A stretch of 64,000 bases of DNA from an uncultured Porphyromonadaceae bacterium (GTDB taxonomy: Bacteria; Bacteroidota; Bacteroidia; Bacteroidales; Muribaculaceae), in the NCBI GenBank assembly GCA_947175645.1, contig CAMWNP010000010.1:1-64000 (forward strand), written 5' to 3'. Position numbers and translations under genes: made by a program. The notes below the pieces were generated by a model. The model had not been told where the DNA came from and searched no databases. It worked only from the letters and a program-made list of their open reading frames with translations. Below, one piece after another: positions 1 through 64,000 of the stretch (positions are counted from its first letter, which is position 1; every line of letters begins with the position of its first letter).

Positions 1-2
1 TG

Positions 3-491
3 CTTGAAGGACGACCGCACATGAATCCCGGTATTTTCAAAACGAAGAACAACCGTGCCGGAATGACTGAGTTTGTGGATCATAAACTTGTGAAAGGAAC
101 CCTATCGCAAGGCTTCAAATATTATGCGGCTTTGACCGATCCTTTTGCGAGAGCGATATTCATGATGTTCATGATAAGCGAAGTGCATCCATTCAATGAC
201 GGCAACGGACGCATTGCCCGTGTGATGATGAATGCAGAACTTGTGCGTGCCGACCAGTCACGTATCATTGTCCCGACTGTTTTTCGAGAGGATTATATCC
301 TTGCCTTACGAAAACTAACCAGACACAAAGACCCTTTGGCATACATCAATGTAATGACCAAACTACATCAGTTCAGCGATAATCTCTATGGTACAGATTT
401 TACCGAGTTAAAGAACTACCTTGCAGCCTGCAACGCATACGAAGAGCCATCGCAAGCAAAACTTCAAATAATAGATAGGTCTTTTATCTGA
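3..491 (+). CDS. Fic-domain protein, C-terminal part (5' end outside window)
   Basis: The frame is open from the first complete codon of the window, so the true start lies upstream and only about 163 C-terminal residues are present. The core Fic motif HPFNDGNGRIAR is complete (HxFx[D/E]GNGRxxR). It is preceded by the usual region containing LVKG and a helix with FMMFMISEVHP. Fic enzymes transfer AMP or another nucleotide phosphate onto Ser, Thr or Tyr hydroxyls of target proteins; the motif His is the base and the Asn/Gly/Arg loop holds ATP. After the Fic core come about 90 residues, as in larger Fic/DOC proteins that carry an accessory C-terminal domain. An inhibitory helix or an antitoxin partner cannot be judged because the 5' part is missing. 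Family call is firm; the target is unknown. Confidence 0.88.
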   Translation, partial: LEGRPHMNPGIFKTKNNRAGMTEFVDHKLVKGTLSQGFKYYAALTDPFARAIFMMFMISEVHPFNDGNGRIARVMMNAELVRADQSRIIVPTVFREDYILALRKLTRHKDPLAYINVMTKLHQFSDNLYGTDFTELKNYLAACNAYEEPSQAKLQIIDRSFI

Positions 492-506
492 AAAATCAAA
501 GACGGT

Positions 507-548
507 GTGTCATAATAGGCCGTCAGTGTCGTTGCTTTCGGAATTCGG
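507..548. repeat. 42-bp intergenic repeat, copy 1
   Basis: This stretch matches 31614-31655 at 38 of 42 positions and includes the shared core TCGTTGCTTTCGGAATTCGG. Both copies lie between convergent genes and both are followed by an arm of the TGTGTCAAAA hairpin family (here 587-603). GACGG at 501-505 can pair with CCGTC at 520-524. Probably a dispersed non-coding element of this genome; no gene is seen in 492-638. Confidence 0.7.
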
Positions 549-586
549 ACTCAGCGCCTAACATCTGACCTATTCTGATAAACCTT

Positions 587-603
587 AAGAGGCTGTGTCA
601 AAA
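587..603. repeat. Single arm of dispersed TGTGTCAAAA hairpin family
   Basis: The 17-mer AAGAGGCTGTGTCAAAA recurs exactly, in inverse orientation, at 40923-40939. Related complete hairpins lie at 31731-31777 and 43458-43500. Only one arm is present here, between the convergent Fic gene and lipoprotein gene. Confidence 0.65.
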
Positions 604-638
604 TGAAATGTTTCTGAGGCAGCCTCCTGTGGGTTTAC

Positions 639-899
639 TTATTCCTCTTCTTCAGGAATGTTGTTGACAACGAGGTCAAAGGCCTTTTCGGAGAAGGCTG
701 TAAGAATTTTTGCCTGATCTTCCTGAGGGAGCGTTTCCAGATACTCGTTGAGTTCCTTATCATCGCCCAGTCCGGAGAGTTGCTCTATGCTTTGACATTT
801 GTCGATACGCTCGAGAATACCTTCAACGCTCTGCTGCTGTTTGCATGCAGCGAAAGAGAGTGAGAGCAGGAGTGCGGCTACCGCAATGTATTTTTTCAT
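639..899 (-). CDS. Small lipoprotein, unknown function
   Basis: The gene encodes 86 residues. The N-terminus is a lipoprotein signal: MKK, a hydrophobic stretch, then the loose Bacteroidales lipobox SFAAC (Cys19). The mature part is short and acidic and ends in EEEE. It has two predicted helical segments around ILERIDKCQSIEQL and LPQEDQAKILTAF. It starts 10 bp downstream of panB on the same strand and is probably cotranscribed from the panB promoter, although no functional link is evident. I do not recognise a named family. Confidence 0.75.
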   Translation of the reverse strand: MKKYIAVAALLLSLSFAACKQQQSVEGILERIDKCQSIEQLSGLGDDKELNEYLETLPQEDQAKILTAFSEKAFDLVVNNIPEEEE

Positions 900-909
900 A
901 ATCTTCAGT

Positions 910-1731
910 TTAATATTGCTCGTTCTGATTGGGGAAATCTCCTGATTTCACATCACTTACATAAGCGCTCACGGCATTGGTGACAACAGATGCGAGATCG
1001 GCATAACGGCGGAGGAATTTTGGTGAGAAACCCTGGTTCATGCCGAGCATATCTTCCCAAACGAGCACCTGCCCGTCGCAGCCGTTACCTGCACCGATAC
1101 CGATGGTGGGGACAGTCAGTTTCTCTGAAACCCGACGTGCGAGGTCAGCGGGAATTTTTTCCAGCACCACCGCGAAGCAACCGAGTTTCTGCAGGAGAAG
1201 GGCATCGTCGATCAGTTTCTGCGCTTCGGTATCTTCCTTAGCGCGTACGCCGTAAGTTCCGAAAACGTTGATAGACTGGGGGGTGAGTCCCAGGTGTCCC
1301 ATAACGGGTATGCCTGCTTTGACCAGCGTACTGACTGAGTCAGCGATTTCCTCGCCACCTTCAATCTTGACGGCTTCCGCTCCGGATTCTTTCAGCACAC
1401 GAACCGCTGAACGCAGAGCCATCATGGGGTCGCCCTGGTAGGTTCCGAATGGGAGGTCGCAGACCACAAGCGCACGCCTTGCACCTTTAGCCACACCTTT
1501 GGCAAAGGTTATCATTTCGTCAAGAGTGATTGGAATAGTTGTTTCGTTACCGAGCATAACGTTAGATGCCGAGTCACCGATGAGGATTGCATCAATACCT
1601 GCCTGATCCATCAGCGACGCGATGGTGTAGTCGTAGGCGGTGAGCATGGATATTTTTTCGCCACGCTGTTTCATTTCGGCAAAACGTGCCGTAGTCACTT
1701 TCTTCTTATTGTCTACAGTATTGGTTGACAT
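910..1731 (-). CDS. panB: 3-methyl-2-oxobutanoate hydroxymethyltransferase
   Basis: This 273-residue protein has the length and motifs of PanB. The enzyme transfers a hydroxymethyl group from 5,10-methylene-tetrahydrofolate to 2-oxoisovalerate, giving ketopantoate, the first committed step of pantothenate and CoA synthesis in the cytoplasm. Visible family features are LTAYDYTIASLMDQAGID near the N-terminus, LIGDSASNVMLG (metal and substrate loop), AVKIEGG around residue 120, MGHLGLTPQS, and GIGAGNGCDGQVLVWEDMLG near the C-terminus. The fold is a TIM barrel. The start is the ATG at 1731-1729, about 50 bp below a well-formed promoter. The rest of the pantothenate pathway is not in the window. 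Confidence 0.96.
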   Translation of the reverse strand: MSTNTVDNKKKVTTARFAEMKQRGEKISMLTAYDYTIASLMDQAGIDAILIGDSASNVMLGNETTIPITLDEMITFAKGVAKGARRALVVCDLPFGTYQGDPMMALRSAVRVLKESGAEAVKIEGGEEIADSVSTLVKAGIPVMGHLGLTPQSINVFGTYGVRAKEDTEAQKLIDDALLLQKLGCFAVVLEKIPADLARRVSEKLTVPTIGIGAGNGCDGQVLVWEDMLGMNQGFSPKFLRRYADLASVVTNAVSAYVSDVKSGDFPNQNEQY

Positions 1732-1777
1732 AATCTGATAAATTAATTAGGGGCAATCACAGCCCTGAAAAACGGTG

Positions 1778-1809
1778 CAAATTTACCCAACAAAATTTAT
1801 TCAGACAAA
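1778..1809 (-). promoter_or_regulatory. Promoter of panB operon
   Basis: On the minus strand, TTTG (1809-1806), a 20-bp spacer and TAAATTTG (1785-1778) fit the Bacteroidota consensus TTTG-N19/21-TAnnTTTG. The panB ATG lies about 46 bp downstream. Confidence 0.7.
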
Positions 1810-1878
1810 TAATTTTTGAAATAATGACGGAAAGTGGCTGCCGCAGAGATCTAACCGGTCACGTCCATCCGGGGCGTT

Positions 1879-2133
1879 TCATATCTTCACCAGTTGCCAG
1901 ATGGTGATGTCTGTAAGGATCATGAGGATGAGGAGAATCCATGCCACGGCTTTGCGTTCAAGGCGGTAGCATTGCCAGGAGAGGAATGCGGCCACTATTA
2001 TGTAGACGGGATAGAAGAAGATGAAGTATTTTTTGAATTCGTAGCCTTCGGTGGCCGCTGAAATCATCAGCGGAGTTGACAATGCCGGGAGAGCGGCGAG
2101 AATGACAAGGATGTAGAAATATTTATTTTTCAT
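1879..2133 (-). CDS. Small three-helix membrane protein, unknown
   Basis: An 84-residue protein starting MKNKYFYILVILAAL. Three hydrophobic segments (about residues 4-26, 36-54 and 64-82) suggest three membrane helices with short loops. The ATG at 2133-2131 overlaps the end of the epimerase gene by 11 bp, which supports translational coupling. A longer reading from 2220 would overlap the epimerase by about 100 bp and lacks support. It is the last gene of the glgB-GT4-epimerase operon. No family is recognised; a role in the same envelope or glycan pathway is only inferred from position. Confidence 0.65.
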   Translation of the reverse strand: MKNKYFYILVILAALPALSTPLMISAATEGYEFKKYFIFFYPVYIIVAAFLSWQCYRLERKAVAWILLILMILTDITIWQLVKI

Positions 2134-3151
2134 TCTTCGTTCTGAGATATTCTTTGACGGTTTCACGTATTCCTGTGCGGAGGTCGAAACGGGGTGTAAA
2201 GTTGAAGTCGCGCCGGGCATCCGATATATCGGCGGTCCAGTTGCGTTGTTTCATGATTTTGTATTTGTCGCGGTTGAGGGTGGTGGGCTTGACCATAATT
2301 TTGCCATATTTCTCGGCAACGAAGGATGCGGCATAGAGGGCCCATAAGGGGAGTTTGACCGGTATCACGAACGATTTGCCTAACTCTTCGGCTACGATTT
2401 TGCGGAACTCTTTCTGGGTGTAGGCGCGATCCTCTGAGATGATGTATTTTTTGCGTACTGCTGAGGGAGATTCCAGGGCGAGGAACATGGCGTCGACAAG
2501 ATCCTCCACATAGATGAAAGTAAGCAACTGTTTGCGGAATCCTACACCGAAGTCGAAGTGGCGGTCGATGGACTGAATCATCATAAGGTAGTCTTTTTCG
2601 TGGGGACCGTAGACACCTGTGGGGCGGAATATCAGATAGGGTATGCCGCTCATTGTTTCCAGATAAGATTCGGACTGCACTTTAGAGAGTCCGTAAGCGG
2701 TATTGGGGTCAGCGGGTGTGTTGGAGTCAGCGGGTGTGTAGTTTTTCTCATCGTACGGACCTACGGCACTGAGGCTGCTCATGTAGAGGAATTTTTCCGG
2801 AACGAGCGATGTTTCCTTCAGGAGTTCAACGAATCTTCGTAGATATATGAAGTTTATCCGCTTGAAATCAAGGAAGTTGGAGCATTTGGTTGCTCCGAGA
2901 TTGTAGATGATGTAGTTCCACTTTTCACCTTCCGGAAGAGCCGATGTGAGGGTTGCGCGCATCTGTTCAACATCGTCATAGTCAAGTACCACGAATTTCA
3001 GTCGGGAATCCGATAGATAGCGTCGGGAAGTCGTTTCTCTCACCGCCACCCAAGTGTCGTAGCCAAGTTCGAGCGCTTTTTGTGCTATGAATCCGCCGAT
3101 GAAACCACCGGCGCCTACAATCAGTAATTTTTTATCCGGCATATTGGTCAA
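2123..3151 (-). CDS. NAD-dependent epimerase/dehydratase family protein
   Basis: A 342-residue extended short-chain dehydrogenase/reductase. The N-terminal Rossmann motif is GAGGFIGGFIA (about residues 13-23). The catalytic YxxxK appears as YGLSK near residue 153, with an upstream MSSLSAVG Ser. These proteins change or reduce nucleotide sugars or related substrates with bound NAD(P). The fairly long C-terminal substrate domain contains FIYVEDLVDAMFLAL, typical of the family, but the substrate cannot be told. The gene overlaps the upstream glycosyltransferase by 20 bp, so the two are probably coupled. The start at 3151 gives the complete Rossmann fold. Confidence 0.88.
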   Translation of the reverse strand: MTNMPDKKLLIVGAGGFIGGFIAQKALELGYDTWVAVRETTSRRYLSDSRLKFVVLDYDDVEQMRATLTSALPEGEKWNYIIYNLGATKCSNFLDFKRINFIYLRRFVELLKETSLVPEKFLYMSSLSAVGPYDEKNYTPADSNTPADPNTAYGLSKVQSESYLETMSGIPYLIFRPTGVYGPHEKDYLMMIQSIDRHFDFGVGFRKQLLTFIYVEDLVDAMFLALESPSAVRKKYIISEDRAYTQKEFRKIVAEELGKSFVIPVKLPLWALYAASFVAEKYGKIMVKPTTLNRDKYKIMKQRNWTADISDARRDFNFTPRFDLRTGIRETVKEYLRTKNEK

Positions 3152-4286
3152 TTGCTTTGTGATAGGTTTGGATTATTCCCTCCGCGCAGTTGCGGTGGGA
3201 GAATCGGGCGATATGTTTCCGACCTTCCTCCACCAGAAAGGTGCGGAGGTCGTCAGATTCGATTATTTCAAGGGCGCGCGATGCGAATTCGTCAACGTCG
3301 TCGCAATCGACAGCGGGGGCATGTTCTCCTGCCGCTTCCTCCAGGCATGACCCTTTACCAACGATGACAGGGGTGCCTGCGGATATTGATTCAATGACCG
3401 GTATTCCGAATCCTTCGAAGCGTGAGGGGTAGGAGGAGAGGATGGCTCCGGCGTATAGGGGAGGGAAGTCTGAGAAAGGTATGCCGCTGAGGATGTGGAT
3501 TCTTTCTGAGAGCCCGTTTTGAGCGGCATAGCGCATTATTTTGTCGGCGTAGCCCCGTGCATTCCTTCCTACGAGCACCAGATGGATGTCACCGGGGAGT
3601 TGGGGGAGCGCTTGAGCGGTGAGCATCTGGTTCTTTCGTTCTTCTATGGTACCGACACCGATGATGTAAGGGTGGGAGAGACCATATTTCCGTTTTACCT
3701 CCCGGATCTGTTCCGGTGCTACGGGACGTTGAAACTGAGCGTCACATCCCTGGTAGACCACATCGATTTTTTCCGGCGGGATATTGTAGAACTGCATTAT
3801 GTCATGACGAGTCTGCTCGCTGATTGCAATCACACGTGTGGCGAGTTCAGCGGCGCGCCGGAATTTGTAGTCGTAGATTTTGCGGTCTACGGGTTTGTAG
3901 TATTGCGGGAAGCGGCGGAATATGAGGTCATGAATGGTTACCACTGACGGCACGCCGGCTTTGTGGATATTAAGGGGGAGTTCGTTACTGAGTCCGTGGT
4001 AGAGTGATGCCCCGTCGTTCCTCAGGCGTGAAGTCACACCCCAGGTGCGCCAGAAAGAGCCTGTCAGGCGCGCCATCGGACCGGGAGGAGTCACAACCTT
4101 GTTCGCAGGATTCTCCAGCAGAGGAATCACCGGCGGAATCTTGGGCAACTTAGGGGTGTAGAGCAGGTATTTCCACTCAGGTTTGGTGAGGTAGAGCAAT
4201 TCGAGTACCAGCCGGCTGTAGTTTCCCAGACCGGTGAAATTGTTGAAGGCGCGTTTGGCATCGAATGCCACGGCATTAATCTCCAT
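3132..4286 (-). CDS. Glycosyltransferase, family 4 (GT-B fold)
   Basis: A 384-residue cytosolic or membrane-associated glycosyltransferase. The C-terminal domain has the GT4 signature EGFGIPVIES (about residues 292-301) with the retaining-enzyme Glu pair, preceded by SSYPSRF and GVGTIEERKN. The N-terminal domain contains LGNYSR and TIHDLIFRRFP, typical of mannosyl- and related transferases of this family. It uses an activated sugar nucleotide; donor and acceptor are not evident. It lies 11 bp downstream of glgB and overlaps the epimerase, so all three form one operon. The link to glgB may indicate a role in storage or surface glycan synthesis, but no glycogen synthase or phosphorylase is in the window. 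Confidence 0.9.
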   Translation of the reverse strand: MEINAVAFDAKRAFNNFTGLGNYSRLVLELLYLTKPEWKYLLYTPKLPKIPPVIPLLENPANKVVTPPGPMARLTGSFWRTWGVTSRLRNDGASLYHGLSNELPLNIHKAGVPSVVTIHDLIFRRFPQYYKPVDRKIYDYKFRRAAELATRVIAISEQTRHDIMQFYNIPPEKIDVVYQGCDAQFQRPVAPEQIREVKRKYGLSHPYIIGVGTIEERKNQMLTAQALPQLPGDIHLVLVGRNARGYADKIMRYAAQNGLSERIHILSGIPFSDFPPLYAGAILSSYPSRFEGFGIPVIESISAGTPVIVGKGSCLEEAAGEHAPAVDCDDVDEFASRALEIIESDDLRTFLVEEGRKHIARFSHRNCAEGIIQTYHKAIDQYAG

Positions 4287-4297
4287 CAGCGGCAGTG

Positions 4298-6343
4298 TTA
4301 TTTTTTACGTTTGGGAGCCTGGCGCACCAACCGGAGAACCTGGGCCGACCGGGCGGGCAGATATAGTTTGAGCCACTCTTTCCCTGTGGGTTTATACAGG
4401 GGGTCAGTGATGGTGAGATGTTCAACTTTCATGTCGATGTTACCGAAACCACCGAATTCCGGGGCGTCTGACGAGAGAACCGGACGATACTTGCCGGCAG
4501 GGGCGAGTATACCGTAGTCAGTGAATGATTTGAAAGGGTTGAAGTTGAACACGAACACCAGCGATCCACGCCGGAAAGCGAGAACCTGGTCATCATCTTT
4601 CTCCCATAGTTTTTCTATTGTGAGACCCTGGAAGTTATTTACTCCGGAGATGAGTTCGACCATGGCGTTGTCAAAGTTATTGAGGTACTTGTACTGGAGA
4701 TCCTCCCGGTCAACGAGATCCCACTGGCGGCGGGCATATTTGTAACTCCATCCGTTCCCCTCGCGTGGGAAATCAATCCATTCCGGGTGTCCGAATTCGT
4801 TGCCCATGAAGTTGAGGTATCCGCCGTTGATGGTTGCTATTGTAACCAACCTTATAAGTTTGTGCAGGGCAATGCCTCGGGCCACGGTCATGTCGTTGTC
4901 GCCCACCATCATGTGCCAGTACATCTTGTCGTCGATAAGGCGGAATATGACGGTTTTGTCACCTACCAGCGCCTGGTCGTGGCTCTCCACGTAACTTATT
5001 GTCTTTTCATCATCGCGGCGGTTGGTGAGTTCCCAGAATATGGATGTGGGATGCCAGTCCTCATCCTTTTTCTCCTTGAGTGTCTTGATCCAGTAGTCCG
5101 GTATACCCATTGCCATCCGGTAGTCGAACCCTATGCCACCCTCCTTGAACGGAAGAGCGAGCCCGGGCATGCCGCTCATTTCCTCGGCGATGGTTATTGC
5201 GTGGGGGTTCATCTGATGTATGAGAATATTTGCGAGGGTGAGGTATGTGATGGCGTTGGTGTCCTGCCCTCCGTTGTAGTAGTCATCGTATGTGGAGAAA
5301 GCCTGTCCGAGCCCGTGATTGTAGTAGAGCATGGAGGTGACGCCATCGAACCGGAAACCGTCGAAATGAAATTCCTCGAGCCAGTATTTGCAGTTTGAGA
5401 GAAGGAAGTGGAGCACTTCGTTCTTTCCGTAGTCGAAACACAGGGAGTCCCAGGCTGGATGTTCCCTACGTCCGTCGCCATAGAAATAGAGATCGTAAGA
5501 ACCGTCGAGCCGTCCGAGGCCTTCGTTTTCATTCTTCACGGCGTGGGAGTGGACTATGTCCATGATGACTGCTATTCCCATGGAGTGTGCTTCGTTGATC
5601 AGAGCCTTCAGTTGCTCAGGAGTGCCGAACCGGCTGGAGGGTGCGAAGAAACTTGACACGTGGTAGCCGAACGAACCGTAGTAGGGGTGTTCCTGAATAG
5701 CCATTATCTGGATAGCATTGTAGCCGTCGGCGGCTATGCGCGGGAGCACGTTCAACCGGAACTCGTCGTAGGTTCCAACGTCTTCTTTCTGCTGAGCCAT
5801 GCCTATGTGACATTCATAGATCAGGAGCGGTTTGACATCGGGGATGAAGCCGGAATCAGTCCACGTGAATTCTTCTTCAGGAGCCCATACCTGTGCCGAG
5901 AAAAGGTGACTGACCGGGTCCTGAACCACGCGTGTGGCATAGGCGGGTATGCGTTCACCCTGGCCGCCGGGCCAGGTGACCAGCATCTTGTAGAAGTCGC
6001 CATGGCGGAGAGCCTTGGCAGGAAGAGTTATTTCCCATACTCCGTCAGATCCCGGAACCGGCTTGAGGGCGTAACCCTCCAGAGCATTCCATCCGGAGAA
6101 GTCACCTATCAGATTTATTGATGATGCGTTGGGCGCCCATTCGCGGAAAACCCACTTACCGTCAGGTTGCCGGTGAAGCCCGAAATATTTGTGGGCGTTA
6201 GCGAAATCTGTCAGTGAGCCGGCGCTGACGGTGAGGTCGGCTTCTTTACGCAGGACATCCTGATGGCGTCCCTCTATTGCCTCAGCAAAAGGTTGCAGCC
6301 AGGGATCGTTCTGCAAAATTCCCAGGGTTTTCTGTTTTTTCAT
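4298..6343 (-). CDS. glgB: 1,4-alpha-glucan branching enzyme
   Basis: A 681-residue GH13 branching enzyme that forms alpha-1,6 branches in glycogen by cutting alpha-1,4 chains and transferring them. An N-terminal CBM48-like domain (about 55-150, with FREWAPNASSINLIGDF) precedes the catalytic barrel. Visible catalytic regions are DIVHSH, GFRFDGVTSM with the nucleophile Asp (about 333), IAEEMSG with the acid/base Glu (about 388), and YVESHDQALVGD with the conserved Asp. The C-terminal all-beta domain follows. Length and the motif set resemble the eukaryote-type (GH13_8) branching enzymes common in Bacteroidales. It is the first gene of a four-gene minus-strand operon, with a promoter box at 6463-6456. 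Confidence 0.95.
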   Translation of the reverse strand: MKKQKTLGILQNDPWLQPFAEAIEGRHQDVLRKEADLTVSAGSLTDFANAHKYFGLHRQPDGKWVFREWAPNASSINLIGDFSGWNALEGYALKPVPGSDGVWEITLPAKALRHGDFYKMLVTWPGGQGERIPAYATRVVQDPVSHLFSAQVWAPEEEFTWTDSGFIPDVKPLLIYECHIGMAQQKEDVGTYDEFRLNVLPRIAADGYNAIQIMAIQEHPYYGSFGYHVSSFFAPSSRFGTPEQLKALINEAHSMGIAVIMDIVHSHAVKNENEGLGRLDGSYDLYFYGDGRREHPAWDSLCFDYGKNEVLHFLLSNCKYWLEEFHFDGFRFDGVTSMLYYNHGLGQAFSTYDDYYNGGQDTNAITYLTLANILIHQMNPHAITIAEEMSGMPGLALPFKEGGIGFDYRMAMGIPDYWIKTLKEKKDEDWHPTSIFWELTNRRDDEKTISYVESHDQALVGDKTVIFRLIDDKMYWHMMVGDNDMTVARGIALHKLIRLVTIATINGGYLNFMGNEFGHPEWIDFPREGNGWSYKYARRQWDLVDREDLQYKYLNNFDNAMVELISGVNNFQGLTIEKLWEKDDDQVLAFRRGSLVFVFNFNPFKSFTDYGILAPAGKYRPVLSSDAPEFGGFGNIDMKVEHLTITDPLYKPTGKEWLKLYLPARSAQVLRLVRQAPKRKK

Positions 6344-6455
6344 GAGCGTTGAGGAAAAATGATGGGCAGATGTTAAGAAGTTTAATCTCAGTCAGTAGAT
6401 GGTTGTTACTCAGGTCAATTCCGGGTGAAAAATACAATCAACATCTACTTAATTA

Positions 6456-6463
6456 CAAAGGTA
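6456..6463 (-). promoter_or_regulatory. Probable -7 box of the glgB operon promoter
   Basis: TACCTTTG on the minus strand (6463-6456) matches the TAnnTTTG consensus. A -33 TTTG is not clear; a T-rich stretch is at the expected distance. The glgB ATG lies about 113 bp downstream. Confidence 0.5.
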
Positions 6464-6518
6464 CAACTCAGAAGTGAAAGAAAAAGTTAATTTAGAAAAA
6501 TTAACAGTAGTGTGAGAT

Positions 6519-6614
6519 TGGCGATTCCATTGGATTTTGTCCGAAATCAGTGGATTATTCCGTTGGATTTTGTCTGATTTTGGTGGATTATTCCGTTGGA
6601 TTTTTGCAAAACGT
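6519..6614. repeat. 33-bp minisatellite, about three units
   Basis: The region contains about three units of 33 bp. Unit 2 begins at 6552 and unit 3 at 6585, each starting GGATTATTCCGTTGGATTTT; the first unit is partial and diverged. On the minus strand it would read as an 11-residue repeat (KIQRNNP..SD), but there is no sign of a real gene. It marks the left part of the accessory island. Confidence 0.75.
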
Positions 6615-6660
6615 TGATTATTGGGGAAGCAAGGCACCGCACATTATAGAATATTTATGC

Positions 6661-6720
6661 AACATTTTGCGTAAAGTGTACAAAACGTGGGTAAAACATT
6701 TTGTAGTTCTTGCCAAAAGT
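6661..6720 (+). repeat. 60-bp island-flanking direct repeat, left copy
   Basis: It matches 8443-8502 at 54 of 60 positions, in the same orientation. Shared blocks include AAAACATTTTGTAGTTCT and GCCAAAAGT. The copies bracket the three AT-rich genes at 7070-8283, 1.78 kb apart. It could be an IS end remnant, a dispersed repeat or a recombination scar. Confidence 0.8.
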
Positions 6721-6802
6721 TGGTATTTGCGCTAAAAGAGTATCTCAAAATATTTCATCAATTAATAAATATTTTGCTTATTCAAAAATTATTAGTAATT
6801 TA

Positions 6803-6832
6803 GTCCCGAATTAATGCGCATTAATTCGGGAC
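6803..6832. repeat. Perfect 30-bp palindrome
   Basis: The left half is GTCCCGAATTAATGC and the right half is its exact reverse complement, with no spacer. It is not followed by a T run, so it is not a typical intrinsic terminator. It lies in the 726-bp gene-free stretch upstream of the three island genes. Confidence 0.85.
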
Positions 6833-6919
6833 ATTGTTAAACATGAGGCGTTATGTCTTCTGCTTGTAGATGAAAAGCGTAGGAAACTTACCATCGAGAA
6901 CAAGAGAGGTCGTAATTGT

Positions 6920-6941
6920 CTCCACGTCATAAGGCGTGGAG
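6920..6941 (+). promoter_or_regulatory. Hairpin 1, possible antiterminator or IS-end hairpin
   Basis: CTCCACG (6920-6926) and CGTGGAG (6935-6941) form a perfect 7-bp stem. The AAGGCGTGG at 6931-6939 could instead pair with CCACGCCT at 7009-7016, which would break the downstream terminator hairpin. Confidence 0.5.
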
Positions 6942-6991
6942 CTGTTATATCCACTTCTATTCTCAAAGGTATTCCTACCACCTTCATCTAA

Positions 6992-7022
6992 AGGCGTGGC
7001 ATAGCAGCCCACGCCTCTTTTT
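6992..7022 (+). terminator. Intrinsic-terminator-like hairpin upstream of island genes
   Basis: AGGCGTGG (6992-6999) and CCACGCCT (7009-7016) form a perfect 8-bp stem, followed by CTTTTT (7017-7022). It lies 48 bp before the first island gene on the same strand, so it could be a leader terminator. It also resembles the subterminal hairpins of IS200/IS605 elements. Confidence 0.55.
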
Positions 7023-7069
7023 ATTAATCTCCTAAGTTGGGTTACTTAGGTATAATAAGTATATCTATA

Positions 7070-7498
7070 ATGAAAAATGTATTAATGTATTTTATGATGT
7101 TATTGACATCAACTGTTTATGTATGTGCTCAGTCGCTTAATGATTACAAATATGTGGTAATACAGCATCAGGAAGACTCAAAGAAAGATATTGAGCAAAG
7201 AATGTCAAAGGAATTTCCATTATTGGGGTTTGTTCTTCTTACAGAAGATGAGGCTGCCAAATTAAGTGAAGAAGAAGCCCAACTTTTACTTAGAGCAGAA
7301 TATCTTTGTCGTCAGAGTGCACAATGCTTGTTCAAGTTGAAACTTAAAAATAATAATGGAGACATAGTGTATGAGGATGAGCAGGTGGCGGCAGCTGGTT
7401 TCATGTCATATAAAAATGACAGACAAAGTGCAATAAAAAAGATTTTTAAGCAACTAAAGAAGCAAAACTATCAGTTCAATCCAACAGAAAAAGAATAG
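7070..7498 (+). CDS. Small exported protein, unknown
   Basis: A 142-residue protein with a signal peptide (MKNVLMYFMMLLTSTVYVCAQ, cleavage probably after CAQ), followed by NDYKYVVIQHQ. Small exported Bacteroidota proteins with a YKYVIVP-like start and a C-terminal helix rich in Lys have the same general layout; this protein ends with AIKKIFKQLKKQNYQF. I take the ATG at 7070 because it begins the signal peptide; an upstream ATG at 7037 adds residues with no signal character. Codon use is AT-rich compared with neighbouring operons. It lies in the accessory island and is probably read together with the next two genes. Function unknown. Confidence 0.65.
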   Translation: MKNVLMYFMMLLTSTVYVCAQSLNDYKYVVIQHQEDSKKDIEQRMSKEFPLLGFVLLTEDEAAKLSEEEAQLLLRAEYLCRQSAQCLFKLKLKNNNGDIVYEDEQVAAAGFMSYKNDRQSAIKKIFKQLKKQNYQFNPTEKE

Positions 7499-7528
7499 TT
7501 TGATTCTAAATTCTAACACAATATAAGT

Positions 7529-7858
7529 ATGCAAATTAATATAAACAACATGACAATTGACTGGGCGTTCAAAAAAGCATTTAAGTATCTGCCCGTTCGA
7601 CTATCCACCACCTATTTTGATGGAATTGGAGAGTGTGTATGCATTGTCGCTAATCGGGCGGAAGGAATTTCATCTGAAATAATTGAAAATCGAAATTCTG
7701 AAGTGTTCATTACAATTAACGAGCCATCACTATACAATACGATAAGAGCTGCTATTCTCAATATGGATTATTGGACTCCTAATACTCACTATAAGACTGT
7801 AAATGGTTTAGCTGACGGTGTTGCAAGAAAAATTCATTTAGATGGTATGGTATTTTAA
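7529..7858 (+). CDS. Unrecognised 109-residue protein of the island
   Basis: A 109-residue soluble protein without a signal peptide or membrane helix. It has a mixed alpha/beta look (IDWAFKKAFKYLP, VFITINEPSLYNTIRAAIL) and two Cys close together (ECVCIV). Its start codon lies 30 bp after the previous gene and its stop 11 bp before the next, so a three-gene transcript is likely. Base composition is strongly AT-rich, like its two neighbours. The size and placement would suit an immunity-type or toxin-antitoxin protein, but no family motif supports this. Function unknown. Confidence 0.6.
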   Translation: MQININNMTIDWAFKKAFKYLPVRLSTTYFDGIGECVCIVANRAEGISSEIIENRNSEVFITINEPSLYNTIRAAILNMDYWTPNTHYKTVNGLADGVARKIHLDGMVF

Positions 7859-7869
7859 TCTATATAAAT

Positions 7870-8283
7870 ATGAATGAGTTAACAAAGGACTTCCCTTTTT
7901 CCAAAGATGAATATAGGAATATTATAATGACTGTGGAGTTGTTGATAATGAATGTATGTAAAAATGCATCGAAGGTGTATCCAACACAAATTTTACAAAT
8001 TCAAGGAGGTTACCAAACATTAAAATATCCATTGATAGCAGTCTGGGAGTATTATGGATTTGGAAACAAAGAAGAAGTTATGGGTATGTCATCTTCGATG
8101 CATTATGAATCTTTTAAAATTGATCCTGAAGATTTGTTGGTGCAGTATATTGATGGAATACCGCGTGAGAATCCGTTTAACGCATTTGGCATTATACCAA
8201 ACTCCGAAAAAGTGGCTGAAAAATTGGTCCGGATATATCGCCATCTTTTAGGGAGTCTTAGGTCAGGTCGTCTTAAGTTTTGA
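7870..8283 (+). CDS. Unrecognised 137-residue protein of the island
   Basis: A 137-residue soluble protein, AT-rich, with no signal peptide. It contains an N-terminal helix (EYRNIIMTVELLIMNVCKN), the central motif LIAVWEYYGFGNKEE, and a basic C-terminus (YRHLLGSLRSGRLKF). It is the last of three closely spaced genes, and a terminator-like hairpin follows at 8412-8439. I do not recognise the family. The Trp-Glu-Tyr-Tyr cluster and lack of transmembrane segments suggest a cytosolic protein; nothing more can be supported. Confidence 0.6.
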   Translation: MNELTKDFPFSKDEYRNIIMTVELLIMNVCKNASKVYPTQILQIQGGYQTLKYPLIAVWEYYGFGNKEEVMGMSSSMHYESFKIDPEDLLVQYIDGIPRENPFNAFGIIPNSEKVAEKLVRIYRHLLGSLRSGRLKF

Positions 8284-8411
8284 AATAGGTTATGCTAATC
8301 TTAACGAATATGAATAAACCTAAAAATCTTGCTTTCTCTGTAATTGCCTGACATTAATTTTCTAAGATATTCCAGCCTGTGAGGGTTGGCTTCATTAAAA
8401 TTAAGAACCTT

Positions 8412-8439
8412 GCCGTGCCTTTGTGGCGCGGCTTTTTTT
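8412..8439 (+). terminator. Terminator after the island genes
   Basis: GCCGTGCC, the loop TTTGT and GGCGCGGC form an 8-bp stem with one G-U pair, followed by TTTTTTT (8433-8439). It lies about 130 bp after the third island gene and directly before the right 60-bp repeat. Confidence 0.7.
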
Positions 8440-8442
8440 GGT

Positions 8443-8502
8443 AACATTTTGTGTAAACTGTACAAAATGGGGGCAAAACATTTTGTAGTTCTCGCCAAAA
8501 GT
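8443..8502 (+). repeat. 60-bp island-flanking direct repeat, right copy
   Basis: The partner of 6661-6720 (54 of 60 identical). Within it, CATTTTGT and ACAAAATG can pair as an 8-bp stem in this copy; the left copy keeps only 7 of these pairs. Confidence 0.8.
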
Positions 8503-8514
8503 AGTGTTGGAACT

Positions 8515-8574
8515 CTCCGAGTACTTTGAGTTCTCTGAGTCTTCCGAGTTCTCCGAGCGCTCCGAGTTCTCTGA
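8515..8574. repeat. 9-bp tandem repeat (CTCCGAGTT), about 6.7 units
   Basis: Units of CTCCGAGTT with small changes run from 8515 to 8574. The reverse strand reads GAACTCGGA/GAACTCAGA. It is non-coding, in the 514-bp gap between the island and the cell-wall cluster, and directly follows the right 60-bp repeat. Confidence 0.8.
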
Positions 8575-8644
8575 AAAAGATGTTTAATAACATATATTAA
8601 AATGAAAAATATGTTGTTATATATTAAAAAATATAAAATCATGA

Positions 8645-8673
8645 TTGAAATTTAAACGTTTTTTATACCTTTG
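8645..8673 (+). promoter_or_regulatory. Promoter of the cell-wall salvage cluster
   Basis: TTG (8645-8647), an 18-bp spacer and TACCTTTG (8666-8673) fit the Bacteroidota promoter pattern. The first gene starts at 8798, leaving a leader of about 117 nt. Confidence 0.6.
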
Positions 8674-8797
8674 CGTAGAAAGAAAACAGCAGTGGCCCGT
8701 GGACTGACAGAAACGGGGTTGCCGGCTGTTGATTGAACGTATATATAAGAACCCTTAAAACTGAAGATAAAACCAATCAGAATTGATTTCATTTAAG

Positions 8798-11740
8798 ATG
8801 AAACGGATACCTACATTAGTTGCGTCATTGTTTCTGACCGCTGCAGCAGCGATGGGTGGCGTAAGCGATAACACCATGGGAAAACTTAACGGAGCATTGC
8901 GTTCCGAAATCCCTGCTCACAGTGAGATGGGCCGGGTTGCGGTGACAGAAGTTGAGGTTAACGCGAAAAAGAAAACCATAGAGGTGAATTGTTCGGCTCA
9001 TACGGGTAACATTCCATTCACCGCCGAGTCAATGACGCGCCTGAAGAAGGAAATGAGTGATGCGCTGGCTGCGGAATATCCCGGTTACAGAATGGTGCTG
9101 AAGATTGACGGACGCGATGCCGACCAATTAGTGTTCATGGCACCCAAAAAGAACTTGGGTCCGAAGGAGAAAAACCGTTTCATCACCTACTCCGACAAGT
9201 TCAGCAAAACCCCCACAAAGGGTCTGGACGGCAGCAATATAGCAATGTGGCAGAGCCACGGATATTACTTCGAGAAGAAACTCAACCGCTGGGAATGGCA
9301 GCGCGCACGCATATTCCAGACTGTTGAGGACCTTTACACTCAGGGCTATGTGATGCCGTTCCTGATGCCTATGCTGGAGAACGCCGGTGCCTACGTCATG
9401 AGTCCTCGTGAACGTGACGTTCAGACTGTGGAATATATCGTTGACAACGACGGTGGCAATGCCGTAGGGGTGTATGCCGAGAGCGGTGATTGGACACCCA
9501 CGGCCATACCCGGATTCGCATATAAATATAATGTGTATGGCGAGGATCCGGCCACCAATAATCCCTTCAATCACGGAACAGCACGTCAGGCACGCAGCGA
9601 AAGCGGAGCCACAGCAACATGGAGCGCTCCGGTTGAAAATGACGGTACTTACGCCGTGTATGTAAGTTATCAGACTACTCCCAAAAGCACCACCGAGGCT
9701 CTTTACACCGTTCATGCCGCCGACGGCGACCATCAGGTGAAGGTGAACCAGAAAATGGGTGGCGGCACATGGATCTACTTAGGACACTATCAGTTGGCGA
9801 AGGGTGAAAATCCTGTAGTCACCCTCACCGCAAACGGAAAGAAAGGTACGGTCACCACTGCCGATGCAGTTAAAGTGGGTGGCGGTATGGGCAACATTGT
9901 ACGCCCCGTCACTCTGACTAATGATAACGGTGAGGAGCAGACGACATGGGTCAGGAGCGAATATCCCCGTTTCACCGAGGGAGCACGCTACTTCCTTCAG
10001 TGGGCAGGTATGCCTGACAGTGTCTACACCCCCAAACAGGGAACAAATGACTACACCGATGACTACACCAGCCGCGCACTGTGGGTGAACTATATGACCG
10101 GCGGTTCAAGCATGGCACCCAAACACCAGGGTCTGAACGTCCCCATTGACCTGTCGTTCGCATTCCACTCCGATGCCGGCACAACAATGAATGACTCAAT
10201 CATCGGCACCCTCGGCATCTACTCGACAAACGATGATCTCCCCACCGGCAACGGTTCATCACGTCTGGCTTCACGCGACCTTACCAATCTGGTTGTAACC
10301 CAGATAGTTGAGGATGTACGCAAAGGTTATGAGCCCGAATGGACCCGCCGTGGAATGTGGGACCAGAAATACTACGAAGCACGTGTGCCGGAAGTGCCCT
10401 GTATGCTTCTTGAACTGCTTTCACACCAGAACTTCGCCGACATGAAATATGGTCTGGACCCCACATTCCGCTTCACCGTGAGCCGTGCCATATATAAAGG
10501 TATGCTCCGCTTCCTTGCCGAACGTGACGGTCGTCCCTACGTTGTTCAGCCTCTGCCCGTTCGCTCCTTCGCCATCACCGGAGGAGCCGACGCAACATAT
10601 ACTCTGACATGGAAAGAAACCGTTGACACCCTTGAAAGCACCGCAAACCCGACATATTATAATGTTGAGATGCGCAAAAACAACGGTGCATTTGCACGTG
10701 TGGCAACCGTTGACACACCGGCGTACACATTCACGGCACCTGATGATGCCATCTATTCGTTCCGCGTGGTGGCCGGCAATGACGGTGGTGTAAGTTTCCC
10801 CTCGGAAGTGCTCGCACTCTGTCACAAACCCGGCAAGCGTGTCAATATCGTGAACGGATTCACCAGAATCTCCGCTCCCGACTCATTTGACGCAGGTAAG
10901 ATTGCCGGTTTCTACGATGCCAAGGATCATGGTGTGCCCTACATCCAGGATATAAGTTTCATAGGCTCCCAGTTCGAGTATCGCCGCGACATACCCTGGA
11001 TGGATGACGACGCCGCCGGATTCGGTGCAAGCCGTGCCGACCAGGAAGATAAGGTTATCGCCGGCAACACCTTTGACTTCGTCTACACCCACGGTGAGGC
11101 CGTGCGCAATGCCGGCTACGGATTCGTTTCAACCAGTGTTGAAGCCTACATGAACAGCACTGCTGACGAGGCTGAAATAGTTGACCTTATCCTCGGCAAA
11201 CAGAAAGAAATCAAGGTGGGACGCGGAGTTTACGGCACAAAATACAAGACCTTCCCCGTAGCCCTGCAGCAGAAACTCACCTCACACTGCAACAATGGCG
11301 GAAGCGTGTTTGTCAGCGGTGCTTACGTTGCCACTGACCTCTGGGACAATGACCTGTCAGACGAAGCCACACTGAAGGCGGATCAGAAATTCGCAACCGA
11401 CGTGCTGGGCTACCACTGGCGTGTGGGTCAGGCATCCATTACCGGAGAGGCCTACGAGGTACCCACCTCATTCAGTGCTTTCAGCGGCAAGGAGTTCAAG
11501 TTCAGCAACGAACTGAATCAGTGGGACTATGCCGTTGAATCACCGGATTCATTCTACCCTGCCGATGAGCGTGGCGAGGTTATCATGCGCTACAAGGAGA
11601 ATAACCTTGTTGCCGGAACGGCCATGGCTGACAAGAACTACCGGACTGTGGTCATCGGTTTCCCCTTTGAAACAATCCGCACAGCCGACAGCCGTGACGC
11701 ACTGATGAAACAGGTGCTCGGCTTCTTCAACAAGAAATAA
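8798..11740 (+). CDS. Exported amidase-like protein with golvesin/Xly-type domain ('xanthan lyase' type)
   Basis: A 981-residue secreted protein. The signal peptide is MKRIPTLVASLFLTAAAAMGG; an in-frame TTG 15 bp upstream is less likely. The N-terminal half resembles an N-acetylmuramoyl-L-alanine amidase (Amidase_3-like): MWQSHGYYFEKKLNRWEWQR, PFLMPMLENAGAYV, FHSDAG and LLELLSHQNFADM are spaced as in that fold. A beta-rich insert (about 220-365, NDGTYAVYVSYQTTP) fits the golvesin/xanthan-lyase carbohydrate-binding domain. A fibronectin III-like segment follows (about 600-690), then a C-terminal alpha/beta region. Such proteins are often named xanthan lyase, but the context here argues for a peptidoglycan substrate. 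It is the first gene of the cluster. Confidence 0.82.
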   Translation: MKRIPTLVASLFLTAAAAMGGVSDNTMGKLNGALRSEIPAHSEMGRVAVTEVEVNAKKKTIEVNCSAHTGNIPFTAESMTRLKKEMSDALAAEYPGYRMVLKIDGRDADQLVFMAPKKNLGPKEKNRFITYSDKFSKTPTKGLDGSNIAMWQSHGYYFEKKLNRWEWQRARIFQTVEDLYTQGYVMPFLMPMLENAGAYVMSPRERDVQTVEYIVDNDGGNAVGVYAESGDWTPTAIPGFAYKYNVYGEDPATNNPFNHGTARQARSESGATATWSAPVENDGTYAVYVSYQTTPKSTTEALYTVHAADGDHQVKVNQKMGGGTWIYLGHYQLAKGENPVVTLTANGKKGTVTTADAVKVGGGMGNIVRPVTLTNDNGEEQTTWVRSEYPRFTEGARYFLQWAGMPDSVYTPKQGTNDYTDDYTSRALWVNYMTGGSSMAPKHQGLNVPIDLSFAFHSDAGTTMNDSIIGTLGIYSTNDDLPTGNGSSRLASRDLTNLVVTQIVEDVRKGYEPEWTRRGMWDQKYYEARVPEVPCMLLELLSHQNFADMKYGLDPTFRFTVSRAIYKGMLRFLAERDGRPYVVQPLPVRSFAITGGADATYTLTWKETVDTLESTANPTYYNVEMRKNNGAFARVATVDTPAYTFTAPDDAIYSFRVVAGNDGGVSFPSEVLALCHKPGKRVNIVNGFTRISAPDSFDAGKIAGFYDAKDHGVPYIQDISFIGSQFEYRRDIPWMDDDAAGFGASRADQEDKVIAGNTFDFVYTHGEAVRNAGYGFVSTSVEAYMNSTADEAEIVDLILGKQKEIKVGRGVYGTKYKTFPVALQQKLTSHCNNGGSVFVSGAYVATDLWDNDLSDEATLKADQKFATDVLGYHWRVGQASITGEAYEVPTSFSAFSGKEFKFSNELNQWDYAVESPDSFYPADERGEVIMRYKENNLVAGTAMADKNYRTVVIGFPFETIRTADSRDALMKQVLGFFNKK

Positions 11741-11767
11741 TATAAATAACATATATACTGACCAATC

Positions 11768-13231
11768 ATGAACAAAACAATCAACTGCTTCGTGCCTTAC
11801 GCAAGCAAACAGCAGGCAGAAGCCACTGCTGCAAGTCTCAAAGAATCAGACTTAGTGACCAAAATTTTCTTCCTGCTGCAGGATGAGGGTGCTGAACTTC
11901 CCGCCGGTACCGAGGGTATCAAAATCGACACTCTGACCAGTTCCGACACAATGAAGAAGATCGCGGCAGCCGCTGACAGCGAATATATTCTTCTCTACAC
12001 CAAGAACGGTCAACTCGTCATGGGCTATCTGGCACTCCGCCGTTTCGTGCGTCTGGCTCAGGACTCTGATGCCGGCATGCTCTATGCTGACAGTTACGCA
12101 GTGGTTGACGGAAAACGAAGCAATCTTCCCGTTATAGACTATCAGTTCGGTTCGCTCCGCGATGATTTCAACTTCGGTCCCGTTCTCTTCTTCAACACCG
12201 AGGTTTTCAAGAAGGCAGCCGCCGCAATCGATAAAAACTACACAGCCGCCGGTCTGTATGACCTCCGTCTGAAAGTTTCGCAGATCGCTCCCATAGTTCA
12301 CATCAACGAGTATCTTTACACTGATATCACCGTTACAACCAAAGAAGACGGTGAAGCACACTTCGCATACGTTGATCCCAAGAACCGCGGCGTGCAGATT
12401 GAAATGGAAGAGGCCGTTACAGATCACCTCAAGAAAATCGGCGGTTATCTCGAACCTAAATTCGATACCATCGAGTTCAACAAGGGTGACTTTGAATATG
12501 AAGCATCAGTGATCATCCCCGTGCGCAACCGCGTACGCACCATCCGTGATGCTATCCGCAGCGTGCTCTCACAGAAAACAGATTTCCCCTTTAACCTCAT
12601 CATCATTGACAACGGTTCAACCGACGGCACTTCCGAGGCTATCGAAGAATTCACTTCAGATCCCCGCGTGATCCACATCATCCCCACCCGCGATGACTTA
12701 GGCATAGGCGGATGCTGGAATGCAGGTGTAAACCACCCCAAATGCGGTAAATTCGCCGTTCAACTTGACAGTGATGACGTTTATAAGGATGAGAACACAC
12801 TGGCCAAGATGGTCAAAGCGTTCTACGATCAGAACTGCGGCATGGTTGTGGGTACTTACTGCCTGACAGATATCGACATGAACACCATACCTCCCGGTGT
12901 GATCGACCACAAGGAATGGACTCCCGAAAACGGCCGCAACAACGCACTCCGCATCAATGGTCTGGGTGCTCCCCGTGCATTCTACACCCCCATGCTCCGC
13001 GAAATCAATGTGCCCAACACCAGTTACGGTGAGGACTACGCTCTGGGTCTGGCCTTCTCACGCCACAACCAGATCGGCCGCGTTTATGATGTCGTTTACC
13101 TCTGCCGCCGCTGGGAAGATAACTCTGACCACGCTCTTGACATCAACAAGACAAACGCAAACAACCTTTACAAGGACCGCATCCGCACCTGGGAACTTCA
13201 GGCCCGCGTTGCTATGAACAAAAAGAAATAA
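11768..13231 (+). CDS. Glycosyltransferase family 2 with extra N-terminal domain
   Basis: A 487-residue protein without a signal peptide or membrane helices. Residues about 240-370 form a GT2 (GT-A fold) domain: [32 protein letters not shown] and VQLDSDDVY, the last carrying the DxD metal site. The first 230 residues ([14 protein letters not shown], then a nucleotide-binding-like alpha/beta region) are not a standard part of GT2 enzymes; they may be a degenerate second transferase domain. It begins 27 bp after the amidase-like gene and ends 8 bp before the DUF4922 gene. A transferase inside a peptidoglycan breakdown cluster is unexpected; its donor and acceptor are unknown. Confidence 0.85.
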
Positions 13232-13239
13232 TTTGCAGC

Positions 13240-14184
13240 ATGGCTGAAAAAATAAACAAAGAAACAGTGGACCAATTCCTGCTCGACCAACTGGCCGAGT
13301 GGGAACAGGCCCGCAACAACTTCGCCGCGCTTTCAGGTGTGAAGGTGAAGGAACTTGAGGTTGACGGCATGCCCGTGAAGGTGCAGTTCAATCCCGCCCG
13401 CATCGTCAGTTCTTCAGCAAAGGTCGATGCCAAATCGCTCAAAGAGCGCAAATGTTTCCTCTGCGCCGCAAACCGTCCTGCGGTTCAGCGCGGACTGGAG
13501 TGGGGCGGACGCTACACCGTTCTCATCAACCCCTTCCCCATCTTCCCGCGTCACTTCACTATTCCTGACAACGGACACGTTGACCAGTTGATCGACGGTA
13601 GAATTGCCGACATGGTGTCATTGGCAGCCGACATGAAGGGCTACACCGTTTTCTACAACGGACCCAAATGTGGCGCGTCAGCCCCTGACCACATGCACTT
13701 CCAGGCCGGAAACAGCGACTTCCTGACAATAGGCCAGGCCCTGGAAAACGCTGACCTGCAGCCTCTGTTGGTTGATGGTGACGGTGAAGCAGTCCTCTCA
13801 GTGGTGCAGGATCTCCCCCTGAACATGTTTGTTATCGACACCACCGAGGCCGATGCCGCACAGCGCCTGTTCAACAAACTTTATGCCGCCATGCCCGTTC
13901 CCGAAGGTGAAAAGGAGCCTATGATGAATCTGCTCTGTTATGTGACCGAAGATGATGAGGCACGGTTGGTGATCATTCCGCGTCGAGCCCACCGTCCGTC
14001 GTTCTACGGCACCGAGGGTGAGAACTGCATGCTGCTCAGTCCGGCATCAGTGGATATGGGCGGTGTGTTCATCACACCACTTGAGAAAGATTTCAACAGA
14101 CTTGACGCCGATCTTATCCGTCAGGTCTATGATGAACTCTGCCTGACTGACGAACAGGTAAATGAAATAATAGAGAAACTATGA
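13240..14184 (+). CDS. DUF4922 protein, HIT/GalT-like
   Basis: A 314-residue cytosolic protein of the DUF4922 family. The visible motif HMHFQ (H151-x-H153-x-Q155) after APD is the histidine-triad-like catalytic signature of GalT and GDP-hexose phosphorylase type enzymes. CFLC at 72-75 is a likely zinc pair, and INPFPIFPRHFTIP matches the strand-loop that holds substrate in HIT-fold proteins. This suggests a nucleotidyl transferase or phosphorylase acting on a sugar phosphate or nucleotide sugar, but the substrate is not known. The stop overlaps the SpoIID start by 4 bp. The call to family is good; the function is inference. Confidence 0.85.
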   Translation: MAEKINKETVDQFLLDQLAEWEQARNNFAALSGVKVKELEVDGMPVKVQFNPARIVSSSAKVDAKSLKERKCFLCAANRPAVQRGLEWGGRYTVLINPFPIFPRHFTIPDNGHVDQLIDGRIADMVSLAADMKGYTVFYNGPKCGASAPDHMHFQAGNSDFLTIGQALENADLQPLLVDGDGEAVLSVVQDLPLNMFVIDTTEADAAQRLFNKLYAAMPVPEGEKEPMMNLLCYVTEDDEARLVIIPRRAHRPSFYGTEGENCMLLSPASVDMGGVFITPLEKDFNRLDADLIRQVYDELCLTDEQVNEIIEKL

Positions 14185-15500
14185 GTACCCCTGTTGTAAG
14201 CGTAGGAATCATGGCAACCGAGAAACTCGGTTTCCGTCTGGGCGGCGAATACTCTGTGGCAGGCTCAACCGTTACCGGCGAACAGACCGCAACTGTTGAG
14301 AACGGCTTTATTCTCTGGAACGGTCAGTATTACGATGAACTGGCGTTTATCCCCAAAGATGATGCCAACCGTTTCACACTCTGCGGTGTAACCATCGGTG
14401 TGAACTTCCACTGGGAACGTACCGAAGATCAGCAGTTCTCCGGAGCGCTCCGCCTCATTGTGGAGAACGGCGAACTGGTGCGTGCCATCAATATTGTTGA
14501 TGTGGAGGATTACCTGCTCAGCGTCATCTCATCCGAAATGAGCGCGACAGCATCGCTTGAACTCCTTAAGGCTCACGCTGTTATCTCACGCAGTTGGCTT
14601 CTTGCCCAGATTGAGAAAAACCGTGAGATCGTTGAGGCAGGCGAGGTTTACAACCCTCTGACCATCACCGATACGGAAATCGTCAAATGGTATGACCGCG
14701 AGGACCACACCACCTTTGATGTATGCGCCGACGACCATTGTCAGCGTTATCAGGGTGTGACACGCCAGTCCACTCCAACCGTACAGCAGGCTATTGCCGC
14801 AACCCGAGGCAAGGTTCTGACCACTGATGGCGGCAAACTCTGTGACGCCCGCTTCTCAAAATGTTGCGGCGGTGTGTTTGAGGAGTTTGAAAACTGTTGG
14901 GAGCCCGTGCATCACAGTTATCTGGAGGCGCGTCGTGACACTGACGACGAAATGAATTTCCCTGATCTTACCGTAGAGGAAAACGCCCGCGAGTGGATTT
15001 TAGGTCGTCCGGAATCATTCTGCAATACTTCCGACGCACAGATTCTGAGCCAGGTGCTGAACAACTATGATCAGGAAACCACCGACTTCTACCGTTGGAG
15101 CGTGGAATACAGCCGTGAAGAACTGGCCCGCCTGGTTAAGGAACGCTCAGGCATTGATTTCGGCGATATCGTTGATCTGCAGCCCGTGGCACGCGGCACC
15201 TCCGGCCGTCTCTACCGCCTGCGCATAGTAGGAACCAAACGCACCCTCATCATAGGCAAGGAACTGGAAATACGCCGTACGCTTTCACCCAGTCACCTCT
15301 ACAGTTCAGCCTTTGTGGTAGAACGTCACGACCTTGATGCCGACGGAATCCCCGCACGTATCACCCTGCGTGGTGCAGGATGGGGTCACGGTGCAGGACT
15401 CTGCCAGATCGGAGCAGCCGTGATGGGTGCTAAAGGCTACCCCTACGAGCGTATCCTCGCACACTACTTTCCCGGTTCAAACCTTAGCAAACTTTATTAA
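14181..15500 (+). CDS. SpoIID/LytB domain protein
   Basis: A 439-residue protein with a SpoIID domain: YLLSVISSEMSATASLELLK then AHAVISRSW, with the conserved catalytic Glu in SSEM, and at the C-terminus GAGWGHGAGLCQIGAAVMG. SpoIID proteins are lytic transglycosylases acting on denuded glycan strands. Cys pairs (KCCGGVFEEFENC) lie in the middle. Unusually, no signal peptide is seen at the ATG (MSTPVVSVGIMATEKLGF), which overlaps the DUF4922 stop (ATGA). The next Met is residue 11, again without a hydrophobic stretch. It therefore looks cytoplasmic or exported by another route. It is followed by the AmpG-like gene after 68 bp. Confidence 0.85.
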   Translation: MSTPVVSVGIMATEKLGFRLGGEYSVAGSTVTGEQTATVENGFILWNGQYYDELAFIPKDDANRFTLCGVTIGVNFHWERTEDQQFSGALRLIVENGELVRAINIVDVEDYLLSVISSEMSATASLELLKAHAVISRSWLLAQIEKNREIVEAGEVYNPLTITDTEIVKWYDREDHTTFDVCADDHCQRYQGVTRQSTPTVQQAIAATRGKVLTTDGGKLCDARFSKCCGGVFEEFENCWEPVHHSYLEARRDTDDEMNFPDLTVEENAREWILGRPESFCNTSDAQILSQVLNNYDQETTDFYRWSVEYSREELARLVKERSGIDFGDIVDLQPVARGTSGRLYRLRIVGTKRTLIIGKELEIRRTLSPSHLYSSAFVVERHDLDADGIPARITLRGAGWGHGAGLCQIGAAVMGAKGYPYERILAHYFPGSNLSKLY

Positions 15501-15524
15501 CCCAATCATAAAACATAGGATATC

Positions 15525-15543
15525 ACCCGGTCAGACGCCGGGT
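15525..15543 (+). other. Intercistronic hairpin without T run
   Basis: ACCCGG (15525-15530) and CCGGGT (15538-15543) form a 6-bp GC-rich stem between the SpoIID and AmpG genes. No U tract follows, so it is more likely an mRNA processing or stability element than a terminator. Confidence 0.5.
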
Positions 15544-15568
15544 TGACATCACATTATCACAGACAAAA

Positions 15569-16954
15569 ATGGCAAAAGCAACGAAACGTAATCCCTGGGC
15601 ATGGATTCCCACTCTTTACTTCGCGCAGGGCATACCGTTCATCTTCATCAACATGGTAACCATGGTTCTGTTTACCCAGATGGGTATGTCAGAAACCGAT
15701 GCCGCTCTCTACACCGGGTGGCTCTATCTTCCATGGGTAATCAAACCTTTCTGGGGTCCGATTGTTGACATTCTCCGCACCAAACGCTGGTGGACCGTGA
15801 CCATGCAGTTATGTATTGCCGTAGGACTGGGTGCAATTGCGTTCACCCTTCCCAATCCTGACGCCACGCAGATTGCAGAAGGAATGAGCACCTCAGCATT
15901 CCAGATTGCGTTGTTCTTCTATGTGTTCACCGCATTCTGCTCTGCTACTCACGACATTGCATCTGACGGATTCTACATGATAGCCCTTGACACCAACCAA
16001 CAGAGTATGTTTGTGGGTATCCGCTCCACATTCTACCGTTGTGCATCAGTGTTCGGTCAGGGTGGTCTGGTCATGATAGCAGGAACACTTCAGGAATATT
16101 ATCCCACGGCAATGGCATGGAAACTCACCGTTGCGGGATGTTCGATATTCTTCGCCGTGGTGTTCATCTATCACTTCTTCATTCTTCCTTATCCGGTAAG
16201 CGACAAATCCGTCGGTGGTAAAGAAAGTAAAACTGTCGGTGGTATCCTCAAAGAATTCGGCGGCTCATTCGTGACATTCTTCAAGAAAAAACATGTGATA
16301 CTGGCCATGCTCTTCATGCTCCTTTACCGTCTGCCCGAAGCACAGGTTGTGAAACTCTGTCAGCCTTTCCTCCTTGCGGCACGCGATAAAGGTGGTCTGG
16401 GTATGACTGCGGCACAGGTTGGCTTTGCCTACGGAACGCTCGCAATCATCGGTCTGACGATCGGTGGTATCATCGGCGGTATATGTGCTTCTAAGGGAGG
16501 TCTGAAGAAATGGATCTGGCCCATGGCGCTCGCCACATCGCTCAACTGCGTGGCTTATATTATACTGTCAAACTTTCAGCCTGACTACAACACCACCGTG
16601 GGTCAGTTCACCGTATGGAGTTGCCTGGTTCTGGAGCAGTTCGCCTACGGTTTCGGTTTCACCGCCTTCATGCTGTTCATGATGTACTTCGCCGAAGGAC
16701 CTTACAAAACCTCACATTATGCCATCTGCACGGCGTTCATGGCATTGGGCATGATGCTCCCCGGTATGGCTGCAGGTTGGATTAAGGAAGATCTGCTCGG
16801 CAACTCTTATGTAAACTTCTTCTGGTGGGTTCTCTGCTGCAACGCTGCAACATGGATCGTTACCGGTCTGGTACGCCGCCATATCAACCCCGAATACGGA
16901 GCGAAGAACTACATCGAGAAGAAACATGAAGAAAATCTTGAAAAAGAAAAATAA
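15569..16954 (+). CDS. ampG: MFS permease, AmpG-like muropeptide transporter
   Basis: A 461-residue inner-membrane protein with about 12 hydrophobic helices. The N-terminus NPWAWIPTLYFAQGIPFIFI and the loop AALYTGWLYLPWVIKPFWGP are typical of the AmpG branch of the major facilitator superfamily, which imports anhydro-muropeptides and related disaccharides by proton symport. The position between SpoIID and NamZ supports a cell-wall substrate. C-terminal residues after the last helix are charged (EKKHEENLEKEK). The exact ligand, GlcNAc-anhMurNAc peptides or MurNAc-containing sugars, cannot be fixed by sequence. The namZ start follows 1 bp after the stop. Confidence 0.82.
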   Translation: MAKATKRNPWAWIPTLYFAQGIPFIFINMVTMVLFTQMGMSETDAALYTGWLYLPWVIKPFWGPIVDILRTKRWWTVTMQLCIAVGLGAIAFTLPNPDATQIAEGMSTSAFQIALFFYVFTAFCSATHDIASDGFYMIALDTNQQSMFVGIRSTFYRCASVFGQGGLVMIAGTLQEYYPTAMAWKLTVAGCSIFFAVVFIYHFFILPYPVSDKSVGGKESKTVGGILKEFGGSFVTFFKKKHVILAMLFMLLYRLPEAQVVKLCQPFLLAARDKGGLGMTAAQVGFAYGTLAIIGLTIGGIIGGICASKGGLKKWIWPMALATSLNCVAYIILSNFQPDYNTTVGQFTVWSCLVLEQFAYGFGFTAFMLFMMYFAEGPYKTSHYAICTAFMALGMMLPGMAAGWIKEDLLGNSYVNFFWWVLCCNAATWIVTGLVRRHINPEYGAKNYIEKKHEENLEKEK

Positions 16955-16955
16955 T

Positions 16956-18185
16956 ATGAAAAAAATACTATCAATAGCACTGGGTGTGGCACTCGCGCTT
17001 GCTGCCACAGCACAGGTTAAACCGGGTGTTGAGGTGCTCCGCGACGGCGGTTTCAAGCAGTTGCAGGGCAAACGGGTAGGGTTGATCACCAATCCCAGTG
17101 GCGTTGACAACAACCTCAAGTCAACTATCGACATCCTTCACGAGGCTCCCGGTGTGCAACTCACCGCACTCTATTCGCCCGAACATGGTGTGCGTGGCGA
17201 TGTTCATGCCGGTGATAAAGTGGATTTCTATGTAGACCAAGCCACCGGTGTTCCCGTTTACTCAATCTACGGCAAGACTCATAAACCCTCGGCAGAAATG
17301 CTTAAGGATGTGGACGTGCTGGTCTATGACATCCAGGACAACGGTTGCCGCTCATTCACCTTCATCTCTACAATGGGTCTGGCTATGGATGCATGCGCCG
17401 AACTCGGCAAAGAGTTCATGGTGCTTGACCGCCCCAACCCAGTTGGCGGTAACAAGGTTGAAGGATGCCTGGTTGAGGACTCATGCTACAGTTTCGTCAG
17501 CCAGTTCGCCATCCCTTACCTCTACGGTCTGACTCCCGGTGAACTCGCCACTTATCTCAATGAAGAAAACATGCTCCTCGGAGGCAAAAAGGTTGACCTC
17601 ACCGTGGTTCCCATGGAAGGATGGACCCGCGACATGGATTTCCGTGAAACCGGTATGCCCTGGGTGCTCCCCTCACCACATATCCCCAACCCCGAAGCAT
17701 CGCTCTACTATCCCGCAAGCGGTATCTTAGGCGAACTCTACTGCATGTCGATAGGTGTGGGCTACACACTTCCTTTCAAACTCTTCTGTGCTGACTTCAT
17801 CAATGCCGATGAATTCTCCAAGGCTATGAATGATCTCAATCTCCCCGGCATGAAGTTCCGTCCTATCCACATCAAACCCTTCTACTCAACCGGAAAAGGT
17901 GAGAACCTGCAGGGTGTGGAAATGTATGTGACCGATAAAACCGTCGCCCCCCTGTCACTGGTCAACTTCTATGCCATGCAGGAACTGGCGCGACTCTATC
18001 CCGACAAGAAAGCGTTTGAAATCGGCGACAAATCACGCTACGACATGTTTGACAAGGTAGTGGGAAGCAAAACAATCCGTCCCGCCTTCACCGCCAACTA
18101 TCGTGTTGACGATATCAAGGATTACTGGAACAAGGATGTGGAAGGATTCACTGCCAAGAAAGCGAAATACCATCTTTATAAATAA
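16956..18185 (+). CDS. namZ: Exo-beta-N-acetylmuramidase NamZ (DUF1343, GH171)
   Basis: A 409-residue exported enzyme. NamZ/YbbC removes MurNAc from the non-reducing ends of peptidoglycan chains in the periplasm. The signal peptide is MKKILSIALGVALALAATAQ; the ATG at 16956 is preferred over an in-frame ATG 30 bp upstream because that reading overlaps ampG and only adds a Lys-rich stretch. Family motifs are GKRVGLITNPSGVD, YSPEHGVRGDVHAG (with the likely catalytic Glu-His), YDIQDNGCRSFTFISTM, DRPNPVGG and PSPHIPNPEASLYYPA. The length is normal. It supplies free MurNAc to the murT-murK-murQ genes downstream. Confidence 0.93.
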   Translation: MKKILSIALGVALALAATAQVKPGVEVLRDGGFKQLQGKRVGLITNPSGVDNNLKSTIDILHEAPGVQLTALYSPEHGVRGDVHAGDKVDFYVDQATGVPVYSIYGKTHKPSAEMLKDVDVLVYDIQDNGCRSFTFISTMGLAMDACAELGKEFMVLDRPNPVGGNKVEGCLVEDSCYSFVSQFAIPYLYGLTPGELATYLNEENMLLGGKKVDLTVVPMEGWTRDMDFRETGMPWVLPSPHIPNPEASLYYPASGILGELYCMSIGVGYTLPFKLFCADFINADEFSKAMNDLNLPGMKFRPIHIKPFYSTGKGENLQGVEMYVTDKTVAPLSLVNFYAMQELARLYPDKKAFEIGDKSRYDMFDKVVGSKTIRPAFTANYRVDDIKDYWNKDVEGFTAKKAKYHLYK

Positions 18186-18195
18186 TACCTTATCC

Positions 18196-18235
18196 GGGAG
18201 TGGGTGGGCTGATCACTCAGCCACACCCTTCTCCC
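18196..18235 (+). other. Intercistronic hairpin between namZ and the D-lactate dehydrogenase gene
   Basis: GGCTGA and TCAGCC pair perfectly around TCAC. Outer pairs GGGTG/CACCC (one bulge) and GGGAG/CTCCC extend the stem. No T run follows. Confidence 0.5.
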
Positions 18236-18266
18236 CACCATTAACAATTTCCTCATACCAATCAGA

Positions 18267-21059
18267 ATGGACCCACGATATCTGGATTACGTAAACCGCA
18301 TATCCACCTTTATACCCCGTGACCGAATCTACACCGATGACCTGCGCCGCATAGCATGGGGCGCGGATGCCGGCTTCTATCATCTGACTCCTCAGGTGGT
18401 TGTAAGGTCGGCCTCAGAGCAGGAGGTGGCAAGATTGTTGTGGGAAGCCTCGTCATTGTCGCTCCCGGTCACTTTCCGTGCAGCCGGAACGAGTCTGTCA
18501 GGGCAGGCCATAAGTGATTCCATACTGATTGTGGCAGGTAAGAACTGGGAAAAGTATTCCATAGCGCCTGACCGGTCAACCATCACTTTGCAGCCCGGCA
18601 TCATCGGCTCGCGGGTATGTGAGATTCTTGCTCCCTTCGGGCTGACTTTCTCCCCTGATCCCGCATCGAAAAATTCTGCGATGGTGGGAGGTATCGTCTG
18701 CAACAATGCCTCCGGAATGAACTGCGGCACACATGCCAATTCCGACAAGGTTCTGGTGTCTGTGCGTATTGTTCTGGCAGACGGAACAATCCTTGATACC
18801 GGTGATGAACAGTCACGCGAAATGTTCCGGCAGACTCATCCTCAGATAATAAAAGGTATTGAGGAAATACGTGATGAAATCAATGGCGACCCGGAACTGG
18901 TGGAACTTATCCGTTACAAATACTCCATCAAGAACGTAACCGGACTGAATCTGCGTCCGTTCATCGATTACACTGATCCGTTCGAGATAATTGCACACTG
19001 CATGGTGGGGAGCGAAGGCACTCTTGCGTTCCTGAGCGAGATTACAGCCCGCACCGCCCACCTTTATCCTCATTCCGCCAGTGCCATGCTCTATTTCAGC
19101 ACTCCCCGCGAGGCATGCGAGGCCGTGCTGGCAATGAAGAAAGGTCCGGTGTTCAGTGCAGAGATGCTTGACTCCAAGTCGCTCGCCGCCGTTAACGACA
19201 AAACCGGAGAGAACCTCACTGCCATCCTCACTGAAACCAAGGCCGACAGCAGGGAAGAACTGCAGAAGAATATCAATGAAATTACGGATATTCTGAAACC
19301 ATTCAAACTTGTAAAACCCGCGGAGTTCACTGATGATCCTGAAATTTACGGCGAGTACTGGCGTCTGCGCTCAGGGGTGTTCCCCGCAGTAGGCGGCACA
19401 CGGCCGCTCGGCACAACCGTTCTGATAGAGGATATAGCGTTCCATATAGAGGATCTTCCGGATGCCACAGAGGATCTGCTTCACCTCCTTTCTGAAAGCG
19501 GTTATCCTGATGCATGCATCTACGGACATGTTCTTGAAGGAAACTACCACTTCATCATATCCCAGCGATTCGACTCTGAGGAAGAGGTTCAACGCTACCG
19601 CCGTCTTATGGAGGAGGTAGAGAAACTTGTGGTGGACAAATACCACGGTTCGCTCAAAGCCGAACATGGCACCGGACGCAACATGGCACCCTTTGTCAAG
19701 AATGAGTGGGGAGAGAAAGCATGGAGCATGATGCGTCGCCTTAAGGATATTCTTGATCCTAAAGGGTTGTTGAATCCCGGGGTGATTTTCAACGATGATC
19801 CGCTCTGCTATGTGAAGAACATCAAGGCAATGCCCTTGACAAACCGTTGGGTAAACCGTTGCATCGAGTGCGGATTCTGTGAGGTTAACTGCGTTTCATG
19901 CGGGTTCACCATCTCCGCCCGTCAGCGAATTGTTGTCCAGCGCGAGATAGAACGCCTGAAAATAACCGGCGAGAATCCCCGTCTGCGTCAGAACCTTATC
20001 AAGGAATTCAAATATCTGGGTAATGAAACCTGTGCCGGCGACGGTCTGTGCAGTACATCTTGTCCCATGAAAATCAACACCGGGGAGATGATCCACGACC
20101 TTCGTGCCGAGGCTCTGCCCCCTGACAGCATTGGCTACAAAGCAGGTAAACTTGCCGCCGAGCATCTGAATGTCATCGAGGCGGTTATCCGTCCGGCACT
20201 CAGCGTGGCGTCAGGAATCCGTGCCGTAATCGGAAACGAGAACGTCAACCGCATCGGCAAGGCGCTTAATGAAATAGGTGCCCCACTGTGGACATCCACG
20301 CTTCCGGGTGCCAACTACGGCGGATTCATACCGCAGAATGTGGTTCCCGGTGACCGAAAGGTGGTTTATTTCCCCAGTTGCATCAACCGCACCTTCGGTG
20401 CATCGCATGAAGATGGAGGAACTCCGCCGGATCTGGTTGATACTTTCGTGAAACTATGTAACCGTGCAGGTTATCAGGTGGTTTTCCCCGCCGATATGTC
20501 AAACCTCTGCTGCGGAATGATATGGGAGAGCAAAGGAATGCCTGAAATAGCCGACGAAAAGACCGCCACTCTTGAAAAAGCGCTCTGGCTGGCGAGCGAA
20601 GGGGGAAAATATCCGGTTGTATGCGATCAGAGTCCTTGTCTGCACCGCATGCGTGACCACATCAAGAGCATGCGCCTTTATGAACCGGCCGAGTTTATCT
20701 CCGATTATCTCTCCGAGCATCTGAAGTTCACCAGACTTGACCGTAGTGTGGCGGTGCATGTCACCTGTTCAAGCCGTCTGATGGGCGTAGGACCGAAAAT
20801 CATCGACCTTGCGCGTCGTTGCGCACGCGAGGTGCTTGTTCCCGCTGAAGTAGGATGCTGCGGATTCGCCGGTGACAAGGGATTCATGATTCCGGCCCTG
20901 AACCGATGGGCATTACGCAAACTCCGGCCTCAGATCAAGCAGAATAATATTTCTGAAGGCTACTCAAACAGCCGCACATGTGAGATAGGTCTGTCAACCA
21001 ACAGCGGCATACCTTATAAATCAATCGTTTACCTGGTGGAAGAGTCCACCCGTCAATAA
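18267..21059 (+). CDS. FAD-linked oxidase with Fe-S and CCG domains, probable D-lactate dehydrogenase
   Basis: A 930-residue fusion protein. Residues about 30-210 form a PCMH-type FAD-binding domain (FRAAGTSLSGQAI, GGIVCNNASGMNCG), and about 230-510 the FAD-oxidase C-terminal domain (GHVLEGNYHFI, KAEHGTGRNMAPF). Then come two 4Fe-4S clusters (CIECGFCEVNC and CAGDGLCSTSC) and two CCG domains (LCCGMIWES, GCCGFAGDKG). This layout is that of quinone-linked D-lactate dehydrogenases. D-lactate is the product MurQ releases from MurNAc-6-phosphate, so the placement between namZ and murT fits well. Glycolate or other 2-hydroxyacids remain possible. It is probably membrane-associated by way of its quinone partner. 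Confidence 0.85.
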   Translation: MDPRYLDYVNRISTFIPRDRIYTDDLRRIAWGADAGFYHLTPQVVVRSASEQEVARLLWEASSLSLPVTFRAAGTSLSGQAISDSILIVAGKNWEKYSIAPDRSTITLQPGIIGSRVCEILAPFGLTFSPDPASKNSAMVGGIVCNNASGMNCGTHANSDKVLVSVRIVLADGTILDTGDEQSREMFRQTHPQIIKGIEEIRDEINGDPELVELIRYKYSIKNVTGLNLRPFIDYTDPFEIIAHCMVGSEGTLAFLSEITARTAHLYPHSASAMLYFSTPREACEAVLAMKKGPVFSAEMLDSKSLAAVNDKTGENLTAILTETKADSREELQKNINEITDILKPFKLVKPAEFTDDPEIYGEYWRLRSGVFPAVGGTRPLGTTVLIEDIAFHIEDLPDATEDLLHLLSESGYPDACIYGHVLEGNYHFIISQRFDSEEEVQRYRRLMEEVEKLVVDKYHGSLKAEHGTGRNMAPFVKNEWGEKAWSMMRRLKDILDPKGLLNPGVIFNDDPLCYVKNIKAMPLTNRWVNRCIECGFCEVNCVSCGFTISARQRIVVQREIERLKITGENPRLRQNLIKEFKYLGNETCAGDGLCSTSCPMKINTGEMIHDLRAEALPPDSIGYKAGKLAAEHLNVIEAVIRPALSVASGIRAVIGNENVNRIGKALNEIGAPLWTSTLPGANYGGFIPQNVVPGDRKVVYFPSCINRTFGASHEDGGTPPDLVDTFVKLCNRAGYQVVFPADMSNLCCGMIWESKGMPEIADEKTATLEKALWLASEGGKYPVVCDQSPCLHRMRDHIKSMRLYEPAEFISDYLSEHLKFTRLDRSVAVHVTCSSRLMGVGPKIIDLARRCAREVLVPAEVGCCGFAGDKGFMIPALNRWALRKLRPQIKQNNISEGYSNSRTCEIGLSTNSGIPYKSIVYLVEESTRQ

Positions 21060-21067
21060 AATAAATA

Positions 21068-22246
21068 ATGACAGAAACCGTCAAACCCAAATCAAACAGA
21101 CTGCTGGCACTTGACATTCTGCGCGGTATAACAATCGCGGGAATGATTCTGGTGAATAATCCCGGTTCCTGGGGCCACATCTATGCTCCTTTGGAGCACG
21201 CCTCATGGAATGGTCTTACTCCCACTGACCTGGTGTTCCCGTTCTTCATGTTCATCATGGGGGTGTCAACCTTCATCTCGCTCCGTAAGTACGAGTTCAA
21301 ACCCACATGGCCCACGATAGCGAAGATTGTCCGCCGCACTGTTGTAATCTTTCTCATCGGACTGGCCATAGCGTGGCTCGGACTATTCCTTCGTGGAATA
21401 GGTTCCGGACTGGCGGTGTTGGAAGCCGCTCTGCAGTTCGACCAGATACGTATTCTGGGTGTGATGCCCCGACTTGCTATATGTTACTGCGCCGCATCAC
21501 TCATTGCCATAACATTGCGCCACAACTGGTTGCCTGCTTTTGTGGCCGCACTGCTCGTTGTCTACGCCATCATCCTGCTGACAGGCAACGGCTTTGCATT
21601 CGCTGACACAAACATAATCTCCATCGTGGATCATAAGGTGCTTGGCGCTAACCACATGTATGCCGACACTATTGACGGTGTTCGCCTAAAATTCGACCCG
21701 GAAGGGTTGCTCTCCACGCTTCCCTCCATCGCCCATGTGCTGATAGGCTTCCTCATGGGGCGTGCCATAATGGAGACTAAGGACAATAACCTGCGCATAC
21801 AGCGCCTGTTCATCGTTGGAACCATACTGACATTCAGCGGCTTCCTGCTTGACTTCGGTATGCCCATCAACAAAAAGATATGGTCACCGACATTCGTGCT
21901 GACCACCTGCGGACTCGCATCAAGTTTCCTGGGTCTGCTGATATGGATTATTGACATCAAAGGAAAGAAAACATGGTGCCGCTTCTTCGAAGTGTTTGGT
22001 GTCAATCCTCTGTTCCTGTATGTTCTCGGAGCCGTGCTCAGCATACTGATAGGATTCATCAAGGTTCCATCAGCAACCGCCGCTTCCGGCAGCATATCCC
22101 TCAAGGGATTCATCTACCAGGATATTCTCATCCCCCTGTGCGGTGATGACACCCTGGCATCACTGGTTTTCGCAATATCGTTCGTATTGGTCAACTGGAT
22201 TATCGGTTACGCACTTTATAAGAAAAAAATATATATTAAGATATGA
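21068..22246 (+). CDS. murT: DUF5009/COG4299 membrane protein, MurT-like MurNAc transporter
   Basis: A 392-residue inner-membrane protein with about ten hydrophobic helices. It begins LALDILRGITIAGMILVNNPG, the hallmark of the heparan-alpha-glucosaminide acyltransferase-like family (COG4299/DUF5009), and has FPFFMFIMGVSTFISL. In Tannerella forsythia the three-gene set transporter-kinase-etherase (murT-murK-murQ) is described as the MurNAc uptake route. Here the same order occurs, with the stop overlapping the kinase start by 4 bp. I infer the transporter role from that order; an acyltransferase role cannot be ruled out. Confidence 0.72.
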   Translation: MTETVKPKSNRLLALDILRGITIAGMILVNNPGSWGHIYAPLEHASWNGLTPTDLVFPFFMFIMGVSTFISLRKYEFKPTWPTIAKIVRRTVVIFLIGLAIAWLGLFLRGIGSGLAVLEAALQFDQIRILGVMPRLAICYCAASLIAITLRHNWLPAFVAALLVVYAIILLTGNGFAFADTNIISIVDHKVLGANHMYADTIDGVRLKFDPEGLLSTLPSIAHVLIGFLMGRAIMETKDNNLRIQRLFIVGTILTFSGFLLDFGMPINKKIWSPTFVLTTCGLASSFLGLLIWIIDIKGKKTWCRFFEVFGVNPLFLYVLGAVLSILIGFIKVPSATAASGSISLKGFIYQDILIPLCGDDTLASLVFAISFVLVNWIIGYALYKKKIYIKI

Positions 22247-23082
22247 AACTCATCGCAGATTGTGGCTCCACCAAGATTGACTGGTGTGTGCTTGACGGAA
22301 CAACAACCGTAAAACAAGTGTTCACATGTGGCATGAACGCCATCATGCTCACTGAAGAAGAAATGGCCCAGCGAATCCGCCAGGAACTATATCCGGAGGT
22401 AAGCGCCTATCCCATCGACGAAGTGTATTTCTATGGTGCTGGATGTATCTCTCCGGAAGTATGCGGCAATGTAGCCAAAGCCATCCATGCTTCCATTCCC
22501 GCTCCTGTAATTGAGGTCCACACTGACCTTCTGGCAGCCGCCCGCGCTCTCTGCGGACACAACCCCGGCATCGCATGCATCATGGGAACAGGTTCGAATT
22601 CATGCTACTACGATGGTGAGAAAATCGTTGACAACGTTTCTCCCTTAGGTTATATACTGGGTGATGAAGGCTCAGGCGCCGTTCTGGGAAAACTCCTCGT
22701 GGGTGACGTCCTCAAAAACCAGTTGCCCGCCAGTCTGGCAGAAAAATTCCTCAAACAGTATGATCTCGACCGCCTGACAATCATCCGTCGCGTGTACAAA
22801 GAGCCCGGCGGCAACCGCTTCCTCGCTTCCGTAACCCCGTTCCTTATCCAGAACATAGAGGAGCCCGCCATCCACCGTCTGGTTCTCAACTCTTTCAAAT
22901 CATTCTTTGTCCGCAATATTGCCAACTACGACAACTATCGTGAACTCCCCGTGAATTTCGTGGGCTCCATCGCTTACTATTACCAGGAAGTTCTCCGCGA
23001 GGCTGCCTCCGCAATGGACTGCAATGTCGGAACTATTATTAAGAGTCCCATGGAAGGTCTTATCAAGTTCCACACCGCATAA
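22243..23082 (+). CDS. murK: BadF/BadG-type sugar kinase, MurNAc kinase
   Basis: A 279-residue cytosolic ASKHA kinase of the N-acetylglucosamine kinase-like (BadF/BadG/BcrA/BcrD, COG2971) group. The motifs are ADCGSTKIDWCVLDG (phosphate 1), IMGTGSNSCYYDG (adenosine/phosphate 2) and YILGDEGSGAVLGK. It phosphorylates the 6-hydroxyl of an amino sugar with ATP. Directly between murT (4-bp overlap) and murQ (39 bp gap), its substrate is most likely MurNAc, perhaps GlcNAc too. The length is normal for the small Bacteroidales forms. Confidence 0.88.
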   Translation: MKLIADCGSTKIDWCVLDGTTTVKQVFTCGMNAIMLTEEEMAQRIRQELYPEVSAYPIDEVYFYGAGCISPEVCGNVAKAIHASIPAPVIEVHTDLLAAARALCGHNPGIACIMGTGSNSCYYDGEKIVDNVSPLGYILGDEGSGAVLGKLLVGDVLKNQLPASLAEKFLKQYDLDRLTIIRRVYKEPGGNRFLASVTPFLIQNIEEPAIHRLVLNSFKSFFVRNIANYDNYRELPVNFVGSIAYYYQEVLREAASAMDCNVGTIIKSPMEGLIKFHTA

Positions 23083-23121
23083 CTATCCGAATCCTAAAAA
23101 TTATAATATACAGATTTCGCT

Positions 23122-23937
23122 ATGTTCGTAAAAATCAGTGAACAGCCGTCGCTTTACAACGACCTGGAAAAGAAGAGCGTCTCAGAACTGCTCCATGATA
23201 TAAACAATGAGGACAAGAAAGTGGCGCTCGCAGTTGAGAAAGCCATTCCTCAGATTGAAAAACTGGTTACTGAAATTGTGCCCCGCATGAAACGCGGCGG
23301 ACGCATCTTCTATATGGGCGCCGGAACATCCGGACGTCTCGGCGTTCTTGACGCCTCTGAAATTCCTCCTACATTCGGCATGGATCCTTCATGGGTGATC
23401 GGGCTGATCGCAGGTGGTGACACGGCACTCCGTAACCCTGTGGAAAATGCCGAGGATGATACTGAGCAGGGATGGAAAGACCTTCAGGCTTTCGACATCA
23501 ATGACAAGGACACCGTAATCGGTATTGCCGCTTCCGGTACAACTCCTTATGTAATCGGCGCGCTCAAAGCATGCCGTGAACACGGAATCCTCACTGCCGC
23601 AATCACTTCCAACCCCGATGCTCCCATCTCACAGGCCGCTGACATCGCCATTGAAATGATCGTTGGTCCGGAATATGTTACCGGTTCATCACGTATGAAG
23701 TCAGGTACAGGCCAGAAAATGATATGCAACATGATCACAACATCGGTGATGATACAGATGGGACGTGTGAAAGGTAACAAGATGGTCAACATGCAACTTT
23801 CCAACGCCAAACTCGTTGACCGCGGAACCCGTATGGTTTCTGAAGAACTCGGTCTCCCCTACGATGAAGCAAAACGACTGTTGCTCATGCATGGCTCCGT
23901 GAAGAAAGCGACCGACGCATACCGCGAATCACATTGA
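23122..23937 (+). CDS. murQ: N-acetylmuramic acid 6-phosphate etherase
   Basis: A 271-residue SIS-domain enzyme that cleaves the lactyl ether of MurNAc-6-phosphate to GlcNAc-6-phosphate and D-lactate. Diagnostic motifs are YMGAGTSGRLGVLDASEIPP (with the conserved Glu), LIAGGDTAL, GIAASGTTPYVIGAL, EYVTGSSRMKSGTGQKM and NAKLVDRGTRM. At 271 residues it is a little shorter than the E. coli enzyme at its C-terminus, as is common in Bacteroidota. The D-lactate formed could be used by the dehydrogenase three genes upstream. Confidence 0.96.
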   Translation: MFVKISEQPSLYNDLEKKSVSELLHDINNEDKKVALAVEKAIPQIEKLVTEIVPRMKRGGRIFYMGAGTSGRLGVLDASEIPPTFGMDPSWVIGLIAGGDTALRNPVENAEDDTEQGWKDLQAFDINDKDTVIGIAASGTTPYVIGALKACREHGILTAAITSNPDAPISQAADIAIEMIVGPEYVTGSSRMKSGTGQKMICNMITTSVMIQMGRVKGNKMVNMQLSNAKLVDRGTRMVSEELGLPYDEAKRLLLMHGSVKKATDAYRESH

Positions 23938-23944
23938 TAACCTC

Positions 23945-23996
23945 GGGAGAAGAGGGCGGACAGGTCCGTTGATATTTAACCTGTCTGTCACTCTCC
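23945..23996 (+). other. Hairpin between murQ and the SGNH gene
   Basis: GACAGGT (23959-23965) pairs with ACCTGTC (23979-23985), and GGGAG near 23945 can pair with CTCCC near 23992. No clear T run follows. It may partly separate the MurNAc genes from the next two genes. Confidence 0.45.
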
Positions 23997-24015
23997 CCCC
24001 GCAAAACATTTAATT

Positions 24016-24681
24016 ATGCGTAAATTATTCGCATTTCTCCTCCTTGCAGTAATCCTTTTTCCCGCCTCAGCGCAGAAGAAGCAGGAGAAGTACACCGAAC
24101 TTTATTACCAGCGCGCATCTTTGTTTGACGAACTCCCGGTTGACACCACCGACATCGTTTTCCTTGGTAATTCTCTTACCCACGGATGCGAGTGGCATGA
24201 ACTTTTCGGCATGCCTAACATCAAGAACCGAGGCATCAACGGCGACATAGTGGAGGGGATACGTCTGCGAATCGCCCCCATTCTGAAAGGTCAGCCTGCG
24301 AAACTTTTCCTGCTCAGTGGTGTGAATGATGTGTCACACAACCTGACAGCCGACTCTATCGCTGGTGCAATAGGTAATCTTATCGACATAATCAGAACAG
24401 AGTCGCCCCGAACCAAAGTATATGTCCAGAGTCTACTCCCTATCAACAACTCATTCGGGCGCTATAAGGCCGTGATAGGCAAGGAACAGGTTATCCGTGA
24501 CATCAACGCCCTGCTTGAGCCCATGGTAAAGGAAAAAGGATGTACCTGGATCAACTCCTATCCGATGTTTGTGGACGGAGAAGGGAATCTGGACAGCCGC
24601 TTCACCAACGACGGTCTGCATCTGATGGGCAACGGATACCTTCATTGGCGTGACATCCTCCGCTCCTATGTTGAGGAATGA
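24016..24681 (+). CDS. Exported SGNH/GDSL esterase
   Basis: A 221-residue periplasmic hydrolase. The signal peptide is MRKLFAFLLLAVILFPASAQ. The SGNH blocks are visible: FLGNSLTHG (block I with the nucleophile Ser), NRGINGD (block II Gly), SGVNDVSHN (block III Asn) and FTNDGLHLMGNGY (block V Asp and His). Such enzymes remove O-acetyl groups or other acyl esters from carbohydrates. In this neighbourhood an O-acetyl-peptidoglycan or muropeptide esterase is a reasonable inference, but sialic acid or polysaccharide esters are also possible. Confidence 0.87.
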   Translation: MRKLFAFLLLAVILFPASAQKKQEKYTELYYQRASLFDELPVDTTDIVFLGNSLTHGCEWHELFGMPNIKNRGINGDIVEGIRLRIAPILKGQPAKLFLLSGVNDVSHNLTADSIAGAIGNLIDIIRTESPRTKVYVQSLLPINNSFGRYKAVIGKEQVIRDINALLEPMVKEKGCTWINSYPMFVDGEGNLDSRFTNDGLHLMGNGYLHWRDILRSYVEE

Positions 24682-24725
24682 CGTAAACCCCACACTCTCT
24701 GTTAACTTATAACCATTATCTCTTG

Positions 24726-27047
24726 ATGACACCTGTGTTTCGCTTTATACTAATTCTCATGCTGCTTGCAACCCAGGCGGTATATGGCGCCCGTGTTTCG
24801 CGTGATTCTGTTTTGATCCAGCCAAAATCGGTCGGTCTGGTACTAAGCGGAGGAGGTGCCAAAGGTATTGCGCACATAGGTGTTATCAAGGTTCTTGAAG
24901 AACACAACATCCCCATAGACTACATTGCCGGAACATCAATGGGAGCCATCGTGGGCGGACTCTATGCCGCCGGCTATACGCCTGAGGAGATGATGGCATT
25001 GATTGAGTCAGAAGGGTTCAGCGAATGGTCAACAGGTCAGATCAATGAAAAACTGATTTACTATTTCTACCGCCCTGATCCCACACCGGCCATGATGAAC
25101 GTAAATCTCGCCCCGGGCGACACAACGCGCTCATCCTCCATCCTGCCGACAAGCCTTATTAATCCTCTCCCCATGAACTTCGCATTCATGGAACTGTTCA
25201 GTGCCTACACCGCACAGTGCGGAGGCGATTTCAACCGTCTTTTCGTTCCTTACCGCTGCGTGACCTCTGATGTTTACCAGAAAAAGAAAATAGTGTGCAA
25301 GTCAGGTTCGCTGGGCGATGCCATACGCGCGTCAATGTCGTTCCCTCTTGTTTTTCAGCCTATTGAGATGAACGGTATTCCGGTTTATGACGGGGGTATT
25401 TATGACAATTTTCCGGTTGACGTGATGCGGACCGAGTTTGCGCCTGACTTCATGATTGGAGTTGATGTGTCGACTCCGCAGGTCACTCCCCGTTCAAATG
25501 ACCTTGTCGACCAACTTGAAGACATGATCATGCAGAAGAGCGACGACTCCATACCGGCACACCAGGGTGTGAAAATGCATATCGATCTACATCAGTTTTC
25601 TCTCCTTGACTTTCCCAAGGCACGGCAGATTTACAAAATCGGCTATGACCATGCCATGGCCATGATCGATTCAATAGAGCGGCGCACACCCTCGCGTGTC
25701 CCTGCTGAGGAGCGCCGGCTTAGGCGTCAGGTGTTCAAATCGGCAACTCCATATCTGCGTTTCGACTCCGTCACCGTGACCGGTGGCACCCCTAACCAGA
25801 ATATCTATTTTGAACGTATCTTTGAAAATACCAAGTGCGATACCTTCGGAATTGATTTCGCAAGATATGCCTACTACCGCACATTGTCCGGTGACAAACT
25901 CAAGAACCTCATGCCACGGGCCGATTACAATCCGGACAACGGACTGTTCAACCTCCGGCTCCACGCCACCGTCAAGGATAATCTTAACATTGGGTTCGGA
26001 GGCTACATAACATCGTCCATGAACTCAATGGTGTTCCTAAGCGGCGGATACAACCTGCTGGGACGCCGTCCCATTAACGCATCGCTCAGCGCCTGGGTCG
26101 GACAAAGTTATCTGGCCGCCCGTGCTTCCGGCCGACTCTTCTTCACCACAAATCGTCCGTCATCAATTTCTATGGATGCCGTTATATGGCGCATGAACAC
26201 CCACACCTCCGACAATCTTTTCTACGAATCAGATAACCCCGTATCACTAAGCGACATGGAAGCCTTCGGACGACTGCACTATGACTGGGCCATGAGCCGC
26301 AGTTCAAAAATGCAGTTCGGGGGAGGATACGGCTACCACAACTACCGCTACCGCTCACGCGAGGCTGCACTTGAAAAATTCGACATGAAAAACCGTTCCA
26401 CCCTCAACAGTTGGCAACTCTATCTGAGGTTTGAGCGAAACACCCTTGACGACAATTCATATCCTGCCGCCGGAGCATATTACTTCCTGGAAGGGGCAGG
26501 ATTAAGAACCCGTTATAACTATTATCCGGCAATCCCACTGGAAAACCTTTATGAACGCGAATATTTCAGTGCACGCGGTCGGGTGAACCTAAAGAATTAC
26601 TTCTCCATATCAAACCACTTCTCACTCGGAACGGAACTGTCAGGTTATCTGTCAACACGTCGCCTGCTGCCAACCTACGACCAGTCGATAGTAGTTGCCC
26701 AACCGTTCCACCCGACTCCATCCTCCTACAACTCATTCAACAGCCACATGCGTGCCAACTCCTACGTGACTGCCGGAGTAGTGCCTGTCTATAAGTTCAA
26801 TGATAACCTTCAGTTCCGCGGAACTTTCCACTGTTTCATGCCGATGCGGGCAATAAAAATGCAGACCGATGGCTCTGCCTACTACGGAAACTGGCTCGCC
26901 GACCCCGCCTTCTTCGGTGAACTATCAGCGGTCTACAACTTCCATTTCGCCACACTCACCCTCTACGGCAACTACACCGAATCATCCTCCCGCGACTGGA
27001 ACGGCGGCATTTCATTCGGACTATTCTTCCTCGCTCCTACCTTCTGA
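24726..27047 (+). CDS. Patatin-like phospholipase with outer-membrane barrel domain
   Basis: A 773-residue exported protein. I start at the ATG at 24726, one codon after an in-frame TTG; a signal peptide follows (MTPVFRFILILMLLATQAVYG). The patatin domain occupies about residues 40-250: GLVLSGGGAKGIAHIG (oxyanion loop), GTSMGAIVGG (nucleophile Ser in GxSxG) and PVYDGGIYDNFP (catalytic Asp in DGG). A short POTRA-like segment follows (about 340-400). The C-terminal half (about 430-773) is rich in beta strands ending in FGLFFLAPTF with a terminal Phe, like Omp85/PlpD autotransporters. The lipase is probably displayed or released at the outer membrane. Confidence 0.88.
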   Translation: MTPVFRFILILMLLATQAVYGARVSRDSVLIQPKSVGLVLSGGGAKGIAHIGVIKVLEEHNIPIDYIAGTSMGAIVGGLYAAGYTPEEMMALIESEGFSEWSTGQINEKLIYYFYRPDPTPAMMNVNLAPGDTTRSSSILPTSLINPLPMNFAFMELFSAYTAQCGGDFNRLFVPYRCVTSDVYQKKKIVCKSGSLGDAIRASMSFPLVFQPIEMNGIPVYDGGIYDNFPVDVMRTEFAPDFMIGVDVSTPQVTPRSNDLVDQLEDMIMQKSDDSIPAHQGVKMHIDLHQFSLLDFPKARQIYKIGYDHAMAMIDSIERRTPSRVPAEERRLRRQVFKSATPYLRFDSVTVTGGTPNQNIYFERIFENTKCDTFGIDFARYAYYRTLSGDKLKNLMPRADYNPDNGLFNLRLHATVKDNLNIGFGGYITSSMNSMVFLSGGYNLLGRRPINASLSAWVGQSYLAARASGRLFFTTNRPSSISMDAVIWRMNTHTSDNLFYESDNPVSLSDMEAFGRLHYDWAMSRSSKMQFGGGYGYHNYRYRSREAALEKFDMKNRSTLNSWQLYLRFERNTLDDNSYPAAGAYYFLEGAGLRTRYNYYPAIPLENLYEREYFSARGRVNLKNYFSISNHFSLGTELSGYLSTRRLLPTYDQSIVVAQPFHPTPSSYNSFNSHMRANSYVTAGVVPVYKFNDNLQFRGTFHCFMPMRAIKMQTDGSAYYGNWLADPAFFGELSAVYNFHFATLTLYGNYTESSSRDWNGGISFGLFFLAPTF

Positions 27048-27136
27048 TTTCACAGACATATAGGGTGGAAAAGGATGAGGAGAACTCATTTCATTAAAAC
27101 GCTGATGTTAAAATCAATCTCTCCCGGAAGTTTTTT

Positions 27137-27297
27137 GCGTTTTTATCGCGTTTGGAAATTATATAATTTAAATATTTAGCAAAGCGCTTAAGCGATTGAT
27201 TAATAGTGTTATACGATTAATATGCGAAAGTTATGTAGACATGTATGATAACAAAATATGCGTTTAGTTTCGCGTTTTTCGCGTTTTTTTCGCGTTC
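27137..27297. repeat. Scattered TCGCGTTT repeats in a gene-free AT-rich spacer
   Basis: The 632-bp gap 27048-27679 has no gene. It contains several GCGTTTT/TCGCGTTT motifs (27137-27153 and 27260-27297) in an otherwise AT-rich sequence. No clear promoter, terminator or RNA structure could be supported. Confidence 0.45.
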
Positions 27298-27679
27298 AAA
27301 TAGTTTGGTGCAAATTTCCAGAAATAATCTGATATAAGTGGAATCTTTGTGAGGTATTAGTAAATAACAAAGAGGTGGTTGATCTGTAATATGTATTTGT
27401 ATAAAATAGATAGAGTATAGTAAAGAAAAAAAATGAATGGAATATTCGATTTAACCATCGTATTTAAAATATTGTTAAAGAATGGGTAATTGTCATATAA
27501 TCAGGTGGATATAAATGGTTAAAAAGGGGCGACGTATTGCATTTGAATTACAAAGGGATAAAAAAGTGATTTATCTGTAAAAATTTGTAAACCTTTTAAA
27601 CTCTCTTGCGTTTAAATATCAAAAATACAACAAAATCGAGTGAACAAATTTACTATTCAGACGCATAAAACTTACAAAA

Positions 27680-28036
27680 ATGATTACTAAGAAGAGCATC
27701 GAATATATCTACAAAAAGCACAACACTCGCCCCGAGTCACCTGACTGCCTGGACATCATACTGCTTTTTGAAGGAGCACACCCTTCTCATGGAATTGAGA
27801 TTGACGGAGAAAACCTGATCATCAATTCCCTGCCTGACTGGTCTCCCTTCCGCTGCATACCTCTGACCAACATCCACGCCATTGTGGATTTCGAGGAAAC
27901 TGTAGCCGTTGTTCTCCCAACATCAATCGTTTTCCTCAGCAAGGTAAACAACAAGATCCACATCCACATCAAGGAAGAAAAACAGTCACTGGTTGAGCGT
28001 ATGCGCAGTGTGCTGTTCAAGAACGCCGCATTCTGA
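27680..28036 (+). CDS. Small conserved-looking cytosolic protein, unknown
   Basis: A 118-residue protein with no signal peptide or membrane helix. It begins MITKKSIEYIYKKHN and contains DIILLFEGAHPSHGIEIDGENLI, a pattern of short beta strands, and a basic C-terminal helix. Composition is in line with the neighbouring core genes rather than with the AT-rich spacer. It stands alone, 632 bp after the patatin gene and 180 bp before aspS. I do not recognise a family. Confidence 0.65.
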   Translation: MITKKSIEYIYKKHNTRPESPDCLDIILLFEGAHPSHGIEIDGENLIINSLPDWSPFRCIPLTNIHAIVDFEETVAVVLPTSIVFLSKVNNKIHIHIKEEKQSLVERMRSVLFKNAAF

Positions 28037-28099
28037 TTCCCCAATTTTGTTGAAATAGTAAAAAAACACCCCCTTTCATTTTTGTAATACATAAATTAA

Positions 28100-28130
28100 T
28101 TGTAATTTTACACATTAATTTAAATCTTTG
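28100..28130 (+). promoter_or_regulatory. Possible aspS promoter
   Basis: TTG (28100-28102), a 20-bp spacer and AATCTTTG (28123-28130), one base away from TAnnTTTG. The aspS ATG lies 87 bp downstream. Confidence 0.35.
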
Positions 28131-28216
28131 AATGTTTGAATTTATTTTTCAGACATTCATTTTTTTGGAGAAATCCCTCCCCGCTTTCAAGAATCAATTA
28201 AATTAAGATATTCGTT

Positions 28217-29977
28217 ATGTTCAGAACCAACACCTGCGGAGAACTCCGCCTGGAAAATGCCGGTCAAAAGGTTACACTCGCCGGATGGGTGCAGCGTATA
28301 CGCAAAATGGGTGGTATGACTTTCGTCGACCTCCGTGACCGTTATGGTATAACTCAAGTAGTATTCAACAACGAAATTGACGCACCGCTCTGCGAAAAAG
28401 CAAACAAACTCGGTCGTGAGTTCGTGATACAGGTAACCGGTACGGTTTCTGAACGTTCCAACAAAAACAAAAATATTCCCACCGGCGAAATTGAGATTGT
28501 CGCTGACTCGCTCCGGATTCTCAACCCATCGGAAGTTCCTCCGTTCACCATCGAGGATGACACTGACGGCGGTGATGACCTCCGGATGAAGTACAGATAT
28601 CTGGACCTGCGACGTACTCCCGTTCGCAAAAATCTTGAATTGCGCCACCGCATGACCATGGAAGTCCGCCGCTATCTTGATTCCAAAGGCTTCCTTGAAA
28701 TTGAAACCCCTATGCTCGTGGGCTCGACACCTGAGGGTGCGCGTGACTTTGTGGTACCTTCACGAATGAATCCCGGACAGTTCTACGCTCTTCCCCAGTC
28801 ACCGCAGACTCTGAAACAGTTGCTGATGGTGTCAGGCATGGACCGCTACTTCCAGATCGTGAAGTGTTTCCGTGACGAAGACCTCCGCGCTGACCGTCAG
28901 CCGGAGTTCACCCAGATTGACTGTGAAATGAGTTATGTTGAGCAGGACGACATAATCAACCTTTTTGAAGGTATGGCAAAGCATCTGTTCAAGACCATAC
29001 GAGGCATTGAACTCACCGAACCGTTCATCCGCATGCCATGGGCCGACGCAATGAAATATTACGGTTCTGACAAACCTGACATGCGCTTTGACATGCGTTT
29101 TGTGGAACTGATGGATATCCTCAAAGGTTACGGCTTCTCCGTATTTGACGATGCGGCCTACATCGGCGGTATCTGCGCGAAAGGGGCCGCTTCCTACACC
29201 CGCAAGCAAATCGACCAGTTGACGGAGTTTGTCAAACGTCCCCAGATCGGTGCCAAAGGAATGGTTTACGCTCGTGTGGAACCTGACGGCACGGTTAAAT
29301 CATCCGTAGACAAGTTCTACTCTCAGGAGGTGCTTCAGAAAATGAAAGAAGCATTCAATGCCGAGCCGGGTGACCTTATTCTGATTCTCAGCGGCGATGA
29401 TGCCATGAAAACCCGTAAGCAACTTTGTGAACTCCGTCTGGAAATGGGTTCACGTCTGGGTCTGCGCGACAAAGATAAATTCGCTTGTCTGTGGGTGGTT
29501 GACTTCCCCATGTTTGAGTGGAGCGATGAGGAACAGCGCCTGATGGCCATGCACCATCCTTTCACACATCCCAAAGATGAGGATATAGCAATGCTTGACA
29601 CCGATCCCGCCTCAGTACGTGCCGATGCCTACGATATGGTCATCAACGGCGTAGAGGTAGGCGGTGGCTCAATACGTATCCACGACAGCAAACTTCAGGC
29701 AAAAATGTTTGAAATCCTTGGTTTCACCCCCGAGAAAGCACAGGAACAGTTCGGTTTTCTGATGAACGCATTCAAATTCGGCGCACCCCCTCACGGAGGT
29801 CTCGCCTACGGTCTGGACCGCTGGGTATCGCTCTTCGCCGGTCTGGACAGCATCCGTGACTGCATAGCGTTCCCCAAGAACAACTCCGGACGCGACGTGA
29901 TGCTTGATGCCCCTGCAGCACTTGACCAGAAGCAACTTGATGAACTTCAACTCGCACTTGACCTCAAGGATAAGTGA
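28217..29977 (+). CDS. aspS: Aspartyl-tRNA synthetase
   Basis: A 586-residue class II synthetase of the bacterial type. The N-terminal OB-fold (about 1-105, with [20 protein letters not shown]) binds the anticodon. Class II motif 2 is [18 protein letters not shown] and motif 3 is [16 protein letters not shown] bacterial insertion (GAD) domain lies around 290-410. The enzyme charges tRNA-Asp in the cytosol. Length and motifs are normal. Its stop overlaps the GTG start of the Nif3-like gene by 4 bp (GTGA), so the three genes to 31527 are one operon. Confidence 0.97.
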
Positions 29978-30762
29978 TAACTGAAGGTGACATAATCAGA
30001 GCCCTGGAAGCCGTGGCACCTCTGGATCTGCAGGAGAGTTACGACAACTCCGGCATACAGATAGCCGATTCCTCACGCCCCTGCACCGGTGTGTTGCTCT
30101 GTGTTGACCTGACCGAAGATATCCTCCGTGAGGCGATTCAAAAGGGATGTAATCTGATTATCACTCATCATCCCCTCATGTTCCGCCCGGTAAAATCTCT
30201 TCAGCAGCGTAACCGCGTGGAGCAGACACTGGTAAATGCCATACGCGCAGGAATTGATGTTTACAGTTGCCATACCTCCATCGACAATGCTCCGGATGTG
30301 GGCGTGTCACACACCATGGCAAGTATGCTCGGACTCCGGAATGTCCGTACTCTGGTTCCGGTCAACGATGCCGGTGCCGGAAGCGGTGCCGTGGGCGACC
30401 TGTCCGCTCCGCTGACATATAGGGAGGTGGTGAGCAAGATCAAGTCAACCTTCGGCAGCCCCGTGGCGCGCTGTCATCCCGCTCCTGACAACACCACCGT
30501 CAGCCGTATCGCTCTGTGCGGAGGGGCCGGAGCCGACTTCATGACTGATGCAATAGCAGCCGGTGCGCAACTCTACCTCACCTCTGACTGCAAACATAAT
30601 CACTTCCTGGACCTTACCGACAGGATTTTTCTTGTTGACATAGGTCATTTTGAAAGTGAAGAATGTACAAAACAAATTTTTTATCAGATTATTTCAGAAA
30701 AATTTCCTAACTTTGCAGTCTACAAGTCAGAAATAGAAAAGAATCCCATAACATACTGTTAA
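29974..30762 (+). CDS. Nif3-like dinuclear metal centre protein
   Basis: A 262-residue protein of the NIF3/YbgI family, formerly called GTP cyclohydrolase I type 2. Metal ligands are visible in IITHHPLMF and, near the C-terminus, [25 protein letters not shown] is also family-typical. The protein forms a hexameric ring with two metal ions per subunit; the true role is debated. The start is GTG, in the overlap GTGA with aspS. It is followed after 3 bp by the zinc-ribbon gene, a pairing common in Bacteroidales. Confidence 0.93.
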
Positions 30763-30765
30763 CGA

Positions 30766-31527
30766 ATGGCTAAAAACGAAACCCTTTCAGTGGAAGAACG
30801 TCTGAAGGCTCTCTATGAACTCCAGACTATTCTCTCGGAAATTGACCGCATAAAAATCATCCGTGGTGAACTTCCAATAGAAGTTCAGGATCTCGAGGAT
30901 GACATCATCCGCCTGCAGACCCGTATCACAAACTATAAGAACGAAATCGAGGACCTCCGCAAAAAACTCGTTGCCGAAAAAGCGAAAATTGAAGAGGCAC
31001 AGTCAAAAATCGTACGTTTCAAGGAACAACTTGACAACGTCCGTAACAACCGCGAATTCGACCTCCTCTCAAAAGAAATTGAATTCCAGACTCTTGAAAT
31101 CGAACTCTGCGAGAAACATATCAACGAATATGGCAGAGTAATCGAGACCAAGACACGCGAAATTGAAAATACGGAGGCTCAACTTGAGGACCGCAAGCAT
31201 ATCCTCACAGACAAGAAAAATGAACTTGAGGAAATAGTTTCTGAAACCCGTCAGGATGAAGAACGTCTCCGCGAAGAGGCTCTTGCCATCGAACCCCGTA
31301 TCGACGACCGTACTCTTGCAGCCTTCAAGCGTATCCGTAAGAACGCACGCAACGGTCTCGGTGTGGTTTACATTCAGCGTAACGCCTGTGGTGGATGCTT
31401 CAACCGCATACCCCCGCAGAAGCAACTTGAAATCAAGATGCATAAAAAAATCATCGTTTGCGAATACTGCGGTCGTATCATGATCGATCCTCAACTTGCC
31501 GGTGTTCCGGAGGAAGAAGGAAAGTAA
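30766..31527 (+). CDS. C4-type zinc-ribbon coiled-coil protein
   Basis: A 253-residue protein. Residues about 10-180 are strongly heptad-patterned and charged (KNEIEDLRKKLVAEKAKIEE), forming a long coiled coil. The C-terminus holds a zinc ribbon: CGGC, then a spacer, then CEYCG (four Cys), matching the family related to Chlamydia CT398. Such proteins are thought to bind nucleic acid or act as adaptors, but no precise function is known. It ends the aspS operon, and a strong terminator follows at 31552. Confidence 0.9.
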   Translation: MAKNETLSVEERLKALYELQTILSEIDRIKIIRGELPIEVQDLEDDIIRLQTRITNYKNEIEDLRKKLVAEKAKIEEAQSKIVRFKEQLDNVRNNREFDLLSKEIEFQTLEIELCEKHINEYGRVIETKTREIENTEAQLEDRKHILTDKKNELEEIVSETRQDEERLREEALAIEPRIDDRTLAAFKRIRKNARNGLGVVYIQRNACGGCFNRIPPQKQLEIKMHKKIIVCEYCGRIMIDPQLAGVPEEEGK

Positions 31528-31551
31528 ATCAAGGAATAATTAACACCATAT

Positions 31552-31582
31552 AAAAAGCGGACCTCAGAAGGGTTCGCTTTTT
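31552..31582 (+). terminator. Intrinsic terminator of the aspS operon
   Basis: AAAAAGCG (31552-31559) pairs with CGCTTTTT (31575-31582), with G-U, ACC/GGT continuing the stem around TCAGAAG. The T run forms part of the stem. Confidence 0.8.
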
Positions 31583-31613
31583 GTTTATCATATTGAAGTA
31601 CACAAGAAAAGGA

Positions 31614-31655
31614 GCGTCATAATAAGCCATCTGTGTCGTTGCTTTCGGAATTCGG
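31614..31655. repeat. 42-bp intergenic repeat, copy 2
   Basis: It matches 507-548 at 38 of 42 positions and, like copy 1, lies between convergent genes upstream of an arm of the TGTGTCAAAA hairpin family. Confidence 0.7.
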
Positions 31656-31730
31656 GTTCGGTCACATAATGCGGTATACTCCTTTCAGGCTCACCCTCAG
31701 TGTCTTGCACCTGATAGATTCTTACAAAAC

Positions 31731-31777
31731 TTGAGAGGGTATGTCAAAAATTTTTTCGTTTTGACATACCCTCTCAA
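31731..31777. terminator. Long bidirectional hairpin of the TGTGTCAAAA family
   Basis: TTGAGAGGGTATGTCAAAA (31731-31749) and its exact reverse complement (31759-31777) form a perfect 19-bp stem around a 9-nt loop. It lies between the convergent aspS and B12 operons and can act as a terminator for the B12 operon. Relatives are at 587-603, 40923-40939 and 43458-43500. Confidence 0.7.
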
Positions 31778-31810
31778 TCTAATAAGAGTGGTGTGGAATA
31801 CTGAAATGGT

Positions 31811-34800
31811 TTACTTGATGATCATTTTGCGTACGCTGCCATCAGACATACGGACAATGTTGAGGCCTTTGAAGGGTGTTGCTGAACGAAGTCCCTGAGG
31901 ATTGTAGTAGGCCTCGATTTCTGCGGATTCCTCAGAATCAATGCTGTCAACCGATTCCATACCTTCATTATAATATCTGTCGGTGTCAGCATCGAAAAGG
32001 ACTTTTTCACCTCCGAAAACGGGATATTCGTCCTCGCCGATTTTCTGTCCGAAGGGTTCGCCTAATTTGTAAGCCACTTCGCCGGAGGCCATCTGCTCGG
32101 GAGTAACCAGAGTGTAGCCGTCGGTGAGGTCATATTCTTCTGTGGCGAAGGCATTTTCCACCCCTGTTTTTGCACCGGAAGAACCGACGCAGCCACCGGC
32201 ATAGCGTGTGCAGTCAATAACACCTACGTTAAACACATTCTTGACATCGGTACCAGCATTGGGGTGTGAGCCAACAATACCGCCACAGTTGCTTGTAGCC
32301 TTGATTGTACCCGTGTTGTAGCAGTTGGCAACCTTTGAGGTGACATAACCTATGAAACCTGCTATACCGCCGGCATTGGTGTTGAGGACAGTTACGGTGG
32401 CGTTGTTGGCACAGGTGTCGATGCTTACATAGTTGTGAACGTATCCGGCGATACCACCTGCGTAGGCTTTTGCGCTGATTGATCCGTCGACAGTCAGACC
32501 GCTGATGGTGGTGTAGTTGTCGGCATCCGTACCCTTGGCATATCCTACCAGCGCGGCATATTGCGCTGTGATGTCGTTGTAGTAAAGACCGGAAACAGTG
32601 TGACCACAGCCGATGATAGAGCCGGTAAAGGGCTTGGATGAAGTTCCGATGGGAGCCCATGCGTAGTCGCCAAGGTCAATGTCGTCAACGATCATAGCGT
32701 TGAATACACCACCCTTGGTGTTCACTTCGTTGGCTAACCATGCGAGGTTGGAGGGAGTTGCAATCAGATAGGTATCGTTGTCGGTTTCAGGCTGCTCCAT
32801 AGTTTCACCGTCCCATGCAAAGGGAGCCTCGGTGAGGTCGACGTTGAAGGTCTGCACACCCTCGGCGTCATCATTGATTGTGAAGGTGTGGCGGAAGCAG
32901 CGGTAACCGGCTTTGCCTGCAGTGATGGAGTAAGAGCCGTAAGTTCCTGAATAAGAGCCGTCCTCATTTGCCGCAAGAGGTTTGCCGTTAAAGAGAACCT
33001 CCATGTCGGTGGGGGTGGTGTTGCACTTGATGTCGATATCGAAGTATTTCACCTGAGTCAGATTGATTACCACATCGGGTATTGCGCCGAAATATGTTTT
33101 GTGAGCCACGGCTGTGAAGTTGGGCGAACGTCCGGCCACCGGGTCGATATAACGGTGATTGCCGATGGGGTCACCGTAACCGTTGACCTGGATAACACCC
33201 TCATTCATAACGATCGAGGGGTTGGCTGCCACGTCAAGATCCTCGGGGATGGTGACTGTTACAGCCTGGGCCGAGGGAGCCGAACCGAAGGTGTATTGTC
33301 CTGCACCTAAAATGAGAGAACTGCCGTTAGGCACACCGTTGTAGGTGACGTAAGCCGACATGTTGTATATCCCGGCCATTTTGTTGGCAGGGTGATATAA
33401 TCCGCTATATTGGATTTTCACGTTGTCACCGGGCTGGAAGATGTTGCTCCCTTCACGTGTGGCATTGATGATTTCACGGTGACACATTTTGGCTGTCATA
33501 ACCTGATAGGCCGATTTTCCTGCGGCATCGGTGAGTTTGACAATCTGTCGTCCATGTTTGAGCAATACGGTGTATGAGCCGTCTTCGTTCTTGGTTACAC
33601 CATCGGCGGAGAATCCGCTGTAAGTTGCCATCTGTTCGCCGATAGTGGGGTATGCGATGGTCACTTCGGCCGCATTTTCAGGCGTGAAAGTGTAGGGGAA
33701 TCCCTCCTCGGTGTCGAGATAGTAGAACACGTCACATTCGGCATCGACAAATTTACCGGCTGTTTTGAGTGTTTCTTTGTTGTATTCCTCGTTGATGAAC
33801 ATGTTGGGCTTCACTGCTGATTCACCGTTGCCCACGCTTACTACGAAGGCGGCAGTGTTTTCCGGCCATATAGCACCCCACTGTTCACCTCCGAGATAGG
33901 CACGTTTCTCCGCTCCGTTATAGTAGTTGAGGCGGATACCATCGTAAGTGACCAGCACGATAGCCTCACCGGTGCCTGTCGCTTCCATTTCGGCCCATGC
34001 TGACCCTTTCTTTTCTGTGATCTTGATCACGTTGTCGGAAGGTTTGCCGTCAAGACCGATGACGGTGTAGTGAAAATCAGGTTCAATGAAGTAATTGTTA
34101 GTCGAGTTATCGGTCAACTCCCAAGAGCGCATGGCGTGGGTGTTAAACTTATCACCCTGATTGAGACGTAGATGACCCTCGGCATTGATGTTCATGAAGA
34201 TGTTGCCGGTTTCATACCCGTCGTTTGATTGGGGAGTGGGGTTGATAAGTTTCGGGTCGCCGTCATAGTCAGCCTCGGTGAAATTCAGGTTGGGGCGTTT
34301 GGTCTCATCAGTGTTCATTGCGAAATATCCACCCTGAGTCATCTTCCCGTCCATTGATGTACGGTAGTTATAGACCTGACCGTTGGCAAGGTAATAGGTG
34401 TATTTGGTCGCTGACCCTTCGGTAGTGACGCTTACCGGTACTATCGGAGTGAAATTAACGAAGTGGGAGAACTTCATGTTCAGTTCAAAATAGGCATCGG
34501 AAGGAACGGTGACAGTGTAGTCGGCACCTTGCGGTATAATACCGGAGATGTTGACGTTGGCCGTGAGTGTGCCTGAGCGATAAAGGTTGGTGTAACCTTC
34601 GGCGCGATGAGCCTCTGAAGGGGTGAAGTTGACATAGTAACTGTTGCCGTTGAGGGCGAGGAAAGTGTTGCGTCCTGCGGTAGTGCTTTTTCCAACGGTA
34701 ACAGGGAAATTCACTCCTTCGCGCGAATTGACTTTTACGTCGAGAGTGTAGTCGCCGGCTTCGGCAGTCCACACGCTTCCGTCCTCATTCTTGTTAGTCG

Positions 34801-35107
34801 CATAGACGGTGCAGGTTATCACCTTGAATACCTGGTCAGGCTCATCGGTCACATTGATGTCGATGGTGCCGTTAACGGTTGTGCCGTCAGAGGCGTAGGC
34901 GGTAAGACGATAGGTGTCAGCCGGAAGGTCAAGTGTATAGTCCGTTCCGGAAGGAGCGCCTGTCTCAACAGGTTGATTCGTGGTGGTTGAAACCAGGCTC
35001 ATCGTCTTGGAAACATTGTTCATCGTCACCTTGACCGATGCTCCGCTCATTGTAGAGCATGCTCCGGCCAAAGCGAGGAAAGAAAGTAATAATGATTTGG
35101 TTCTCAT
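31811..35107 (-). CDS. Large secreted surface protein with GLUG-like repeats, in B12 operon
   Basis: A 1098-residue exported protein. The start MRTKSLLLSFLALAGACSTMSG is a signal peptide; AGAC could be a loose lipobox. Most of the chain is repeated beta-sandwich-like segments (ADTYRLTAYASDGTT, PGDNVKIQYSG). Residues about 830-1000 hold GLUG-like repeats (GGIAGYVHNY, AGGIAGFIGY, CGGIVGSHPN, AGGCVGSSG). The end, NPQGLRSATPFKGLNIVRMS then VRKMIIK, resembles a T9SS sorting tail. It lies 6 bp downstream of the BtuG-like gene and under the same cobalamin riboswitch. No known B12 protein is recognised here; an accessory role in B12 capture is inferred from the operon. Confidence 0.82.
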   Translation of the reverse strand: MRTKSLLLSFLALAGACSTMSGASVKVTMNNVSKTMSLVSTTTNQPVETGAPSGTDYTLDLPADTYRLTAYASDGTTVNGTIDINVTDEPDQVFKVITCTVYATNKNEDGSVWTAEAGDYTLDVKVNSREGVNFPVTVGKSTTAGRNTFLALNGNSYYVNFTPSEAHRAEGYTNLYRSGTLTANVNISGIIPQGADYTVTVPSDAYFELNMKFSHFVNFTPIVPVSVTTEGSATKYTYYLANGQVYNYRTSMDGKMTQGGYFAMNTDETKRPNLNFTEADYDGDPKLINPTPQSNDGYETGNIFMNINAEGHLRLNQGDKFNTHAMRSWELTDNSTNNYFIEPDFHYTVIGLDGKPSDNVIKITEKKGSAWAEMEATGTGEAIVLVTYDGIRLNYYNGAEKRAYLGGEQWGAIWPENTAAFVVSVGNGESAVKPNMFINEEYNKETLKTAGKFVDAECDVFYYLDTEEGFPYTFTPENAAEVTIAYPTIGEQMATYSGFSADGVTKNEDGSYTVLLKHGRQIVKLTDAAGKSAYQVMTAKMCHREIINATREGSNIFQPGDNVKIQYSGLYHPANKMAGIYNMSAYVTYNGVPNGSSLILGAGQYTFGSAPSAQAVTVTIPEDLDVAANPSIVMNEGVIQVNGYGDPIGNHRYIDPVAGRSPNFTAVAHKTYFGAIPDVVINLTQVKYFDIDIKCNTTPTDMEVLFNGKPLAANEDGSYSGTYGSYSITAGKAGYRCFRHTFTINDDAEGVQTFNVDLTEAPFAWDGETMEQPETDNDTYLIATPSNLAWLANEVNTKGGVFNAMIVDDIDLGDYAWAPIGTSSKPFTGSIIGCGHTVSGLYYNDITAQYAALVGYAKGTDADNYTTISGLTVDGSISAKAYAGGIAGYVHNYVSIDTCANNATVTVLNTNAGGIAGFIGYVTSKVANCYNTGTIKATSNCGGIVGSHPNAGTDVKNVFNVGVIDCTRYAGGCVGSSGAKTGVENAFATEEYDLTDGYTLVTPEQMASGEVAYKLGEPFGQKIGEDEYPVFGGEKVLFDADTDRYYNEGMESVDSIDSEESAEIEAYYNPQGLRSATPFKGLNIVRMSDGSVRKMIIK

Positions 35108-35113
35108 TGTTAA

Positions 35114-36391
35114 TTATATTTGGTGAATAAATTTTTTTCCGTTACGTATGTAAAGTTGTCCGGGAATAGGATTTGTGACTTTCATTCCCTGAAGATTGTA
35201 AATGCTATGGTCTGCGGGTTCATCATCCCGGATCGCTTCAACTCCTTCAAACTTCATCCCGTCAGGAGGTAGTGCAAGGAAATGGGCGGGGTTGATGTAC
35301 ACTTTGTGGGTTCCGAGAAGCGTTCCTTGCGGCGACCACTGATAGAGCGCGCCGGCAGCGGCGAACGAGCCTGCATCGGTGGCATAGATATATCCTGTAT
35401 ATGGATTGACATAGATGCCGTAGGGCATCATCATCTTTTTGATATCAGCCATCACCGTGCCCGGCATCTTGTCAGAGACTCCTTCCGCTCCTTCCGATTC
35501 CATAACCGCTTCCGGGTCGATGGTGATGTAGTTGAAGGTGTATTCGCCGGTGTAGTAGGAATATCTTGACCCTATGGCATAGAACGAGCCGTCAGCGGTT
35601 GTACAACTATAGGTGGCGGCGTACTCGAGTTTGGTGAAACAATCCTTGTCAGAAGCGCCACGCATAACCGCTTCGCAGTCCATGATTATTGTAGCGGCCT
35701 GCACATCATAGTAGTCACCCGGAGAGTTTATGCACAGATATTTTCCTGACTGCGACATTTTTCCGTAAAGGTTGATCTGTCCGGTATTGACGGTGCGGAC
35801 AGTACGTAGTGTGGAGGCCTCAAGCACGGTCACCGTGGTTTCATACTCATGGTCTTCCTGAAAGGCATATCCTCCGGTGTTGGCCACAAACAGGTATCCG
35901 TTATAATATGCTATTCCCTCAGGCTCGTAACCCACTTCCACGGCATCCACCACCTTGAAGTCTGAGATGTCGATCTTGGCGACAAATCCTTTGGTGAAGT
36001 ATTTGAAGCCTGATACGGTGGCGCACTCGTGACCGTAGGATGACACATAGACATATCGGCCGTCAGTTGCGAGTTTGCGGTTGTTGGGCACATCCTCCGT
36101 TGCGGCAACCTCCTTACCCTGCGGGGTTATGAACTGGATGATGTTCGACCAGTTGACGGAGATGGCGATAAGGTTGTCCGTTACCTGGATGATATCGTTG
36201 GGAGTATCGCCCAGTTTGTGCTTGTTAACGTCGCGGAACCACTGGTTGCTGACAACGGCGTTATTCTCGAAGTAAGTCACTTTGCCGTTGTCAGCCTGCC
36301 AGTTGCCCTCGTTGAGAAGAATGATGCGCTCCTGCCCGGAGAGTATCATTCGGGTGAAGCATAGGCTGAAGAAAAGAAAGAATAATTTCAT
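35114..36391 (-). CDS. BtuG-like beta-propeller (DUF5074/YncE type)
   Basis: A 425-residue exported protein. The signal peptide is MKLFFLFFSLCFTRMILSGQ; the lone Cys has no proper lipobox. The chain shows repeated propeller blades: KLATDGRYVYVSSYGHEC, KIDISDFKVVDAVEVGYEPE, GYLFVANTGGYAF, and VNPYTGYIYATDAG. BtuG proteins of Bacteroides are surface lipoproteins with this fold that hand cobalamin to BtuB; here the gene follows a btuB-like gene by 5 bp and sits under a B12 riboswitch. The C-terminus (YNLQGMKVTNPIPGQLYIRN, then GKKFIHQI) looks like a T9SS sorting tail, which would replace the lipid anchor. B12 binding is inferred from context. Confidence 0.8.
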   Translation of the reverse strand: MKLFFLFFSLCFTRMILSGQERIILLNEGNWQADNGKVTYFENNAVVSNQWFRDVNKHKLGDTPNDIIQVTDNLIAISVNWSNIIQFITPQGKEVAATEDVPNNRKLATDGRYVYVSSYGHECATVSGFKYFTKGFVAKIDISDFKVVDAVEVGYEPEGIAYYNGYLFVANTGGYAFQEDHEYETTVTVLEASTLRTVRTVNTGQINLYGKMSQSGKYLCINSPGDYYDVQAATIIMDCEAVMRGASDKDCFTKLEYAATYSCTTADGSFYAIGSRYSYYTGEYTFNYITIDPEAVMESEGAEGVSDKMPGTVMADIKKMMMPYGIYVNPYTGYIYATDAGSFAAAGALYQWSPQGTLLGTHKVYINPAHFLALPPDGMKFEGVEAIRDDEPADHSIYNLQGMKVTNPIPGQLYIRNGKKFIHQI

Positions 36392-36396
36392 AAAGT

Positions 36397-38355
36397 TCAG
36401 AATATGTATGTGATTGAAATGCGGAAATTTCTGCCGGGCATGGGATAGCGGGGGATATGCTCATACTGCACATCGAAAAGATCGTTGACTTCGCCTGACA
36501 CAGTCCAGTGAGGAATCTGGGCGGTCAGTTTCATGTCTACGTTGTTGTATGGCTTTAGGATATCCTCGGGGTCGGCGTATGACCACATTCGTGATGCCAC
36601 GTAGAGATTTGAAACAGTAAGAGTCAGCATCCGCCATTCCGCTATGCCGGTGACGCCACATGAAAACGTCGGGGCATAGCAGATAGGCTTGTTGTAGGTG
36701 TCGGTGTCCTCGGGATCGGTGCGGTTGAGGTCGCGTTGCCATGTCAGTGAGGTGAGCAAGGTGAATCTCCATGGAGCGGTGGTTACGTTTGCTGACAGGG
36801 TTGAATTCAGTCCCCGGCAGAATGTCTTTCCATAGTTCATCATTGACCATGTATAAGTTCCTTTCAGGGGGAGACACACAATCCGGTTGTCGATGTGGTT
36901 GAGGTAGATATCGGCCTGGGCTGACAGAACCCAGTTGGATGGTGAAACGGTGTAATCACCTCCAATGTTCCACTGGCGGGTATATTCCGGCTTAAGATTA
37001 CGGTTTCCCGCCTGTGTATAGTAAAGGTCGTTCAGTGTGGGGACGCGGAATATACATTTGTACCATGCGCGAACGGATAATCCCTTGTAGGCGTAGCCCA
37101 GTGTCACGGAGGGCGTTGTGCGGGTCAGCGGGTCAGCGGCACCTACTTCCAGGCGGGTGTAATCCTTGTAGTGCTGGAACAGGGCCGAGGCGGCAAGCCT
37201 GAACCCGTAGCGGTGTGCCTGAACCGCAAGGACCGCCTTCTGATCTTGACGTCGGACGGGCGAGAATTTCTTGAGGTCAGCATCAAGCCATGAAGCACGG
37301 AAATCATAGCCGGTATTGACTGACAGCCATTCCGTGGCGTTCCATGAGTATGCTGCGGAAGCGTAGGCATCGTTCTGCCAATAATGATTGTCGACCCTCG
37401 CAGTGTTCTGGTTTTCAGGATAATCGGTGTTATAACGCAGATATTCATGGGTGTACTTCAGGTTGAATTTCACCCGGTGGCGTGAGTTGAACGAATGGGT
37501 AAATGACCCCTGGGCAAATAGGTCGGTATCCCATTCACGTCCTATGTTTGTGTATTTATCAGAGAGTCGCCTGACAATTCCTCCGGGGCAACCGCGGTCA
37601 GATTTGTAAAAGTAAAGGTGTGATGCGAAGCCACCGTTGAAAAGGGCTGCTTCGGCGCGAATAAATTCAATATCGGAGTTACGTCGGCGACCTACGGTGT
37701 CCTCATACTCCGATTTGTAGCGGAACGGGTAGTCACCTTTTGAGTTAAGGTACTCAACATCGGCGAAGCCGCTCCAGCGACCACGCTTGATTTCGGCCGT
37801 GGCACGTCCCCGCCAGGTGTGGAACGATCCGGCTGATGCCAGTACCGACAGGGAGTCGGTCAGCGGGCGACGTGTACGCAGATAGACTGTCGCTCCCGAA
37901 GCATACTCCGAGGGAGACTGGCAATGTTCAAGTTTGTTGGCGTTGTATAATTCTACGGATTCAAGGGTGGAGAGTGAGTATTTCCCTAAATCTACGGTGC
38001 CGTTCTGGGCATTTGTGATTCTGATACCGTCAATGTAGACTCCCACATGTTGTGAGCCTAACGAGCGGACATTAATTGTTTTCAGTCCGCCAAGACCTCC
38101 GTAATCCTTGATTTGTACGCCGGCGAAGTATTTGAGAGCGTCGGCTATGGATGTGGATGAAAGAGCCCGCAGTTCCGCACCTTTCAGATTCTGTACCGTG
38201 GCCAGGGGACGACGTGTGGCGGTCACCTCCACAACATCGAGGCGAACAATGGAGTCAATCTCGCCGGCAGCGTGTCCGGACAGGAAGGCGCTCAGAAACA
38301 GAGTCAGCAGCAAGGCAGCCTGCAGCCACCCATGCCTGTAGGCATGACGTATCAT
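36397..38355 (-). CDS. btuB: TonB-dependent receptor, BtuB-type cobalamin transporter
   Basis: A 652-residue outer-membrane receptor. I start at the ATG at 38355, which begins the signal peptide MIRHAYRHGWLQAALLLTLF; a longer reading from 38445 would translate the riboswitch's B12 box and is rejected. After a TonB-box-like LDVVEVTATRRP comes the plug domain (about 40-150, with LKGAELRALSSTSIADALKY and NVRSLGSQHVGVYIDGIRI), then a 22-strand barrel ending in RISITYIF. It has no N-terminal carboxypeptidase-like domain, as in classic BtuB. Cobalamin specificity follows from the riboswitch directly upstream. It imports vitamin B12 with energy from TonB-ExbBD, which is not in the window. Confidence 0.9.
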   Translation of the reverse strand: MIRHAYRHGWLQAALLLTLFLSAFLSGHAAGEIDSIVRLDVVEVTATRRPLATVQNLKGAELRALSSTSIADALKYFAGVQIKDYGGLGGLKTINVRSLGSQHVGVYIDGIRITNAQNGTVDLGKYSLSTLESVELYNANKLEHCQSPSEYASGATVYLRTRRPLTDSLSVLASAGSFHTWRGRATAEIKRGRWSGFADVEYLNSKGDYPFRYKSEYEDTVGRRRNSDIEFIRAEAALFNGGFASHLYFYKSDRGCPGGIVRRLSDKYTNIGREWDTDLFAQGSFTHSFNSRHRVKFNLKYTHEYLRYNTDYPENQNTARVDNHYWQNDAYASAAYSWNATEWLSVNTGYDFRASWLDADLKKFSPVRRQDQKAVLAVQAHRYGFRLAASALFQHYKDYTRLEVGAADPLTRTTPSVTLGYAYKGLSVRAWYKCIFRVPTLNDLYYTQAGNRNLKPEYTRQWNIGGDYTVSPSNWVLSAQADIYLNHIDNRIVCLPLKGTYTWSMMNYGKTFCRGLNSTLSANVTTAPWRFTLLTSLTWQRDLNRTDPEDTDTYNKPICYAPTFSCGVTGIAEWRMLTLTVSNLYVASRMWSYADPEDILKPYNNVDMKLTAQIPHWTVSGEVNDLFDVQYEHIPRYPMPGRNFRISITYIF

Positions 38356-38411
38356 CCACAAAGTTTTGATTCGCCGCACTATTACCACGAGTGCGTTAAG
38401 CGCGAAATTAT

Positions 38412-38576
38412 GTTGGCAGGTCTTCTGACTCGTTTCCTCCGCCATCGCCTTCCCGACCTCCGCTCTCTCGCTCGGTCAGTGACATTATTGATGGTGGAAA
38501 TTGAAACTCACAGCAGCGGGTCTGTCCGAGATTTTCACTCGATTCCCTTTTGATTCCGGTTAACGGAAACCAACGT
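38412..38576 (-). promoter_or_regulatory. Cobalamin (B12) riboswitch
   Basis: On the minus strand the leader shows the conserved parts of the adenosylcobalamin-type riboswitch. These are the P1 arms TTGG (about 38573) and CCAA (about 38416), an internal loop region GGGAATCGAGTGAAAATC, the core CAGACCCGCTGCTGTGAG, and the 3' B12 box GTCAGAAGACCTGCC (38428-38414). The aptamer ends about 57 nt before the btuB ATG. A stem GCACT/AGTGC between the aptamer and the ATG suggests control of translation or early transcription rather than a simple terminator; no T run follows. Confidence 0.93.
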
Positions 38577-38592
38577 ACTTAAGTTATCGCTG

Positions 38593-38625
38593 CAAAGGTA
38601 ATCAAATTATTCTATATTTTGCAAA
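38593..38625 (-). promoter_or_regulatory. Promoter of the cobalamin operon
   Basis: TTTG (38625-38622), a 21-bp spacer and TACCTTTG (38600-38593) on the minus strand fit the Bacteroidota consensus and lie directly upstream of the riboswitch. Confidence 0.75.
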
Positions 38626-38725
38626 ATTCCGGTTCAAAAAAAATTTCATTATTAAGGGGGCAACCCCGTAGGGATGTGGCGAAACAACAGATTGGCTGAG
38701 TCAAGTGTTTTAGAATGAGGAACAT

Positions 38726-38754
38726 AAAAAAAGTGTACCGGAGAACCGATACAC
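38726..38754 (-). terminator. Intrinsic terminator after the fibronectin-domain gene
   Basis: On the minus strand GTGTATCGG (38754-38746), loop TTCT and CCGGTACAC (38741-38733) form a 9-bp stem with one T-G pair, followed by seven T (38732-38726). It ends the gene at 38790-40805 before the B12 operon promoter. Confidence 0.85.
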
Positions 38755-38789
38755 CTTTTCAAATAATAATGTCCGTGTGTATGATGTTA

Positions 38790-40805
38790 TCAGAAGATGA
38801 TTTTGGATGCACCCTTATTCGTGACTTTGATTACCACTGAGCCTTTGGCGGGGTTCTCAACTGGTTGACCCTGAAGGTTGAAGTAGTGTGCGGAAGTTTC
38901 ATCAGCATCGGCAGCGACAGATTCCACACCGTTCTCATCAGCCGTGTATGTGGCGGTTTCAGAGGGCTGACCTGCGGCCAGGATGTAACCTTCGTCATCA
39001 ACGAAGTAGGGAACGACAGAAGCGGTGTATGTGACACCTTTCTCAATCTCTTTTGTCAGAACTCCTTGAGTGTCAGCGGTCTCTACGGTACCAACAGGGA
39101 TTCCCACCTTACCGTCGGCTGCTGCTTCTGCGGTGATTTTCAGCGTGCGAATCAGAAGTGCGCCGTCGCTTCCGTCAACGCTGTTGGTTACGAAAAGGAA
39201 CTGGGTTTTGTCAGTTGCGCCGGTAAGGCTGAAGTTGTAGGTTTCGTAATCTTCGGGAACAACGCCGGGTGTACCGTAGGCGGAGCCCACATCATATTTC
39301 TCTTCGTCGGGGTTGAACGCAAGAAGTCCGGCAAGCATGCCGTTACCCGGAGAGGCAGCCTCGATGCTTACGTTAACTTTGCCGTCCTTTATGTTGGAGA
39401 GATCGTAGTCCATTGATCCGAGAGATGCAGTCAATCCGGTCATGGCAGTGTAATACGCATTGTCCATGAATCCGAACGCACCCTCAGCCATGCAGCCGAG
39501 GTTGAATCTCCATCCGGGTAGTTCATCGACTGATTCATACCAGTAGTCTGATTCTTCCGGATTTGCCACGGTGCCGTTGCTTGTGATTGAAGAGAAGTCA
39601 GCATTGACAAGTGTCACGGTTTGTCCGGAGGTGACATTTTGGGTTGAGGCGGCAGTCAGAACATAGTAATTGGCTCCGGCTGAAGGTTCCCATGAGAAGT
39701 TCAGAGACTTGTTGTCGTCAGAAGGAGTGATAGTCACATTGGTGGGTGAAGCGAGTTCGCACACCAGAATTGTGTTTGAGGCCGCAGATGTGTATGAACC
39801 GTCAGTGGCGCATACGTTATAAGCGTAGAAGTTTCCGGGGGTGAGACCTGTTACGGTGTATGATGTTTCTGCGGTGAACTGCTTGTCAAGGAAGGTAGTG
39901 GTCACTTTCTTGGTGTCGATGTCGAAGTTGTAGACCGTGAGATAATAACCTGTTGCGTTCTCCACGGCACTCCAGTTTGCGGTGAACGATGTGCCTGTGT
40001 AGTCGGTATAGTCCTGTGCCACAGGTATTGAAACCGGTGCTTTCTCTCCCTTGATGACAACGTTTTTGATTACGATGTCAGCCCCATTGTCGGCAAAGAT
40101 GGTGAAGTAGTAAGAATCGTCCTCGCTTTCCGGAACAAATGAGGTGCAGTCAAGAGTAATGGTCACGTGGGTCCAGTCGGCACCTATTTCCTTGTAGTTA
40201 TTGTCAAGCAGATCCGAGTAGTCCGATGCGTAAATCCACAGTTCTTCAGTGGGATATTCATCACTGTTGACAATTTTGGCATCAAGTTCGATTACTGCGG
40301 TCATAGGCTCATATACGTCGGGAGTCCACAACATTCCTTCCATTTCCCAGGCAAAATCATCATCGGGATCTTCAATGTATTCAAAAGGAACATAGACTGA
40401 ACCACCGGCCTGCATGATTCCTTGTCCGCCGAAACCGTAATTTTCTTCACCGATTATCTCTTCGGGGATATTGTCCCAGTCGTCGAGTTCGATTGCCGCC
40501 GGTTCGGTTTCCGACCCTTCTGTGAGGAAAGCGAACGAGCAGTCATAGATGGCCTCTTCGGTAACATCTTTTGTGAATACGGATGGTGCGTGACGTCGGG
40601 ATGGCTTTGATTTGAATTTCTTGAGGGCTTTACGTTTTGGCGTAATCTTCTCACTTTTGTTTGCGGAAAGGAGATCGGCACGGAGCGTAGAAACAATCTT
40701 TTGTGATGAGTTGGAGCACTCGGTCAGTCTGTCGGCATTGACTGCCGTTGCTGACAAACCGGCCACCACAGCGGCAGCCAGAAGGGAATACTTGAAATTT
40801 ACCAT
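38790..40805 (-). CDS. Secreted fibronectin III protein with T9SS-like tail
   Basis: A 671-residue exported protein. The signal peptide is MVNFKYSLLAAAVVAGLSATAVNA. A basic region (KKFKSKPSRRHAP) follows, then an acidic beta-rich domain (about 75-260; carbohydrate-binding-like jelly roll with YFTIFADNGADIVIKNVVI), then two fibronectin type III-like domains (about 265-345 and 350-400; TVTGLTPGNFYAYNVCA, LNFSWEPSAGANYYVLTA), then another sandwich domain. The C-terminus YFNLQGQPVENPAKGSVVIK ending in SKIIF resembles a T9SS sorting tail. No catalytic motif was found; an adhesin or binding protein is likely. Confidence 0.75.
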   Translation of the reverse strand: MVNFKYSLLAAAVVAGLSATAVNADRLTECSNSSQKIVSTLRADLLSANKSEKITPKRKALKKFKSKPSRRHAPSVFTKDVTEEAIYDCSFAFLTEGSETEPAAIELDDWDNIPEEIIGEENYGFGGQGIMQAGGSVYVPFEYIEDPDDDFAWEMEGMLWTPDVYEPMTAVIELDAKIVNSDEYPTEELWIYASDYSDLLDNNYKEIGADWTHVTITLDCTSFVPESEDDSYYFTIFADNGADIVIKNVVIKGEKAPVSIPVAQDYTDYTGTSFTANWSAVENATGYYLTVYNFDIDTKKVTTTFLDKQFTAETSYTVTGLTPGNFYAYNVCATDGSYTSAASNTILVCELASPTNVTITPSDDNKSLNFSWEPSAGANYYVLTAASTQNVTSGQTVTLVNADFSSITSNGTVANPEESDYWYESVDELPGWRFNLGCMAEGAFGFMDNAYYTAMTGLTASLGSMDYDLSNIKDGKVNVSIEAASPGNGMLAGLLAFNPDEEKYDVGSAYGTPGVVPEDYETYNFSLTGATDKTQFLFVTNSVDGSDGALLIRTLKITAEAAADGKVGIPVGTVETADTQGVLTKEIEKGVTYTASVVPYFVDDEGYILAAGQPSETATYTADENGVESVAADADETSAHYFNLQGQPVENPAKGSVVIKVTNKGASKIIF

Positions 40806-40854
40806 TGAGAAATTGCGTTTATTTGAAATTTATCAGTTGAAATCAATTTGCCGG

Positions 40855-40862
40855 CAAAATTA
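40855..40862 (-). promoter_or_regulatory. Probable -7 box for the fibronectin-domain gene
   Basis: TAATTTTG on the minus strand (40862-40855) matches TAnnTTTG, about 50 bp before the ATG at 40805. No clear -33 TTTG was seen. Confidence 0.4.
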
Positions 40863-40922
40863 GTAAAATATTCCAATAAGTTGCTGATAAATTGTGATTT
40901 TTTTGTGCAAACCTTTTGTGAA

Positions 40923-40939
40923 TTTTGACACAGCCTCTT
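40923..40939. repeat. Single arm of the TGTGTCAAAA hairpin family
   Basis: An exact inverse copy of 587-603 (17 bases). It is unpaired here and lies in the 331-bp gap between two minus-strand genes. Confidence 0.65.
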
Positions 40940-40970
40940 GAAATGGTTTCCTGTATGGATTATCTATTTA

Positions 40971-41012
40971 GACCCGGTTCCTCAGCATTAACAAATATTG
41001 GGGAACTGGGTC
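40971..41012. repeat. Hairpin with shared 27-nt core, copy 1
   Basis: GACCCGGTTCC (40971-40981) and GGAACTGGGTC (41002-41012) form an 11-bp stem with one G-U pair. The loop and inner stem (40980-41006) recur at 41104-41130 with a single mismatch. Confidence 0.75.
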
Positions 41013-41093
41013 TTAATCATTTATAACATGTTAGGATAAATTGAGATATAAATCTTTACATATCATTATTCTTCTTATCCGTGGCATGAGTTA

Positions 41094-41137
41094 CCATTGG
41101 CCGCCTCAGTATTAACAAATATTGGGGAACCGTGGTC
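41094..41137. repeat. Hairpin with shared 27-nt core, copy 2
   Basis: The second copy of the core (41104-41130) with a different, imperfect outer stem (ACCA/TGGT plus CC/GG). It reaches into the stop codon of the barrel protein gene at 41137. It may act in its 3' end formation, but there is no T run. Confidence 0.65.
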
Positions 41138-41790
41138 TAAAAGTTATAACCCACACCCACGGAGAGTTCGGTGCGCTTGAGGTGTATCAGTTCGTGGGGG
41201 TTGAGGTCGTCAATCATACCAATGTTTGACAGTCCGAAGTTAGTGTCAAAATGAACGTGCCAGTGGCAGTGTATGTCAGCGGCGGCTCCGAAAGTCCACG
41301 CAACTTCCATTCCGCTGTTCTTATATCCCGTGTCGATATGTTCGGTTTCGCTCAGGGTACGGTCGAAATGTGCGCGGAAGCCGAAGTTGAAATAGAGTTG
41401 AGGACCGGTGTAAAGGCTCACCTTGAGATTTTTCTTGTGGATGAAATTCACACCTACCTGAATGGGGAGTTTGAGTCCCGAGGTGTAGAGATAGCCGTCG
41501 ACTGTTATTGGTGTGGAATTATATTCAGCGGTGCCTTTATATTTAAATGTGTCGTAACTAAGCAGCAAACCGGCATTGAAGTAGCCGATTTTTTTGAACG
41601 GTGCATAGTAGATGGCTCCGACAGATACTCCGGGACCCCAACTGACCAGGTCTGACAGGGTGGTGGACTTGTTCATGTCATACTGCAGGCGTACACCGAA
41701 GTGTGGCTGCTCATCAGTTTCTGCGGCGTAGGAAGCGGCGCAGACGCTCAGTGTAAGCGTCAAAGCAAGTAAACGGAGCAATCGGTTCAT
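41137..41790 (-). CDS. Outer-membrane beta-barrel protein (porin-like)
   Basis: A 217-residue protein with signal peptide MNRLLRLLALTLTLSVCAASYA. The mature part begins HFGVRLQYDMNKST and alternates short amphipathic strands (VSVGAIYYAPFKKIGYFNAGL, KVSLYTGPQLYFNFGF, HCHWHVHFDTNFGLSNI). It ends in LSVGVGYNF with the terminal aromatic residue of barrel proteins. Eight or ten strands are expected. This is the PF13568-like 'outer membrane protein beta-barrel' group common in Bacteroidota. It is divergently placed from gdhA, with a 294-bp region between them that carries operator-like dyads. Confidence 0.85.
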   Translation of the reverse strand: MNRLLRLLALTLTLSVCAASYAAETDEQPHFGVRLQYDMNKSTTLSDLVSWGPGVSVGAIYYAPFKKIGYFNAGLLLSYDTFKYKGTAEYNSTPITVDGYLYTSGLKLPIQVGVNFIHKKNLKVSLYTGPQLYFNFGFRAHFDRTLSETEHIDTGYKNSGMEVAWTFGAAADIHCHWHVHFDTNFGLSNIGMIDDLNPHELIHLKRTELSVGVGYNF

Positions 41791-41890
41791 GATGAATAGA
41801 TTTTATGATAGTGAATTTTTGTGCCGAACAAAACTCTAATGTGATTCACAAAAATACTCATTCAGGATCATATAAGCAAAATCCTGACAC

Positions 41891-41904
41891 ATGTTATACA
41901 ACAT
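41891..41904. promoter_or_regulatory. Operator-like dyad 1 upstream of gdhA
   Basis: ATGTTATACAACAT is an inverted repeat (ATGTT/AACAT) and differs by one base from the dyad at 41965-41978. It lies in the divergent gap between the barrel protein gene and gdhA. Confidence 0.5.
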
Positions 41905-41964
41905 CAGAATATGAAAAAATGGACAAATGCAACCTATAATCCTTATTATAGGGGATAAAAAAGG

Positions 41965-41978
41965 ATGTTATAGAACAT
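41965..41978. promoter_or_regulatory. Operator-like dyad 2 upstream of gdhA
   Basis: ATGTTATAGAACAT is 13 of 14 identical to 41891-41904, with a centre-to-centre distance of 74 bp (about seven helical turns). It ends about 60 bp before the gdhA -7 box. A further dyad CCTATAA/TTATAGG lies between them (41933-41952). Confidence 0.5.
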
Positions 41979-42037
41979 AACAGGGAAAAATTACGAAAAA
42001 ATATGGCAAAAAATTATATCAATTAAAAGATTGTTAT

Positions 42038-42045
42038 TAAATTTG
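42038..42045 (+). promoter_or_regulatory. Probable -7 box of gdhA promoter
   Basis: TAAATTTG (42038-42045) matches TAnnTTTG and lies 39 bp before the gdhA ATG. No clear -33 TTTG is present, which would suit an activator-dependent promoter. It supports the ATG at 42085 over one at 42031. Confidence 0.5.
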
Positions 42046-42084
42046 CCGAACCATAACACAATCTTATTTCTAACATCTACAGCA

Positions 42085-43422
42085 ATGGATATTAATAATA
42101 TCATGAGCACCCTGGAGGCTAAGCACCCAGGTGAAAAAGAATACCTCCAGGCAGTCAAGGAGGTTCTCCTTTCAGTATCTGACATCTACAATCAGCATCC
42201 TGAATTTGAAAAGAACAAAATCATCGAACGGATGGTTGAACCGGACCGTATCTTCACTTTCCGCGTGACCTGGATCGATGACAAAGGTGAAATCCAGAAT
42301 AATATCGGTTACCGCGTTCAGTTCAACAACGCTATCGGCCCGTACAAAGGCGGTATCCGTTTCCATGCTTCAGTAAATCTTTCCATCCTGAAATTCCTCG
42401 GCTTCGAGCAGACTTTCAAAAACGCTCTCACCACTCTCCCCATGGGTGGCGGTAAAGGTGGTTCCGACTTCTCACCCCGTGGCAAGTCTGACCGCGAAAT
42501 AATGCGTTTCTGCCAGGCGTTCATCCTCTGCCTCTGGAAATATCTTGGTCCGGACCGCGATGTTCCCGCAGGTGACATAGGCGTAGGTGGCCGCGAAGTA
42601 GGCTATATGTACGGTATGTACAAAAAACTCATGAACGAATGTACCGGTACTTTCACCGGTAAAGGTCTTGACTTCGGTGGCTCACGTATCCGTCCCGAAG
42701 CAACAGGCTACGGCGCACTTTACTTCGTTGAAAACGTTCTTGCACGTATCAATGAAAACATCGCCGGCAAAACAGTTGCAATCTCAGGCTTCGGTAACGT
42801 TGCATGGGGTGCTGCCAAGAAAGCCAACGAACTCGGTGCGAAAGTCGTTACCATCTCAGGTCCTGACGGTTACATCTACGATCCCGAAGGCATCAGCGGT
42901 GAAAAAGTTGAATATATGCTCGAACTCCGCGCTTCAGGTAATGACATCGTTGCTCCTTATGCTGAAAAATTCCCCGGTTCTACCTTCTTCCCCGGCAAAA
43001 AACCCTGGGAACAGAAAGTTGATATCGCACTCCCCTGCGCAACTCAGAACGAAGTCAATGGTGACGATGCACGTAAACTCGTTGAAAACGGAGTTAAACT
43101 CGTGGCTGAAGTATCAAACATGGGCTGTACTCCCGAAGCAATCGACACCTTCATCAATGCCCGCATCATCTACGCTCCCGGTAAGGCAGTAAACGCCGGC
43201 GGTGTGGCTACTTCAGGTCTGGAAATGACTCAGAACGCCGAACACCTCCAGTGGACCGCAGAGGAAGTTGATGCAAAACTCCATCAGATCATGAAGGATA
43301 TCCACGAACAGTGTGTTAAATACGGAGTGGAACCTGACGGATACCTCAACTATATGAAGGGCGCTAACATCGCCGGCTTCATGAAGGTTGCCACCGCCAT
43401 GATGGAACAGGGTGTTATCTGA
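42085..43422 (+). CDS. gdhA: NADP-type glutamate dehydrogenase
   Basis: A 445-residue hexameric glutamate dehydrogenase of the small (about 50 kDa) type that makes glutamate from 2-oxoglutarate and ammonium. Motifs: GPYKGGIRFHASVNLSILKF, PMGGGKGGSDFSPRGKSDRE with the catalytic Lys, VPAGDIGVGGREVGYM, and the dinucleotide fold SGFGNVAWGAAKKA. The length and SDFSPRGKS motif are those of the NADP-dependent bacterial enzymes. The ATG at 42085 begins MDINNIMSTLEAKHPGE; an upstream in-frame ATG would precede the promoter box. A hairpin terminator follows. Confidence 0.95.
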   Translation: MDINNIMSTLEAKHPGEKEYLQAVKEVLLSVSDIYNQHPEFEKNKIIERMVEPDRIFTFRVTWIDDKGEIQNNIGYRVQFNNAIGPYKGGIRFHASVNLSILKFLGFEQTFKNALTTLPMGGGKGGSDFSPRGKSDREIMRFCQAFILCLWKYLGPDRDVPAGDIGVGGREVGYMYGMYKKLMNECTGTFTGKGLDFGGSRIRPEATGYGALYFVENVLARINENIAGKTVAISGFGNVAWGAAKKANELGAKVVTISGPDGYIYDPEGISGEKVEYMLELRASGNDIVAPYAEKFPGSTFFPGKKPWEQKVDIALPCATQNEVNGDDARKLVENGVKLVAEVSNMGCTPEAIDTFINARIIYAPGKAVNAGGVATSGLEMTQNAEHLQWTAEEVDAKLHQIMKDIHEQCVKYGVEPDGYLNYMKGANIAGFMKVATAMMEQGVI

Positions 43423-43457
43423 TAGCCTGAAATATCAGCAATCTGATAGAATAAATT

Positions 43458-43500
43458 GAAGAGAGGTGTGTCAAAATAATGGTTTTGACGCACCCTCTTC
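43458..43500 (+). terminator. Hairpin terminator after gdhA (TGTGTCAAAA family)
   Basis: GAAGAGAGGTGTGTCAAAA (43458-43476) and TTTTGACGCACCCTCTTC (43483-43500) form an 18-bp stem with one bulge and one G-U pair around TAATGG. It lies 35 bp after gdhA and is related to the hairpin at 31731-31777. Confidence 0.7.
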
Positions 43501-43587
43501 GTTATTTACCGAATGGAGTTACGGACCAGTACCACCCGATTCACGCTTAGTTTTATCACGAATATCATAATCAATAAACAACATTAT

Positions 43588-45933
43588 ATGAGAAAACAAC
43601 TACTCCTCGGATTTCTTGCCGCCGCCATTTGTGGCCATGCGGCGGTAATTAACCCTGAAGCAGCGCTACGTCGCGCTGTCGGTGCGCCTGAAGTGCAGAC
43701 CATGGGCCTGCATCAGGAACAGCAACCCATGCTTGTCTATACCCAGATGGTTGACGCGCAGCCGGCCGCATATTTGTTTGACCGCGGACAGGACCTCGGC
43801 TATCTGGTTGTTTCAGCCGATGATGAGGCAACCCCTCTGCTCGGCTACGCTGACCGTGGGCGGATTGATGCAGAAAACCTCCCTGACGGTCTGAAATACT
43901 GGCTCAAATACTATGCCGCTGAGATTGATGCCCTCAGAAACGGTGCAGTCATCACTCTTTCAGTCAAAAACGATCAGCCTGAACTCATGCCCATAGAACC
44001 TATGGTGTCAACCCGATGGAATCAGAGCACACCCTACAATAATCTCTGCCCGCTTGACGGTGGCTCCCGCAGTGTGACCGGTTGTGTGGCAACCGCCATG
44101 GCCCAGGTGATGAAATACCATAACTGGCCACCCAAAGGCACCGGCTCACATTCCTATACATGGAACAAAACCACAACACTCTCGCTTGATTACAGCAGCA
44201 TCACTTATGATTGGGCAAACATGCTCGACCAGTATGACTCATCCGCTACCGAGGCTCAGAACAACGCGGTGGCAACACTGATGTACAGTTGCGGTGTGAG
44301 CGTTAACATGAACTATGGCAAAAACGAATCAGGCGCAGTTTCAATGTATTGCGGAAGCGCTCTGTTCAATTATTTCAACTACGACGGTTCGCTCCGCTAC
44401 TTGTCACGCGACTACTTCACGCTGTCTGACTGGGAAGCCGAGGTCTACAAATCGCTTGCCGAAGGTTGTCCGGTTCTTTACGGCGGACAGAGTGATGCCG
44501 GTGGTCATGAGTTCGTCTGTGACGGATATTCCTCCGACGGTTATTTCCACTTCAACTGGGGTTGGGGTGGCATGTCTGACGGTTACTTCAAACTGACATC
44601 ACTTAATCCGGGCTCACAAGGTATCGGTGGCGCAGGCAACGGTGCCGGATTCAACTTCGATCAGGATATTATTGTAGGTATCAAGCCTTTCGCCGGACAA
44701 AGCGAGATGGCTATTGAACTCGGTAACCTGTCAAGTTTTTCAGTGTCAGAGGCCGCCGCTTCGCTCGGTTCTGCAATTACTGTTTCCGCTCAGTTCATCA
44801 ACCAGTGCTACAGTACGATCGAGTTTACACCCGGTATAAAAATCACCGGACCACAGGGTGATGTGAGGTATCAGAAATGGATATATACCAATTCGCTGGA
44901 ACTTCAGCCCGGCTACTCTTATCAAAGTCCGATCAGTTTCGGTGTCACACTCCCCGCAGATCTCGGCGAAGGAACCTACACTGTTGAACCGGCATTCCTC
45001 TCAGGTGATAAATGGTATGATGTCCAAACCAAAGTAGGTTGTGTTCCTTCTGTGACCATGAAGGTGGATGGCTCCACAGCATCGTTCACCTCTCCCAATG
45101 CCGCCAATCCTGTCATTGACAATATCTCATTTGTAAATCCCAAGTTCTATGCGGGAATGAGTTATGAAATTAAGGCAACCGTGCACAATCCCGGTGATAT
45201 TGAATACTATGGCGAGGTTTATGGAATACTGATGACTTCAGGCGGCAACTACCTTATGTCCGGACTTATGCTCGACATTGACGGAGGAGCCACTCAGGAA
45301 ATAGTTTACACCGGCACATTGTCGTCAAAAATTCCGGAGGGTGACCATAAGTTCGTGTTTGCCGTTGCGGGGTCAAACGGCTATACTCCTGTGTCAGAAA
45401 CTGTTTCTATGACCATTGAGGCTGCGCCACAAAATGTGAGCATGTCATTGGGTGGTGTAACTTATAATGCAGGTACGAACAAAATTGCCAAAAACGATCT
45501 GGGCGTCAAGACTTCACTCACATGTACTTCCGGAGCCTACTACGGCACACTCGACCTTGTACTCTTTGCTAATGTGGCAGGAACAAGTACATGGTCATAC
45601 GTGGATGAATTCGCTTCTCAGCAGATGTATATTGAGTCGGGAGAATCCGGAACAGCCGAATACCACAATGAATTTGCTTCCGGCAATGTGGGTCAGACAT
45701 ATTTGGTTATGTTCTTCCATGGCTCTGAAAGATTCTCTTATCAGAACCTTGTTGAACTGATCAACCCGCAGAGTTCAGTGGAAGGTCCGGAGGCTCAGAC
45801 AGAACCTGTAGCCGTGGAGATTTTCAACCTCAGCGGTCAACGTGTTACTGCCAAGCCCGTCCCCGGTCACTACATCATGGTGAAACGTGCGGCTGACGGC
45901 TCAACTACCTCTGAGCATATCATTATCCGATAA
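43588..45933 (+). CDS. Secreted C10 cysteine peptidase (streptopain type) with T9SS-like tail
   Basis: A 781-residue protease precursor. The ATG at 43588 begins the signal peptide MRKQLLLGFLAAAICGHA. The propeptide (about 20-140) contains FDRGQDLGYLVVSADDEATP typical of the Spi/streptopain prodomain. The catalytic domain has SVTGCVATAMAQVMKYHNWP with the nucleophile Cys and GGHEFVCDGYSSDGYFHFNW with the catalytic His, as in PrtT and the B. fragilis Bfp enzymes. Several Ig-like domains follow (about 400-740). The C-terminus IFNLSGQRVTAKPVPGHYIM ends in HIIIR, a T9SS-like tail. The substrate is unknown, probably host or dietary proteins. Confidence 0.9.
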   Translation: MRKQLLLGFLAAAICGHAAVINPEAALRRAVGAPEVQTMGLHQEQQPMLVYTQMVDAQPAAYLFDRGQDLGYLVVSADDEATPLLGYADRGRIDAENLPDGLKYWLKYYAAEIDALRNGAVITLSVKNDQPELMPIEPMVSTRWNQSTPYNNLCPLDGGSRSVTGCVATAMAQVMKYHNWPPKGTGSHSYTWNKTTTLSLDYSSITYDWANMLDQYDSSATEAQNNAVATLMYSCGVSVNMNYGKNESGAVSMYCGSALFNYFNYDGSLRYLSRDYFTLSDWEAEVYKSLAEGCPVLYGGQSDAGGHEFVCDGYSSDGYFHFNWGWGGMSDGYFKLTSLNPGSQGIGGAGNGAGFNFDQDIIVGIKPFAGQSEMAIELGNLSSFSVSEAAASLGSAITVSAQFINQCYSTIEFTPGIKITGPQGDVRYQKWIYTNSLELQPGYSYQSPISFGVTLPADLGEGTYTVEPAFLSGDKWYDVQTKVGCVPSVTMKVDGSTASFTSPNAANPVIDNISFVNPKFYAGMSYEIKATVHNPGDIEYYGEVYGILMTSGGNYLMSGLMLDIDGGATQEIVYTGTLSSKIPEGDHKFVFAVAGSNGYTPVSETVSMTIEAAPQNVSMSLGGVTYNAGTNKIAKNDLGVKTSLTCTSGAYYGTLDLVLFANVAGTSTWSYVDEFASQQMYIESGESGTAEYHNEFASGNVGQTYLVMFFHGSERFSYQNLVELINPQSSVEGPEAQTEPVAVEIFNLSGQRVTAKPVPGHYIMVKRAADGSTTSEHIIIR

Positions 45934-45947
45934 TTGATAATTCAGTC

Positions 45948-46487
45948 ATGAAATTTATAACAATCCTGCCGGCAGTGATGCTGCTGTCGGCAGGTTGTCG
46001 TTCTGTAACGGCAACGAATGAAGAAAGCAAAGATGTATATAGCGGGGCGCCGCTGGTGGTCAAGAATGACCGTTATGTACGTGACCAGGGTCCGGTGAGC
46101 ATGATTCCTCGTGGGGTCATATACCGCACTAACGGCAACTATGACAACAAGGTTTCCGTAAACCTTGATCCATCCCGAAAGGAACTGCTCAGTTATCCGG
46201 CGCCTACGGATGTTAATGCCGGCTCCGCACCCGCCGTTATGGCTGACGGATGGTTGCTTGACCGCCGTGGGGGTGTTGGTGTGAACAGCGCGTTCCTTGA
46301 CTGGACCTACGAAGAATACAGTAAACTCCCCTCTGCACCCACACGTGCCGAGATCATGGCTCATATCATTCCCGACGCCCGTGTGACAACGGTTGTATCA
46401 CTCCCGATGACCGCTCAGGAAGCCATTGCTGACACTGTCAGGGTAAATGATTTCATCCGGTCACTGAGTAAAATAAACGTAGATTAA
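45948..46487 (+). CDS. Small lipoprotein downstream of the C10 peptidase
   Basis: A 179-residue lipoprotein with signal MKFITILPAVMLLSAGC (lipobox SAGC, Cys17). The mature part has DQGPVSMIPRGVIYRTNGNY and repeated short strands, then DWTYEEYSKLPSAPTRAEIM and a C-terminal helix. It begins 14 bp after the protease stop and is probably cotranscribed. In Bacteroides, C10 proteases are sometimes encoded with small lipoprotein or exported inhibitors; whether this is one cannot be judged from motifs. The region after it (46488-46597) separates it from the convergent racemase gene. Confidence 0.65.
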   Translation: MKFITILPAVMLLSAGCRSVTATNEESKDVYSGAPLVVKNDRYVRDQGPVSMIPRGVIYRTNGNYDNKVSVNLDPSRKELLSYPAPTDVNAGSAPAVMADGWLLDRRGGVGVNSAFLDWTYEEYSKLPSAPTRAEIMAHIIPDARVTTVVSLPMTAQEAIADTVRVNDFIRSLSKINVD

Positions 46488-46597
46488 CGGGGAGCATATC
46501 TTGTAGTCCTCATTGACACCTCTTCTTTATCGGCGTTTATTCATATAGGGGGTAATGGATAGCCATTCCGCAGTATGAAAATCGGTCGTATGGTGTA

Positions 46598-47290
46598 TTA
46601 TGACAGGATTTTGTTGACTATGGCGTCAATGTGAATCTCTACGGTGTCAAGGCAGGGTAGAGGTGAGTTCCGGTCATTGAGCAACAGTGGCAGTTCAGTG
46701 CAGCCGAGTATGATTGTTTCAATTCCCCGGGTCTGTTTCATTCTGCTGATAATCTGTTGGAACCGGCTTAGAGTTTCGGGTTTTATGATTCCGTATTCAA
46801 GTTCTTCGGTAATCTTTCTGTCTACGAAATCGAAGTCCTCACCCTCGGGAACCGCTATTTCAATGCCGGCACGTTCAAAGGGGTCACGGTAGAAACGTTT
46901 GGTCATGGTGAAACGTGTGCCTAACAGACCGGCTTTGCTGTAACCACGGCGGAGTGCTTCGTCGCGTGTGGCATCGATTATACTAAGAAGCGGAATTGGT
47001 GACTCTTCGGCAAGGCGGTCAAAAACTATGTGGGAAGTGTTGGCTGACAGAGCGGCGAATTCTGCTCCGGCCTTGTAAAGGTTACGGATTGCTTCCAGCA
47101 GATATCGGGCTATTGCATCGTAATCCTCCCTCGCACACAGGTCAAGGATATGGAAAACGTTGACGCTTTCAATTGTGAGGTTGGGAAAGAAATCGGGAGC
47201 GGTGCGCTTCTGCACACCGTAAACTATTCCGTGATAGTAAGGGATGGTTGATTGTGGTCCCATGCCTCCAATAAGTCCGAGTTTTTTCAT
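46598..47290 (-). CDS. Aspartate/glutamate racemase family protein lacking the first catalytic Cys
   Basis: A 230-residue cytosolic protein of the Asp/Glu racemase superfamily (KKLGLIGGMGPQSTIPYY at the start). The second catalytic site is normal (ILGCTELPLLL, Cys197). The first site reads SANTSH, so Ala83 replaces the usual Cys of C-N-T. In E. coli YgeA the corresponding position is Thr, and that enzyme still acts on some amino acids in a restricted way; an Ala cannot serve as a base at all. The protein may be a one-directional racemase or another activity. It is the last gene of the pyrE-argH operon. Confidence 0.85.
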   Translation of the reverse strand: MKKLGLIGGMGPQSTIPYYHGIVYGVQKRTAPDFFPNLTIESVNVFHILDLCAREDYDAIARYLLEAIRNLYKAGAEFAALSANTSHIVFDRLAEESPIPLLSIIDATRDEALRRGYSKAGLLGTRFTMTKRFYRDPFERAGIEIAVPEGEDFDFVDRKITEELEYGIIKPETLSRFQQIISRMKQTRGIETIILGCTELPLLLNDRNSPLPCLDTVEIHIDAIVNKILS

Positions 47291-47301
47291 GGTCAGATTT
47301 T

Positions 47302-47802
47302 TTATCTGCGTGTGACAACCATATATTCTCCCGCGGCACCTGCCCCTACGTAATATTTCTGGAGTCCATACCCATCCTCGGCGGCGGGTCCTGACAGGGG
47401 CTGTCCGTAGTTAGTGAAAATGTCGTACACAGAGTGGCACCTGGGACAGTAGGCGTTGAGGGCCTCCTGATCCACAATTATGCGGACGTCAGCACGTATT
47501 TCCACCGGACAGGCCAGGTCGTAGGCTACGGGTGCGCCATGGATGTCACTGCAAAGAAGCACCCCTCCGAAGCCGGTTTCAGTGAGTGCTGTCCATGGGA
47601 AGTTCGAGGGTATCTTCTCGCTCTTTATGAAGCGGCGGTGGTCTGTGGCGCCCGGTGTACCGTAAATCTGCCACTCCGCAACGGTGGGGAATGCTATCCT
47701 GACGGGTGCAGGAGGGATACGGTCATCATCGACTGACCGGCATCCGCCGATTATGGCAGTGCAGAGCAGAAGTATTGCAGGGAGTATTTTGTGTATGGTC
47801 AT
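47302..47802 (-). CDS. Exported lipoprotein with Rieske-like fold and CXXCH motif
   Basis: A 166-residue lipoprotein: MTIHKILPAILLLCTAIIGGC (Cys21). The core resembles a Rieske domain: YDLACPVE in place of motif I, 20 residues, then AYCPRCHSVYDIF in place of motif II, and QPLSGPAAEDG in place of the Pro loop. The CxH of motif I is absent (C98-P-V-E101), so a normal [2Fe-2S] cluster is unlikely. C119-P-R-C122-H123 fits CXXCH, the covalent haem c site. The third Cys (C98) could help hold zinc instead. The gene lies 3 bp after argH and 11 bp before the racemase. Function unknown. Confidence 0.7.
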   Translation of the reverse strand: MTIHKILPAILLLCTAIIGGCRSVDDDRIPPAPVRIAFPTVAEWQIYGTPGATDHRRFIKSEKIPSNFPWTALTETGFGGVLLCSDIHGAPVAYDLACPVEIRADVRIIVDQEALNAYCPRCHSVYDIFTNYGQPLSGPAAEDGYGLQKYYVGAGAAGEYMVVTRR

Positions 47803-47805
47803 TGG

Positions 47806-49146
47806 TTAACCCTTGATGAGAGAGTCTATGGCTTTGTGGTAGTCATCGAACCGGAACTCTCTGATCACACGGTTCCTGAGTTCGAGGATCCTGTCGTTGC
47901 AAAGGTTTCCTATCGAGCCGGCATGGGTGTGATGCAGATCCTTTTCCGGGGTGAATTCACCATGTTCTATGGCTCGTCCCACGGCAATGTATGCATCACG
48001 GAACGGAACACCTTCCTGAACCATGCGGTTAACGGTTTCCACAGAATACATCATGTCGTAGCGTGGATCTTCAGCGGCATGAGAGTTGACTTTCATTCCT
48101 TTTAGCATCCGGTCTACCATACTGAGGATGCTGTTGATTTCGCCGAATGCGGGGAGGAAGTTTTCCTTTACAAGTTGAAGGTCACGGAAATAACCGGTGG
48201 GAAGATTATTTGTGATGAGGGTTATTTCCATTGGGAGCGCCTGCAGACGGTTACATTTAGCCCTGGTGAGTTCAAAAACGTCGGGATTCTTTTTGTGTGG
48301 CATTATCGATGAACCGGTGGTGTATTCATCGGGCAGTTTGATGAATCCGAAGTTCTGAGAAGAGAACATGCAGGCATCAAAAGCGAGTTTGCCGATAGTT
48401 GCAGCAACCGATGAGATTGCCTGGGCCACTATTCGCTCTGTTTTGCCTCGTCCCATCTGAGCGTAAACCACATTGAAGTTCATTGATTCGAAGCCAAGCA
48501 GGTCAGTGGTCATCTGTCGGTCAAGGGGGAAAGATGATCCGTAGCCGGCGGCAGAACCCAGCGGGTTACGGTTGGCTATACGGTAGGCAGCCTGAAGAAG
48601 CATGAGGTCATCCACCAGTGATTCAGCGTAGGCGCCGAGCCATAGTCCTATGCTTGACGGCATCGCCACCTGCAGATGTGTGTATCCGGGGATGATTACT
48701 GAAGCATATTTCCCGCTCAGATCCACAAGGGTGTCGATTAACGTGGAAATATTCTTTACGAGATTTTCTATTTCCGCACGGATAAAGAGTTTAAGATCCA
48801 CGAGTACCTGGTCGTTGCGTGAACGTCCGGAGTGGATTTTCTTTCCCATGTCGCCGAGTTGGCGGGTCAGTATCAGTTCAACCTGTGAATGAACATCCTC
48901 CACACCTTCCTCAATGGTGAACGTGCCGTTCTGAGTCTGCGCGTAAATTCCACGCAGTGCATTTATCAATGTTTCCAGTTCATCGGCTGAAAGGAGTTCG
49001 ATTGACTCCAGCATGGTTATGTGAGCCATTGAACCGAGAACGTCGTAAGGTGCGAGAAAGAGATCCATCTCGCGGTCACGACCAACGGTGTATGATTCCA
49101 CGTCACCGTCAACGACAGTGTCTTTTTCCCAAATTTTGCGTGCCAT
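47806..49146 (-). CDS. argH: Argininosuccinate lyase
   Basis: A 446-residue enzyme of the fumarase/aspartase superfamily that splits argininosuccinate into arginine and fumarate, the last step of arginine synthesis. Motifs: GSMAHITML near the N-terminus, DVHSQVELILTRQLG, SGRSRNDQVLVDLKLF, and the family signature GSSIMPHKKNPDVFEL (about 275-290) with the catalytic Ser loop. The length is slightly shorter than the E. coli enzyme, as in other Bacteroidota. It is cotranscribed with pyrE and the SRPBCC gene. Confidence 0.96.
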   Translation of the reverse strand: MARKIWEKDTVVDGDVESYTVGRDREMDLFLAPYDVLGSMAHITMLESIELLSADELETLINALRGIYAQTQNGTFTIEEGVEDVHSQVELILTRQLGDMGKKIHSGRSRNDQVLVDLKLFIRAEIENLVKNISTLIDTLVDLSGKYASVIIPGYTHLQVAMPSSIGLWLGAYAESLVDDLMLLQAAYRIANRNPLGSAAGYGSSFPLDRQMTTDLLGFESMNFNVVYAQMGRGKTERIVAQAISSVAATIGKLAFDACMFSSQNFGFIKLPDEYTTGSSIMPHKKNPDVFELTRAKCNRLQALPMEITLITNNLPTGYFRDLQLVKENFLPAFGEINSILSMVDRMLKGMKVNSHAAEDPRYDMMYSVETVNRMVQEGVPFRDAYIAVGRAIEHGEFTPEKDLHHTHAGSIGNLCNDRILELRNRVIREFRFDDYHKAIDSLIKG

Positions 49147-49177
49147 CGTAAGGATTTGAGCAGGATTAATCGATTAG

Positions 49178-49597
49178 TCAGGCGTTGAGTTGCGAGATGA
49201 GTTCCCCGAGTTTGTCAGCGGCCATTTGCATTTGCGGACCAACAAGCGGGCGGAGCATTATTGGAAGGTCTACTTCAATGGATGTGGTGACCTCCGTTGT
49301 TTGGGGTGTATGTTCCTTGAGATCAACAACCAGATCCAGGGGTATAGGTGATTTCTCAGCGCTGTAAACCACCCGTTCGGGTTCTTTGCGTTCTTTGATT
49401 ATAAAAGATATTTCGCCTACCTGAGGGGTTACAATTATCAGACGCTCATCTTCGAAACGGAGTTGACCTGCTTTTGCCTTGATTTCTTCCGGTATCTGTT
49501 CGAAGCGCTCGCGCATGGCATCGATATTGCTGAGTTTGGAGTATAGTTCGGTGTTAGGACGGTTTACCACGGAAGGTTTTCCTGAGTATTTGCTCAT
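49178..49597 (-). CDS. SRPBCC (START-like) family protein
   Basis: A 139-residue cytosolic protein of the polyketide cyclase/SRPBCC fold. It opens with SGKPSVVNRPNTELYSKLSN, then the alternating strands of the beta-sheet (RLIIVTPQVGEISFIIKERK, TEVTTSIEVDLPIMLRPLVG) and a C-terminal helix (QMQMAADKLGELISQL). The cavity could hold a small hydrophobic ligand. It lies between pyrE (57 bp) and argH (31 bp). The family is common in Bacteroidales next to pyrE; its ligand is unknown. Confidence 0.8.
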   Translation of the reverse strand: MSKYSGKPSVVNRPNTELYSKLSNIDAMRERFEQIPEEIKAKAGQLRFEDERLIIVTPQVGEISFIIKERKEPERVVYSAEKSPIPLDLVVDLKEHTPQTTEVTTSIEVDLPIMLRPLVGPQMQMAADKLGELISQLNA

Positions 49598-49654
49598 TGG
49601 ATTAGGAAGAATTAGTTATATTGGAAATCTTCTGTATTGAAACTGTGTACCCGC

Positions 49655-50293
49655 TTATTTTTTGGGAGTCCATGTTTCAGGATCTTCACGCCATTCCTTG
49701 AGGGTTTCCTCATCTTCCGGACGGATATCTCCGGTTTTGATGGCGGTTTCGATCATTGCATTGTAGTTGGTCAGCGTGATAAGTTTTACACCGGCCTGTT
49801 TGAAGCGTTCGGCAGCCACCGGGAAACCGTAGGTGAAGATTGCGAGCATGCCGACAACTTCACAACCGGCCGCGCGAATTGCTTCAACGGCTTTAAGCGA
49901 ACTCATACCTGTTGAAACGAGGTCTTCTATCACTATTACTTTCTGACCGGGTTTGAGATTACCTTCGATGAGATTTTCCAGACCATGGTCCTTTGGAGTT
50001 GAGCGGACGTAAACATAGGGTAAAGAAAGAGTGTCGGCCACCAGCGCGCCTGCAGCGATGGCACCTGTTGCAACACCGGCAACAGCATCGACATCCTTGA
50101 AATTCTCAAGGATCAGACGTGAGAGTTCCACCTTGATGATGTTGCGAATCTCCGGGTAGGAGAGGGTTTTGCGGTTATCAGTGTAGATTGGAGAGTTCCA
50201 GCCGCTTGCCCACGTGAAAGGATTAAGTGGTTGAAGTTTTACGGCTTTGATGCTGAGAAGTTTTTCCGCTAAAAGTTGAGCCAACTGTTTCAT
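49655..50293 (-). CDS. pyrE: Orotate phosphoribosyltransferase
   Basis: A 212-residue type I phosphoribosyltransferase that forms orotidine 5'-phosphate from orotate and PRPP in pyrimidine synthesis. The PRPP-binding signature is KVIVIEDLVSTGMSSLKAVE; VAGVATGAIAAGALVADTL and YVRSTPKDHGLENLIEG are further conserved segments. Start ATG at 50293, below a promoter box at 50368-50361. It heads a minus-strand operon of five genes ending with the racemase. Confidence 0.95.
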   Translation of the reverse strand: MKQLAQLLAEKLLSIKAVKLQPLNPFTWASGWNSPIYTDNRKTLSYPEIRNIIKVELSRLILENFKDVDAVAGVATGAIAAGALVADTLSLPYVYVRSTPKDHGLENLIEGNLKPGQKVIVIEDLVSTGMSSLKAVEAIRAAGCEVVGMLAIFTYGFPVAAERFKQAGVKLITLTNYNAMIETAIKTGDIRPEDEETLKEWREDPETWTPKK

Positions 50294-50360
50294 GATGGTG
50301 GTATGTGTATTTAATGTTTATCCGTTACTGATATTTGATGCGAATTTGAAAAAATTCACA

Positions 50361-50368
50361 CAAAATTA
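50361..50368 (-). promoter_or_regulatory. Probable -7 box of the pyrE operon
   Basis: TAATTTTG on the minus strand (50368-50361) matches TAnnTTTG and lies about 70 bp before the pyrE ATG. No clear -33 box. Confidence 0.4.
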
Positions 50369-50425
50369 CGGAATATTTATGAGATTCACTAATTTTTTTT
50401 GTTGTGGCGGTAAATTTTTTTCTGT

Positions 50426-51292
50426 TCAGATGATGGCCAGGGCGAATGTCACGCTGTAGGCTAAGATAAGTATGGCGGTTTTTCCCAACAGGGGGTTGAG
50501 TTGGGCACCATGCGAACGGGTTATCTTACGCCATAGCAGGATGTGGAGTTGGAGGTAGATGAAAGGGGCTATGAGCCACAGCGGTTGCTCTGCCCATAGT
50601 CTGATGCAGAGGATGATGGCCACCGGAACGTTGAGCAGATAAAGGGTTGAGGTGAAGCGTCGTCCGAACGTCACGGCAAGGGTGCGCTTCCCCACGGTCC
50701 GGTCATCGTCGGCATCGCGGTAGTTGTTGACTATCATGACGTTACTTATTATCAGCCCCATCGCCAGCGACACCAGAAACACTTGCAGGTTCCATCCTCC
50801 GGAGCATAGATAATATGTGAAATTCACCGGCACAAGTCCGAAGAAAATCAGCACTGCCACTTCGCCCAGTCCATGTTGTGACAGTGGGTAAGGGCCTGTG
50901 CTGTAGGCAAACACTCCTATGGCAATGGCTATTCCTACACCTATCAGCCACAGTCCGCCGAAAATGGTCAGCGACAGACCTATGCAGCAAGCCACGGCAA
51001 GAGTCAAGTAAACAGCAATTTTCATGGCGCGTGGAGAGAGGTCACCCTCGGTGACTCCACGGCGAAATCCTTCGCGTCCTTTCTTGTCCAAGCCCTGCTT
51101 GAAGTCGTAATATTCATTGGCGAAATTTGAAGAGATCTGTGCGAGTACGGCAAAGAGCAGGCATAGAATGAGCGGCACGGGGCGAAAATGTCCGTAGTGC
51201 GCAGCCAGTCCGGCTGCCGTTATCACTCCGGCCACAGATACCGGCAGAGTTCGCAGGCGCATAGCCTCAATCCAGGCTTTTACTGTTTTCAT
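50426..51292 (-). CDS. menA: 1,4-dihydroxy-2-naphthoate polyprenyltransferase
   Basis: A 288-residue inner-membrane UbiA-family prenyltransferase with about eight helices. It adds a polyprenyl chain to 1,4-dihydroxy-2-naphthoate in menaquinone synthesis. The two Asp-rich sites are NFANEYYDFKQGLD (first NxxxD) and NYRDADDDRTVGKRT (second DxxxD). LPVSVAGVITAAG at the start is typical of MenA. It overlaps birA by 4 bp and ends the eight-gene operon that starts at 59657. The other men genes are elsewhere. Confidence 0.93.
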   Translation of the reverse strand: MKTVKAWIEAMRLRTLPVSVAGVITAAGLAAHYGHFRPVPLILCLLFAVLAQISSNFANEYYDFKQGLDKKGREGFRRGVTEGDLSPRAMKIAVYLTLAVACCIGLSLTIFGGLWLIGVGIAIAIGVFAYSTGPYPLSQHGLGEVAVLIFFGLVPVNFTYYLCSGGWNLQVFLVSLAMGLIISNVMIVNNYRDADDDRTVGKRTLAVTFGRRFTSTLYLLNVPVAIILCIRLWAEQPLWLIAPFIYLQLHILLWRKITRSHGAQLNPLLGKTAILILAYSVTFALAII

Positions 51293-52026
51293 ATCACAAA
51301 GTGTACCTCCTTGAAAGCAAAGCGGCGGTCTTTTCCGTCGGTGTCACGAAGTGTCATGATTCCGTCAGGGGCTATCTCAATCAGTTCGGCCTGGAATGGT
51401 TCACCGTCGGCTGTGATGTAGGGGTGTAGCCCCTCGCGCCGCCACAGCATGGAATCGTAAGCACGGGTCACGGCCTCACGTCCTTCGGAATTATCAAGAC
51501 GTGCCACCCATCCCAAGATAGATTCCACCACCTGCTCCAACAGTGGACGCAGCGGGGTTTCCTGTCCACGCAGATGAATCACTGAAACAGGATTGGGAGC
51601 ATCGGATCTGAACTGTAACTGATTGACGTTCAGTCCTATCCCCACGATGGAACGTGTTATCATGTTTCCCATAAGAGAGTTCTCGATCAGTATGCCGGCT
51701 ATTTTCTGGGCTCCCACATAAATATCGTTGGGCCATTTGATGCATACCTCCTCGGAGCCACGGGTAAACTGTTGCAGGGTTTGCGCTATCCCCACGGATA
51801 CGGCTCGTGAAATCAGAAACTGCTCGACCGCCGTTACTGAAGTCGGACGGAGCAGCAGCGAGAAGGTAAGGTTTTTTCCGGGTTCGGCCTCCCATGAGTT
51901 ACCTCGCTGACCGCGGCCTGCGGTCTGGCTATGAGCCACCACTACCGTATCTGCAGGGAGCGAGCCGGCATGGTCAGCCATATAACTGTTGGTAGAGGTT
52001 ACCTCGTCAAGTTCGATTATGTTCAT
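51289..52026 (-). CDS. birA: Biotin--[acetyl-CoA-carboxylase] ligase
   Basis: A 245-residue biotin protein ligase without the N-terminal DNA-binding domain of E. coli BirA, so it is a pure ligase. The biotin-binding loop is [18 protein letters not shown] (GRGRxG-like), followed by [19 protein letters not shown] with the catalytic Lys region. A short C-terminal domain follows ([20 protein letters not shown]). It attaches biotin to carboxylase carrier subunits in the cytosol. It overlaps tsaE and menA by 4 bp each. Confidence 0.94.
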
Positions 52027-52460
52027 TCGTCGGGAGTTTCCACGGTAAGCGTACGAGAGAGATCGTCATTGACAGTGATGGTGACCTTTACGGTGTCGTC
52101 AGGGAGAATGTCCGCTATCCTTTCCGGCCACTCAAGCAGGCATACGGCGCCGGAGTCGAAATAATCCTCGACACCTATGTCAAAGGCCTCCTCGATATCT
52201 TCAAGGCGATAGAGGTCAAAGTGATAGATAAGTTCGGCGGTAGTGTCCGAGCGATATTCGTTGATGATGGAGAAGGAGGGAGAATTGGTGACATCTTCCT
52301 CCACGCCCAACTTGTGAGACAGGGCGTTGATGAATGTTGTTTTTCCGGCACCCATCTCGCCATAGAAGGCGAAGATGGTGAAATCACCCATCAGAGAAGC
52401 GAACTCTCCGGCGGCTTCTGCCAAATCGGCGGTGGATTTTATCTGAATATCTTTTTTCAT
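52023..52460 (-). CDS. tsaE: tRNA threonylcarbamoyladenosine synthesis ATPase TsaE
   Basis: A 145-residue P-loop ATPase that helps TsaB-TsaD load threonylcarbamoyl onto A37 of tRNAs. Motifs: Walker [25 protein letters not shown] (switch region), [14 protein letters not shown], and [15 protein letters not shown] (Walker B-like with the Trp-Pro-Glu). Length is typical. It lies 24 bp after porX and overlaps birA by 4 bp. Confidence 0.95.
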
Positions 52461-52484
52461 TGTCAGGCAGGGGTTGAAATTGTT

Positions 52485-54029
52485 TTATTTTGCTTTCATA
52501 GACACCAAAGGCACGAGCATTTCCTCCATGGAGATGCCGCCGTGCTGGAAAGTGTCAGTGTAATACTGGACGTAGTAGTTGTAGTTGTTCGGGTAGGCGA
52601 AGAAGTCACGGTTACCGGCAAAAATGTAGGTTGATGAAACGTTGGGTGAAGGAAGCCCGAAGCGTTTGGGATCCTTGATTTCGTAAACCTGACGGTTGTT
52701 GTAGGTGAGGTTTTTCCCCACTTTGTATCGCAGCGCCGTGTTGGTGTTTTTGTCGCCCACCACCTTTATTGGATTGGTTACCCTTATGGTGCCGTGATCC
52801 GTGGTGAGGATGATACGGTAGCCTTTGGCGGCGATGGTCTTGAACAGGTCGTATGCGGCGGAGTGTCGGAACCATGATTCGGTGATGGAGCGGTAGGCTG
52901 CGTTTGACTGAGCCAGTTCGCGTATCATTCGTGACTCAGTTCTGGCGTGCGAGAGCATGTCGATGAAGTTCAGCACAATGACATTTAGGTTGTTTCCTTC
53001 CAGATTCGAGAACTCGCGGAGAAGTTTTTCACCTGCGGCGGAATCGTTGATTTTGTTGTAGGAGAATTTGCATTTGCGCCTGTATCGTTCGAAATGAGTG
53101 GCTATCAGCGGAGATTCGTTGATATTCTTCCCTTCTTCGGCATCCTCGTCGACCCACAGGTCTGGAAACATGGATGCAATCCTTTCAGGCATCAGCCCTG
53201 AGAAGATGGAGTTTCGGGCATATTGTGTAGCCGTGGGAAGGATTGTGCAGTAAAGATCTTCGTCGATGGTGAAGAGTTCGCTCAGCATGGGCTTGATGAC
53301 GGCCCACTGGTCAAGGCGGAAGTTATCAATGAGTATGAAGAATATTTTTTCATCCTCATCAAGCAACGGGAACACCTTTTTCTTGAAAATATCCGGACTC
53401 ATTATGAATCCCCGGTCGGGATCGGTTATCCAGTTCTCGTAATTCCGCTTCACGAATTTATAGAACTCGTTGTCCGCTTCCGTTTTCTGCATTTCCAGAA
53501 GTTCGTCCATGTTTGTGTCAGTGGCGGAGAGTTCCAGTTCCCAGAACACCAGGCGCCGGTAGAGGTCGATCCAGTCCTGCAAGGTCACACAGTCAGAAAT
53601 TGACTCGGCAATGCGGTTGAATTCCTCGCGGTAGTCACGTGTGGCTTTTTCCGACACGAGACTTGCCGAGTGTAGGTGCTTCTTGATGGATATCAGAATC
53701 TGGTTGGGGTTGACCGGTTTTATGAGATAGTCCGAGATTTTGTTACCAACAGCCTGATCCATGATGTTCTCCTCCTCGCTTTTGGTGATCATTATAACCG
53801 GAGTTGCGGGAAGAATCTGCTTGATGCGTGACAATGTCTCCAATCCTGTCAGTCCCGGCATATTTTCATCCAGAATTATGAGGTCCGGGGGTGTTTCACG
53901 TGCTATTTCAATGGCGTCATGACCGTTGTTGGCTGTAACCACATCATAACCTTTCTGTTTCAGAAACAGAATGTGTGGTTTCAGGAGGTCAATCTCATCG
54001 TCTGCCCAGAGTATGGTTTTGTTGTTCAT
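52485..54029 (-). CDS. porX: T9SS regulator PorX (response regulator plus PglZ domain)
   Basis: A 514-residue two-domain protein. Residues 1-120 form a response-regulator receiver with acidic pocket WADDE, phospho-acceptor Asp54 (ILDENMPG) and KPVNPNQIL. A linker of helices is followed by an alkaline-phosphatase-like PglZ domain (about 215-510): ILIDNFRLDQW, PTATQYARNSIFSGLMPE with the nucleophile Thr, LTTDHGTI, all matching PorX of Porphyromonas gingivalis. PorX receives signals from PorY and controls T9SS genes. It sits 9 bp after porW, in the same operon. Confidence 0.95.
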   Translation of the reverse strand: MNNKTILWADDEIDLLKPHILFLKQKGYDVVTANNGHDAIEIARETPPDLIILDENMPGLTGLETLSRIKQILPATPVIMITKSEEENIMDQAVGNKISDYLIKPVNPNQILISIKKHLHSASLVSEKATRDYREEFNRIAESISDCVTLQDWIDLYRRLVFWELELSATDTNMDELLEMQKTEADNEFYKFVKRNYENWITDPDRGFIMSPDIFKKKVFPLLDEDEKIFFILIDNFRLDQWAVIKPMLSELFTIDEDLYCTILPTATQYARNSIFSGLMPERIASMFPDLWVDEDAEEGKNINESPLIATHFERYRRKCKFSYNKINDSAAGEKLLREFSNLEGNNLNVIVLNFIDMLSHARTESRMIRELAQSNAAYRSITESWFRHSAAYDLFKTIAAKGYRIILTTDHGTIRVTNPIKVVGDKNTNTALRYKVGKNLTYNNRQVYEIKDPKRFGLPSPNVSSTYIFAGNRDFFAYPNNYNYYVQYYTDTFQHGGISMEEMLVPLVSMKAK

Positions 54030-54038
54030 AATCGGTTG

Positions 54039-57000
54039 TTATAAAAGGTCATCATCATCACCCTCGGAGCCCGGGGGGTAATATGGAAGGATGGTCTGTG
54101 GCTGAGTCTTGGGTTTGGGAGAGGGTATGGTCTTGGGAGGCTGTGCCGGACGCACCGCAGGTTTGGGAGCGGTGATAGTGTCGGGTTTTACAGACCGTGC
54201 AGGTTTGGCTACAGACGCCTTCTGCTCAGGCGTTGAGACCGGTTGAGGCACAGCCGCTGGCTTGATTTCAGGCTCACTCACCTGCTTGGTTTCCGGTTCA
54301 GCCCCGGTATCGGCAGGTGTTTCCGGCAGTTCCGGTTCATCCTCGAAATCTATAACGCTATCTTCCACAGCATCATATAGTTTGTCCTCGGCATAGCGGA
54401 AGTAATCGTCGAATGAACGGCCCTCACGGAGAAGTTTCTCGAAATCGTCGCGGCTGATGATTACCGGCCGCACGCCCTTGGGCATCTCCCATGTTTCGTT
54501 GTCCGCCATCACTTTTTTGTAGGCGTTCAGTTGGTTCAGATTGTCAAAACCTTTGACGATAAGCAGTCCGAGGCGTCCGAAGTTCATCTGTTCAAGGTCA
54601 AAATCCTTTATTGCGAACGAGGTGAAGTTGTGCCGGGCTACGCGGAAAAGCAGGTCGTTGGCATTGACACGATCCGTGGGGAACAGCAGGACGTAGTATT
54701 GCTCGCTTTCAGGATTGAGATCAAAGTTGAGATCATCAGTGTTCACGGCCGTGGAGTCGTTACCCAGACGAATATCCCACAACATACCGCGGGTGTTGGA
54801 GCCACCGCTGTGGAGTTGTCGTCCCTTTGCCAGTTCACGCAGATAGTTCGAGGCTATTGGAGTGATGTCCGTTTCAGGATATAACTCAAGCATTTTCTTG
54901 AGTTGCTCACGGAATTCATCCGGGCGGTTCTCGGTGACATAGGCCAGAGCGTCGAGGTACATGAATTTGGGCATAAGCGGACTGGTGGGGTAAAGTTCGG
55001 CCATGGTCCGGTAAGCCGTGTGGACTTCGGAGTTCCGGTTGGCCAGATAATCCTCGTAGGCCTGCTCGTACATCTGTTCCTGACGTTGTTCCATAACCCG
55101 GAGATTGTCAATATAGTCCGGGTCACGCATGGCCTGACCGTAAAGACTTTCGGGGAAATCGTTGACTATGAGGTTACGGTAACGTTCGGCCATGGCGTTA
55201 TTTCCTGACCTTATGTAGATCAGATACAGGTTGTAGTAGACGTCCAGGCGATAGATATTGTCGGGGTAGCGTGACAGCAGACGGTCAAATTCCGTTATCG
55301 CCGCCGGGAAATCCTCCAGTTTGTCTTTCAGGATCACACCCATATTGTAAAGTCCTTCCTGAATGACTTCATTTGCAGTGGCTCGTTCAAGGTCAGTCTT
55401 GGGTATCTGTTTGAGATAGTATTCAACCTTGTGCGGGTCGTTTTCATTTGCCTCCAGTTCGGATTGTTTCTTGCGCTCTTCCGGTGTGAGCGTGTCATTT
55501 GGGATAGAAGTGTCCTCTGATGTTTCCTCATCGGCATCCTCGGAGTTGAATTCCGACATGTCGAAAGATGATTTGTTGCGCCGGCGCCAGTTGTCTTCCA
55601 GTTTTCGGCTACCCCACCGGCGCTGGAATTCGGTTTTGCCGGCATTGCGTGTGGCGGCATTGTAGAAATACCATGAATTGTCGGAGTTCAGGACGAATGA
55701 GTTGGGAGTAGCGGCTGAATTGTTCTGAAGGCCTGTTCCTGCCGCAGCCTGATTGGCAAGATATTCCTCGCGTCGGGCGTCCTCTGCCTCTTTCTTTTCT
55801 TTTTCCTCCAGTTCCTTGATTATTTTGCGTATGATTTTCTCCTGTTCCGGCAGCGGTAATTCCGAAAGGCGGAGAAGAGAATCCTGAAGAGTCACGTTCT
55901 GTGAGTAGATGGCAAGTTCGTCAAGCACGTCGGAGCGCCGTTTGAGCAGTTTGTAGTCGGGGTAGTCGTCAGGAATCTGAGCAATGGCTTCGGCATAGCA
56001 GGGTTGCGCTTTCTCATACTGATGCCGTGTGAAATAGAGACCTCCGAGGGTAAGTTGGGCCATAGCCTTGTCAATTCCGCTGCGGGTGGATTTCTCCACG
56101 GCGAGTTCATAGTTGCGTATTGCTTCTGTTGTGTCTTTACGCGACAGATAGAGATTGCCTATGGCGTAATAAATCTGGTCGAGATATTCTTTGTTGCGTC
56201 CGTAGCGGGTCATGCGCCGCAGGGCGTCAACCTCTTTTTTTATATCGGTTCCTTCAAACACCTCGCTCTGTTTTATGCGGGCGTTGAATTTGGTGCGGTA
56301 TGATGCAGAGTTGGAACTACCGGCTTTTTTGAACGCCTCATAAGCCTGGCTTTTCTCTCCCAGTCGGGCCAGAACCTGTCCCAGCAGAAAGAATATTCTC
56401 GTTTTCTGCGCACCGGAACTCAGTCGAGCCCCTTCCTGAAGATACGGGACAGCCTCGGCATACTTTCCTGATTTCACGTAAAGGTCGCCGTATGTGATGT
56501 TATACAGTTCCTTCAGGCTGTTGTTCGTCAGTTCGTCAGGCTTGATGCGGCTGATGATGGTCTCACTCTCGAAGAGCCAGTCCATGGAGCAGTAACTCTT
56601 TGACTGCCAGAGTTTCGCTTCGGTGACTGTCTGTGGCAGCCAGGTGAAATGCTTGCTCACGTAGAAGAATGTGGAAGCCGCTCCGAGAAAGTCTCCGTTC
56701 ATGTACTGGCTGCGCCCCATCATCATCCATGCGTTGTGGAGGAACGGATTATATTCGTCACGTTTCAGCCACGCTTTGTATTCGGCACTCTGAGCCTTCC
56801 CCGGTTTGCGTGCCGGACGTTTTTTTATTGAGCGTAACTGTATGGCTTTCTGCGCTTTCTCTATTGAGCGGGTGAAATCACCTTGAGGTTGCGGTGCCTT
56901 CTCGTTGCTGCGCGCTTCGGCCGGGTGTGTGTAGAGTAGCCTTGTGTAATCATCCTCGTATTTGTCTTCCATTTCTGCGAGGGTTTCCTTGTAGTGCTTG

Positions 57001-57149
57001 TCGCCGTTATAATATATGTTATAACGGGTTATGAAAGCGGAGTAGTTACGTGAGGCTGCCGTGTTTTTTTTCATGGAACATCCCCCTGACAGCAGTGCGG
57101 CAATCAGAGCGGTCAGTGATGCAAGGATTATGAACGGGGTTCGTTTCAT
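54039..57149 (-). CDS. porW: T9SS-associated TPR lipoprotein PorW/SprE
   Basis: A 1036-residue outer-membrane lipoprotein: MKRTPFIILASLTALIAALLSGGC with lipobox SGGC. The region NYSAFITRYNIYYNGDKHYK is characteristic of PorW/SprE. Tetratricopeptide repeats cover about residues 110-480 and 600-760 (YMNGDFLGAASTFFYVSKHF, YELAVEKSTRSGIDKAM, PAAITEFDRLLSRYPDNIYR). A charged EKEKKEAEDARREE stretch lies near 455, and a Pro- and Lys-rich tail ends the protein (PKTIPSPKPKTQPQ, GDDDDLL). The protein is part of the T9SS and links secretion to PorX signalling. It lies 9 bp before porX and 9 bp after the M16 gene. Confidence 0.9.
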   Translation of the reverse strand: MKRTPFIILASLTALIAALLSGGCSMKKNTAASRNYSAFITRYNIYYNGDKHYKETLAEMEDKYEDDYTRLLYTHPAEARSNEKAPQPQGDFTRSIEKAQKAIQLRSIKKRPARKPGKAQSAEYKAWLKRDEYNPFLHNAWMMMGRSQYMNGDFLGAASTFFYVSKHFTWLPQTVTEAKLWQSKSYCSMDWLFESETIISRIKPDELTNNSLKELYNITYGDLYVKSGKYAEAVPYLQEGARLSSGAQKTRIFFLLGQVLARLGEKSQAYEAFKKAGSSNSASYRTKFNARIKQSEVFEGTDIKKEVDALRRMTRYGRNKEYLDQIYYAIGNLYLSRKDTTEAIRNYELAVEKSTRSGIDKAMAQLTLGGLYFTRHQYEKAQPCYAEAIAQIPDDYPDYKLLKRRSDVLDELAIYSQNVTLQDSLLRLSELPLPEQEKIIRKIIKELEEKEKKEAEDARREEYLANQAAAGTGLQNNSAATPNSFVLNSDNSWYFYNAATRNAGKTEFQRRWGSRKLEDNWRRRNKSSFDMSEFNSEDADEETSEDTSIPNDTLTPEERKKQSELEANENDPHKVEYYLKQIPKTDLERATANEVIQEGLYNMGVILKDKLEDFPAAITEFDRLLSRYPDNIYRLDVYYNLYLIYIRSGNNAMAERYRNLIVNDFPESLYGQAMRDPDYIDNLRVMEQRQEQMYEQAYEDYLANRNSEVHTAYRTMAELYPTSPLMPKFMYLDALAYVTENRPDEFREQLKKMLELYPETDITPIASNYLRELAKGRQLHSGGSNTRGMLWDIRLGNDSTAVNTDDLNFDLNPESEQYYVLLFPTDRVNANDLLFRVARHNFTSFAIKDFDLEQMNFGRLGLLIVKGFDNLNQLNAYKKVMADNETWEMPKGVRPVIISRDDFEKLLREGRSFDDYFRYAEDKLYDAVEDSVIDFEDEPELPETPADTGAEPETKQVSEPEIKPAAVPQPVSTPEQKASVAKPARSVKPDTITAPKPAVRPAQPPKTIPSPKPKTQPQTILPYYPPGSEGDDDDLL

Positions 57150-57158
57150 GAATGTGAA

Positions 57159-58379
57159 TCAGGTGTATAACAGTTTGTTACATTTTTCGGGAGAGAAAAT
57201 CTGTCGGGCTGTTTCGTTTATTGTGTCAACGGTTATCCGGCGGTAGCGTTCCGCCAGGTCAGAAATACTTTCCCCATGATATTCCGCCATTGCGATTTCG
57301 CTTGCGCGCGGTCCCTGACGGAGCAACGCAAAGGTTCGTTCGCTCTCAGACTTATTTTTCGCGCGTTCAAGTTCATGCTCGGTAACGCCGTCGGAAACAA
57401 GAATTTCTATTTCTTGCCTGATAGCCTTTTCTGCATCGCCGGGATTCACGCCGGGGTTAAGGATGGCATTGATCATCAGGAATCCGGCATCCTCGCTACC
57501 GGCGATGGAGGCGTCGACTTCCGCGAACAGTCCTGTGGCGAGGAAGAGACGCCGGTAGAAGCGTGATGACCGCCCGGCCGCCAGAATATCGGTGATCAAA
57601 TCTGCGGCAATATATCTGTCGGTGCCATAGCGGTCCATTGGGTAGGCAAGGCATAACATAGGTGCGGGAACGGCATCGTGTACGGTTAGTTCACGTGCTG
57701 ATGTCTGCTCCGGTTCCTGAGGAAGATTCCGTGGCGCTGTTTCGTGTGCCGGAATGTCGCCGAACCACTTTTCCGCAAGCGAGAAAAAACGGTCGGCAGT
57801 GACGTTCCCTGACACTCCCAGAATTGCCGTCTGAGGTGAATAGTGCCGGTTGAAGAATTCCTGAACCTGCTCGCGGCTCACATTTCGCACATGTTCCGGG
57901 GTTGCTCCAATCACAGGCCATCGGTAAGGGTGGCGCGTGTAAATGAGGTTGCGCAGATGGTGCATGAACTTACCGTACGGGCGGTTGGTGCAGGTTTGCT
58001 TGAACTCTTCCAGAACCACACCCCGCTGGATTTCAAGAGCCTCGTCGCCCAGGCGTGGCCGTAGCATGCGGTCGCTTTCCAGAAACAGTGCCGTTTCAAT
58101 GTTGTGTGCCGGAAGAATATCATAGAAATTAGTGAAATCGTTTGATGTCCATGCGTTGCTCTGCCCGCCGGCCCTCTGCAGTTCCCCGTCGAAATCCTTG
58201 ACATTGGCGCTACCGCCGAACATCAGATGTTCAAAAAGATGTGCCAGACCGGTATGCTCCGGATTCTCGTCACGGGCCCCCACATTGTAAAGCACGTTTA
58301 CCGCCACCATGGCCGATGATGGATCATGGTGGTGGACCACACGCAGTCCGTTCGGGAGTGTGTGACGCTCTATCTTCAT
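57159..58379 (-). CDS. M16-family zinc peptidase
   Basis: A 406-residue pitrilysin-type protein. The inverted zinc motif is HLFEH (about 46-50) in NPEHTGLAHLFEHLMFGG, with the third ligand Glu about 75 residues later (LEIQRGVVLEEFKQ). The C-terminal M16_C domain (about 165-340; SGNVTADRFFSLAEKWFGDI) is complete. No signal peptide is seen, so a cytosolic role is likely, in contrast with exported PqqL-like peptidases. It overlaps the PPIase gene by 4 bp and precedes porW. Confidence 0.9.
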   Translation of the reverse strand: MKIERHTLPNGLRVVHHHDPSSAMVAVNVLYNVGARDENPEHTGLAHLFEHLMFGGSANVKDFDGELQRAGGQSNAWTSNDFTNFYDILPAHNIETALFLESDRMLRPRLGDEALEIQRGVVLEEFKQTCTNRPYGKFMHHLRNLIYTRHPYRWPVIGATPEHVRNVSREQVQEFFNRHYSPQTAILGVSGNVTADRFFSLAEKWFGDIPAHETAPRNLPQEPEQTSARELTVHDAVPAPMLCLAYPMDRYGTDRYIAADLITDILAAGRSSRFYRRLFLATGLFAEVDASIAGSEDAGFLMINAILNPGVNPGDAEKAIRQEIEILVSDGVTEHELERAKNKSESERTFALLRQGPRASEIAMAEYHGESISDLAERYRRITVDTINETARQIFSPEKCNKLLYT

Positions 58380-59242
58380 TTTTCCACAGTCATGGAAATG
58401 ATTCGGATATCCTCAGTGGGACGGTCGGCGCGTCCGGTTTCGGCGGATTCGATTTTCTCCACGGTTTCCATGCCGCTTATCACTTCTCCAAAAACGGTAT
58501 AAGCCCCGTCAAGGTGGGGCGCGCCACCTTTTTCAATGTAGGCTTTGCGCACATCAGCCGGTATGGTCACCGGATTTGCCTTTGCCTCTGCTTCGGTTTC
58601 GGCTATAAGTTTCTCCTGGAGTTCCATAAGACCGGCCTGGTCGCGGTTGCGTCGCAGTTCCATCACCTTGTCACGGTTCTCTGAAGCCTTCTTGTTGAAG
58701 ATAGTCTGCTTCTGTTGCTGCTGCATGGAACGTTCCATCTGGGTCAGGGTTGAGTCATTGAAATTTTGTCCGGTCACAATGTAGAACTGTGAGCCTGACG
58801 AACGGCGTTCCGGGTTCATTTCATCGCCGGTACGAGCGGCCGCAAGTGCACCGCGCACATGATAATGACGAGGATATGCTATCTCAGCCTCGATGGTATA
58901 GCCCGGGTCACCCATGCCGAGCATTTCGCCGGGTGCCGCATCTTTTGACTTGGGGTCACCGGTCTGAATCATAAAGTCCTTGATGACGCGGTGGAACAGT
59001 ACTCCGTTGTAGAATCCCTCGTTGACAAGTTTGAGGAAGTTGTCGCGGTGGCGTGGTGTGTCACCGAAAAGGCGGATTTTGATGTCGCCTGCAGTTGTTT
59101 TTATATCCACGATGGCATCGCCGTCTGACGCCGTGGTTTCAGGAGTGTTCTTTTCAGTTGCCATATCTTTGTTGTTTGCGTTACTACGGCCGCATGAGAA
59201 CATCATGCATGCCAGTACTATTATAAATATATTTTTCAGCAT
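58376..59242 (-). CDS. Cyclophilin-type peptidyl-prolyl isomerase lipoprotein
   Basis: A 288-residue exported protein. I take the ATG at 59242, which starts the lipoprotein signal MLKNIFIIVLACMMFSCGRS (lipobox FSC); the much longer reading from 59416 overlaps the upstream gene and lacks any sense. The cyclophilin domain (about 45-280) contains GDIKIRLFGDTPRHRDNFLK, YNGVLFHRVIKDFMIQTGDP, SSGSQFYIVTGQ and HLDGAYTVFGEVISGME. An inserted helical segment rich in Gln and charged residues (about 165-230) splits it, as in other Bacteroidales members. It probably helps folding of outer-membrane or secreted proteins. Confidence 0.92.
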   Translation of the reverse strand: MLKNIFIIVLACMMFSCGRSNANNKDMATEKNTPETTASDGDAIVDIKTTAGDIKIRLFGDTPRHRDNFLKLVNEGFYNGVLFHRVIKDFMIQTGDPKSKDAAPGEMLGMGDPGYTIEAEIAYPRHYHVRGALAAARTGDEMNPERRSSGSQFYIVTGQNFNDSTLTQMERSMQQQQKQTIFNKKASENRDKVMELRRNRDQAGLMELQEKLIAETEAEAKANPVTIPADVRKAYIEKGGAPHLDGAYTVFGEVISGMETVEKIESAETGRADRPTEDIRIISMTVEK

Positions 59243-59282
59243 CTCAGATTGATTTTTATATTGCCGGATTGCAGTGGATGAG

Positions 59283-59657
59283 TCAGAATCCTTGCGGATA
59301 GACACGTTTATAGACGCGACGGAAATTGTTGTCTGTCGCCTGCAGTTCGGCAGCCCGTGACGCAAAGTCCTCGCCCCAGATGCTTGCCAGCAGATCGCCC
59401 AGATAACGATGCTCACGGTCTTTTTCTATCGCAAGATTTATCAGAGTGTCTATCTCGGTTGAGAATCTCTCGGGGTCGATCGCGTTGAGGTAGCGCGCGG
59501 TGCTCACCACAAACTGACCCGTAAGGTCAACCCGGCTTATATTCTCGATAATGTCATCGATAACTTCGTGAGCCGAATCAATATGGTTGGCCAGATATTC
59601 GTAACTTTTCAGTCCGTCGGCGTCATCGCCTATCGCTTTTTTCAGTTCGTCGTTCAT
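59283..59657 (-). CDS. Conserved hypothetical protein, helical
   Basis: A 124-residue acidic protein with no signal peptide, nearly all helical (SYEYLANHIDSAHEVIDDII, INLAIEKDREHRYLGDLLASI). The C-terminus is FRRVYKRVYPQGF. It is the first gene of the eight-gene operon ahead of PPIase, M16 and porW, 40 bp before the PPIase. It is not a recognised family; proteins of this size and shape often occur next to T9SS genes in the order, but no role is assigned. Confidence 0.6.
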   Translation of the reverse strand: MNDELKKAIGDDADGLKSYEYLANHIDSAHEVIDDIIENISRVDLTGQFVVSTARYLNAIDPERFSTEIDTLINLAIEKDREHRYLGDLLASIWGEDFASRAAELQATDNNFRRVYKRVYPQGF

Positions 59658-59728
59658 GGGTGGAAATTTTTCTATGGCAGTGACAGAGGTCTGCGGGCTT
59701 CATGCCGCTGCTGATGGTGTTTGTTTTG

Positions 59729-59736
59729 CAAATTTA
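59729..59736 (-). promoter_or_regulatory. Probable promoter box of the porW-porX operon
   Basis: TAAATTTG on the minus strand (59736-59729) matches TAnnTTTG, and CAAA at 59760-59763 may be the -33 TTTG, though the spacer of 23 bp is long. It lies about 72 bp before the ATG at 59657. Confidence 0.5.
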
Positions 59737-59812
59737 ATAATAATAGGTGGATAATTTTACAAATCATTGTTAAAAATCCCTTTCCGCTGTGTGTAAATCG
59801 GTGTTTTTTTCG

Positions 59813-59820
59813 TAACTTTG
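59813..59820 (+). promoter_or_regulatory. Possible -7 box of the C11 peptidase gene
   Basis: TAACTTTG (59813-59820) lies only 5 bp before the ATG at 59826. If used, the mRNA would be nearly leaderless. No -33 TTTG was seen. Confidence 0.35.
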
Positions 59821-59825
59821 TGATT

Positions 59826-60968
59826 ATGAAAAAGAGTATATTTATCACTGTATCAATATTTTTATCCGTTTTATTGTTTTCTTGTTCGGATAAGCATGAT
59901 GATCCGGAACCTGTGGATGAGGGAACTGTCCGCACGGTTCTTGTCTACATGGTTGCCAATAATTCACTTGGCAGATATTATTTTGACGAAGCGGATCTTG
60001 AAGAGATGCGTAAGGGTGCCGTTGACGGTAAACTGGGGAATTCACGATGGCTGGTTTATCATCATCCCTATGGAGAAGCACCCCGTTTGAAAGAACTGAT
60101 GGAGGATGGAACCTTCGTTACGCTGAGAGAGTATTCGGAGGGTAGCCAATCCGTGACCATAGACCGGATGAAAGAGGTTATGGACGACACCCGTTTTCTG
60201 GCTCCGGCGAAGGATTACGGCCTGGTTCTATGGAGCCACGCAACAGGATGGTTGCAGAATGGAGTGACTGAGAGCCGGTCAAAACTCCGGGCTTTTGGTG
60301 ACGACGGCGGACGCTACATGAACATAACCTCTCTCGCACAGGCACTTGAAGGTCAGAATCTGAGTTTCATTTATGCCGACTGCTGCTATATGGGCTGTGT
60401 GGAAGTGGCTTACCAGTTGCGTGACTGTGCCCGTTATTTTGTGGCTTCAGCCGCCGAACTCCCTGCGGCGGGGATGAACTACTCCGTCAATATGGAATGT
60501 CTGACAGGTCAGAATCTCGACCTTATAGGCTCAGCCCGGAATACTTACGAGATGTATGCCAAAGATAATTCCACCAGGCCTAATCAGTCATGGTGCACGA
60601 TGTCAGTTGTAGATCTCAGCATGATGGATGAATTGTCAAATATTACTGCCGAGGTATACCGGACCGGTGAATTTCCTCACAGTCTAAATCCGCAGACTTT
60701 CACCGCCGGAGTGAATTATTACTCTGACCTGGCGCAATTTGTGGAGAATGTCACCCCTGACAACACTCTTCTTTCCCGCTGGAACAACATCTTTTCAAAG
60801 ACTGTGCTGTATGAGGCCGCTACACCATACATCATTGGCGGTGTGGAAGTGCATACTCACTGCGGGCTGACAACCTTCATTCTCAACTCAACAACTGACA
60901 GCGACACCCGTAACTACCGTCAACTCGACTGGTATGCCGATGTGGCCAGATTTCAACCCTTACCCTGA
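59826..60968 (+). CDS. Clostripain-related (C11) cysteine peptidase lipoprotein
   Basis: A 380-residue lipoprotein: MKKSIFITVSIFLSVLLFSC with lipobox FSC. The ATG at 59826 is chosen because it begins this signal; an earlier in-frame ATG at 59721 would precede the promoter box. The C11 core is clear: TVLVYMVANNSLGRYYFDEA at the start of the fold, LVLWSHATGWL with the catalytic His, and SFIYADCCYMGCVEVAYQLR with the nucleophile Cys. C11 enzymes cut after Arg or Lys and are often activated by self-cleavage. It ends by a 1-bp overlap with the MscS gene. Confidence 0.9.
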   Translation: MKKSIFITVSIFLSVLLFSCSDKHDDPEPVDEGTVRTVLVYMVANNSLGRYYFDEADLEEMRKGAVDGKLGNSRWLVYHHPYGEAPRLKELMEDGTFVTLREYSEGSQSVTIDRMKEVMDDTRFLAPAKDYGLVLWSHATGWLQNGVTESRSKLRAFGDDGGRYMNITSLAQALEGQNLSFIYADCCYMGCVEVAYQLRDCARYFVASAAELPAAGMNYSVNMECLTGQNLDLIGSARNTYEMYAKDNSTRPNQSWCTMSVVDLSMMDELSNITAEVYRTGEFPHSLNPQTFTAGVNYYSDLAQFVENVTPDNTLLSRWNNIFSKTVLYEAATPYIIGGVEVHTHCGLTTFILNSTTDSDTRNYRQLDWYADVARFQPLP

Positions 60969-62086
60969 TGTCATCACCCTTCCTGAAATATTTCATCGAA
61001 GAGTCCTCACCGCTCATACCCGAAGCCGAGATCCAGCAGTTCAAAGCCCTGTCAATTGAGCAACTCCTCTCGAAACTTGCTGCCGGTGCGGTTCAGTTCG
61101 GCATAAATCTTGTAATAGCCATCGTTGTTTTTGCGATCGGCAAGTTCATTATTGACCGTATTTACAACTTTGTGTCGCTGATTTTGTTCCGGCGCAATGT
61201 CGACCGCTCACTATCATCTTTCATCCTTTCGTTCATCCGCATTGTCCTCTATTTCGTTCTTCTGGTCACTTGCATAGGAATCATAGGGATAGAGACAAGT
61301 TCTTTCCTCGCTCTGTTCGCGTCCGCAGGTGTGGCCGTGGGTATGGCTCTGTCAGGGACATTACAGAACTTCGCCGGCGGTGTGCTCATTCTGTTCCTCA
61401 AACCATACAGGGTGGGGGACTACATAGAGGCACAGGGATTTGCCGGCACCGTCAAGGAAATACAAATTTTCCACACTTTGATCAATACCACTGACAACAA
61501 GGCTATTATCATCCCTAACGGACCCCTGTCCACATCAAGCATCAACAACTGGTCGCGTGAGCGTTTCCGCAGGGTGAGTTGGGAAATATCAATCTCTTAC
61601 GATGATAAAGTGCAGGATGCCCGTGATGCAGTGGCGGAACTGTTCGAGCAAGATCCGCGTATTGTAAAAGGTTTTCTCGAGGATCATGTCGAGCCTGACG
61701 CCGAGGCTACGGATGACAATGAGGAAAATACTGAGCCGGAAGAGACCGAGCCGGAAGAACCCAAGAAACTGAACTGGATCCGCCGATGGATATTCTCATC
61801 CAGGAAGAAACGTCAGGAAGCGGTGGAAAAATGGAAGAGCCGACGTGAGGAGAAACTCCGGCGTCTTGTGCCGAAAACCAACGCCCGATATTCCGTAGTG
61901 GTCAATGAACTGGCCGACTCCGCCGTGGTCATTAAGGTAAGGGCCTGGGTGAGGACCAAAAACTACTGGGCCGTGTTCTACGAATACAACGAAAAGTTCT
62001 ATGACGAACTTCCCAAACATAACATCCACTTCCCATTCCCTCAGATGGATGTGCATTTGAACCGGACGGACATCCACAACGACTGA
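60968..62086 (+). CDS. MscS-type mechanosensitive channel with charged insertion
   Basis: A 372-residue inner-membrane protein. Three helices lie at about 30-55, 75-100 and 105-135; the pore helix contains GVAVGMALSGTLQNFAGGVL, the hallmark of MscS. The beta domain follows (KPYRVGDYIEAQGFAGTVKE, IIIPNGPLSTSSINNWS). Between the beta domain and the C-terminal alpha/beta domain is an insertion of about 70 residues (about 233-305): first acidic (ENTEPEETEPEEPKK), then basic (SSRKKRQEAVEKWKSRREEK). Usual MscS proteins are near 286 residues. It is probably cotranscribed with the C11 gene and the symporter. Confidence 0.92.
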   Translation: MSSPFLKYFIEESSPLIPEAEIQQFKALSIEQLLSKLAAGAVQFGINLVIAIVVFAIGKFIIDRIYNFVSLILFRRNVDRSLSSFILSFIRIVLYFVLLVTCIGIIGIETSSFLALFASAGVAVGMALSGTLQNFAGGVLILFLKPYRVGDYIEAQGFAGTVKEIQIFHTLINTTDNKAIIIPNGPLSTSSINNWSRERFRRVSWEISISYDDKVQDARDAVAELFEQDPRIVKGFLEDHVEPDAEATDDNEENTEPEETEPEEPKKLNWIRRWIFSSRKKRQEAVEKWKSRREEKLRRLVPKTNARYSVVVNELADSAVVIKVRAWVRTKNYWAVFYEYNEKFYDELPKHNIHFPFPQMDVHLNRTDIHND

Positions 62087-62089
62087 CCC

Positions 62090-63289
62090 ATGAAAATCAA
62101 ATTAAAAAAGCCGGGACTGCTCCCGCTCATTCTCATTGCCATCATTGCCGGAATCGGTGCCGGATTCATCTTTCCGGACTGGCTCACACGCATTTTTGTC
62201 ACGTTCAACGCTCTGTTCAGCCAGTTTCTCGGATTTATAATACCGCTGCTGATACTTGCCCTGGTTGCACCAGCGATAGCCGAAATTGGCAAGGGTGCGG
62301 GCAGGATGCTTCTGGCAACCGCGCTCCTGGCCTACGTATTCACCGTATGCTCCGGGTTGCTCTCCTATGCCACCGGCTCCGCAATATTCCCCTCACTTGT
62401 CACGCCGGGAAATCTTGATGCCGTGGAAAGTGCATCAGAAGTATCCCTCACACCCTATATCACCATCCCCATGCCTCCGTTGATGGATGTCACTTCATCG
62501 CTCATCCTTGCCTTTATCCTCGGACTCGGTGCTTCGGTCCTGCAGGGTGACACCATGCGACTCTGGCTATATGACCTCCGGTCCATCATCATGATGGTCA
62601 TAAAGAATGTCATCATACCTCTGCTCCCGTTATACATTTTCGGCATATTCCTTGCCATGACCGTCTCCGGTCAGGTGGCCCCCATTCTGGCAACCTTCGC
62701 AAGGATCATCCTGGTGATTTTCGTGCTCCACATTGCCCTCCTCGTGCTGCAATACTGTGTGGCTGCCATCTTCTCGCGCAACTCCCGCAATCCCTTCCGG
62801 CTGCTATGGACAATGCTCCCGGCATATTTCACCGCCCTCGGCACACAATCATCGGCGGCAACAATTCCCGTGACATTGAAAAGTTCCATCCGCACAGGTG
62901 TCAATCAGGAGGTTGCCGGATTTGTCATTCCTCTATGTGCTACAATCCATTTGTCAGGCTCAACACTCAAGATTGTGGCTTGCGCCATGACTCTTATGAT
63001 AATGAAGGATATGCCCATTGATTTTCCCACCATGCTTTCCTTCATTGCCATGCTTGCCGTGACTATGGTAGCGGCGCCGGGTGTTCCCGGTGGCGCAATC
63101 ATGGCTGCCCTGGGGGTTCTGTCATCCATCCTCGGATTTTCTGATGCCGACAACGCCCTGATGATAGCGCTTTATATTGCCATGGACAGTTTCGGAACTG
63201 CATGCAACGTAACGGGTGACGGTGCCATTGTCATCATTATCGACCGGTTTTTCGGAAAGAAGAAACTTGTAAACCAAACAACAGAATGA
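62090..63289 (+). CDS. Dicarboxylate/amino acid:cation symporter (DAACS)
   Basis: A 399-residue inner-membrane transporter of the SLC1/GltP fold with eight helices and two hairpins. Hairpin 1 carries TALGTQSSAATIPVTLKSS, helix 7-8 LSGSTLKIVAC and AAPGVPGGAIMAAL, and helix 8 GTACNVTGDGAIVIIID. The SSAATIP and NVTGDG motifs bind substrate and cation. The substrate could be a dicarboxylate, glutamate, or serine/threonine-type amino acid. It lies 3 bp after the MscS gene and overlaps the C69 dipeptidase start by 4 bp, which suggests uptake of amino acids set free by peptidases. Confidence 0.9.
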   Translation: MKIKLKKPGLLPLILIAIIAGIGAGFIFPDWLTRIFVTFNALFSQFLGFIIPLLILALVAPAIAEIGKGAGRMLLATALLAYVFTVCSGLLSYATGSAIFPSLVTPGNLDAVESASEVSLTPYITIPMPPLMDVTSSLILAFILGLGASVLQGDTMRLWLYDLRSIIMMVIKNVIIPLLPLYIFGIFLAMTVSGQVAPILATFARIILVIFVLHIALLVLQYCVAAIFSRNSRNPFRLLWTMLPAYFTALGTQSSAATIPVTLKSSIRTGVNQEVAGFVIPLCATIHLSGSTLKIVACAMTLMIMKDMPIDFPTMLSFIAMLAVTMVAAPGVPGGAIMAALGVLSSILGFSDADNALMIALYIAMDSFGTACNVTGDGAIVIIIDRFFGKKKLVNQTTE

Positions 63290-64000
63290 ACATAAAGAAT
63301 ATTATCACATCCGCCGCCATGTTTCTGGCTGCGACATTGCCGGCACTCTCATGCACCGGTCTGATTGTGGGTCGTGCCGCATCGGCTGACAGCAGTGTCA
63401 TTGCAACCTACGCCGCAGACTCCTATGTCCGCTATGGATTTCTTGACTTCCAGCCTGCCGGTGACCATGCTCCCGGTGACATGCGTACCGTCAAAAACTG
63501 GAGTACTCTGGAAATAATGGGTGAGATTCCTCAGGTTTCCCACACATATTCAACCATCGGCAACATGAACGAGAAAGGTGTGACTATTGTGGAAAGCACA
63601 TGGGGTGGACGTAAAGAACTCGCTGAACCTAACGGCATCATTGACTATGGCTCGGCCATATTCATCGCCTTGCAAAGAGCCGCCACCGCACGTGAGGCCA
63701 TCCGTGTGATCGATGAAGTCATCAATGAATATGGCTATGCCGGTACCGGAGAGTCTTTCACCGTGGCAGATGCTGAGGAGGCTTGGATCATGGAACTTAT
63801 CGGCAAAGGTAAGGAAGAAAAAGGGTTCGTGTGGGTAGCCTGCCGCGTGCCTGATGACTGTATAAGCGGTCACGCAAACAATCCGCGTATCCACAAATTT
63901 CCCCTCGATGACCCTGAAAACTGCCTTTATTCGCCTGACGTCATAGAATTTGCCCGTAAGAAAGGGTTATATAACGGTCCCGACGAGGATTTCAGTTTTT
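63286..64000 (+). CDS. C69 dipeptidase, N-terminal part (runs off window)
   Basis: The gene starts with ATG at 63286 inside the ATGA overlap with the symporter and stays open to the end of the window (about 238 residues seen). The signal-like start MNIKNIITSAAMFLAATLPA ends at LSCTGLIVGRAASADSS, where the Cys is the N-terminal nucleophile of the peptidase C69 (PepD) family. Further family motifs are GNMNEKGVTIVESTWGG and EAWIMELIGKG. C69 enzymes cut dipeptides and some larger peptides; the first Cys is exposed by processing. The 3' end is not visible. Confidence 0.85.
   Translation, partial: MNIKNIITSAAMFLAATLPALSCTGLIVGRAASADSSVIATYAADSYVRYGFLDFQPAGDHAPGDMRTVKNWSTLEIMGEIPQVSHTYSTIGNMNEKGVTIVESTWGGRKELAEPNGIIDYGSAIFIALQRAATAREAIRVIDEVINEYGYAGTGESFTVADAEEAWIMELIGKGKEEKGFVWVACRVPDDCISGHANNPRIHKFPLDDPENCLYSPDVIEFARKKGLYNGPDEDFSF

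Follow-up and report, generated by a model that had tools for sequence, protein, structure and literature searches.

A 64,000-nucleotide stretch of DNA from an uncultured Muribaculaceae bacterium (the window) contains a cobalamin riboswitch followed by btuB, a BtuG-like beta-propeller gene, and a third gene encoding a large predicted surface protein, with intergenic gaps of 5 and 6 bp (Table 1). Together, they probably make up a BtuB-BtuG-type operon for B12 uptake, repressed by B12, the surface proteins of which take a different export route. Both the riboswitch ahead of btuB and the spacing of the three genes had been predicted from the letters alone, and both agree with the Rfam match and the gene coordinates.

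Table 1. Features of the operon, with positions numbered from the first letter of the window.
Feature	Position	Strand	Basis
Cobalamin riboswitch aptamer	38398..38589	-	RF00174, 109.9 bits vs cut-off 31.5, full length (1-189)
TACCTTTG, candidate promoter-like site	38593..38600	-	Read off the letters, directly before the riboswitch
btuB, TonB-dependent outer-membrane transporter	36397..38355	-	Pfam barrel 90 bits, plug 57 bits
BtuG-like beta-propeller, 425 aa, without lipobox	35114..36391	-	phmmer to solved BtuG chains
Propeller C-terminal tail, shortened T9SS type A-like signal IYNLQGMKV..P.PGQLYIRNGKKF	35117..35218	-	Tail profile, hhalign
Third gene, 1098-residue predicted surface protein	31811..35107	-	
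Core of third protein, residues 1-690, Ig-like domains	33038..35107	-	Alignment, conservation, model pLDDT 86.8
Residues 432-697 of third protein, two Ig-like domains	33017..33814	-	Alignment; model pLDDT 83.2
GLUG-like repeat module, residues about 761-1000	32108..32827	-	Below cut-off; missing from some relatives
Third-protein C-terminal tail, T9SS-like	31823..31921	-	Tail profile 62.3 bits; profile includes this tail
19-bp inverted repeat, candidate terminator	31731..31777		3' of third gene

RESULTS

Riboswitch, transporter, and transcription unit

The entire 3.17-Mb genome contains only two cobalamin riboswitches, indicating that the position of this one before btuB is not due to chance. 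The promoter-like site, TACCTTTG, is presumably the Bacteroidetes -7 motif TAnnTTTG. At the opposite end of the cluster, the 111-base stretch around the inverted repeat folds at -36.4 kcal/mol (a raw value, without shuffle control); the repeat, which is absent from the output of the terminator scan, is a possible terminator closing the transcription unit.

Among NCBIfam models, the btuB product matches TIGR01779 best (E = 4e-31), with a score of 108 bits that falls short of the equivalog cut-off of 599.7 bits for that model. The gene encodes a TonB-dependent receptor akin to the B12 receptor and has a cobalamin riboswitch upstream, both consistent with btuB. The listed start of its reading frame (38445) falls within the riboswitch, and the ATG at 38355 fits better as the start.

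A propeller clade with C-terminal tails

The propeller is homologous to solved BtuG chains (phmmer, E = 1.9e-17 to 8ptd over residues 19 to 359 and 1.9e-16 to 8blw), and a profile search matches BtuG at E = 9.5e-23. Its earlier description as a DUF5074/YncE propeller stands with respect to the fold through this homology but not with respect to DUF5074, which scores below its cut-off (13.5 versus 27.2 bits). By its likeness to BtuG, the propeller could cap BtuB as a B12-binding lid. The N terminus has a Sec/SPI-type signal peptide ending in SG directly before QERII, with an SPI-like site before Q20, and no lipoprotein signal of the BtuG type (an anchoring Cys with a linker) was found in the protein. 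Its C-terminal tail scores 68.0 bits against a tail profile that includes this very tail. The lack of a lipobox and the cargo-like ending had both been anticipated, and the latter aligns to a shortened type A signal.

An SPI-type N terminus together with a long C-terminal extension marks the whole propeller clade off from lipoprotein BtuG. Extensions, measured as the residues after an anchor motif, span 50 to 63 aa in 53 of the 60 close propellers. Among the seven left out of this count, four read 11 to 15 because the anchor motif was matched within the tail, and three have no anchor (L120, which is split over two frames, and both L153 propellers, which miss the motif). Distant propellers (n = 12) bear a lipobox in 10 cases and have a cut N terminus in the other 2, and their extensions are 3 to 10 aa in 11 of 12. 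A partial distant propeller of 41% identity (L173) has a 53-residue extension. A single propeller within the tailed clade, L085, is a lipoprotein instead, indicating that the system can operate without T9SS export. Tailed and lipoprotein propellers substitute for each other inside one family.

Candidate T9SS signals and secretion machinery

Against canonical C-terminal domains (CTDs), the tail profile aligns at E = 4.3e-5 with a probability of 69.3% (control, 0.6%). The alignment covers 31 to 38 residues, has a 14-residue gap, and corresponds to the second half of a type A CTD, such that the window tails are about half the canonical length. Unlike the full domain borne by homologues (TIGR04183/PF18962; IPR026444 is the T9SS type A domain), the shortened tails are missed by the curated models, with no match in the propeller or the third protein at E = 0.1. 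According to a review, GFP is secreted when it carries only the final 22 residues of a single CTD (PMC10202324).

Four relatives of the third protein (L089, L091, L092, and L093) carry TIGR04183 over its cut-off of 23 bits, and two (L070 and L078) are intermediate at 19.7 and 19.9 bits. The T9SS-like ending foreseen for the third protein is supported by these relatives and by the score of its own tail, itself part of the profile. A loose pattern, applied without a control, matches the tails of 66 of 80 third proteins. Among the remaining 14, 7 stop at the end of a contig, 1 is N-masked, 1 has a visible tail outside the pattern, 4 bear a different tail (NG.LYI..NG), and 1 has a dockerin-like end.

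The genome encodes the secretion machinery, including SprA (2,716 bits), two PorU-type sortases, and five CTD proteins over the cut-off. Genome-wide, the tail profile yields 24 matches at E <= 1 and 15 at E <= 2.3e-4, counted by score alone and unfiltered for C-terminal position or signal peptide. Together, tails and machinery suggest that the propeller and the third protein are exported by T9SS to the surface. Across a sample of 247 Bacteroidales genomes, SprA occurs in 233 and the third-protein core in 4, all of which have SprA (0 of the 14 SprA-negative genomes have the core). SprA is so nearly universal in this sample that its presence discriminates little, and it was set aside as a weak order-wide test.

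Architecture of the third protein

The third protein had been described as GLUG-type, which is loosely right in that PF07581 (GLUG) matches a single stretch below its cut-off (15.4 versus 20.5 bits), but its best-conserved part is residues 301 to 690, within the Ig-rich core. Positions at least 90% conserved number 126 of 390 in this part versus 32 of 240 in the repeats, a moderate difference counted on the 32 rows that have the GLUG part (4 of 36 aligned rows do not). GLUG was ruled out as a required part: it is absent from L071 and L072 (725 aa), and another module takes its place in L088 (DUF4465) and in L089, L091, and L093 (Big_2), indicating that it is dispensable.

Core residues 1 to 690 have no Pfam or PDB match, and residues 432 to 697 have no PDB sequence match and no Pfam match over the cut-off. 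For the core model, no known B12 fold is among the Foldseek matches listed (best TM-score, about 0.39), and there is no B12 protein among the 50 matches listed for residues 432 to 697; for the full model, the alignments are long, are stitched together across Ig domains, and score very low in TM. Profiles of the core and of residues 432 to 697 found no related sequence in the PDB, the set within which homology to BtuH was sought. Residues 432 to 697 contain conserved loops of low model confidence and are a candidate ligand or docking site. The N terminus has a Cys inside its hydrophobic stretch, and a loose lipobox occurs in 6 of the 74 third-protein N termini examined, so some third proteins may be lipid anchored.

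A link to B12 across genomes

The third gene lies directly 3' of the propeller in 15 of 199 family genomes, and the conservation test set for the original suggestion thus does not refute it. The core is present in 20 of the 199 genomes (29 matched at first, of which 9 matched in the GLUG region only and were dropped). Close propellers in the 199 genomes number 24, leaving out the short fragments G155 and G088:C55; 9 have no adjacent third gene in the available DNA, which in 3 cases ends 100 to 440 bp downstream. Tblastn confirmed 246 relatives of the core family in the GTDB collection.

A close propeller precedes the third gene in 55 of 80 named loci, and the gap is <250 bp in 52 of these. The order of close propeller and third gene is seen repeatedly in records whose titles name Muribaculaceae, Prevotellaceae, or Bacteroidaceae, and the order with a distant lipoprotein propeller is seen in Paludibacteraceae. 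A cobalamin riboswitch is upstream in 62 of the 80 loci; in the other 18, the sequence starts within the first same-strand gene or no more than 224 bp ahead of it. An Rfam recheck confirmed the riboswitch result in 10 of 10 loci. Unlinked loci of the third family, apart from btuB and of sufficient length, have a same-strand riboswitch upstream in 6 of 6 cases, two of which (L089 and L090) are near copies. The original suggestion that the third gene may be a component of B12 acquisition stands, judged from sequence, through its conservation beside btuB and the propeller and through unlinked homologues that have riboswitches of their own.

DUF4465 and other B12 proteins

DUF4465 is fused to the core in 19 of 80 loci (all confirmed by Pfam, at 121 to 578 bits), and 20 loci encode it in a separate gene (directly upstream in 19); counting either arrangement, 34 of 80 loci have it. 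In the window's third protein, a hidden DUF4465 was ruled out (0.2 bits by HMM and no Pfam match), and Pfam found none that the HMM had overlooked in a further six third proteins of large size (0 of 6).

Elsewhere, the same genome has a BtuG of the usual lipoprotein kind (E = 6e-125 against solved BtuG), lying before a btuB under the second riboswitch, as well as a DUF4465 lipoprotein. The suggestion that the whole capture layer is placed by T9SS is therefore too strong, although its application to the two tailed proteins of this operon is retained.

DISCUSSION

In the proposed model, low B12 would lead the riboswitch to permit production of BtuB, the propeller, and the third protein, as the aptamer and close spacing suggest. 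The propeller and third protein would cross the inner membrane via Sec, with cleavage by signal peptidase I, and their short C-terminal tails would direct them across the outer membrane through T9SS, leaving them on the surface or released. The propeller would then serve as the B12-binding lid on BtuB. Any tether would be at its C terminus rather than an N-terminal lipid, which would reverse the hinge of the lid. The third protein would be an extended Ig-domain protein, the core of which binds cobamide or docks capture modules beside BtuB-BtuG, with the ordinary BtuG lipoprotein and its riboswitch-controlled btuB retained in the same cell.

The rival readings concern the third gene and the tails. 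The third protein might be a B12-repressed surface adhesin, spacer, or stalk that makes no contact with B12 and at most positions BtuB-BtuG or DUF4465 modules. This is a real possibility, albeit distinctly short of an even chance, and it draws on an Ig-string architecture like that of surface proteins with several Ig domains (SGBP-B, 6e57, is one example among the Foldseek matches listed), on the lack of a B12 fold among the matches listed, and on BtuL of Bacteroides thetaiotaomicron, a same-regulon analogue that bound no cobalamin (PMC12751083). Arguing against it is the conservation of residues 301 to 690 over that of the repeats, moderate as this difference is. Because a stalk that positions other modules overlaps the docking form of our model, the likelihoods assigned to the two are not exclusive. 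That the third gene is merely a passenger after btuB and the propeller, unrelated to B12, might be suggested by the rarity of the core (found in 20 of the 199 family genomes and in 4 of the 247 sampled from the order), but the unlinked, riboswitch-led homologues lead us to reject this reading as highly improbable; the recurrence of the gene order in three families, the pairing with a distant propeller in a fourth, the DUF4465 fusions, and a riboswitch link with no loss seen wherever the 5' end of the operon is present also count against it.

The tails, being about half a CTD in length and missed by the curated models, could instead be no T9SS signals, with both proteins periplasmic or otherwise exported. 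We consider this unlikely in light of the relatives with TIGR04183 over or approaching the cut-off, the 24 and 15 genome matches (by score alone), a T9SS with PorU encoded in the genome, and the interchange of tailed and lipoprotein propellers within one family.

The preferred reading, a BtuB-BtuG-type operon with T9SS-exported components, resembles the "pedal bin" of B. thetaiotaomicron in having a riboswitch-controlled btuB and a BtuG-type propeller. In that system, BtuG is lipid anchored as a lipoprotein, and the N-terminal Cys together with the linker may act as the hinge (PMC10404256); in contrast, the window propeller lacks a lipobox, has hardly any linker at its N terminus, and ends in a T9SS-like tail, and its operon adds a third gene. 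According to PMC12751083 and PMC13398666, the DUF4465/IPR027828 proteins (BtuJ) are likewise B12 regulated and on the surface, and the former describes DUF4465 as a B12-binding family, with C-terminal sorting motifs on its proteins already in print; they accompany the core in many loci, but the core is another, unnamed family. The B12-binding BtuH lipoproteins, too, are accessory and found in only some Bacteroidetes B12 loci (PMC8941943), but the window's core profile has no related PDB sequence. SGBP-B, found on the Bacteroides surface, likewise consists of Ig-like domains in a string but differs in its low TM-score (0.16 to 0.18 by target) and its carbohydrate ligand; it is a lipoprotein.

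More tentatively, and at somewhat less than an even chance, a major branch of gut Bacteroidales (Muribaculaceae, Prevotella, and kin) may have replaced lipoproteins with T9SS cargo for outer-membrane B12 capture, with C-terminal tethering or release of BtuG, an inverted hinge, and, in the third protein, an Ig-rich core of a new family that binds cobamide or docks to BtuBG and that acts with or replaces DUF4465. The literature searched yielded no report of a T9SS-tailed BtuG and no description of the core family, such that both this variant of BtuBG uptake and the component family are new relative to it. The family is widespread and unannotated, and it is riboswitch linked wherever the 5' end of the operon is present in the sequence. 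In the gut, surface capture of B12 matters in competition, and in that literature the cases solved are Bacteroides lipoproteins. Should Prevotella and Muribaculaceae prove to export their BtuG lids as T9SS cargo, a second form of the lid-hinge model would be needed, and T9SS and TonB-dependent vitamin uptake, which are usually handled separately, would converge.

Operon and second B12 system

A cobalamin riboswitch preceding btuB, a BtuG-like beta-propeller gene (here, the propeller) and a third gene was the original prediction, and each element was recovered. Intergenic distances are 5 and 6 bp, and all three genes probably belong to a single riboswitch-led transcription unit. The 19-bp inverted repeat after the third gene is absent from the listing of a terminator scan, and the surrounding 111-base stretch folds at -36.4 kcal/mol.

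Features of the operon and its surroundings in the window
Feature	Position	Strand	Remarks
Cobalamin riboswitch	38398-38589	-	109.9 bits
btuB	36397-38355	-	directly after riboswitch
Propeller, 425 residues	35114-36391	-	gene after btuB
Third protein, 1098 residues	31811-35107	-	gene after propeller
TACCTTTG	38593-38600		presumed promoter-like word, immediately ahead of aptamer
Inverted repeat	31731-31777		after third gene
fn3-domain protein	38790-40805	-	T9SS-like tail (56.5 bits; tail included in profile); gene ends ~200 bp ahead of riboswitch, same strand
Another protein	43513-45933	+	T9SS-like tail, 15.7 bits

The genome contains two cobalamin riboswitches, the second of which (G000:C27:18264 onward; L002, L087 4265-7653) precedes a BtuG with lipobox SYGC and a second btuB. 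This ordinary BtuG lipoprotein matches a solved BtuG chain at 6e-125. One genome carries two B12 systems with differing predicted surface anchors, and the window propeller is not its sole BtuG.

A tailed clade of BtuG-like propellers

The window propeller matches solved BtuG chains (8ptd, 1.9e-17; 8blw [BtuB1G1], 1.9e-16; 8bmy, 1.7e-11), and its family profile matches them more strongly (9.5e-23), making it BtuG-like by homology. Of 60 close homologues, 53 have a chain that continues for 50 to 63 residues past the propeller; the extension in the remaining 7 could not be measured with the motif used. Among distant homologues, it is 3 to 10 residues long in 11 of 12. A lipobox followed by charged residues occurs in 10 of the 12 distant homologues, and the other 2 are cut at the N-terminus. 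Many propeller N-termini fit signal peptidase I cleavage with Gln at +1, described as the Bacteroidetes Q-rule (PMC5837995).

On a tree of 53 propellers, the anchor label takes two changes, a number as low as this arising in 0 of 500 shuffles. These changes are the tailed clade and a lipoprotein, that of locus L085, nested inside it; the ordinary BtuG of the window's genome (L002) has a very long branch, and its placement is unsure. The position of L085 is consistent with an anchor swap within a conserved operon. At L085 (G176, 6776-7930), the lipoprotein propeller is followed by a tailed 369-aa gene and a DUF4465 (BtuJ family) gene. Other arrangements include two tailed propellers in tandem (L099, 3228-5968), two riboswitch-led units with a tailed propeller in each (L153, 4530-12002), and, with the third gene absent, a tailed propeller followed by an apparent ABC permease and ATPase that resemble BtuCD on visual inspection (L081 in G095, 4381-7434).

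Conservation and architecture of the third protein

A search with the whole third protein matches 29 of 199 family genomes, 20 of them in its Ig-rich core (residues 1-690) and nine only in the GLUG region, a repeat module at residues about 761-1000. The three-gene order proposed for a survey does recur in relatives: the core gene lies directly after a close propeller in 15 of the 199 genomes. A riboswitch is present at 14 of these 15 loci, the fifteenth (L077) being cut upstream by a contig end. Each of the six core genes found elsewhere is preceded on its own strand by a cobalamin riboswitch; two of the six, L089 and L090, are nearly duplicates, and in L093 a 290-residue open reading frame separates riboswitch and core gene. 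Not counted among the six are L094 and a fragment in L077, each truncated at a contig end, as well as three more fragments.

The named GTDB collection yielded 246 confirmed relatives. Among the best 80 of the 246 loci, a close propeller lies upstream in 55 (gap <250 bp in 52 of these) and a distant propeller in 10; the filter called none in 15, two of which (L130 and L174) do show a propeller in another listing. Model R1, built from 19 Rfam-detected riboswitches of the same families, placed a riboswitch upstream at 62 of the 80 loci, and an Rfam recheck confirmed it in 10 of 10. The 18 loci without one start inside, or at most 224 bp ahead of, the first same-strand gene available. By these counts, the third gene is conserved and the core family is riboswitch-linked. 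Two Bacteroidales-type operons, L109 and L138, come from records labelled Clostridium sp. and Bacillota bacterium; these MAGs are probably contaminated or carry a wrong name.

Proteins of the DUF4465 family bind B12 (PMC13398666, PMC12751083). A seven-seed HMM detected a fusion of DUF4465 with the core at 19 of the best 80 loci and a separate DUF4465 gene at 20 (immediately upstream in 19 of the 20), so that 34 of the 80 have it in either form. Pfam confirmed all 19 fusions, a further one in L088, and the separate genes in L091, L092, L157, L165 and L167; six long third proteins that the HMM had not matched were negative by Pfam too (0/6). The 1830-residue third-protein frame of L105 (5953-11442) has three C-terminal DUF4465 domains by Pfam. 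No DUF4465 occurs in the window's third protein, and the single DUF4465 gene of its genome encodes a lipoprotein on another contig, away from both riboswitches.

Neither Pfam nor NCBIfam gives a match over cut-off for the third protein; PDB gives none, and the family profile of the protein matches PDB at chance level only (E 0.83). Our reading of the strands and Foldseek rows for its AlphaFold model (pLDDT 86.8, pTM 0.64) suggests a string of Ig-like domains, then the repeat module, then the tail. Of 36 aligned rows, 32 contain the GLUG part; among these, identity is at least 90% at 126 of the 390 positions between residues 301 and 690 and at 32 of 240 GLUG positions, a moderate contrast. Residues 432-697 (pLDDT 83.2) match Ig-domain pairs, with a best TM-score of ~0.39, to LAG3, among the 50 matches listed, and therefore no known B12 fold was seen for this region among them. 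Loops around H572-K576 and G643-R652 carry conserved motifs whose residues may take part in binding or docking.

Tails and probable T9SS export

The genome encodes SprA (2716.7 bits) and two PorU-type sortases in adjoining genes (G000:C28:29663-37751; 932 and 552 bits), and it has seven Por_Secre_tail matches, five of them over cut-off. No curated model of the T9SS C-terminal domain (CTD) matches the short tail of the window propeller or that of the third protein. A profile of such tails, including those of the window, aligns with canonical CTDs of third-family homologues (E 4.3e-5, probability 69.3%, 14-residue gap; control, 0.6%). TIGR04183 is over cut-off in third-protein homologues L089, L091, L092 and L093, is intermediate in L070 and L078, and was not found in L088 in the same scan. 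Within the genome, the profile detects 24 candidate places at E <=1, 15 of them at <=2.3e-4; three are window tails in the profile. According to a review, the final 22 residues of one CTD were enough for GFP secretion (PMC10202324). Because of the T9SS genes, the tail-CTD alignment, the canonical CTDs in homologues and this 22-residue precedent, export of both window proteins by T9SS is likely.

Elsewhere in the family, the L106 third protein and the L143 DUF4465 protein (4432-5988) end in sequences that we take to be dockerin-like in place of a T9SS-like tail. A different tail, ..LRNGRLYIIHNGKIYDMTG.., recurs in the third proteins of L160, L163, L164 and L168 and is perhaps a variant sorting signal.

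Proposed working of the system

Riboswitch, gene order, homology, termini and co-occurrence are read directly from the DNA. In the working that we propose, B12 would repress btuB, the propeller and the third gene together; the propeller and third protein would be exported through T9SS, the propeller serving as a lid and the core taking part in capture or docking. Unlike BtuG2, whose N-terminal linker has been proposed as a hinge (PMC10404256), the window propeller lacks such a linker, and any tether would be C-terminal, because the mature propeller would start a few residues before the first blade.

BtuB-BtuG uptake with a lipoprotein BtuG was already known (PMC10404256), and C-terminal extracellular targeting motifs were reported in 2025 on 38% of 824 DUF4465 proteins (PMC12751083), so there is precedent for sorted-tail B12 binders as such. 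Our literature search found no paper linking BtuG and T9SS on C-terminal tail export. New here are a BtuG clade with a T9SS-like tail, the order riboswitch-btuB-propeller-third gene in Muribaculaceae, Prevotellaceae and related records, and a new component, the core family tied to riboswitches.
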